Below, piece by piece: positions 1 through 27,190 of a stretch of 27,190 nucleotides of DNA. Numbering within the stretch: the stretch's first letter is position 1; each line of letters opens with the position of its first letter. Origin of the DNA: a virus; IMG/VR virus record IMGVR_UViG_3300025764_000015, positions 1-27,190 of that record; one strand, written 5' to 3'. A program made the translations under genes and the position numbers. The notes under the pieces are model-generated. The model made no database searches, was not told the DNA's origin, and saw only the letters and a program-made list of their open reading frames with translations.

Positions 1-723
1 ATCCATATCTGCAGGTTCGGGCAGATGGTCAAATGCAGACGCTTGATGCAGACTGTCCAACCACTCCTCACGGGTATAGGTCTTAGGACCGTAGATATAG
101 GTCTCAGGTGGTGTGGCTGGTTCGGTCGACTCTTCGGGAATGTCGGGAAACGGCATAGAGGTGTCGGCAGCTTCTTCGGGTGTCGGTTCGTCGCCGTCCT
201 TGAACTCCTTGCTCTGCTCAATCATGGTTCGGATCCATTCGGGCAGCTTTTCCCACACCACATCCTTTCCATTTTCCACATCATAGGAAATCATAGGATT
301 GCTCTGTTCGGGCACGGTTGTTCCTTTTGGTACAGACATCACGCCCGCCACGTTCGCGTACGTCTTGCCGCCACTCTCAGCATGAATCACGGAGAGCAAA
401 CACGGAGCGCCCAACATAGAACCAAGCGCGAACCCCGCTTTCTCTTCTTTCTCGGTGATGCCTCTTCCCAACCAGCTTTCAAGGTCTTTCCTCAGGCTAG
501 CCTTGTCGTTAAGGCTGAGCGTATATTTCTTGCTAATAGCCAAAGGTCTGCCATCATCCATTAATTCGTTACAGAGTTCAAACTGTACCTGGATTTTGTG
601 ACTCCAGTTCCCGAACTTCTCTGAATATTGCGTTCCCAGATCAATCATTCCATAGCAACGCGCGACGTGTGTTCCGGCCGGTATAAGGATGCGTTCGCTA
701 CCCTCGTTCTTAGCCACTAACAT
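1..723 (-). CDS. DUF669-like putative phage ssDNA-binding protein, 3'-truncated by window edge
   Basis: This frame stays open from an ATG at 723 to the left edge of the window (241 codons seen, no stop). An AAAGGAG site lies 7 bases upstream of the ATG, which fixes the start. The N-terminal part (residues about 10-150) has the pattern I associate with the DUF669 family of phage recombination/replication proteins: MIDLGTQ near residue 26, then FELCNELMDDGRPLAISKKY and a following SLRKDLESWLGR. The C-terminal 60 residues are acidic and Pro/Glu-rich, as in many single-stranded-DNA-binding proteins. Its likely role is to coat ssDNA during phage replication or recombination; this is inferred from family resemblance and not from a catalytic motif. 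Its first 14 bases overlap the end of the upstream HNH gene. It probably belongs to an early replication operon that continues beyond the window. Confidence 0.7.
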   Translation of the reverse strand, partial: MLVAKNEGSERILIPAGTHVARCYGMIDLGTQYSEKFGNWSHKIQVQFELCNELMDDGRPLAISKKYTLSLNDKASLRKDLESWLGRGITEKEEKAGFALGSMLGAPCLLSVIHAESGGKTYANVAGVMSVPKGTTVPEQSNPMISYDVENGKDVVWEKLPEWIRTMIEQSKEFKDGDEPTPEEAADTSMPFPDIPEESTEPATPPETYIYGPKTYTREEWLDSLHQASAFDHLPEPADMD

Positions 724-1249
724 TGGTTGTCTCCTTTGCCGCGATTGCGGCTTCCACCTCTTGTTTGAATAGAAAATTGTAGGCAATGGCGTTCATCTGC
801 GCCATTCCTCTGCCAGTATGCTGATTGTGATGGATGCTTTGATGTAGTTTTGTGGGCATATAGATGACGTCAAGCCGATTGACGTGATGACCCTCACATC
901 CCGAAAGGGGAGAGTTCAGAGGATTGAAACCGAGCGTGCGGCGCTTGGCGCGAGTTCTGGCGTCGGCCATTTTCTGACCGCCCCTCCAATGCGCAATAGC
1001 TATCTTCGCACACGTTTCAGGCGAAAGTTTGCGCCCCTGTTGCCATGCTGACGTCTTTGTTCGCGTCTCGGGGGTAACGACGTGGCCCATAAGGATTTCA
1101 GATACCCTTGCCCGCGTTTCAGGTGATGGTCTAATCCCCATGCGCGTCGAAGATATCTTTGCCCGCGTTTCAATTGATGTGGTATGCCCCAATTTTGACG
1201 CAGACTCTTTGGCTCGCTGTTCGTCTGTCATGTGCTGTCCAAGCTTCAT
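710..1249 (-). CDS. NUMOD3/HNH homing endonuclease 1
   Basis: A 179-residue free-standing homing endonuclease. The N-terminal 100 residues carry about five NUMOD3-type DNA-binding repeats (pattern S-x-E-T-R-A-K-x-S). Next comes a basic RAKRRTLGFNPLN segment and a C-terminal HNH nuclease centred on CEGHHVN, with LHQSIHHNQHTGRGMAQMNA following. Such enzymes nick or cut an allele lacking the gene, so that the gene is copied in during repair. The frame is open to a GTG at 1315, but the ATG at 1249 has a GGAG site and gives the MKLGQHMT start that matches its paralogues (MRLGTH, MRLGSH, MKPGGH). Its C-terminus (NAIAYNFLFKQEVE) is almost the same as that of the copy at 25838, implying recent duplication or shared origin. 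It lies just downstream of a strong promoter and overlaps the next gene by 14 bases. Confidence 0.87.
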   Translation of the reverse strand: MKLGQHMTDEQRAKESASKLGHTTSIETRAKISSTRMGIRPSPETRARVSEILMGHVVTPETRTKTSAWQQGRKLSPETCAKIAIAHWRGGQKMADARTRAKRRTLGFNPLNSPLSGCEGHHVNRLDVIYMPTKLHQSIHHNQHTGRGMAQMNAIAYNFLFKQEVEAAIAAKETTNVSG

Positions 1250-1349
1250 TGTCTCACACTCCTTTGTCTCCTTTGTTTTGATGGCAGCAGCCCCTAGAAA
1301 GGAGTCTAGTTTCACGTGGTTAATTACGCCACGCTAGGCTGCTGTATAT

Positions 1350-1377
1350 ATTGTACTCGGAATCGGGTTCATGTCAA
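1350..1377 (-). promoter_or_regulatory. sigma70-type promoter for HNH 1 and the DUF669-like gene
   Basis: Read leftward, TTGACA (1377-1372) is followed by a 16-base spacer and TACAAT (1355-1350). The -35 is a perfect consensus and the -10 matches five of six positions. Initiation would fall near 1343, about 95 bases upstream of the HNH start. The -35 box overlaps the stop codon of the upstream HTH gene, so that protein could control this promoter; this last point is inference. Confidence 0.7.
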
Positions 1378-1601
1378 GCAGGGGCGTGGTTCGATTCGAG
1401 ATAGTCTACGAGGACTTCCAGCGGGATGTGTGTTATGCTTGCGATGTGCAAGATTGTGTCAGTGGTGATACTCAGTTTGCTTGGCAGATATTCAAGAGTC
1501 CGATATGTTTCAGGGAGCAATCCAAGTTCTCGCGCAGCATTGGCGGTCGTCATCATTCTGTTCCACCTCCACTCACGTAGTGGGTTACACTGCTTTGCCA
1601 T
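1374..1601 (-). CDS. XRE (Cro/CI)-like helix-turn-helix protein
   Basis: The predicted product is 75 residues from the ATG at 1601, which has a GGGAGG site 6-7 bases upstream; the open frame extends further up to 1700 but without a better start. The sequence fits an XRE-type helix-turn-helix: helix 1 LREWRWNRMM, helix 2 TANAARELGL, recognition helix LPETYRTLE, then TDTILHIASITHIPLEVLVD, the usual end of this fold. It probably binds DNA as a small repressor or activator. It overlaps the previous gene by 17 bases, and its stop codon lies inside the -35 box of the promoter at 1350-1377, which makes that promoter, or the one at 2490-2518, a reasonable target. The closest known repressor cannot be named from sequence alone. 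Confidence 0.72.
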   Translation of the reverse strand: MAKQCNPLREWRWNRMMTTANAARELGLLPETYRTLEYLPSKLSITTDTILHIASITHIPLEVLVDYLESNHAPA

Positions 1602-1824
1602 GCCCCACCTCCCTTCTTGCTGTGGCAATGAGACGAGCCACGGCGTATTCGAGTTCGTCAACCGTCTGGCAATGGCCAGTGATGGTAACCGGCTCTCCAA
1701 TTCTGCATCGCAATGTCAGTCCCGCTTCTCGATTCCCGTTGCCGTCTGAGCGGTCATAAGAAAACTTGCGAGCGACCGAAACCTTGACGGCGTCCAATGC
1801 TGTCACCTGTCCACTACTTAGCAT
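1585..1824 (-). CDS. small early protein of unknown function
   Basis: A 79-residue protein starting at the ATG at 1824, which overlaps the upstream stop by one base (TGATG). GGAGG lies 6 bases upstream; a GTG three bases earlier is also possible. The sequence is mixed in charge: an N-terminal half with VTALDAVKVSVARKFSYDRSD, then LRCRIGEPVTITGHC, and a helical C-terminus (TVDELEYAVARLIATARREV). I do not recognise a family. Its position in a chain of small coupled genes upstream of an HTH regulator suggests an early phage accessory protein. Confidence 0.6.
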   Translation of the reverse strand: MLSSGQVTALDAVKVSVARKFSYDRSDGNGNREAGLTLRCRIGEPVTITGHCQTVDELEYAVARLIATARREVGHGKAV

Positions 1825-1949
1825 CACTCACCTCCCGCCGCTTTCGGCCAGATTGCTTCGATCTGTTTCATGGCGGTCGAGAGGTATATCTCTTGACGCG
1901 AAACAGCGCACAGAATGATTTCTATTGCTTCTTTCTGTTCTTCATTCAT
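1824..1949 (-). CDS. very small early protein (41 aa), unknown
   Basis: Start ATG at 1949 with a GGGAGGGG site 4-5 bases upstream; the frame is open back to 2129, but no upstream start has a comparable ribosome site. The start overlaps the stop of the preceding gene by 8 bases (ATGAATGA) and the stop overlaps the following ATG by one base, so it sits in a coupled cassette. The product is 41 residues, mostly helical in appearance (NEEQKEAIEIILCAVSRQEI), with no recognisable domain. Coupling on both sides and the strong ribosome site are the reasons for calling it. Confidence 0.5.
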   Translation of the reverse strand: MNEEQKEAIEIILCAVSRQEIYLSTAMKQIEAIWPKAAGGE

Positions 1950-2211
1950 TGACCCCTCCCGCCAGTCTATCGGCACAGTTTTCAACGAGACAATTACGAC
2001 AGGTACTAGGGCATACCCAAGCACAACGATCGGGTTCAGGGTCGGGTTTGGGTTCCAGTCTGCCAACCGTAGAGTTCCACTCGATGTCGGGTTCGGGACT
2101 GTCTCTAAGTCCATCTGAAACCATTTCATTCAAGCGGTCGTACTTCTTGCGGTCGTGCCGTTTAAGTGATTCCATGCGGTAGCCGGTTAAGACAACCATT
2201 CGATTCGTCAT
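1942..2211 (-). CDS. small cysteine-rich early protein, unknown
   Basis: An 89-residue protein starting at the ATG at 2211, with AAAGGAG 6 bases upstream. The N-terminal half is basic and charged (YRMESLKRHDRKKYDRLNEM). A proline/aspartate stretch (EPKPDPEPD) leads to a C-terminal cluster of five cysteines (pattern C-x3-C-x3-C-x2-C-x5-C in CAWVCPSTCRNCLVENC), which could hold a zinc ion. I do not recognise the family. It is the first gene after the 1.55-kb non-coding island and would be first on the transcript from the promoter at 2490-2518. Confidence 0.6.
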   Translation of the reverse strand: MTNRMVVLTGYRMESLKRHDRKKYDRLNEMVSDGLRDSPEPDIEWNSTVGRLEPKPDPEPDRCAWVCPSTCRNCLVENCADRLAGGVNE

Positions 2212-2443
2212 ATCTATCTCCTTTGGTTAGATTTTTAGATCGCATTCTGGGACCGAGTAGCCAACTATCGTGATGGTGTCTGGTATCGGGAGCCTTTTTG
2301 AGTTATCAGTGCGCTACTTTCGCTTACGGTTGGGAACCCTTGTTCCCCTTGCTGCTAATATCTTAATCCGATTTCTATTTTGTGAACAGCATGATTGTGA
2401 ATGAAAATAGCATAATCTTCACAGTGGGGAGTGGGTATAAGGA

Positions 2444-2469
2444 AACCCCACTTTTGCCGAAGTGGGGTT
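2444..2469 (-). terminator. hairpin just after the early promoter, terminator or attenuator
   Basis: A perfect 10-bp stem (AACCCCACTT with AAGTGGGGTT) encloses a 6-base loop. Read on the minus strand it is followed by TCCTTAT, a weak U-rich tail. It begins only about 15-20 bases downstream of the expected start of the promoter at 2490-2518, so it could end readthrough from the right, attenuate the early transcript, or simply stabilise its 5' end. Confidence 0.5.
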
Positions 2470-2489
2470 GGGTACGCTACGTCCTTTTT

Positions 2490-2518
2490 AGTATAACACA
2501 AAATCGGAACTGTGGCAA
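2490..2518 (-). promoter_or_regulatory. early promoter, extended -10 type
   Basis: Read leftward: TTGCCA (2518-2513), a 17-base spacer, then TATACT (2495-2490) preceded by TGT, an extended -10 element. Both hexamers match five of six consensus positions. The start point would be near 2483, giving a leader of about 270 bases before the gene at 2211. The -35 overlaps repeated TGTGGCAA elements, described separately. Confidence 0.6.
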
Positions 2519-2545
2519 ATGTGCCATAAATGTGGCAAGTTGTCA
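2511..2545. promoter_or_regulatory. operator-like repeats over the early promoter -35
   Basis: TGTGGCAA occurs at 2511-2518 and again at 2531-2538, exactly 20 bp apart, with an inverted TGCCA between them (2522-2526). One copy covers the -35 of the minus-strand promoter. The adjoining GCAAGTTGTCA (2535-2545) is repeated inverted at 2681-2691. Spacing of two helical turns fits a dimeric repressor or activator. The XRE-like protein encoded at 1374-1601 is a possible ligand, by inference only. Confidence 0.4.
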
Positions 2546-2718
2546 ATACTGTTTATACATATTGCGGCTAATGCCATTTCTGTGCGTTTTGCGGGGTTTT
2601 CATATCTCGCTGTATGAATGGACGTTTATTGCCGCCAATTCTCCTATAAAATGGCAGTACAGGGTAGAGTGGGGTTACTGTGACAACTTGCGACAATTTT
2701 CTGCAACGCATATGCTTG

Positions 2719-2740
2719 AAATATACAAAAATGTATATTT
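2719..2740. repeat. 9-bp inverted repeat with 4-base spacer
   Basis: AAATATACA and TGTATATTT flank AAAA in an A/T-rich context. The perfect 9-bp arms could be a protein-binding palindrome, a hairpin, or part of an unwinding element. It borders the folded segment at 2745-2855. Confidence 0.45.
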
Positions 2741-2744
2741 AGCG

Positions 2745-2855
2745 CAGACGGTTCGCCTGACCATTTCGTCACAACAATGGCCTGCAACATGTGACCACAA
2801 CACTTTAACGGGGCTATTTCTAGCTTTGACCACAGAAATCAGGACCAACCGTCTG
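2745..2855 (-). ncRNA. candidate folded RNA segment C
   Basis: CAGACGGTT (2745-2753) is exactly complementary to AACCGTCTG (2847-2855), and just inside it CCTGA (2756-2760) pairs with TCAGG (2839-2843). The two helices form a stacked stem with a small internal loop. Within it is a short stem at 2813-2824 whose loop reads GAAA (a GNRA tetraloop) on the minus strand, which favours minus-strand transcription. The layout (long stem, asymmetric internal loop, second stem) resembles that of the segment at 3422-3610. Whether this is an independent RNA or part of a longer one is unknown. Confidence 0.35.
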
Positions 2856-2891
2856 GAAAAACCGGATACTTCAAATATTTCTAAGGAACAT

Positions 2892-2906
2892 ACGAGGAAT
2901 CCTCGT
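2892..2906. repeat. 15-bp odd-centred palindrome
   Basis: ACGAGGA and TCCTCGT are separated by a single A. Such a compact perfect palindrome is more typical of a protein-binding operator than of an RNA hairpin, since no loop would remain. No promoter is obvious next to it. Confidence 0.4.
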
Positions 2907-3136
2907 GAGTTCGAGTAGGTGCATTTTTTGCATCAACTTGTCAAAAGCGTGCATAGCCGTATATGGAATACCCCTGAACGCAGGAAAGTTACAATAATGA
3001 TGTGTACCCGCCATGCCCATATGCAGAAGGATATGTCCAAAATATGCAGATAGATGGACAGATGTGCATTAAACGCACGAAGGGTACAATTTGCCATCTG
3101 AGATGTATACTCAAATCCGTATCTATCCCAAACGAT

Positions 3137-3298
3137 AATAGCGAGTGCCGCTATTTTAGTTTTCGGGGTTATCCGATAATAGTGGCCTTATCAACGTACC
3201 AATCAAGTACCCCGCAACCTTAACCGGCTTAAAGGTTCGTACACATCATGCGGTGTAACACGAAACGTGTTATGCCAAATGGATAACTCCATCGGATA
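3137..3298. ncRNA. candidate folded segment B (strand uncertain)
   Basis: Several stems are visible: AATAGCG/CGCTATT (3137-3155, 5-base loop), AACCTTAA/TTAAAGGTT (3216-3237, one bulge), and TAACACG/CGTGTTA around AAA (3256-3272). The last two are enclosed by TATCCGAT (3170-3177) pairing with ATCGGATA (3291-3298). An overlapping alternative helix, GTTATCC (3168-3174) with GGATAAC (3281-3287), cannot form at the same time. The first stem is followed by TTAGTTTT on the plus strand, so it could also be a plus-strand terminator. The nested stems suggest a folded RNA, but the strand is not settled. Confidence 0.35.
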
Positions 3299-3369
3299 GT
3301 GCCGTTCTGCTCCATGAATACTAACCTTTCTGGGCAATACTGGAACAAACTGCCTAGAGCCAAGTGGAC

Positions 3370-3404
3370 ATGAAAAGACCCCCAGTCACCGAACAGGCTG
3401 GGGG
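3370..3404 (-). terminator. terminator-like stem ending the candidate RNA
   Basis: On the minus strand CCCCCAG (3404-3398) pairs with CTGGGGG (3385-3379), a 7-bp G/C-rich stem with a 12-base loop, followed by TCTTTTC. This resembles an intrinsic terminator for leftward transcription, marking the end of the late operon or of the structured RNA. The plus strand has no T-run after the stem. Confidence 0.6.
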
Positions 3405-3760
3405 TACGACTGGCCGAACGCCCTATCGCGCGGCATCTTCAGCTTGGCCCGCTAAGGCAATATGGTGAACGGCGGGAACCAGTTGTAAAGAAATTGCTTA
3501 CAACTCAAACATCACGCTTAGCGGGGAACTTGAACCCCAGCATTTCGGGCCGTTCATCCCGCCTGATTTGGTGCGCCCGATCCTAGTTTTTGGAAGATAA
3601 GCGCGAGAGGTCAGTCCTGGCGGGGGCTGTTGCCTTAATCCTGGCTGGCCCGTAACCATTTAATCTCAGACTGTCGCCATCTGAGAACGCAGGCACTATT
3701 AGTGCTGGCTCGCTGGCCTGCCACGGATGTCCCATAGGTTGCAACCGTGGACTACTGCGT
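3370..3760 (-). ncRNA. candidate structured non-coding RNA with long-range helix
   Basis: On the minus strand this stretch begins right after the phosphoesterase stop and ends at a terminator-like stem. In order: stem CCACGG/CCGTGG (3750-3721); GCAGGC/GCCTGC (3721-3689); a perfect 7-bp hairpin (3686-3664); then a long-range helix of 3610-3601 with 3431-3422 (9 of 10 pairs) continued by 3598-3593 with 3440-3435 (6 of 6). Inside that domain are an 8-bp hairpin (3505-3481), a 9-bp helix (3525-3517 with 3456-3448) and an 8-bp helix (3556-3549 with 3473-3466). The last two cross each other, so they form either a pseudoknot or alternative folds. I do not recognise the family. Large phage RNAs such as GOLLD and ROOL are known, but no match is claimed. 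Confidence 0.5.
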
Positions 3761-3767
3761 CACGATA

Positions 3768-4553
3768 CTATTCCGAGACGTGGACGTCCTTACGCGCACC
3801 ATCCAGTCGAATTCGTGGACAGCCGCAATGGGAAGGGGCAAGCATTTTCTCTTCTGCATACGACTCATTCCATTTGACAAAAGAACCCGAGTCAACGAGG
3901 AACTGCTTATCTGCACTGAGGGTTGCCTTTCCCGATGCAGATACATGGAGCCGGTACTTATCAACTGGCACACCCGCCTGCATGTGATTATGAGCACCGA
4001 TGAGCACGTCGGCCCCTTCGAAAATGTCTGAGAGCTTATAGACCCGGTTCAATCTGCCCCCGGGTGTCCCGCCGCCGCCCGTCGTGTGATGACAATAGGC
4101 AACATAGTGGACGCGCGTTGTATCGGTCTTTCCGCCGTCGCCCGTTTTGCGTCCGATGTTCAATCGGAGAACCGCAGAGAACCTGGCGTAGGGAACCCCG
4201 AGCGTATCACAGAGGTCTTCCATCAGATCTTCATTGGCATAGCGCATGAGTCGCATTTCGTGGTTGCCTATGATACCCCCGATGATAAGATGCTTTACGG
4301 GCATGAGCCGGTCTTTCATGTACTTTTTCGCCTCTCTGAGATTCATGGATGCGTCAAATGGACTGGAAACGCCGCCCATGACTACTGTGTCGAACATGTC
4401 TCCCATGAGGAAAATGTATGCCTTCTCGCGCTTTGCCCAATCGATATACCCTTCGAATTTCTGGTAATCTGTCTGGCCCGAACCGGCATGGACGTCGCCA
4501 AGCGGCAGAAGGTATACGGCCTTGCGCTTGTCGCTTGCTTCGATGAGTCTCAA
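3768..4553 (-). CDS. calcineurin-like metallophosphoesterase
   Basis: A 261-residue protein with the full set of metallophosphoesterase motifs: D-x-H (GDVHAG, D20/H22), G-D-x-x-D (GDMFD, residues 51-55), GNHE (96-99), a double His (HH155-156) and the C-terminal G-x-H-x-H motif (GAHNH, 186-190). These residues hold a two-metal centre that hydrolyses phosphomono- or diesters; the natural substrate cannot be told from sequence. The length is normal for phage members of the family, so it appears intact. The start is a TTG at 4553 overlapping the upstream stop (TTGA) and preceded by AAGGGG, so the gene is translationally coupled to the metallopeptidase. It is the last protein gene before the structured non-coding island. 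Confidence 0.9.
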   Translation of the reverse strand: MRLIEASDKRKAVYLLPLGDVHAGSGQTDYQKFEGYIDWAKREKAYIFLMGDMFDTVVMGGVSSPFDASMNLREAKKYMKDRLMPVKHLIIGGIIGNHEMRLMRYANEDLMEDLCDTLGVPYARFSAVLRLNIGRKTGDGGKTDTTRVHYVAYCHHTTGGGGTPGGRLNRVYKLSDIFEGADVLIGAHNHMQAGVPVDKYRLHVSASGKATLSADKQFLVDSGSFVKWNESYAEEKMLAPSHCGCPRIRLDGARKDVHVSE

Positions 4554-4852
4554 CGCTTCCCCTTGCGCTTCTTCTTGTCGACGAGGGCCTTGACCATGAC
4601 CACATCGATCTCGTTATTGGCCTGCTCCTCCATCGCGCACCCCGCCAGATATTGGTACGCATGGAACAACTCATGCGCAAGCACAAGGCGAGCTTTGTAC
4701 TGGGGTAGTTTCTCTTGAACCAGGATCTCTATTTTCTTGAATCGATCGTCCTTACTGGGGGTCAGTGTTACCCCGAGCGGGATATTGCCATCCTTATCTG
4801 CATACACCGCCAACATCTTGCGCGGTACACGTTCCACGGTGATGATTACCAC
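4550..4852 (-). CDS. small HExxH zinc metallopeptidase-like protein
   Basis: The predicted 100-residue protein has HELFH at residues 60-64, the zinc-binding HExxH motif, followed about 11 residues later by EEQAN, as in ImmA/IrrE-type peptidases where an E-x-x-A-N segment follows the active site. The C-terminus is a very basic tail (KKKRKGKR). I chose a GTG start at 4852 because AAAAGG lies about 7 bases upstream; the frame is open to a TTG at 4912 without a good ribosome site. Family members cleave repressors or act as general proteases; here the target is unknown. With only about 100 residues it is shorter than typical ImmA proteins and lacks an HTH part. Its stop overlaps the start of the phosphoesterase gene. 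Confidence 0.65.
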   Translation of the reverse strand: MVIITVERVPRKMLAVYADKDGNIPLGVTLTPSKDDRFKKIEILVQEKLPQYKARLVLAHELFHAYQYLAGCAMEEQANNEIDVVMVKALVDKKKRKGKR

Positions 4853-4978
4853 GCGCCAACCTTTTTCAAATGTGAACGATTGCACGTGAAAAATGCAGAA
4901 AGTATGGTACAAGATAAGACGCGCCAGGAGCTACGCCCTGACGTGCTGGTGCGTGTACTCAAATTGCACCTCCAGCGT

Positions 4979-5047
4979 CTCTGCCAAGTGGCAGAGGCAG
5001 AAGTTCACACGACCCGGAAGGCGTTGCCGCGCTGAATCTTCCGGGTC
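4979..5047 (-). other. two strong hairpins downstream of HNH 2
   Basis: Between the HNH 2 stop (5052) and the metallopeptidase gene are a perfect 10-bp stem (5011-5020 with 5038-5047, 17-base loop) and a perfect 7-bp stem with a 4-base loop (4979-4996). Neither is followed by a T-run on either strand, so they are not classical terminators. They may protect mRNA ends or block readthrough. The rest of 4853-5051 holds only a 25-codon GTG-started frame without a ribosome site. Confidence 0.5.
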
Positions 5048-5051
5048 AACT

Positions 5052-5489
5052 TTATTGAGTTAATTCGCTAGTAAGCCAAGCCGTAGCAAGAGCATTGATC
5101 TGTTCCATCCCGCGACCAGTCCACTGGTTATGACTAATACTGCGGTGCAATTCGCTCGGGATATAGATGATGTCGCTCTGATTGATGTGATGTGCTTCGC
5201 AACCATCAAACGGTTGATTCATGGGAACAAAACCCAACATGCGACGTTTGGCCTTGGATTTGCGCGTCCATACTTGTGTCCCGCCCCTCCACACGGCCAC
5301 GGAAATTTTCATACGCATTTCGGGAGATACGAAATGGCCCATTTGCGCCACAGACATTTTTGCACAAGCTTCTGGGGATACGTAATGACCCATGCGCGCT
5401 AATCGCTGTTTGTCTGTTATCGGAATTCCTTTTCTGGCGGCAGATATTTTTGCTCTGGTTTCTTCTGACTGAGAGTGTCCATATCCCAT
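5052..5489 (-). CDS. NUMOD3/HNH homing endonuclease 2 (short form)
   Basis: The shortest of the seven copies (145 residues). It has about three NUMOD3-type repeats in the first 65 residues (SEETRAKIS, SPEACAKMS, SPEMRMKIS), then a basic KSKAKRRMLGFVPMN segment, and an HNH domain with CEAHHINQSDIIYIP followed by LHRSISHNQWTGRGMEQ. The nuclease residues seen in the longer paralogues are all kept, so it may be active with a shorter target contact. The ATG at 5489 follows a short leader reading frame (5501-5566). It sits between the glycyl-radical gene and the metallopeptidase gene with non-coding flanks on both sides, unlike the tightly coupled copies. Confidence 0.85.
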   Translation of the reverse strand: MGYGHSQSEETRAKISAARKGIPITDKQRLARMGHYVSPEACAKMSVAQMGHFVSPEMRMKISVAVWRGGTQVWTRKSKAKRRMLGFVPMNQPFDGCEAHHINQSDIIYIPSELHRSISHNQWTGRGMEQINALATAWLTSELTQ

Positions 5490-5500
5490 TTGTCTTTCAC

Positions 5501-5566
5501 CTATCCTTTCTCATCCCATTTGACAAAGCGGTAGCACCGGGGATAAGACCGGCTTCGGAGGGTCAT
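5501..5566 (-). CDS. possible 21-aa leader peptide upstream of HNH 2
   Basis: ATG at 5566, preceded by GGATAGG, opens a 21-codon frame that stops 11 bases before the HNH 2 start. The stop region itself (GGATAGG) supplies the ribosome-site-like sequence for HNH 2, so termination here could feed initiation there. Its last codons (encoding FVKWDE) closely resemble a stretch in the phosphoesterase gene (FVKWNE), which may be chance or a remnant. It has no recognisable domain. Confidence 0.25.
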   Translation of the reverse strand: MTLRSRSYPRCYRFVKWDEKG

Positions 5567-5605
5567 GAACCTATCCTAGCTACCACCAATAGTATAATAC
5601 TCTTT

Positions 5606-5800
5606 CTAGCCGTGCAAGACAGCAGGAGAAACCGCGAAAGGAACCCTGTCCGCCCATTCAGCCTTCTTCCCCTTGTTCCACTGGGAAACAGGCCTCAGAT
5701 AGCCAACAACGCGGCTGTAAACCTCAGTCCTGGTACGCTTGGCTGCCGGAATGACAATGCCGTTGTCCAGGAGAAGATCACCGTTTGTCAATTCTGTCAT
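5606..5800 (-). CDS. stand-alone glycyl-radical domain, NrdD C-terminus-like
   Basis: A complete 64-residue protein. Residues 26-57 (EVYSRVVGYLRP, then SQWNKGKKAEWADRVPF) match the pattern at the very C-terminus of class III anaerobic ribonucleotide reductase (NrdD), where the glycine in R-V-x-G-Y-L carries the radical; here that is G33, with W41, N42, G44 and K45 also kept. There is no catalytic barrel, ATP cone or CxxC zinc site. By analogy with YfiD/GrcA, which replaces a damaged glycyl-radical domain of pyruvate formate-lyase, it could be a spare part for a host or phage NrdD. It starts at the ATGA overlap with the holin stop, with no Shine-Dalgarno of its own, so it depends on coupling. 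A short relic is the alternative, but the coupled intact frame argues for use. Confidence 0.65.
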   Translation of the reverse strand: MTELTNGDLLLDNGIVIPAAKRTRTEVYSRVVGYLRPVSQWNKGKKAEWADRVPFAVSPAVLHG

Positions 5801-6186
5801 ACCGCAGGAGGAACCACAGGAATCTCGGTCGGAGTCGTTTCACCAAGCTTTTCCCAGGCGTCACCCCACGTGAGCGTCATCACTGAAACGGCCTGCTCAA
5901 TCAACTGCTGTGTTTCGCCAGCCGGAAGGTGAAGCCGCGCGTCCAATTTCTCAAAGGCAGCTTGGAACTTCTCGCTGTTCGTGAAGGTCTTATACGCATT
6001 CTGGACAATCGCCACAATTCCATTAGCGATGTCTTGGTTATTGTCGGCCAATGTTTTCACCTGTATGAGCTTTGCCGTGTGTGCGTTGATATATGCCGTA
6101 ACCATCACGGGAGCCAGCGTGACGATGACCGTGCTGATAAGAGCGACGATTGCAAGGATAACGGGGTTCCAATCGATAGGTACCAT
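5797..6186 (-). CDS. holin, LL-H family (superfamily 6) type
   Basis: A 129-residue protein with one clear N-terminal membrane segment (residues about 8-32, VILAIVALISTVIVTLAPVM) and a soluble tail. The C-terminal half carries AIVQNAYKTF, then a charged stretch, then LPAGETQQLIEQAVSVM, the layout of the Lactobacillus phage LL-H holin group. Holins form membrane lesions that release the endolysin at the end of infection. A strong ribosome site (GGAGG, 6 bases) precedes the ATG at 6186, and the endolysin gene ends 9 bases upstream. The Pro/Val-rich end (ETTPTEIPVVPPAV) is unusual but is not a known motif. Its stop codon overlaps the start of the glycyl-radical gene. Confidence 0.8.
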   Translation of the reverse strand: MVPIDWNPVILAIVALISTVIVTLAPVMVTAYINAHTAKLIQVKTLADNNQDIANGIVAIVQNAYKTFTNSEKFQAAFEKLDARLHLPAGETQQLIEQAVSVMTLTWGDAWEKLGETTPTEIPVVPPAV

Positions 6187-6195
6187 GTTTGCCTC

Positions 6196-6792
6196 CTATG
6201 CCTTTCCAAGTGCTTGTAGCAGACGATAGAGTGACCACTCCAGGGTGTTCCACGACACGACACCATCGGAGTCGTGACCTGGGTCAATGATTTTCAGCTC
6301 AATAAGCTTCTGCTCCGCAATGCTTCTTGTTGACGTTACAACGACTGGTGGCGCTGTTGGTTTTGTCACTACTGTCTCCTGAGTTATCTTACCGTTCTTC
6401 GCATATAGCATCGACCATCCGAGATAGGGGAATGCTCCATTGCGCGTGTATCCCGTGACGCTTTGGAATCCAAGTCCGTTGCCAAGTGATTCTTTGAGAT
6501 AGGAGCTTGCCATGAACACAGATGTTCCGCCGCCCTTGGTATCGAGACCAACATGTCCGTCGACGCCGTATTTCCAGTAGTGGAGTGCGCCGATGGGAGC
6601 TTTGGAAGCATCGGGATTCAACTTTCCTGCCAAACCAGCCGCAATCTTCGCAGAAGCGGGAATGGGAATGGGGCCATCCCCGTAAGCGATACACATGCGA
6701 GCCATGAGTGCGGCGCACCACCCATCCCACGGCCCGCCATTGTGAGTTGGGTGCAACTTCTTAAAATCTCTTGCCTTCTCATCAAGGGTCAT
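6196..6792 (-). CDS. endolysin, CHAP-like cysteine amidase/peptidase
   Basis: A 198-residue protein. Residues 1-130 resemble a CHAP/NlpC-like papain-fold domain: a catalytic Cys in GGPWDGWCAAL (C26) and a His in GVDGHVGLDTKGGG (H80), with the LGW segment near residue 131 seen in related phage lysins. The fold cleaves amide or peptide bonds in peptidoglycan. A linker rich in Val/Thr/Pro leads to a C-terminal segment of about 50 residues (EQKLIELKIIDPGHD, then WNTLEWSLYRLLQAL) that may bind the wall. There is no signal peptide, so it needs the neighbouring holin for release. AGGAG lies 9 bases upstream of the ATG. The order lysin-holin and their close spacing support the lysis role. Confidence 0.82.
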   Translation of the reverse strand: MTLDEKARDFKKLHPTHNGGPWDGWCAALMARMCIAYGDGPIPIPASAKIAAGLAGKLNPDASKAPIGALHYWKYGVDGHVGLDTKGGGTSVFMASSYLKESLGNGLGFQSVTGYTRNGAFPYLGWSMLYAKNGKITQETVVTKPTAPPVVVTSTRSIAEQKLIELKIIDPGHDSDGVVSWNTLEWSLYRLLQALGKA

Positions 6793-6807
6793 ATCATCAC
6801 GCTCCTA

Positions 6808-7434
6808 TTACTTCGATAGCGCGGTAATAACGGCTATTGCAACAGAGACTAAGACTAACAAAAAACTACCAAGGGAGACCATAAGTGACGTGTCCTGTCG
6901 CTTGTTGGTGCGCGACTCATCCGTTCCTGTCTCCTGTCCTTTGGACAAATCCAGTCGACTCGTCAGACGCAATTCGAGGGAACTGATATTCCTGTCTCGT
7001 GCGCTCCCCATGTCCTCAAGATGTTGTGCCTCATAATCGAGTTTATCGGAGAAAGCCTTCATCCGAACATCCATATCGTCCTTGGTTGCAAATGTCGCAG
7101 CCTGATTCTGCAACTGTTGCCGGTATCCGTTGCTCTCTTCAAACCGTTTATCTGCCGCAGTCTCAGCTTTGGCGGTGGCCTTATCACTTGCCGCCATGGC
7201 CGCATTGATAGCGTCTTTTTGCGCATCCAGAGCGGTATTCATGGCAGTGGTCTGTTCAGTCTTCGCCGTTTGCATGGCGGTTTGCTGAGAAGAAAAAGCG
7301 GCATCAACGGCCTTCGTTTGCTGTTGATATCGTTCTTGGAGCATTTCGCGCTGGTCGGCTATTTTGGCCAATAGAAACACTCGTAAGGTGTCCACTGTCC
7401 ACGCCGCAAATGTTTCGTCTTGTACGTCACTCAT
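6808..7434 (-). CDS. coiled-coil protein with C-terminal membrane anchor, lysis-cassette
   Basis: A protein of about 208 residues with a long helical, Gln/Ala/Lys-rich middle (roughly residues 30-125, e.g. AAMAASDKATAKAETAADKR), then RFEESNGYRQQLQNQAATF, a pattern I know from many phage proteins near lysis genes. It ends in one membrane segment (MVSLGSFLLVLVSVAIAVIT) just before the C-terminus. It is probably anchored in the inner membrane with the coiled coil projecting from it; a role in lysis control or as a spanin-like linker is inference. The frame opens with two ATGs; the second (7434) is better placed relative to GGAGGG. The start overlaps the previous gene's stop region. Confidence 0.65.
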   Translation of the reverse strand: MSDVQDETFAAWTVDTLRVFLLAKIADQREMLQERYQQQTKAVDAAFSSQQTAMQTAKTEQTTAMNTALDAQKDAINAAMAASDKATAKAETAADKRFEESNGYRQQLQNQAATFATKDDMDVRMKAFSDKLDYEAQHLEDMGSARDRNISSLELRLTSRLDLSKGQETGTDESRTNKRQDTSLMVSLGSFLLVLVSVAIAVITALSK

Positions 7435-7789
7435 CATACCCTCCTATGGGTAATGCTTTGTCGATCGTTGCCTTAGCCAATTTCTCAGTAACGGGCGCTG
7501 TCACCATTTTCTGCATATCTTCCAGTTCTACCGTTGCCACGTCCAAACTTGCTTGTAACTCTGCCACCTGTACCGTCTTCTCTTTGACCTGCTTCGCCAC
7601 GACAGCCGCATCCAGCACACCGACAATATCCTCATTGGGAATCACGACCCCGCCGACCGCAGATCTGAACGCCTCGATTGCCTCATCTGTACCGGTCACC
7701 TTCCACACCCTCAATAGTTCTGCGGCAATGGTGTCTAACTTCCCGACTGTCTTGTCTAGGTATGAGTTCATATGCGCCCGTATGTACAT
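7427..7789 (-). CDS. small helical phage protein, unknown
   Basis: A 120-residue protein following a GGGGG site 6 bases upstream of the ATG at 7789. It is helical in character: a first part (LDKTVGKLDTIAAELLRVWK) and a probable coiled coil (KQVKEKTVQVAELQASLDVA). No catalytic motif, signal or membrane segment is visible. Position between the tail hub/HNH 3 and the lysis proteins, and overlap with the next gene, suggest either a small virion component or a lysis accessory protein. I cannot assign a family. Confidence 0.55.
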   Translation of the reverse strand: MYIRAHMNSYLDKTVGKLDTIAAELLRVWKVTGTDEAIEAFRSAVGGVVIPNEDIVGVLDAAVVAKQVKEKTVQVAELQASLDVATVELEDMQKMVTAPVTEKLAKATIDKALPIGGYDE

Positions 7790-7799
7790 TGCAAGCCCC

Positions 7800-8393
7800 C
7801 TATGTCCAGTTTTCCATCAGGTACTGTCCTGCTAGTGCGTTCATCTGTGCCATGCCCCGTCCGGTGTATTGGTCGTGGTAGATACTGCGATGCAACTTCC
7901 TCGGTATGTGAATCACATCATTCTGGTTGATGTGGTGAGCCTCACAATCCATAAACCAAGAGTTCAATGGATTAAAACCAAGTAGGCGGCGCTTGGAACG
8001 ACGTTTACGCATAGATACCCTTGGTCCGCCCTTCCAATGTCCTATACCAATTTTCACCCGAGTTTCATCTGACGGGGAAACACCCTTATTCCATGCTGGT
8101 TTTCCAATAAGCGCAGCAGACAACCTTGCGCACGTCTCAGGTGATACCGTCTTCCCCTTTTCTGCTAAAGCCTGTTTTGCTCTTGTTTCAGGGGATGGAA
8201 TACGCCCCATTCCCGCAGCAGAGATTTTTGCTCGAGTCTCATCTGACGGTGAAATTCCCTTGTTCCAAGCCTTCTGTCCTTTATGCAATGCGGACATCTT
8301 TGCTCTAGTTTCAAGAGATACAACACGTCCAATCCAAGCCGCAGACATCTTTGCTCGCGCCTCAGGAGAGGGATGGGTTCCTAGTCTCATCAT
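7800..8393 (-). CDS. NUMOD3/HNH homing endonuclease 3
   Basis: A 197-residue free-standing endonuclease (196 if the second of the two ATGs is used). At least six NUMOD3-type repeats (S-x-E-T-R-A-K-x-S) fill residues 8-120, two of them with the inserted AWNKG turn. A basic segment (RSKRRLLGFNPLN) precedes the HNH part: CEAHHINQNDVIHIP, then LHRSIYHDQYTGRGMAQ. Its start overlaps the stop of the tail hub gene by 4 bases (ATGA), so it is read as part of the late operon and is expressed with the tail genes. It ends 10 bases before the start of the next small gene. Confidence 0.88.
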   Translation of the reverse strand: MMRLGTHPSPEARAKMSAAWIGRVVSLETRAKMSALHKGQKAWNKGISPSDETRAKISAAGMGRIPSPETRAKQALAEKGKTVSPETCARLSAALIGKPAWNKGVSPSDETRVKIGIGHWKGGPRVSMRKRRSKRRLLGFNPLNSWFMDCEAHHINQNDVIHIPRKLHRSIYHDQYTGRGMAQMNALAGQYLMENWT

Positions 8394-10636
8394 GCCTTCC
8401 TTTCGAGAGCGCCGATGCGTCTCGCTTGCTCTGCCAGTCTTGTCATGAGAACATCCATGGCCCTTCCCGCTGCTAGCGTCTTGCCGCTCTGCCGGTAGTC
8501 GATTGCATAGACCGTCATGGGTACGCCATCACCACTGATGGTATCCCCTACACCAAGGTCGGTCGACAGCGGCACGTCCCGGGTATACTGTTCTCTGGCC
8601 ACAGACACGACAGGCAAAAGTCCATCTGCGTATGCTTGCGCTCCAGCCTCGCTGCCGAAGTCATCAGTTACTGTATAGGCCCGCTGCCCCGTTCCAGCTC
8701 GCACAGTGACCGGCAGTGGGTTATCGGCTACCAACACAAGCGTGTCCAGGTAGTTGTCGCCCGTCCACGTGAGTGCTATCGTAGCGAGGTTCGTGGGGTT
8801 ACCGGTACGAGTGAAATCAGATAGCGCGAGAGTGACAGACTCAAACAAGTTGAAGGCAGGACTCCAAATGAAGGGTGCGGAGATCCATGCGTAGTCCTGG
8901 ACGGTTTCAAGAATGGATACGGTCACGGATATAAGTTGGGGTCCAGCGTCAGCTGCTCCAAAGTTGTGGTTGTAATCATCCAGGATATACCCATCCGGAA
9001 GCATGGTCAGAGTAAGATAATAAGGAGAATTGACCTGATACCATTGTCCACCCGTTGACCCCCGAAGGGGATAAACGCCCCGATAACACCCAAACATCGA
9101 ACTCCAGGTTATGGAAACGTTGGAGTTTACAGTGGACACCATATTCACATGCGACCCGACGTTGTTGTATGTCTGCACGGTGATGTCGCAGGTAATGACT
9201 TGGACGCCGTAGTTCGCAGCAATGGGGTACAGGTTCGTAAACTCAATGCGCACTGTTGTGGCTCGATAGTAGTCGGACTGCGATATCCATGTTGGAACAT
9301 TTGCCTTGAACACATTCCCAAATGTAGGAGCAGAAGTGTCTTGCCAAATAGGAGCACCAGCGGCGTTTAACAGGATAACACGATAGGAGCATGCGCCGGT
9401 CGTCGTCCCTTCCACGGTTGTGACATGCTGAGCCGGAGATAGTGTGATATCTTTCGTGAGGGTATCAGTTGTAGCTGTGCCATCCTCGAGGATGAAGCCC
9501 GCGCCCGACTCTCCGGCGAATGTATGCGTCAGTTCCAGCTTGTTTGAAGCGTCCTGTTGAAGCGAGACGGTGACGGTTGCGCCGACATCGGGGGGGCACC
9601 AATTGAACCGTACCCGGTCAAACAACTTGAATGCTGCGCTCAATCCTTCTCTGTGGCAATCCCCTACTGATTTCAACATACCCAACGCACCTGATGGCGG
9701 GCGTAGCAATGTCGGGTCCACCTGCGTCACGTCTGTCACCGTACCATACCAGTTTGCAGCATCATGAAGGGTCATGAAAGTGTCGGGTGTCGGATACTGC
9801 TTCACGATGTAATGAGCGATAACCGCATCAAAGGTATCTGCGTCTCGCTGCCAGCCCGTGAGCTTGTCCAACCGTTGCATGTGGTAGTCAGGTGTCTGAC
9901 CGCTCACATCCAGCGGGAACACGTACAAATTTCCGTTGCGAACCGATGCCTGTGCCAATGACTGGATGAGTAGTTGCTTGATGACCTCTGTTGGCGTGAT
10001 GTTCACGTACAGTTGCGGGTAGGTCGTCTGTGCCAGCAGGTCCGCTCCCACGATATTCAGCGAGGGAACCAGTAACGAGATAGCGTTTGCCGTCGAGCCG
10101 TACGCCGTTTGGAGTGCCATGATTGCGGAGGTCATGGCATACGACTCAGCTGCCTTGCAGGTGTAGACATAGAACGGGCCGGATATGGCGACCGTGGCAA
10201 TCTCGAACTGATATTGTCTCAGGCCGCGTTCTCGGATAACGGCTTGGATGATGCCAGACAGGAGTGCCGCACAGGAAAAGTTCAACGTAGGGAGAGCCGG
10301 GAACAGTTCATCATGCAGCACCGGCTCAATGGCGTCCAGCTTGGCGTCGCCTGAATACACGTCTATCCCATACTCAGATAGCTCGTAGGCCATGACATAC
10401 GTGATAGGGCTTGTTGAGACCGTTCCAACTGAATCAGTCGCCTGAGCGTAGATGATGTGCGGGCCGCGCTCGAGGGCAAGGTCATAGCTGAAAACGTAGG
10501 AGCCAGATGTCCAGATTCCAGTGTATGCCTTGCCGTCCACAACGATAAGGGCAGAGGGCAGACTGACAGCAGAGGCCACGGTAAGCGTGACCGTGCAACG
10601 CTCTCTATTCTGCGAAGCCGTGAGGGTCAAGGTCAT
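8390..10636 (-). CDS. large tail-tip / baseplate hub protein with N-terminal Ig-like domain
   Basis: A 748-residue protein in the position of the tail hub, directly after the distal tail gene. Residues 1-85 look like an Ig-type beta domain (TLTLTASQNRERCTVTLTVA, then GPHIIYAQATDSVGTVST). Residues about 90-320 resemble a hub with repeated beta and helical segments (TPTEVIKQLLIQSLAQASV). The middle (about 370-620) is beta-rich and could be a receptor-binding or carbohydrate-binding insertion. The C-terminus, with DVPLSTDLGVGDTISGDG and a final helix (TRLAEQARRIGALERKA), is typical of siphovirus tail hubs. No peptidase motif is obvious. It probably caps the tail and contacts the host. Start and stop both overlap neighbours by 4 bases. 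Confidence 0.7.
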   Translation of the reverse strand: MTLTLTASQNRERCTVTLTVASAVSLPSALIVVDGKAYTGIWTSGSYVFSYDLALERGPHIIYAQATDSVGTVSTSPITYVMAYELSEYGIDVYSGDAKLDAIEPVLHDELFPALPTLNFSCAALLSGIIQAVIRERGLRQYQFEIATVAISGPFYVYTCKAAESYAMTSAIMALQTAYGSTANAISLLVPSLNIVGADLLAQTTYPQLYVNITPTEVIKQLLIQSLAQASVRNGNLYVFPLDVSGQTPDYHMQRLDKLTGWQRDADTFDAVIAHYIVKQYPTPDTFMTLHDAANWYGTVTDVTQVDPTLLRPPSGALGMLKSVGDCHREGLSAAFKLFDRVRFNWCPPDVGATVTVSLQQDASNKLELTHTFAGESGAGFILEDGTATTDTLTKDITLSPAQHVTTVEGTTTGACSYRVILLNAAGAPIWQDTSAPTFGNVFKANVPTWISQSDYYRATTVRIEFTNLYPIAANYGVQVITCDITVQTYNNVGSHVNMVSTVNSNVSITWSSMFGCYRGVYPLRGSTGGQWYQVNSPYYLTLTMLPDGYILDDYNHNFGAADAGPQLISVTVSILETVQDYAWISAPFIWSPAFNLFESVTLALSDFTRTGNPTNLATIALTWTGDNYLDTLVLVADNPLPVTVRAGTGQRAYTVTDDFGSEAGAQAYADGLLPVVSVAREQYTRDVPLSTDLGVGDTISGDGVPMTVYAIDYRQSGKTLAAGRAMDVLMTRLAEQARRIGALERKA

Positions 10637-12321
10637 ACGTCTGTCCTCTTCAGTTCCACATACCAGCGAGCCGACAAGCCTTGACTCTGCACAATGGTTA
10701 CCGCACTAGATCCAATCGGGATGTCCACACCGCCTAGGAGTGCCGAGATGTCGCTGCCATTGGCATTGACAAGTCGCTTGTCCGAGCCTTTTACGATTTC
10801 TCCCGCGTACCTGTTGCCGACGTATAGGGTATTGTAGAGCAGCGACAATGAGGAGTAGACTAGGGCCTGGTATTCTGCACTCGTCAGCACATATGGATAC
10901 TGGATGAGGTTCGCTAGACTGCCTTCCAACGGCCCTAGTGTCAGTTGCGGCCACGTAAGCGCTGCAAGTGTTCCAGTTGCAGATGTCCACGAACCGCCAT
11001 CAGGATGCACCGCTATGGTGACGGCATGAGAGGTATCTTCTATCACCACTACATCCAATATTTGTCCGTATACTTGGCCCAACAACCATACATAGATGGG
11101 AAAAACAACGCTGACATTCGTAGTCGCGTCAGTCCACGTGAGGCAGTTGTAGGCAAAATCAAGCCGTAGTGTGTTGTTTGCCGATGACCAAATATAGACA
11201 CTGTTCCCACCAAACGCGGCAGTCAAGTCATACAAAACAACGGAATCCAGAAGGAAGTATTCACCGGCAACATTACTATCCATCTGAAATACTAGGTCTC
11301 CACTCGTTGCTGCGGCAACAAAGGTCATAGGCACTGTATGGGCTGCCACAGAACAGTCCACCAAAGCCCCATTTTGGGCTGCGCCGCCCACGGCTGCATA
11401 TATTTTCATCTTGCGTCCCGCGGCGGCGGTTGTTTTTGCCAGACCCGAAAAATAATAGGTGTGACCCGAAATTAACGTGGCGCCAGCCCAGTCCATCGTT
11501 CCAGCGTTCCCAGCGGCTACGGATTTAGCAGACGCGGTACCAGCAAGCGGAGAAACAGTGGTTCTTGTCGTTGTATCGGGGCAATACCATCCCGTTGTAT
11601 TGGTCTCAAAGTCTCCGTTCGTAATAAGGTTGGTCAACGTTATGGGCCGTGTCTGCTTGATTTGCATTGCTACCGTCCGCAGGGTACTAGCGGGCGGTGT
11701 CCACGTTGCCACGTCCTGTGCGGTATCGCTGCCAAGGTAGAGGCCGGAATCGAAGATTGGAGTATTGGCAGGATAGGTCACACCGGCATGGTCTTTAGCG
11801 GCAGAACGCGTAAAGGTGACGGCTTGACCGGCAAAGTCTATCGGGGTATTCGACAAAGGAGCGTAAAACAAAGGGGCAAGGTAGTGGATAATCGGATAGG
11901 CGTTGACGTTACCGGCCTGACTGATTCCGGTGATGGACTGATTACCCCATTTGTAGCCGGTTGTGGGGTAACGGACCGCCGCGCCCTCGCGTAAGGGAGA
12001 GGCAAGCAGCGAAAGGATGTATGGATAGATACCGGACCAACAATCTGAGGCGTAGGGAACGCCTGAAAAGTACACCGTCTGATATGAGGTCCCGCTGTCG
12101 AACGAGATCGCAACCACATCATGCCAGAGACAGGCCGACATGTCTAGAGCGTCACCTGATACCGTGATCTTCTGGACTCCCAGTCCCAGCCGCATCATGC
12201 CTACGATTGAGGTATAGGGTACATGGAACTGCCCGTCCAGGTCCTGTACCTTTTCGATGTCCACCTTGTTCGCAACAACAGTATAGGTACTGCCAGTAGA
12301 GTATTTAACTATGATGCTCAT
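10633..12321 (-). CDS. distal tail (Dit-like) protein with carbohydrate-binding-like insert
   Basis: A 562-residue protein directly after the tape measure, the usual place of the distal tail protein. Residues 1-110 begin a beta-rich N-terminal domain. Residues about 231-370 hold what resembles a family 4/9 carbohydrate-binding module: NLITNGDFETNTTGWYC at the start, SGHTYYFSGLAKT in the middle and EYFLLDSVVLYDL at the end. This jelly-roll fold often binds sugars, so the protein may add a glycan-binding function to the tail tip. The region after 370 has a lectin-like flavour (YIWSSANNTLRLDF) and carries further beta strands. The C-terminal 80 residues are probably structural. It overlaps both neighbours by ATGA. 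Confidence 0.68.
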   Translation of the reverse strand: MSIIVKYSTGSTYTVVANKVDIEKVQDLDGQFHVPYTSIVGMMRLGLGVQKITVSGDALDMSACLWHDVVAISFDSGTSYQTVYFSGVPYASDCWSGIYPYILSLLASPLREGAAVRYPTTGYKWGNQSITGISQAGNVNAYPIIHYLAPLFYAPLSNTPIDFAGQAVTFTRSAAKDHAGVTYPANTPIFDSGLYLGSDTAQDVATWTPPASTLRTVAMQIKQTRPITLTNLITNGDFETNTTGWYCPDTTTRTTVSPLAGTASAKSVAAGNAGTMDWAGATLISGHTYYFSGLAKTTAAAGRKMKIYAAVGGAAQNGALVDCSVAAHTVPMTFVAAATSGDLVFQMDSNVAGEYFLLDSVVLYDLTAAFGGNSVYIWSSANNTLRLDFAYNCLTWTDATTNVSVVFPIYVWLLGQVYGQILDVVVIEDTSHAVTIAVHPDGGSWTSATGTLAALTWPQLTLGPLEGSLANLIQYPYVLTSAEYQALVYSSLSLLYNTLYVGNRYAGEIVKGSDKRLVNANGSDISALLGGVDIPIGSSAVTIVQSQGLSARWYVELKRTDV

Positions 12322-14165
12322 GGCGTATAGCTCCCCCTGCCCATACCATTAATTACGCTCCCAACCCCAGGTGCAACCTGTGTCACGGCGGCAGTAAGGG
12401 TCACAATGCCGTCATTGAGCTTTTTCAGGGGGCCGGACAGATATTGACCTACGGCGGCACTTGCCTCAGACAACGTTTCTGGACCTGCGTTCGACTGCAT
12501 TCCGTTTGACATCGTGGACACGTATTTGTTTATCAACGAGGGGGCTACGCCAGACGCAAGGGAGGTCGCTGCTTGCTGCGCAATGTCCATCGCCTCTTTC
12601 TGTTGCTCGTTATGAGTCGCGTTAAAAATCTGATCCATGAGCGATTGCGTAGCGCTGGCAACGGCGTCATTGTACCGCTGTTGTGCCGCCAGACGCTTGT
12701 CCAGTTCGGCTTGTACTTTGGAAGTCTGCTCTTCTTCTTTTGTTTTCGCCAGGTCCGCATATTTCTTCAAGAGGGCATTGCATTCATTGGTATAGAGGGT
12801 CTTTGACGCCAGCTTGTCTTTGCTTGCTACAAGATTTGCGGCATATTCCACATCGAGGGCACGTTGCTCATTCTGCTGATCTGTGTGAGTGAGAGTGTAA
12901 ATCTTATCAGAGATGGCCTGTCGCGCTTGCTTGATTGCTTCAGCAGTTGCCTTGGCAGTATCGGCAACCTTCTGAGCAGCGGCTTTAGCAGCATCGGCAA
13001 TAGCAGTGCTTGCTGTCTTGGCTGCAGATGCCCCAGCAGTACTTGCCTTAGTTGCAGCAATGCCCGAGTCAACCGCCGCTACTCCCGCGCCAGCGTAGGC
13101 GTCTTTTACCTTCACGATTCCCGCCGCAACATCAGAGAGACTACCAACAACGCCCCTATTAGTTGTTCCCCTGCCGCCAGCAATATTCAATAGCGTTCCA
13201 ACGCTATTTGTGCCAGGGTTCGGGGTAAGCATACCCGTGAGATTGAAGTCCTCGCCAGCAGACGCATTTGTCGCAGCTCTTGTCTCGTTCGCTACACGGG
13301 TTTTGTTGATCCAGTTAATAGCAATGCCAGCATTGGCAATAATCCAATTAATGTCATTGGCAACGAGCCTAATAACTTCCCCGGCAACCTTGAACGCCTC
13401 GCCAATACCATCACATGCCTTCGCAATGGCGCTCTGTATTTGTGGCATGTTGTTGATGATGTATTGGGTCAAGTTCTCAATGATCGGACTCAATTGCGTC
13501 ATGAGCGTATTCACAAGGGGAAGTAATGCTTGCCCTAGTGTTTCGCGCATGACCTCATAGGACTGCTTCATCGCGCCGATCATGCCCGCCGTGGTCTTGT
13601 TGTAAGCCTCAGTTGAACCACTTGTCTTATCTAGAATCTGTTGAAGGTACCCCAACTGCGAGGTTCCCGCTTTGGCTTCAATACCAAACTGTTTCAGAGA
13701 CCGCGCCATACCATTTGACGCTTGTTCAACAAGAGAGTAGGCAGAGGCAACATCAATACCCTTAAGCCTTGCCACTTCCTGGGCGGCAGATACGGCAACC
13801 TGAGCAGTACCAAGATCACCATACTTGACGATACCCTTGTCAAGCTGTGCCATAAGCTCTTCAGCATCGAAATGGTTGACCTTTTCCTGATTCTCTGCCC
13901 AACTCTTGCAAGCGGCAACCTGCTCATTCGTGGAATTCAAGGTATGCTTCATGGTAGCATCTAACAGTGCAGCGGCCTTTTCTGCTTCAATCCCGAGGTT
14001 AATGGTTACTTCTGTCCACTTGACCATGGCAGCAACAGCAGCACCGGCGATAATGGTCTTGATGATACCGCCCAGCTTATTAGTGGCGGTCCCGACATTG
14101 CCCAGTGCCGATTCGGCGCCCTTACTGTCGCCACCTATGCGTAAGACCAACTGTTGGAGATCCAT
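12318..14165 (-). CDS. tail tape measure protein
   Basis: A 615-residue protein placed after the tail assembly chaperone. The N-terminal part has a Gly/Ala-rich hydrophobic helix (LGGIIKTIIAGAAVAAMVKW, about residues 31-50) and a long helical region with a second hydrophobic stretch (IIENLTQYIINNMPQIQSA). The middle is Ala/Lys-rich coiled coil (AAKAAAQKVADTAKATAEAI). Such proteins set tail length; at the usual 0.15 nm per residue this predicts a tail of about 90 nm, which is short for a siphovirus. No lytic domain is visible. The start codon shares TAATG with the end of the frameshifted chaperone frame, so its translation is coupled to that product. Confidence 0.85.
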   Translation of the reverse strand: MDLQQLVLRIGGDSKGAESALGNVGTATNKLGGIIKTIIAGAAVAAMVKWTEVTINLGIEAEKAAALLDATMKHTLNSTNEQVAACKSWAENQEKVNHFDAEELMAQLDKGIVKYGDLGTAQVAVSAAQEVARLKGIDVASAYSLVEQASNGMARSLKQFGIEAKAGTSQLGYLQQILDKTSGSTEAYNKTTAGMIGAMKQSYEVMRETLGQALLPLVNTLMTQLSPIIENLTQYIINNMPQIQSAIAKACDGIGEAFKVAGEVIRLVANDINWIIANAGIAINWINKTRVANETRAATNASAGEDFNLTGMLTPNPGTNSVGTLLNIAGGRGTTNRGVVGSLSDVAAGIVKVKDAYAGAGVAAVDSGIAATKASTAGASAAKTASTAIADAAKAAAQKVADTAKATAEAIKQARQAISDKIYTLTHTDQQNEQRALDVEYAANLVASKDKLASKTLYTNECNALLKKYADLAKTKEEEQTSKVQAELDKRLAAQQRYNDAVASATQSLMDQIFNATHNEQQKEAMDIAQQAATSLASGVAPSLINKYVSTMSNGMQSNAGPETLSEASAAVGQYLSGPLKKLNDGIVTLTAAVTQVAPGVGSVINGMGRGSYTP

Positions 14166-14619
14166 TATCGCCTCGCTTTCATTCTCTTAATAGCCTCATC
14201 TCGGAACGCTGTTGCCGATTGCTTTTCGCTTGAACTTCCCAATACGGCTAAGTCAAAACCCCATTGGTCAAAATCAATATCTAGGAAGTCGTGGGGCCAT
14301 CTACCTGTGCTGGCGTAACGGTCTTTGAGGAGCTTTTCGATACTCTCGTTGATTGGGAAGGGAACATCTCCGCGAAAAAACGAGCTACCCACTCCTGGAG
14401 GTATGCCCAATCTTTCGGCTCAGAGATGTCATCAAGGGTAAAGTCGGCTGGAAATCCCGCCTCTACCAGCTTCAACAATCCTGCCATAACTTCAACAGGA
14501 CTAACTGAGGCATTGGAGGCGTCCAGCATCGCCTTAGCCTTCGGGGGCTGGACGGTCAATACCAGCCCCGAGGGGAATGTCAGCTCAATAGTTCTATGCT
14601 TGTATTCGTCGATGGTCAT
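14165..14619 (-). CDS. tail assembly chaperone, -1 frameshift fusion (GT-type)
   Basis: The zero-frame product (14619-14281, 112 residues) and a second frame (to 14165) overlap. Slipping back one base at T TTT TTC (14380-14374) joins 82 codons of the first frame to 69 of the second, giving about 151 residues. The second frame has no credible start of its own (a TTG within the first gene) and ends exactly at the tape measure start. This matches the lambda gpG/gpGT arrangement, in which both proteins bind the tape measure and the fusion recruits tail tube subunits. The first frame contains LTFPSGLVLTVQPP near the start and LQEWVARFFAEMF at the slip. The shifted part ends with RDEAIKRMKARR. Confidence 0.85.
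14281..14619 (-). CDS. tail assembly chaperone, short form (G-type)
   Basis: The unshifted product of the chaperone gene, 112 residues from the ATG at 14619 to the TAG at 14281. It has a beta-rich N-terminus (YKHRTIELTFPSGLVLTVQP), a helical middle (PVEVMAGLLKLVEAGFP) and a Ser/Thr/Lys-rich end that is replaced in the fusion. In this family the short form is made in excess over the fusion. No clear Shine-Dalgarno precedes it; the start lies 3 bases after the tube gene stop, so re-initiation is likely. I separate it from the fusion because both are expected to be made. Confidence 0.82.
   Translation of the reverse strand: MTIDEYKHRTIELTFPSGLVLTVQPPKAKAMLDASNASVSPVEVMAGLLKLVEAGFPADFTLDDISEPKDWAYLQEWVARFFAEMFPSQSTRVSKSSSKTVTPAQVDGPTTS
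14374..14401 (-). promoter_or_regulatory. -1 frameshift signal: slippery heptamer plus upstream SD-like site
   Basis: T TTT TTC (14380-14374) is in the correct phase for simultaneous slippage of both tRNAs into the -1 frame. AGGAG lies about 11 bases upstream on the same strand, a distance at which an internal Shine-Dalgarno stimulates -1 shifting, as in dnaX. No obvious stem-loop follows the heptamer. The combination predicts a moderate shift level. Confidence 0.75.
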
Positions 14620-14622
14620 GGG

Positions 14623-15186
14623 TTATGCAATCGCAGTTGCGGCAACGTTCGCAACAATCTTGAACAAGAGACCGGTTGAATCAGGAATTGCTACAGCTGT
14701 AACGGAGATCGTTGCAAACCCATCTTCGGTCGGGAGGATGTTGTCGATCTTCGTGATCTTGCACTTGCCGAAGTTCACGTGAACATCCGCAGGCAATCCA
14801 TTCGTAGCATCGACTGTTTCAAGTCCGGTAATGTCTGTTGACTGGACCTCAAAGCTGAAATAGGGGGGAACGCTTGCCACATTGTAGTTGGACGTTTCAG
14901 TCGTTGCGCTTGGGGTTGACAGAGTATCCCCAGTCAGGGCAGACAGAAGGGCCTTAGATAAACACATGGTGCCAAAAGTAATGTCGGCCTTGTCCAGCTT
15001 CGATGAAACTGCAAACGTGGAACCATCGCCCCTTGCTTGCGCAGAGCTCCATGAAACCGAAGCCTTGACGTCGCTCACTTCTGCAATGTCGATGAGGGTT
15101 GTTGCGGTTCCTGCAACGTAAACTTTGATCTCGCAATCGACTATGCGTGCGACTGCGATTTTCTCAATCATATTGGTAATTGCCAC
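14623..15186 (-). CDS. major tail tube protein
   Basis: A 187-residue protein at the expected place between the tail terminator and the chaperone. It is beta-rich with a regular strand pattern: MIEKIAVARIVDCEIKVYV, then TLIDIAEVSDVKASVSW, a central domain with SKLDKADITFGTM, and a closing strand VHVNFGKCKITKID. Tail tube proteins of this size polymerise as hexameric rings around the tape measure. The start is a GTG at 15186 sharing a base with the upstream stop (TAGTG), with GGAGGC in front. The size and Ala/Thr/Ser-rich composition fit the family, but there is no single diagnostic motif. Confidence 0.72.
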   Translation of the reverse strand: MAITNMIEKIAVARIVDCEIKVYVAGTATTLIDIAEVSDVKASVSWSSAQARGDGSTFAVSSKLDKADITFGTMCLSKALLSALTGDTLSTPSATTETSNYNVASVPPYFSFEVQSTDITGLETVDATNGLPADVHVNFGKCKITKIDNILPTEDGFATISVTAVAIPDSTGLLFKIVANVAATAIA

Positions 15187-15521
15187 TAGAAGCCTCCGAG
15201 AGCATCAAATGTGCTCACAACGTGGGTGTTTCCGCTCTCTGGAATCTCGCGGTGATGTACGACCGAACCATATTTATTAGCGACAACACGTATTGCAGCT
15301 TCAACCGCCACTAGGTCAGTAGTGGACTTTGCCCACGAATCAACCTGGACGTGCCATGACGCCAAGTTATGATCTATGCCCCGTTCACCGTCAATCGTTG
15401 CCATAACACCACAATCAGGCATGGGTGACGTAACGGGCGGCCAACCCCTATAAACGCGAGAGGCAAACACAAGGGGAAACTTCTTCAGTTCAACGATAAC
15501 GGCGTCAACGAGGTCAGTCAT
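15186..15521 (-). CDS. tail terminator / tail completion protein (DUF3168-like)
   Basis: A 111-residue protein with the layout of siphovirus tail terminators: an N-terminal helix (LVDAVIVELKKFPLVFASRV), a central region with GIDHNLASWHVQVDSWAKS, and a final strand (TFDALGGF). The stretch WHVQVDSWAKSTTDLVAVEA resembles the V-Q-V-D-x-W/x-A region shared by tail terminator families. The protein stops growth of the tail tube and joins it to the head connector. It starts at an ATGA overlap with the gp10-like gene; GAGG lies 7 bases upstream of the ATG. Confidence 0.7.
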   Translation of the reverse strand: MTDLVDAVIVELKKFPLVFASRVYRGWPPVTSPMPDCGVMATIDGERGIDHNLASWHVQVDSWAKSTTDLVAVEAAIRVVANKYGSVVHHREIPESGNTHVVSTFDALGGF

Positions 15522-15910
15522 TTCTTTACCTCATTGAGATACTTGGCAATGAAGTCGGGCATAGCACGAAAGCCAACCTCTGCGGCACGGGTCATAAACA
15601 AGAGCGGCTCAATATAGCGAGTGCCAAACTCTTGATAGACTGCATAGTTCACGTCCTCTGTCTGCCCTTCGCCCGTACCAGCAGACCCGCCAGCCGTCAC
15701 CGTAACCGTCTTGTTTTCCTTATCGGGATGTGTTGCAATGGAGGATCGGAGGTTGTTCGTGTCAATGCGCGTCTCAAACTGCTTGGCTTCCCGCTCAATC
15801 CGCAGGCCAGTATCAACACAGCCACGATAGACGGCATTGGGATATTCCTTTGCCATACCCTGCAATACCTTGTTCAGTTCTGCCATTCCCGAAATCTCTA
15901 CGTTAATCAT
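15518..15910 (-). CDS. HK97 gp10-like head-tail joining protein
   Basis: The likely product is 130 residues from the ATG at 15910, which has TAGGAGAGCC in front; the open frame to 15946 overlaps the beta-helix gene and has no better start. The N-terminus reads ISGMAELNKVLQGMAKEY, followed by RIEREAKQFETRIDTNNLRS and a final YAVYQEFGTRYIEPLLFM, the classical HK97 gp10 signature (amphipathic helix, T-x-x-L-R-x-S, Y-x-x-x-x-E-x-G-T-R). These proteins connect the head completion complex to the tail. Four bases overlap with the tail terminator gene. Confidence 0.85.
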   Translation of the reverse strand: MINVEISGMAELNKVLQGMAKEYPNAVYRGCVDTGLRIEREAKQFETRIDTNNLRSSIATHPDKENKTVTVTAGGSAGTGEGQTEDVNYAVYQEFGTRYIEPLLFMTRAAEVGFRAMPDFIAKYLNEVKK

Positions 15911-15917
15911 GGCTCTC

Positions 15918-16880
15918 CTACGCCCAAGTATTCCCGCCGCCATCAATCAGCTGCGGAGTGCCCACGATAGCAAGTCCCCCTGATGCAGTGGCGTGCATGT
16001 TGCTGACCTTGCCCGTGGAATATTCGGCAGCGACCGATATGTTGGCGAACCCCCATGTAGGGGAACCCGTGTTGCTGATTTTCCAACCATCAAGAATGAG
16101 GTTAGTGAGTGGGCCTCTCCCACTTCCACTAGCATAGACTGCGAAGCAAGCGTTTGACACGACCCAGCCGATAGCAGTGACGTTGTTCCCTCCGTAGACC
16201 TGGAGGGCCGACATTTGACGGTCAGTAGCCTCGACAGTCCAGCGATTGGCCGTAAAGTTTGTTACAAACACGGTCTTAGTGGACGTTATGTAAATCGCTA
16301 TAGAGCTATTCGGCGGAGAAATTGCCGGGTTGCAACGGCTGTTGCGAACGACCATATCATTGAGAGTGATGTCGTGACAGTTGAAGGCTTGGATGATGCC
16401 CTGCTGACCAAGGATGTATCCGTCGAAGATGAGATTCTGCATCGTGATGTTGCCAGCTGGGTTATCGAAACCAAAGCCGAATTGAGGATCCCTCCCGCTA
16501 ACTGAACCCGACAGAATCACCACAGCACCTATTTTTGGCCGTACCACGACGAGCCGCGTCCGGTTGATGTTGATAACCGTGTAGGGAAAATGATACGTCC
16601 CCGCCGCCATCTCAATCACGTCAACGGATTCATCAGCAAGAAGGGTCATGAAAGCACTGATGGTCTGGCCCGATGTGAAGGAAACGATGCGTTGAGTGGG
16701 CGTCGTCGGTGCAGGAACTGGTGCAAGAATTGGTGCAGGAGCGGCAGGCTTAGATGATTCCAATGCCTTAATGCGAGTATCTAGGGCAGTGATTTGTCCT
16801 TGAATCCCTGACAAATCGGTAGCAACAATATCAATGGTATGGCTATGTGCGCCAGATGAAGATGTCGTTTTCATGCTCAT
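15918..16880 (-). CDS. beta-helix adhesin-like protein with coiled-coil and linker
   Basis: A 320-residue protein. The start is the ATG at 16880, chosen because AGGAGG lies 6 bases upstream; the frame is open to 17108 but the extra part overlaps the upstream gene. Residues 1-24 are Ser/Thr-rich, residues 25-42 form a short coiled coil (GIQGQITALDTRIKALESSK), and 44-62 are a Pro/Ala linker. After residue 66 come repeats of a right-handed beta-helix (e.g. NITMQNLIFDGYIL, HDITLNDMVVRNSR, LTNLILDGWKIS), the fold of pectate lyases and phage tailspikes. It probably binds or processes a surface polysaccharide; catalytic residues are not evident. It follows the leucine-rich-repeat gene by 20 bases. 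Confidence 0.72.
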   Translation of the reverse strand: MSMKTTSSSGAHSHTIDIVATDLSGIQGQITALDTRIKALESSKPAAPAPILAPVPAPTTPTQRIVSFTSGQTISAFMTLLADESVDVIEMAAGTYHFPYTVININRTRLVVVRPKIGAVVILSGSVSGRDPQFGFGFDNPAGNITMQNLIFDGYILGQQGIIQAFNCHDITLNDMVVRNSRCNPAISPPNSSIAIYITSTKTVFVTNFTANRWTVEATDRQMSALQVYGGNNVTAIGWVVSNACFAVYASGSGRGPLTNLILDGWKISNTGSPTWGFANISVAAEYSTGKVSNMHATASGGLAIVGTPQLIDGGGNTWA

Positions 16881-16900
16881 GTTGTTCCTCCTAAAACACA

Positions 16901-17665
16901 TTATGCCCAAAAAAATGGAATGAAGTTCGGTTTGACTGTTACCGGTGGACTTTCGGCTGCTGTCGTATAGGTATTGAACGGATTTGTCCACCCAGTTGCT
17001 CCTGTATAGTAATAGATGACAAAGCCAGCATGAACACCAGAGAACACGGTAGTCCCCCACGTCGCAGGGGCATTTCCGTGGAAGTGTGCCGTTACCAGTG
17101 CGGAACAATCCAGAAACACATTATTGCCAATACTGGTAACGCCGCTCCCGATGATTACAGTAGTCAGTCCCGTACAATTATAGAAAGCAGTATTCCCAAT
17201 GCTGGTTACGCTGTTGGGGATGGACAAAGCGGTTAGAGACGTACAACTAGCAAATGCACTACCGCCAATGCTGGTCACGCTATTGGGAATGATTAAGCCG
17301 GTCAGCACAGTACAATCATGGAACGCATCAGCTCCAATGCTGGTTACGCCACTCCCGATAGTCACACTGGTCAGTCCTGAACAACCCTCGAATGCACTAG
17401 CTCCAATACTAACTACGCCATTCCCAATAGTCACGCTAGTCAATCCCACAATATGATAGAATGCCATGCTGCCAATACTGGTTACGCTATTCGGGATAAT
17501 TACGCTGGTCGGAGTCTTACCGTAGAACGCAGTAGTCCCGATAGCAACAACCGGATACGTATCTAGCGTTGATGGGATTGTTATAGCGCCGCCCGCCCCC
17601 GTATAAGCCGTGATGGTGGCGTTACCGCCAGATTGCGTATAGGTATAATCGCCGCTCTGTGCCAT
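16901..17665 (-). CDS. BspA-like leucine-rich-repeat protein
   Basis: A 254-residue protein. Residues 51-189 consist of six repeats of 23-24 residues with the consensus L-T-x-V-x-I-x-x-x-V-T-S-I-G-x-x-A-F-x-x-C, the LRR_5/BspA type found in adhesins of anaerobic bacteria. The C-terminal 60 residues (with WGTTVFSGVHAGFVIYYY and GATGWTNPFNTYTT) also resemble the end of BspA-type proteins. There is no signal peptide or wall anchor, consistent with a virion protein. The gene follows the fibre gene without a gap (TAAATG) and has AGGAAG at 5-6 bases. It probably serves binding to host or environmental glycans or proteins; the partner is unknown. Confidence 0.85.
   Translation of the reverse strand: MAQSGDYTYTQSGGNATITAYTGAGGAITIPSTLDTYPVVAIGTTAFYGKTPTSVIIPNSVTSIGSMAFYHIVGLTSVTIGNGVVSIGASAFEGCSGLTSVTIGSGVTSIGADAFHDCTVLTGLIIPNSVTSIGGSAFASCTSLTALSIPNSVTSIGNTAFYNCTGLTTVIIGSGVTSIGNNVFLDCSALVTAHFHGNAPATWGTTVFSGVHAGFVIYYYTGATGWTNPFNTYTTAAESPPVTVKPNFIPFFWA
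17099..17515 (-). repeat. six tandem LRR coding units of about 69 bp
   Basis: The DNA encodes six consecutive 23-24 residue repeats. The recurring ACCAGTATTGG-like segment (encoding TSIG on the opposite strand) appears once per unit. Unit number could change by slippage or recombination, varying the adhesin's length. Confidence 0.7.
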
Positions 17666-19063
17666 TTATGCTTCCTGTCCTGCCGACAAGAGATTCCACT
17701 TCGTCAGGTCGACGCGCCAAATGAACAGCATGGTCAAGTTCTTGCTGGCTACCGTGATTGAGGGAAGTGCCACGCCCGCTTTGGCAACATACAGATTTCC
17801 ATAGGTTACTGCTCGCGGTGTGGCATCGCTTAGAATCTCGAACAACATCATGTCGCCATTAACGGGCGTGCTCGATGAGTGGTTGTTGATGACTAAGGCA
17901 TGCGCCTGTGCTGTCCGAATGAAGATGTCATAGGTTGAAATCTCGGGGGTAATTGTGTCTGTCGTTGCTTGCACATCTACTCGCCGTGTAAACCTATGGT
18001 TCGTTACCGTCACGGTTGCTGCGTTCTTTGTGGCATCGGAAGTATTATCGACGTTCGTAATGGATGCCGATGCCGCAGCCCCGAGAGTTGCCAGTTGTGC
18101 CGCAGCGTTAGCATCGTTGATAAGTTCTGCTCCCGCAGCAGAAATGGTCGTACTTGCGGGTAGGACAAGGGTTGCAATATCCGCGTCCACGTTCAGGGCG
18201 GCAGCAGTACCAAGCGTTGGCTTGTCGGTAATACCGGCCCATGTCGTTGTTCCAGCAGCACCGGTGTCCCCAGTGTCTCCCTTTGGTCCGGCTACGATTG
18301 AATCAGCACCGGCAGTGCCAGTTGTTCCAGTGTCGCCTTTTGCGCCGGCAGCTCCAGTAGCCCCCGTTGTACCTTGAATCCCTTGTGGACCCGCAACGGT
18401 AGAGTCTGCACCCGCTGCTCCAGTCGAACCAGTTGCGCCGGTCTCACCTTGAATACCTTGCGAACCCGTTGCCCCAATGCTGCCCGTGTCTCCCGTGGCT
18501 CCTGCTGTGCCATTCTGCCCTGCTGTACCAGCGTTGCCCTGGATCCCCTGTTCACCTTGCGGCCCAACAAGAGCGGCAAGTTGCCCCTCCGTAAAATCAG
18601 CGTAGACAAACGCATCGCCATCGGCACCTGCTGCACCGGTGTTACCGGTTATTCCTGTATCTCCCTTAGGACCTACGACCGTCGAATCTGCGCCAGTTGC
18701 ACCCGTGTTGCCGGTGTCACCTTTAGCGCCAGCAGCCCCCGCAGTTCCAGTATCACCCTTGGAACCAACAGTCCCCGCTGCGCCAGTAGAACCAGCGGAA
18801 CCCGTATTGCCTTGAATGCCCTGAGTACCCTGAGGGCCAGTTGGTCCTTGTGCACCCGTAGCCCCCTGAATACCCTGCGAACCAGTCTCCCCCTGAGCAC
18901 CAGTTAAGCCTTGCGAACCCGTAGCACCTGTGGGGCCTACTGGACCCGTAAGATTGCCGTCCGCACCGGCTGCCCCGGTGTCTCCCTTATCTCCTTTGTC
19001 GCCCTTTGTCCAGACAACCCCCGGAAGGGCTGGGGGTGAGAGCGGATCCCAAATCTTGCTCAT
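17666..19063 (-). CDS. collagen-like fibre protein
   Basis: A 465-residue protein. Residues 1-20 are a non-collagen head with SPPALPGVVW. Residues 21-271 are Gly-x-y triplets rich in GDTG, GATG and GIQG, interrupted at about 127-130 and 150-166 (AFVYADFTEGQLAALV) and by a few short breaks. Residues 272-345 are the phage-fibre segment WAGITDKPTLGTAAAL, with Ala-rich spacers. The rest (about 350-465, with FIRTAQAHALVINNHSSST and MLFIWRVDLTKWNLLSAGQ) is a compact beta domain likely to trimerise at the tip. Collagen-like stretches form triple-helical rods in phage fibres. It starts at an ATGA overlap with HNH 4 and precedes two further adhesins. Confidence 0.85.
   Translation of the reverse strand: MSKIWDPLSPPALPGVVWTKGDKGDKGDTGAAGADGNLTGPVGPTGATGSQGLTGAQGETGSQGIQGATGAQGPTGPQGTQGIQGNTGSAGSTGAAGTVGSKGDTGTAGAAGAKGDTGNTGATGADSTVVGPKGDTGITGNTGAAGADGDAFVYADFTEGQLAALVGPQGEQGIQGNAGTAGQNGTAGATGDTGSIGATGSQGIQGETGATGSTGAAGADSTVAGPQGIQGTTGATGAAGAKGDTGTTGTAGADSIVAGPKGDTGDTGAAGTTTWAGITDKPTLGTAAALNVDADIATLVLPASTTISAAGAELINDANAAAQLATLGAAASASITNVDNTSDATKNAATVTVTNHRFTRRVDVQATTDTITPEISTYDIFIRTAQAHALVINNHSSSTPVNGDMMLFEILSDATPRAVTYGNLYVAKAGVALPSITVASKNLTMLFIWRVDLTKWNLLSAGQEA
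18251..19003 (-). repeat. collagen-like Gly-x-y repeat region
   Basis: About 250 codons of Gly-x-y, with GGN codons every 9 bases. Short nearly identical blocks recur, giving a low-complexity DNA tract prone to length change by slippage or unequal recombination. Three interruptions divide it into blocks. Confidence 0.75.
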
Positions 19064-19656
19064 GATAATGCCTCGCTTAAGAATTCATCAGTCTGCCACT
19101 GGCGATTGTGTCGGACGCCATATATGTGATGAAACTCTTTATGACAATTGTTGCAAAGCGTAATCCCGTTATCAATATCCATACGCCTCTCGGGGATGTC
19201 AGCAAAAGAATCCATGTGATGCACTCGCAATATCCCACCCTCGTTGTTGCATTTCTGGCAAGTAAAGGCATCGCGAGTAAATACCGCCGTTCGCCAAGAA
19301 GAATAGACGTCGCTAGTTCGGATTAGCATCAATTCTGGAGCAATCCCCCCCCTCCATGCGGGATTCAATTCGCCACGCACGTCCCGGTGATTGGCAGAAA
19401 GGGCGATGCGATGCTCTATCGAAAACGATATTCCCCTGTGTCCCAATCCAATTTTCGCCCTAGTTTCAACCCCCGGATGAAGCCCCGTGTTTGCTTTCGA
19501 TAGCGCCTGTCGAGTAGAATCTGGCATAGGATGACCCGGCTTTCCCTTGTGGGCCGCGGATATCTTCGCCCGTGTTTCAGCAGAAACAACGCGCCCCATT
19601 AAGGAGGCAGAATCTTTTGCTTTCTGCTCAATCGTTAAATGGCTTCCGAGTCTCAT
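19060..19656 (-). CDS. NUMOD3/HNH endonuclease 4 (classical CxxC zinc HNH type)
   Basis: A 198-residue endonuclease. The first 100 residues have NUMOD3-type repeats (SAETRAKIS, GVETRAKIG) and the GHPMPDSTRQALSKA variant. The nuclease differs from copies 1-3: WRTAVFTRDAFTCQKC, then LRVHHMDSFADIPERRMDID and ITLCNNCHKEFHH, a classical HNH domain with two CxxC pairs that bind a structural zinc; H-H, N and H of the active site are all present. It overlaps the connector gene by 4 bases at its start and the fibre gene by 4 at its end, so it is threaded into the coupled operon. Copy 6 at 22473 has the same type of nuclease. Confidence 0.88.
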   Translation of the reverse strand: MRLGSHLTIEQKAKDSASLMGRVVSAETRAKISAAHKGKPGHPMPDSTRQALSKANTGLHPGVETRAKIGLGHRGISFSIEHRIALSANHRDVRGELNPAWRGGIAPELMLIRTSDVYSSWRTAVFTRDAFTCQKCNNEGGILRVHHMDSFADIPERRMDIDNGITLCNNCHKEFHHIYGVRHNRQWQTDEFLSEALS

Positions 19657-20435
19657 GGGAGTGTAAAAGGAAGATAGGGCCGCAGGATTGCTGCTACATC
19701 AGCAGGTATGCGCTTGTCGATGAATGTTCCAGGCTGTGCTGTCGTAACCAGTTGAAGTTGATATGCCACAAGCATTCTTGCGGCATTCTCAATCGTAGCG
19801 GGGAGGGTAGGCCAGCCACCAACATAAGTAAGAATAATGCGAGGGTCGGAACAACGCGAGGTCAGCAGTTCGATATGCCGCGGATACACATAATAGTCAA
19901 TCCATGGCGTGAGCGTTGTGTCATAGGTACCATCCGTATCAGTAAGGTCGTTGCGATACTTGACCATCAAACCGGAATAGACGGGTTCGGGAAAGGGGAT
20001 AATCGTGTTTCCTACTATCTGATATGTAACCGCATGGTTTGTGACCTCGTAGTTCAGCTCATTTTCAATAGTTATGAGCGCATCATCCCACATGGATTGC
20101 AGAAGCGAATCCCGGCTCACATCATTTTCGGCAAGTTGAAGGTACTGCTTCAGCAGGGTCAATGACGTAATAACCGTCACCGTGTATTGCTGTGTCGAAG
20201 CGTCCTCAGCCATTACCATGTAAACAATGGGGGAAGTGAAATCCCCAGCCGTACCCGATGTGGGCGCGATAGAAGCAAGAGCTGAAATCGTAATCGTTGG
20301 AACAAATGCCGTCACGGGTACGCCATACGGTACCGTCAGCGCTACGGTATGCGTGACCTCGTTGACCACACCCGTGACGGTCGGGGTCAGACCCGCAAAC
20401 TGGAATGAAGTTATGGCCTTCAAAGCGCTAGGCAT
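19653..20435 (-). CDS. head-tail connector with N-terminal Ig-like domain
   Basis: A 260-residue protein. Residues about 5-85 look like an Ig/cadherin-type domain as in DUF5018-like modules: ITSFQFAGLTPTVTG, then THTVALTVPYGVPVTAF, then VYMVMAEDASTQQYTVTV. Residues about 90-260 resemble an HK97 gp6-like head-tail connector: LLKQYLQLAENDVSRDSLLQ, then MWDDALITIENELNY, a beta section, and a final helix (ATIENAARMLVAYQLQL). The connector closes the portal and receives the tail. The Ig-like part would probably project on the outside of the virion neck or head. The start overlaps HNH 5 by 8 bases, with GGAGGGG in front; the stop overlaps HNH 4 by 4. Confidence 0.72.
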   Translation of the reverse strand: MPSALKAITSFQFAGLTPTVTGVVNEVTHTVALTVPYGVPVTAFVPTITISALASIAPTSGTAGDFTSPIVYMVMAEDASTQQYTVTVITSLTLLKQYLQLAENDVSRDSLLQSMWDDALITIENELNYEVTNHAVTYQIVGNTIIPFPEPVYSGLMVKYRNDLTDTDGTYDTTLTPWIDYYVYPRHIELLTSRCSDPRIILTYVGGWPTLPATIENAARMLVAYQLQLVTTAQPGTFIDKRIPADVAAILRPYLPFTLP

Positions 20436-21102
20436 TGACCCCTCCTATAAAAGACAACGCAAGCGCGTTGATCTGTTCCATATTCTTGCCAGTCCATTGA
20501 TTGTGTCGGATGCTGCGATGCAAATCTCTCGGAATATAGACAATGCGGTCATGGTCAAGGTGGTGGGCTTCGCACCCCTCAAAGTATGTATTCAGTGGCA
20601 CAAAACCAAGGGTGCGACGTTTAGCCTTGAACTTTCGGCGCGTTACCGCCTGACCGCCTTTCCACCTGAGACTTAATGATCCCGAGGGCAGCCCCTTATG
20701 GAACTTAGACAATTTAGCGCGCGTCTCAGCGGAGGGGTGGCTGCCAAGATTCGCATTAAGCAATGCAATCCGAGTAGATTCGGCCATGACGTGCCCCTTT
20801 TGAGCCGCAGACTCTTTTGCTCGCGTCTCGGTTGATACGGGCAAACGATGTTCCCATGCCTCAGACTCTTTTGCCCGCGTTTCGGGAGACGCAATGCGCC
20901 CCTTCATCGCAATAGATATCTTTGCGCGAGTCTCTTCTGAACGATATGCCCCGAGGCCATTTGTATTCCCCATCCTAGCTATAGACATTTTTGCTCTAGT
21001 TTCTTCGGATGGCGACACGCCCTTATTCCACGCAGGTCGTCCCATAAGTGTCGCAGAAATCTTTGCCCGAGTTTCATCAGACATATGGCCCCCAGGCTTC
21101 AT
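20428..21102 (-). CDS. NUMOD3/HNH homing endonuclease 5 (longest repeat array)
   Basis: The largest of the HNH_3-type copies (224 residues). The start is the ATG at 21102 with AAGGAGG in front; the frame is open to 21168 but overlaps the preceding small gene. About seven NUMOD3-type repeats fill residues 5-150, including SDETRAKIS, SEETRAKMS, SPETRAKES and SAETRAKLS. A basic segment (KAKRRTLGFVPLN) precedes CEAHHLDHDRIVYIP and LHRSIRHNQWTGKNMEQ. In this copy the asparagine usually following HH-x is an aspartate region (HHLDHD), which may alter activity. It overlaps the connector gene by 8 bases and sits 13 bases after the small gene. Confidence 0.88.
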   Translation of the reverse strand: MKPGGHMSDETRAKISATLMGRPAWNKGVSPSEETRAKMSIARMGNTNGLGAYRSEETRAKISIAMKGRIASPETRAKESEAWEHRLPVSTETRAKESAAQKGHVMAESTRIALLNANLGSHPSAETRAKLSKFHKGLPSGSLSLRWKGGQAVTRRKFKAKRRTLGFVPLNTYFEGCEAHHLDHDRIVYIPRDLHRSIRHNQWTGKNMEQINALALSFIGGVNA

Positions 21103-21115
21103 ATCGACACCCTCC

Positions 21116-21295
21116 TTATGCCTTGTGATTGTAATGACGCAACTGTTTATCGCTCTTGCTCTCTTCAATATCCAGTTGTTCTATGTAGCCTTTGGCAATC
21201 AGAAGGACGGCAACCTCGGGGTCGTACTCAATGACGTCCCCAGCCTTGAACCCTTCTGCATTTGTTGGCATCTTTGCTGTAACTCTGTACTTCAA
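21116..21295 (-). CDS. small protein following the capsid gene, head-tail joining candidate
   Basis: A 59-residue product: TTG start at 21295, preceded by GAGGTG at about 5 bases; TAA at 21118-21116. The sequence begins MKYRVTAKMPTNAEGFKAGD and continues VIEYDPEVAVLLIAKGYIEQ. Small proteins with a GDVIE...A..LI..GYIE pattern are often found just downstream of capsid genes in siphoviruses and are sometimes annotated as head fibre or head-tail joining proteins; a definite role is not established here. The rest is charged (EESKSDKQLRHYNHKA). It follows a GNRA-capped hairpin at 21310-21329 and precedes HNH 5 by 13 bases. Confidence 0.7.
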   Translation of the reverse strand: MKYRVTAKMPTNAEGFKAGDVIEYDPEVAVLLIAKGYIEQLDIEESKSDKQLRHYNHKA

Positions 21296-21309
21296 AGTTC
21301 ACCTCAAAT

Positions 21310-21329
21310 GGGGGCCGTTTCCAGCCCCC
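21310..21329 (-). other. GNRA-capped hairpin just after the capsid gene
   Basis: On the minus strand GGGGGCTG, GAAA and CGGCCCCC form an 8-bp stem (one G-T pair) with a GAAA tetraloop, starting 17 bases after the capsid stop. There is only ATTTG after it, so it is at best a weak terminator. A post-capsid stem that reduces readthrough or protects abundant capsid mRNA is plausible. Confidence 0.55.
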
Positions 21330-21345
21330 GATAGTGCGTCGGTTG

Positions 21346-22461
21346 CTAGGCTGTGTTGTACTTCAATGCATACATTGAAAGCGGCTGAATCAGATTGCCG
21401 TCTGTGTAGACCTTCGCGGCAACATACGTCTGATCCATCGTCATCGCAGTCTTGCCAACATCGGTCGTGGCAATCTGGATAGGTCCATCGCTAAAGAGGT
21501 AGTAGGCCTTAGGATCACCAAAGTACGCGGCAACCTTGCCATCCGCGGGTGAGTCAAAGCAGCTCTCGGGCATACGAATCACATCGATTCCACCGAAGAA
21601 CTTCATGGTGCCGATGTCAAAATAGTTCATTCCGCCAGCAACGAGAGGATCGTTCAGAAGAGCGATCTGTGCCAGGAATGAATTGGGCGCAATCAGTACG
21701 CCACCATCAGCGTACATGCCATCAAGCGACCAGAACAACTTGAGCAGGTCGGCTTTGGTAACTTCCGCGAGAGTGTCATGCGTTGCAACCATATCAACGG
21801 CAGTCGCGCGTCCAACCATGCCGGTCATTTCGAACGTAGCCCCGCCATGAATACCAAGCGTCCACTCATAGGTCTCCCTGCGAGCAATGGCGCGAACAAG
21901 GGCATCCTCAATATAGGGGATGGTGCGAATCGTGGCATTGCGAATGAGGTCGTTGTCGATTCCCATCCATGCCATGATGCCAGAAGTGGAATATTCAATT
22001 GGCAAAAGCGTCGGGGTCGCTTCAGGAACGGGCTTACCAGCAAGCATACGGTAGGCCAGCGGCAGTGTTGATTCTGCCAGAATCGTTCCCTTCGGGCTGT
22101 ACGGATACTGCGTTACGGACCGGCGGAAGGGCGTATTGTCCAACTTCAACACAAGACTGTTTGCGACAACCGTCGGAATCAGCTCGGCAGCAGCGCCAGA
22201 TGTTGCGCTAGTCCAGGCCTTAGCTTCCCAAGGGAGACCCTTACCGAGACACTGTCTGTACCATGCGGCCTTGCCTTCCGCTTCCTGCTTCGGGGTCAGT
22301 TCCCCGTTTGCGCTAAGATCGGGGGTAATGGTTACAGACTTCATGGCGTCCATTAAATCAGTGTGAAGCTGATCACGAGTTGCAAAGGAGCCTTCTTTTA
22401 CCAGCTTCTCTGCCACCCCGTCGATAATATCCTGTTGCATTGCTTTCTCTTGCTCAGTCAC
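21346..22461 (-). CDS. HK97-fold major capsid protein
   Basis: A 371-residue protein with a GTG start (AGGAGG 6 bases upstream). The first ~60-85 residues form a helical delta-domain-like scaffold (EKAMQQDIIDGVAEKLVKEG) likely removed by the protease. The body has features of HK97-type capsids: ELIPTVVANSLVLKLDNTPF near residue 93, MAWMGIDNDLIRNATIRTIP, and the C-terminal P-domain stretch YFDIGTMKFFGGIDVIRMPE. ALVRAIARRETYEWTLGIHG resembles the spine helix and following loop. It forms the icosahedral shell. The prohead protease gene precedes it, separated by HNH 6. Confidence 0.9.
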   Translation of the reverse strand: MTEQEKAMQQDIIDGVAEKLVKEGSFATRDQLHTDLMDAMKSVTITPDLSANGELTPKQEAEGKAAWYRQCLGKGLPWEAKAWTSATSGAAAELIPTVVANSLVLKLDNTPFRRSVTQYPYSPKGTILAESTLPLAYRMLAGKPVPEATPTLLPIEYSTSGIMAWMGIDNDLIRNATIRTIPYIEDALVRAIARRETYEWTLGIHGGATFEMTGMVGRATAVDMVATHDTLAEVTKADLLKLFWSLDGMYADGGVLIAPNSFLAQIALLNDPLVAGGMNYFDIGTMKFFGGIDVIRMPESCFDSPADGKVAAYFGDPKAYYLFSDGPIQIATTDVGKTAMTMDQTYVAAKVYTDGNLIQPLSMYALKYNTA

Positions 22462-22472
22462 TTCAGACCTCC

Positions 22473-23135
22473 TCAGGTCACTTGATAGACTTCTAACGTT
22501 GCGAGTAAATCGTCTATCGGCCCGGGCTGCACGTCTCCTGACGTACTCTTGCTCAATGCCTCTAGCACAAACTCATCGGCCTGCCACCGGCGATTGTGTC
22601 TTGTTCCATACTGAAGATGGAATTGTTTGTGGCAGTCCACACAGAACGTGATACCGTTATCCACGTCCAATCGTCTTTCTGGAAAATCTGCAAAGCAGTC
22701 CATGTGATGCGCTTGCAACTTCTTGCCACGCTCACCACAAATTGCACAAGTGAAATCGTCACGCTCAAACACGGCAGTGCGCCAATTTGCATAAGGGGCG
22801 CTTGCCCGAATAAGCTCTTTTTGAGGAGTAACCCCGCCCTTCCAGTTGTGGCTAAGCGGACCGGTAATTGACGCGGCCTTGTTAGCGCACCATTCAGGGG
22901 ACTGCTTAAGCCCGAGGTGAGACTTCAATAATGCGGCCTTGTTTACGTCAGACATCTTGTGCCCCATCAGGCCCGCAGAAATCTTTGCGCGAGTTTCAGG
23001 AGATGCGGCGCTACTAATCGCAGACAGTTTTGCCTTGTGTTCCTCTGAAAGCGAACGACCACGATTTGCCTTCAGTAGCGCGGCCCGAACAGACTCCGAC
23101 ATCGGAATCCCCTTATTCCACGCAACATGCCCCAT
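22473..23135 (-). CDS. NUMOD3/HNH endonuclease 6 (classical CxxC zinc HNH type)
   Basis: A 220-residue endonuclease inserted between prohead protease and capsid genes. NUMOD3-like repeats at the N-terminus include the variant SESVRAALLKANRGRSLSEE and a canonical SPETRAKIS near residue 45. The nuclease has WRTAVFERDDFTCAICGERG, then LQAHHMDCFADFPERRLDVD, then ITFCVDCHKQFH and RHNRRWQADEF, the same type as copy 4. It has an extra C-terminal tail of about 25 residues (STSGDVQPGPIDDLLATLE). It starts 6 bases after the protease stop with a weak AGGGG site and ends 11 bases before the capsid start, so it shares the head-gene transcript. Confidence 0.88.
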   Translation of the reverse strand: MGHVAWNKGIPMSESVRAALLKANRGRSLSEEHKAKLSAISSAASPETRAKISAGLMGHKMSDVNKAALLKSHLGLKQSPEWCANKAASITGPLSHNWKGGVTPQKELIRASAPYANWRTAVFERDDFTCAICGERGKKLQAHHMDCFADFPERRLDVDNGITFCVDCHKQFHLQYGTRHNRRWQADEFVLEALSKSTSGDVQPGPIDDLLATLEVYQVT

Positions 23136-23141
23136 CGTTAT

Positions 23142-23831
23142 TTATGCCCCTAGCGCCTTATGCAACATTTCCAGCCATGATTCAGCTTTCGGCTCAGTCG
23201 TAGCTGCTTCACGTAGCGCAGTAAGCGCATCAATGGCGTTAGTAATCAGCTCATAGTTCTTGCTGGACAACACACGCCCCTCCTTAGTCGTAACTAAGAC
23301 TTCAAGGTCGGCAATCAGGGTTTCGGGTGTCACATCAACCCCGAGCGCCTTGACCTCTGCATCAGTGAATCCATTGAGACGCAGGGCCATAGGGTTAGCG
23401 GGCACGGGAACAATGCTGAACTCCAATAGCTCAGACTTGGCAATCGTGTTGTCTTGATACTCGTTTGCCAGGAAGCCAACAGAGACAGTGTTCAGAAATC
23501 CACGCTCCCATGACTTTTTGACAGCGGTAATCAACGGGGTCACATCATCTTGTTGCCACTCCCATTGTGCCCTGATTGCCTTGTGGTCACCTTCGTGGAC
23601 AATCTCTAGGGATATTGCGCGTCCAACGGGAATAGACTCTGCGCCCTGATAGGCGTGACCATACTGCACAACGGGATTGCCCATGTAATTGGTGATGCTC
23701 ATTCCATCGGGTTCCATGATTTCATTCTGTCTATCCGTATCATTTGTGGTGATTGTGGCAGACGCGATATTGCCAATCGTCTCACCTTTGATTACTGGAT
23801 AGAATATGCGCTTCATCTTCGTTGCGTCCAT
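23142..23831 (-). CDS. HK97-type prohead protease (U35)
   Basis: A 229-residue serine protease of the herpesvirus-like assemblin fold. The catalytic His is probably H59 in VVQYGHAYQG and the Ser S117 in LNTVSVGF, followed by the family's typical SELLEFSIVPVPANPMAL. The N-terminus IFYPVIKGETIGNIASATIT also fits. It cleaves the capsid scaffold and other prohead proteins, after which it destroys itself. The C-terminal 60 residues are a helical tail. AGGAGG lies 6 bases upstream of the ATG, and the portal gene ends 10 bases before it. Normal size, apparently intact. Confidence 0.92.
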   Translation of the reverse strand: MDATKMKRIFYPVIKGETIGNIASATITTNDTDRQNEIMEPDGMSITNYMGNPVVQYGHAYQGAESIPVGRAISLEIVHEGDHKAIRAQWEWQQDDVTPLITAVKKSWERGFLNTVSVGFLANEYQDNTIAKSELLEFSIVPVPANPMALRLNGFTDAEVKALGVDVTPETLIADLEVLVTTKEGRVLSSKNYELITNAIDALTALREAATTEPKAESWLEMLHKALGA

Positions 23832-23841
23832 GACTAGCCTC

Positions 23842-25845
23842 CTAGATCACAGGTAAAATCGTACAGCGACAGTTAATTGTTTCATCTGCGCTTCCAGCGG
23901 GGTCGCCTGGATACATTAGGGATTCGCCCCCCACGTTAAACGGTTCATCTACTCCAACAACTTGCCCATCTGCTTCGGCATGATCATCGCGCACACGGCT
24001 GTCGTTTGTTGAAAGCCATTCATGCTGCTTAACGCCGTTTTCCGTATACACATCCTGGGCAGCAGCATTGTTGGCTGCTATGACATTTGTGCGGGCAACT
24101 CGCTCGGCACGATAGGCGATATTGTCGAAGTAGCCCTTCGTAGCCTTGACCATATCTGGAATCGAGGCTCCATTGGCTCTCGCGTCTGCCAATATCTGCG
24201 AGATTTCATCGGCAGTTGTCTGGTTAACAAGCTTGGATTGCTTGCTTTCCTGCGCTCGAATCCACTTAAGGATTGCTGAACCATCAGGAACGGCCATGGA
24301 GTAGCGAGCAGCAACTTCTTCAGCAGATTGCATGCCGAACGCCACGAACAGTGAGTGCCAGTTATCCACAAAATCTGAATCATCAAGCAGTGCGCGAAGG
24401 GGCTTAGTTGCAACCGCCTTAGCTCCATCTGCCACCCATGATTCAACAACCTTGGCTTGCTTGTTGAACGCCTTCATCGTTGCCTGTGCAAACTTTTTCT
24501 CCTGTGGGGCAGTCTTGGCAATGAACGCCTTGGCGATGAGCTTACGCGCTTCCGGGCTATGCAACGCCTTGATACCCTTTGGCTCAGCCACGGGCACAGA
24601 ATCGCCCTCAGGTGGCACAACAGGTTCAGTAGTTGCAGGAGGTGCAACAGGTGGGGGCGGCTCTGGCAAGTCGGATGTTGAAATTGGAACAAGCATCGCG
24701 CTGCACCAGAACACATCTCCCCATGCAACCTTCTTCAGCCCATCCCGTATCCGCGCCTCGTTGATGGTCAGTTTGCCCGAGCGGAACTCTATCTCATCAC
24801 TCTGCGCCCGCTCTAGCCTGTTTGCTTGTAGACACTCAATGCCCGAGTAGTCAAACTTGAACGTCAACCCCTTAAGTCCTGGCAGTAGCGGCAGCAGGAA
24901 CGTAGTAATCCGGTCCGCCAGTCTGTCGGCCTTGGGGATAATCGTATTCGAGTAGAGGATGCGCTCTTGTGTCTGCGCGTTGCTGTAGTCCACGCTTTGC
25001 GTATCATTCAAAAACACACCAGGTACGCCAAATGCCGCGCCTATTTCCTCACGGGTAACCTTGCTGACTTCCAACAGTTTCAGATCGGCTGCGCTTATGC
25101 CCAGTTTCTCAAAGTGGTAACCAGCAGAAAGCCAGCCAATGCCGCCCGCTTTCTGGATACCCGAATACTTTTCCTCCCATGCCTTCTTAGCCGCCATGAG
25201 TTCGGGTCCAGTCAACTTGAAATCGGTCGTCATCAGTCCGGCCAAAGCACCGCCTGAACTCATCTGGCTATTCCAAACTTGCTTGGCGCCTTCATCCATG
25301 TTGGCGGTGTCAAGAATGGGACGTAGTTCAGAGAGACCGAGCTGACCCGTGATGCTGAAGTTCGGGAACAGCACAATGTTGGATTTCAGTAACTGTCTAT
25401 CGGAGTATTGCCCGTTCAATCCCGGCTCGCGGTAATTGATGTTGCCGCCCTTGTCAATGAGGATCATGTCAGCATCGAGGACGGTGAGACCCTTGATGGC
25501 GGGAACCTCGACGTAAACCATACCCGTACCCTGTAACAATTCCCAGGCGATGATTCTTTCCACGAATTCAGTTCCAGTCTGGTTTGGTGAGGGCCTAGTC
25601 AAGACTGCTGACTTGCCTTCCACTACCTTGTCGCCGTTCATCAAATGCCAAGGCAGGGAGCCTATCCGGGTCGCAACTGTAGAAACCGCTCTCAGGATCC
25701 ACACGCTCTTGTCGACTGCGGTGCGGGCATCGGTGACCAACATCTGCCCCTTGTCAGGGTAAAGGACGCTCATAACATCGGCCATGGCTGTGTTAAATGG
25801 CACACCGTCCTTGCGTCCGAATGTTCTAGATAACCAATTAGCCAC
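23842..25845 (-). CDS. portal protein fused to MuF-type head protein
   Basis: A 667-residue protein with a GTG start (GGAGGC upstream). Residues 1-395 are a HK97-type portal: VSTVATRIGSLPWHLMNGD, then IIAWELLQGTGMVYVEV, then SKVTREEIGAAFGVPGVFLN, and a region with SVDYSNAQTQERILYSN. A Pro-rich linker (LPEPPPPVAPP, about 395-435) leads to a helical spacer and a MuF-type C-terminus (578-667): YRAERVARTNVIAANN, HEWLSTNDSRVRDDHAEADG and a final CRCTI with the typical Cys pair. Portals form the DNA entry ring; MuF proteins are packed within or near the portal in the head. The fusion ensures equal stoichiometry. The N-terminal 8 bases overlap HNH 7. Confidence 0.9.
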   Translation of the reverse strand: MANWLSRTFGRKDGVPFNTAMADVMSVLYPDKGQMLVTDARTAVDKSVWILRAVSTVATRIGSLPWHLMNGDKVVEGKSAVLTRPSPNQTGTEFVERIIAWELLQGTGMVYVEVPAIKGLTVLDADMILIDKGGNINYREPGLNGQYSDRQLLKSNIVLFPNFSITGQLGLSELRPILDTANMDEGAKQVWNSQMSSGGALAGLMTTDFKLTGPELMAAKKAWEEKYSGIQKAGGIGWLSAGYHFEKLGISAADLKLLEVSKVTREEIGAAFGVPGVFLNDTQSVDYSNAQTQERILYSNTIIPKADRLADRITTFLLPLLPGLKGLTFKFDYSGIECLQANRLERAQSDEIEFRSGKLTINEARIRDGLKKVAWGDVFWCSAMLVPISTSDLPEPPPPVAPPATTEPVVPPEGDSVPVAEPKGIKALHSPEARKLIAKAFIAKTAPQEKKFAQATMKAFNKQAKVVESWVADGAKAVATKPLRALLDDSDFVDNWHSLFVAFGMQSAEEVAARYSMAVPDGSAILKWIRAQESKQSKLVNQTTADEISQILADARANGASIPDMVKATKGYFDNIAYRAERVARTNVIAANNAAAQDVYTENGVKQHEWLSTNDSRVRDDHAEADGQVVGVDEPFNVGGESLMYPGDPAGSADETINCRCTILPVI

Positions 25846-26419
25846 GTCTTGCCTCCAATGCCTCTTCTACTTCCTGCTTGAAAAGGAAGTTGTAGGCAAT
25901 CGCGTTAATCTTTGCCATGCCCTGTCCAGTATGCTGATTATGGTAAACGCTACGATGCAGAGCGTGAGGCATATTGATGACCCGTTCGTTGTCAATGTGA
26001 TGCCCTTCGCAACCAACAAAGCACTCATTCAATGGAACAAACCCGAGCAAGCGGCGCTTAGCCTTAGACCTGCGCCTAAATGCCATTGGACCGCCCTTCC
26101 AACCTAAACCCATGTGGGCAGCGGACAACCTTGCCCAAGTTTCTTCTGAGTAAACAAGGTGGCGGCCCCGCCTGTTTGTGTTCCCTCTCTGTGCCATAGA
26201 CATGTTTGCACGAGCGTCAAGGGATACTGGGTGCCCCACTTGAGCAATTGACATGTGCCCCCTTGTCTCATCGGACTTGGATACGCCCGCCATTGTCGCA
26301 GAAATCTTTGCTTTGGTTTCATCTGAAACGTGACCCCCAAGGCGGTTTTGGTTTCCCATCATGCCAGCAGAAATGTTCCTCTTCTGCGCTTCTGTCCGTA
26401 CGTATATTCCCGTTGGCAT
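25838..26419 (-). CDS. NUMOD3/HNH homing endonuclease 7
   Basis: A 193-residue endonuclease between terminase and portal genes. The start at 26419 (MPTGIYVRTEAQKRNIS) is chosen because this MPTGIY start is typical of NUMOD3-HNH proteins and it lies one base after the terminase stop; the frame runs on to 26434. There are about five NUMOD3-type units (SDETKAKIS, SDETRGHMS, SLDARANMS, SEETWARLS). The basic segment is RSKAKRRLLGFVPLN; the nuclease has CEGHHIDNERVINMP and LHRSVYHNQHTGQGMAK. Its end (NAIAYNFLFKQEVEEA) is nearly that of HNH 1. It overlaps the portal gene by 8 bases. Confidence 0.87.
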   Translation of the reverse strand: MPTGIYVRTEAQKRNISAGMMGNQNRLGGHVSDETKAKISATMAGVSKSDETRGHMSIAQVGHPVSLDARANMSMAQRGNTNRRGRHLVYSEETWARLSAAHMGLGWKGGPMAFRRRSKAKRRLLGFVPLNECFVGCEGHHIDNERVINMPHALHRSVYHNQHTGQGMAKINAIAYNFLFKQEVEEALEARRG

Positions 26420-26420
26420 C

Positions 26421-27190
26421 TTAGGCGACCACACACATGCTTGGCGTGAAAGCGAGCATCAGGGATTCGGCTCTGTCGGGGGACCTGCCCAGCGTCTCTT
26501 TGACGCGGTCCTTACTTTGGATGCAGATTTTTCCAGTGATGGTATAATCAAACGTCACCATCAACTCTCGCTTCAAGTCTTGATCATCAGGAATGCAGAT
26601 ATCGTCATTGAGAAAGCGATCTCTGAGACCCCAGTACAATTCGGCTTTCCTATTCGCAAACTTCTCAGAGTCCCAAGCCTGTTCTGCCACATTCACACCG
26701 TTGACGCCTTGAACACCCATGTCATTGAGCGCGTCGACTACCCCAGCGCCTATCCCAATCACATCGACGTTCACAGCCTCGCTCATATCTTCTGCTGCAA
26801 CATCACGTACGCGCTTTGCCAAGGTCATTAAATCCATACCATGAATACTCTCTTGACTGATGACCGCATTACCGTGTCGAACAGTTATAACGCTGTTGTC
26901 GGACCCGAATCTGGCGACGTCGACTCCGAGAACATGAGGCAAATCAGTTCCAGTGTGAACGCGACCCATAGCGGCAAGAATGGAAGCGAGAGGAATGACA
27001 GACTTGTTCATCGAGGCTTTGTTCAGACTACAGGCATATTCCTGAGCGAACCTTTCCTCATCACCGTCCAACTCTGCAAGTTTGGACACACGCCACGCTT
27101 CTGTATGCGCGGGGTTGCCCTCATAGTTCTGTTCCATCCGATACCACGCAGGATTGTCCAATAGGGACTCGAATAGAGAACCTTCAGGAC
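26421..27190 (-). CDS. terminase large subunit, C-terminal nuclease part (5'-truncated by window edge)
   Basis: The frame is open to the right edge, so the N-terminal ATPase part lies outside the window. The visible 256 codons contain the C-terminal RNase H-like nuclease: LGVDVARFGSDNSVITVRHG with the first acidic residue, VDVIGIGAGVVDALNDMG with the second, and SPDRAESLMLAF near the end with the third. This nuclease cuts concatemeric DNA during headful or cos packaging. The stretch PEGSLFESLLDNPAW before the TTG at 27161 is in frame without a stop, which shows the gene continues. It ends one base before HNH 7. Confidence 0.9.
   Translation of the reverse strand, partial: PEGSLFESLLDNPAWYRMEQNYEGNPAHTEAWRVSKLAELDGDEERFAQEYACSLNKASMNKSVIPLASILAAMGRVHTGTDLPHVLGVDVARFGSDNSVITVRHGNAVISQESIHGMDLMTLAKRVRDVAAEDMSEAVNVDVIGIGAGVVDALNDMGVQGVNGVNVAEQAWDSEKFANRKAELYWGLRDRFLNDDICIPDDQDLKRELMVTFDYTITGKICIQSKDRVKETLGRSPDRAESLMLAFTPSMCVVA

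Follow-up and report, generated by a model that had tools for sequence, protein, structure and literature searches.

The window, which comprised the whole 27,190 bases of a virus record, was found to carry at 19653-20435 an open reading frame on the minus strand, starting with an ATG at 20435 and encoding a protein of 260 aa. The original prediction of a gene at this position was borne out, with its strand corrected to minus, since the plus-strand reading of the same interval contains stop codons inside the translation. A purine-rich, ribosome-binding-like site lies ahead of the start in all of the eight relatives checked, whether fused or sister. The gene and its parts are as follows.

20439..20446, minus strand: ribosome-binding site AGGAGGGG, upstream of the ATG (from the sequence)
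20166..20435, minus strand: N-terminal Ig-like domain, DUF5018-type, residues 1-90 (Pfam, profile, AF2 model, fold match)
19653..20165, minus strand: head-tail adaptor region, residues 91-260 plus stop (PHROG 442, solved adaptors)
20052..20165, minus strand: opening part of the adaptor's helix-bundle tube, residues 91-128 (model helices 91-98 and 109-127; weak TIGR01560)
19809..20048, minus strand: inserted beta "attachment" domain, residues 130-209 (model strands; T5/DT57C adaptor alignment)
19656..19799, minus strand: remainder of the helix bundle with the C-terminal tail, residues 213-260 (model helices 213-232 and 245-254; solved-adaptor alignment)

The gene is located between the capsid and the neck and tail genes, as expected of the adaptor class, and the order of transcription was terminase-like, portal/Mu-F, protease-like, HK97-type capsid, Ig-adaptor, gp10-like Neck1, and tail genes. 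The terminase-like frame was called by reading and gave no Pfam match, and the probable tail terminator, placed by its position, matched nothing in Pfam or PHROG.

23842..25845, minus strand: portal protein carrying a fused Mu-F-like domain (E 6.8e-52 to Pfam Phage_portal and E 2.8e-16 to Phage_Mu_F)
21346..22461, minus strand: major capsid protein of HK97 type, upstream of the adaptor (Phage_capsid, E 1.5e-12; PHROG 10, E 1.4e-14)
15518..15946, minus strand: HK97-gp10-like Neck1 or tail completion protein, the next neck gene (PHROG 5, E 7.6e-15)
15186..15521, minus strand: probable tail terminator (position only, the Neck1 gene lying on one side and the candidate gene for the major tail protein on the other)
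710-1315, 5052-5489, 7800-8393, 19060-19656, 20428-21168, 22473-23135 and 25838-26434, all minus strand: NUMOD3/HNH-like reading frames (ETRAKIS-type motifs)

The seven homing-endonuclease-like frames, with their repeated ETRAKIS-type motifs, are wedged between several virion genes, and two of them flank the Ig-adaptor gene, overlapping by a few bases. Pfam NUMOD3 was confirmed in four of the five frames tested, 710-1315 giving no match and 5052-5489 and 7800-8393 being left out. Between the adaptor and Neck1 (15918-19063, minus strand) lie three genes, whose products are a collagen-repeat protein of 465 aa, an LRR protein of the BspA type (254 aa), and a protein of 396 aa that Pfam did not match. 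These three were absent from L005, L006, L008, L009, L013, L022, L023 and L026, and L007 has a different gene; coupling of the Ig module to the downstream collagen-like fibre gene was ruled out, as the gene set was confined to the window, L002 and L003, the last two being near-identical to the window. Meanwhile, a gene of about 200 aa without a PHROG match was seen between the capsid and the Ig-adaptor in L007 (5386-5991) and L009 (1597-2196), and in none of the other fused loci compared.

Residues 3-87 matched Pfam DUF5018 with an E-value of 1.1e-8, and since the 34.9 bits fall below the curated (gathering) cut-off of 38.2 bits and the match spans just positions 131-212 of the 352-position model, the domain is named DUF5018-type here, not a full DUF5018 protein. 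In a single-sequence phmmer search the solved Bacteroides proteins 8a9y and 3hbz were matched with an E-value of about 1e-5 (1.1e-5), and a family profile built from eight phage copies matched the Ig domains of 8aa2/8a9y among the solved structures with an E-value of about 1e-13 (1.3e-13). The AF2 model of residues 1-91 alone, based on an alignment of 61 sequences (10 phage and 51 bacterial, the latter from 79 bacterial loci), reached a mean pLDDT of 87.5. This model was superimposed on 3hbz (BT_2081) with a Z of 13.8 over 89 residues at 2.2 Å and on 8aa2_G (levan SGBP) with a Z of 13.7 over 86 residues at 1.5 Å, with general cadherin and Ig chains ranking next at Z 4-5.5. Residues 1-90 are thus predicted by the model to form an Ig-like beta-sandwich of the solved surface-protein type, and the assignment of the first ~85 residues to an Ig/cadherin-type module, made earlier from the sequence, was upheld by these results. 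The Ig domains of BT_2081 and the levan SGBP share the fold and show a clear profile match with the adaptor Ig; their carriers are, however, surface lipoproteins or large surface-type proteins, whereas the carrier here is a phage neck protein. No paper on DUF5018 in phage virions was found in the portion of the literature available.

The C-terminal part of 172 aa (query 89-260) matched PHROG 442, a head-tail adaptor family, over its residues 2-166 with an E-value of 2.3e-9. No PHROG family matched the full-length protein at an E-value of 0.1, no Pfam family matched the C-terminal part at an E-value of 1, and the adaptor profile, searched against the sequences of solved structures, returned nothing relevant; TIGR01560 matched residues 93-132 weakly, below the cut-off. 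Prediction of the full protein recovered the adaptor fold, and the Ig domain was recovered with confidence when modelled alone: the mean pLDDT of the full-length model was 66.7, with blocks of 58-87 over residues 91-260 and of 40-61 over the Ig part. Because of this low confidence over the Ig, the placement of the two domains relative to each other is not predicted. In fold comparison, the full model matched the RcGTA adaptor (6toa_D; Z 11.3, 157 residues, 4.5 Å), the DT57C adaptor (8hqo_P; Z 10.1, 153 residues, 3.8 Å), the T5 adaptor (Z 9.8), HK97 gp6 (3jvo_G; Z 9.7 over 89 residues), and SPP1 gp15 (7z4w_a; Z 8.4 over 95 residues).

In the model, helices at 91-127 and 213-254 enclose a beta domain at 130-209. 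The T5 adaptor p144 is described as a helix bundle of residues 1-45 and 111-170 with an attachment domain at 46-110 (PMC11313276), which, shifted by about 90 residues, is the same layout as that of residues 91-260. The same arrangement of a helix bundle with an inserted beta domain is seen in the structures of RcGTA (6TOA), T5 p144 (9ILP), and DT57C (8HQO). The protein from residue 91 to residue 260 is a head-tail adaptor of the type found in RcGTA, T5 (p144) and HK97 (gp6). The earlier description of this part as a gp6-type connector therefore holds in the wide sense, its closer kin being the adaptors of 170-190 residues from RcGTA, T5 (p144), and DT57C; the HK97 gp6 and SPP1 gp15 connectors have the helix-bundle core in common with the window adaptor, but are of about 100 residues and lack both the inserted beta domain and an N-terminal Ig. 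As the adaptor is of the RcGTA/T5 p144/DT57C kind with an inserted domain, the polypeptide contains two beta domains, namely the Ig at its N-terminus and the domain inserted at 130-209. The matched RcGTA, T5, and DT57C chains, at 170-195 residues, leave no room for an added Ig domain, and T5 p144 is depicted as beginning straight at the helix bundle, unlike the Ig-bearing adaptor of the window. That the protein is a single connector fold throughout, with no Ig module, was ruled out, as the Ig and the adaptor were recovered separately by sequence and by fold, and two homologs (L028 and L035) start at the junction between them.

The fusion was also found in 13 further viral contigs from several metagenomes, at 66-100% identity, and this recurrence rules out chance or mis-assembly; the contig end falls inside the Ig at L013/L018, and L011, with the last 39 residues only, was left out of judgement. 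Across 62 adaptor loci examined, the Ig was present in three (L022, L023, L026), two were close Ig-less sisters (L028, L035), two (L084, L085) carried an unrelated N-terminal domain, and the other 55 were distant adaptors in which reading revealed no domain-like extension, L043, L064 and L078 ending at the contig edge. The two sisters share about 50% identity with the window adaptor and the same capsid-adaptor-gp10 gene order, and their ATG sits at the domain junction, so that they begin with MDLTALK and MDLTTLK where the window has ITSLTLLK. The Ig module is accordingly an accessory, in-frame modular addition placed before the first tube helix, with the junction at about residue 90. A scan of genome contigs with the full protein as query returned no bacterial or prophage copies of the fusion, and the adaptor part was unmatched in 50,697 isolated-phage records. 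With the whole protein as query, those records gave one match, MT835962, to the Ig part only. The Ig-bearing reading frames of this GenBank entry (MT835962.1, L187, "Bacteriophage sp.") resemble large secreted bacterial proteins, and the entry is possibly bacterial DNA filed as phage.

As for selection, dN/dS was calculated for the 28 pairs among eight sequences: leaving aside four saturated pairs, the Ig gave 0.07-0.24 (24 pairs), and leaving aside one, the adaptor gave 0.08-0.17 (27 pairs). Because synonymous sites approach saturation, these ratios are rough. They place both the Ig reading frame and the adaptor under purifying selection. Identity of the Ig within the fused family was 58-89%, and in two pairs the adaptor was better conserved than the Ig (98% vs 86% in L009/L026; 94% vs 78% in L008/L022). 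In sliding windows, mosaicism was patchy across the whole region, and a break at the domain junction appeared in L008/L022 only; targeted swapping of the Ig was therefore not upheld and no such exchange is claimed.

Discussion of phage Ig-like domains usually centres on capsids, tails, and fibres, the proteins of which Fraser reportedly described in 2006 as bearing Ig-like decorations. Such decorations are accessory Ig domains shuffled among virion proteins, as is the case here. The families usually found in phages are, according to the R4C authors, Big2, I-set and FN3 (PMC10276861), whereas the Ig of the window is DUF5018-type and sits on an adaptor. Beyond adaptors, the module was found on phage contig L184 (1921-3195), where a phi29-type major capsid protein (Pfam Phi29_MCP, E 2.4e-60) has a C-terminal DUF5018-type Ig, and in L185/L186 (2470-3249), where a 256-aa frame with a C-terminal DUF5018-type Ig belongs to PHROG 6767 (unknown function) and looks like a putative tail protein. 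A scan of bacterial genomes with the Ig confirmed 161 stretches, of which the best 79 loci were considered; hosts among the matches listed include Paenibacillus, Bacteroidota, Riflebacteria, Patescibacteria, and others, and in the 52 of these 79 loci that were examined, the Ig is part of open frames 275-2080 aa long and is often repeated in tandem. The module was apparently captured from bacterial surface proteins.

A precedent is provided by roseophage vB_DshS-R4C, whose adaptor gp4 (PDB 8GTD) was reported from cryo-EM to have an N-terminal Ig-like domain joined to a tube domain, the Ig domains of the dodecamer forming a peripheral ring of twelve that touches the capsid (PMC10276861). An Ig on a connector, regarded at first as an oddity, is thus unusual, though not unprecedented; in the part of the literature available, R4C was the sole adaptor found described with an Ig-like domain. 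The two systems share an N-terminal Ig-like domain on a head-tail adaptor and differ in the type of tube. In the published description, the R4C tube is short, with two helices, its Ig itself being the attachment domain, and its authors place that Ig outside the usual Pfam Ig families (PMC10276861). The R4C adaptor matched PHROG 5774/118, not 442, whereas the window Ig sits atop a full RcGTA/T5-type adaptor of PHROG 442 with its own inserted beta domain. 8GTD did not figure among the structural matches listed for either model, which carries no weight in either direction. Alignment of the window-type Ig profile with the R4C adaptor by hhalign gave no match (E 0.42). Judged by these sequence comparisons, what was known is an Ig on an adaptor, and what is new is the other adaptor type and the other Ig family.

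Furthermore, a second clade of PHROG 442 adaptors (L084, L085, L092-L105, L108), which also match Phage_connect_1, carries an unrelated, conserved N-terminal domain of about 90 residues. Among the best 80 of 359 loci, 15 matched from residue 5 or earlier, L092 and L093 being contigs of L084/L085. Pfam matches of this domain to YtkA and Invasin_D3 were weak and below the cut-off, and in isolated phages, the related Shagrat gp13 and phiPsal1 neck protein have annotated lengths of about 190 residues and lack it. Profile comparisons among the N-terminal domains of the window, the L084 clade, and R4C gave no match and lend no support to their homology. The adaptor N-terminus may be a recurrent docking point for beta-sandwich decorations acquired separately in the window Ig, the L084/L092-L105 domain, and the R4C Ig, a generalization for and against which we find the case evenly balanced. 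If true, there would be an overlooked class of phages with about twelve Ig-like neck appendages, swappable without touching the DNA channel.

Considering these features, we regard it as probable that the window protein is an RcGTA/T5 p144-type adaptor with an in-frame DUF5018-type Ig, some twelve of which would stand outside the neck as an accessory decoration. Twelve adaptor subunits would assemble into a ring beneath the portal, the helix bundles making up the tube and the inserted beta domains being directed toward the capsid, and about twelve Ig domains would be arrayed on the outer neck rim beside the capsid vertex; judging from the solved relatives, about twelve Ig copies per virion are most likely. 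There the Ig domains might either brace the symmetry-mismatched joint of neck and capsid or adhere weakly to cell-surface polymers, and would be dispensable for the ring itself. As RcGTA and phage 812 are both described with their adaptor beta domains on the outer surface and touching the capsid, the N-terminal Ig is most simply another outward appendage. External decoration of the neck is, by this analogy, quite probable; the location rests on relatives because the full-length model is weak over the Ig and the ring assembly is known from them. The adaptor chamber of phage 812 is reported to widen to 80 Å, so volume alone is not a strict bar to an inward Ig.

Within external decoration, bracing is slightly more likely than adhesion. 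The proposal of the R4C authors for their adaptor Ig, applied here, would have the domain seated beneath the capsid vertex to take up the 5-fold/12-fold mismatch, a reading that is plausible if still short of probable: the R4C adaptor Ig is described as contacting the capsid with such a mismatch (PMC10276861), and the adaptor adjoins the capsid or portal in the solved relatives, as far as their descriptions go. A bracing Ig could nevertheless be redundant, because the inserted attachment domain, lying already where RcGTA, T5, and 812 make contact with capsid or portal, may itself touch the capsid; moreover, the sister phages manage without an Ig, and the same module occurs on unrelated phage proteins. 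A low-affinity ring around the neck binding cell-wall or extracellular polymers is a possible role, held here more tentatively. The module comes from a family of bacterial surface-type proteins, in which it is often tandem, the Ig has diverged to 58-89% identity within the fused family, and the Ig domains of the Douge capsid and tail are reported to bind the host cell surface (PMC13033339). In the levan SGBP, however, the two Ig domains are described as separate from a third, levan-binding domain (PMC7618045), which argues against a lectin role insofar as the glycan-binding site of the nearest solved Ig relatives lies in another domain, and the neck is far from the tail tip.

A fusion kept as evolutionary baggage, devoid of function, is improbable: the module is a captured one and sisters have the adaptor without it, but its frame shows low dN/dS and has been kept between lineages at the identities given above, with a ribosome-binding-like site ahead of the start. 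Least probable of all, the proposal that the N-terminal domain stands in for a missing stopper (head-closure) ring, raised by the lack of a recognised separate stopper gene between the adaptor and Neck1, was rejected, since the Ig-less L028 and L035 also go directly from adaptor to gp10-like gene, the T5 connector, described like that of the window without a stopper, consists of the portal, a bare adaptor, and the terminator (PMC11313276), Shagrat and phiPsal1 run from adaptor to terminator or tail-completion gene, and the fold resembles surface-protein Ig domains.

An Ig family of bacterial surface proteins on an adaptor with Ig-free sisters amounts to a natural experiment on the role of Ig domains at the neck, and with so clean a domain junction, deletions or swaps could be designed around it in a cultured relative. 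Elsewhere in the window, a tail-region protein encoded at 10633-12321 on the minus strand was seen to contain a CBM_4_9 carbohydrate-binding domain (Pfam E 1.5e-6).
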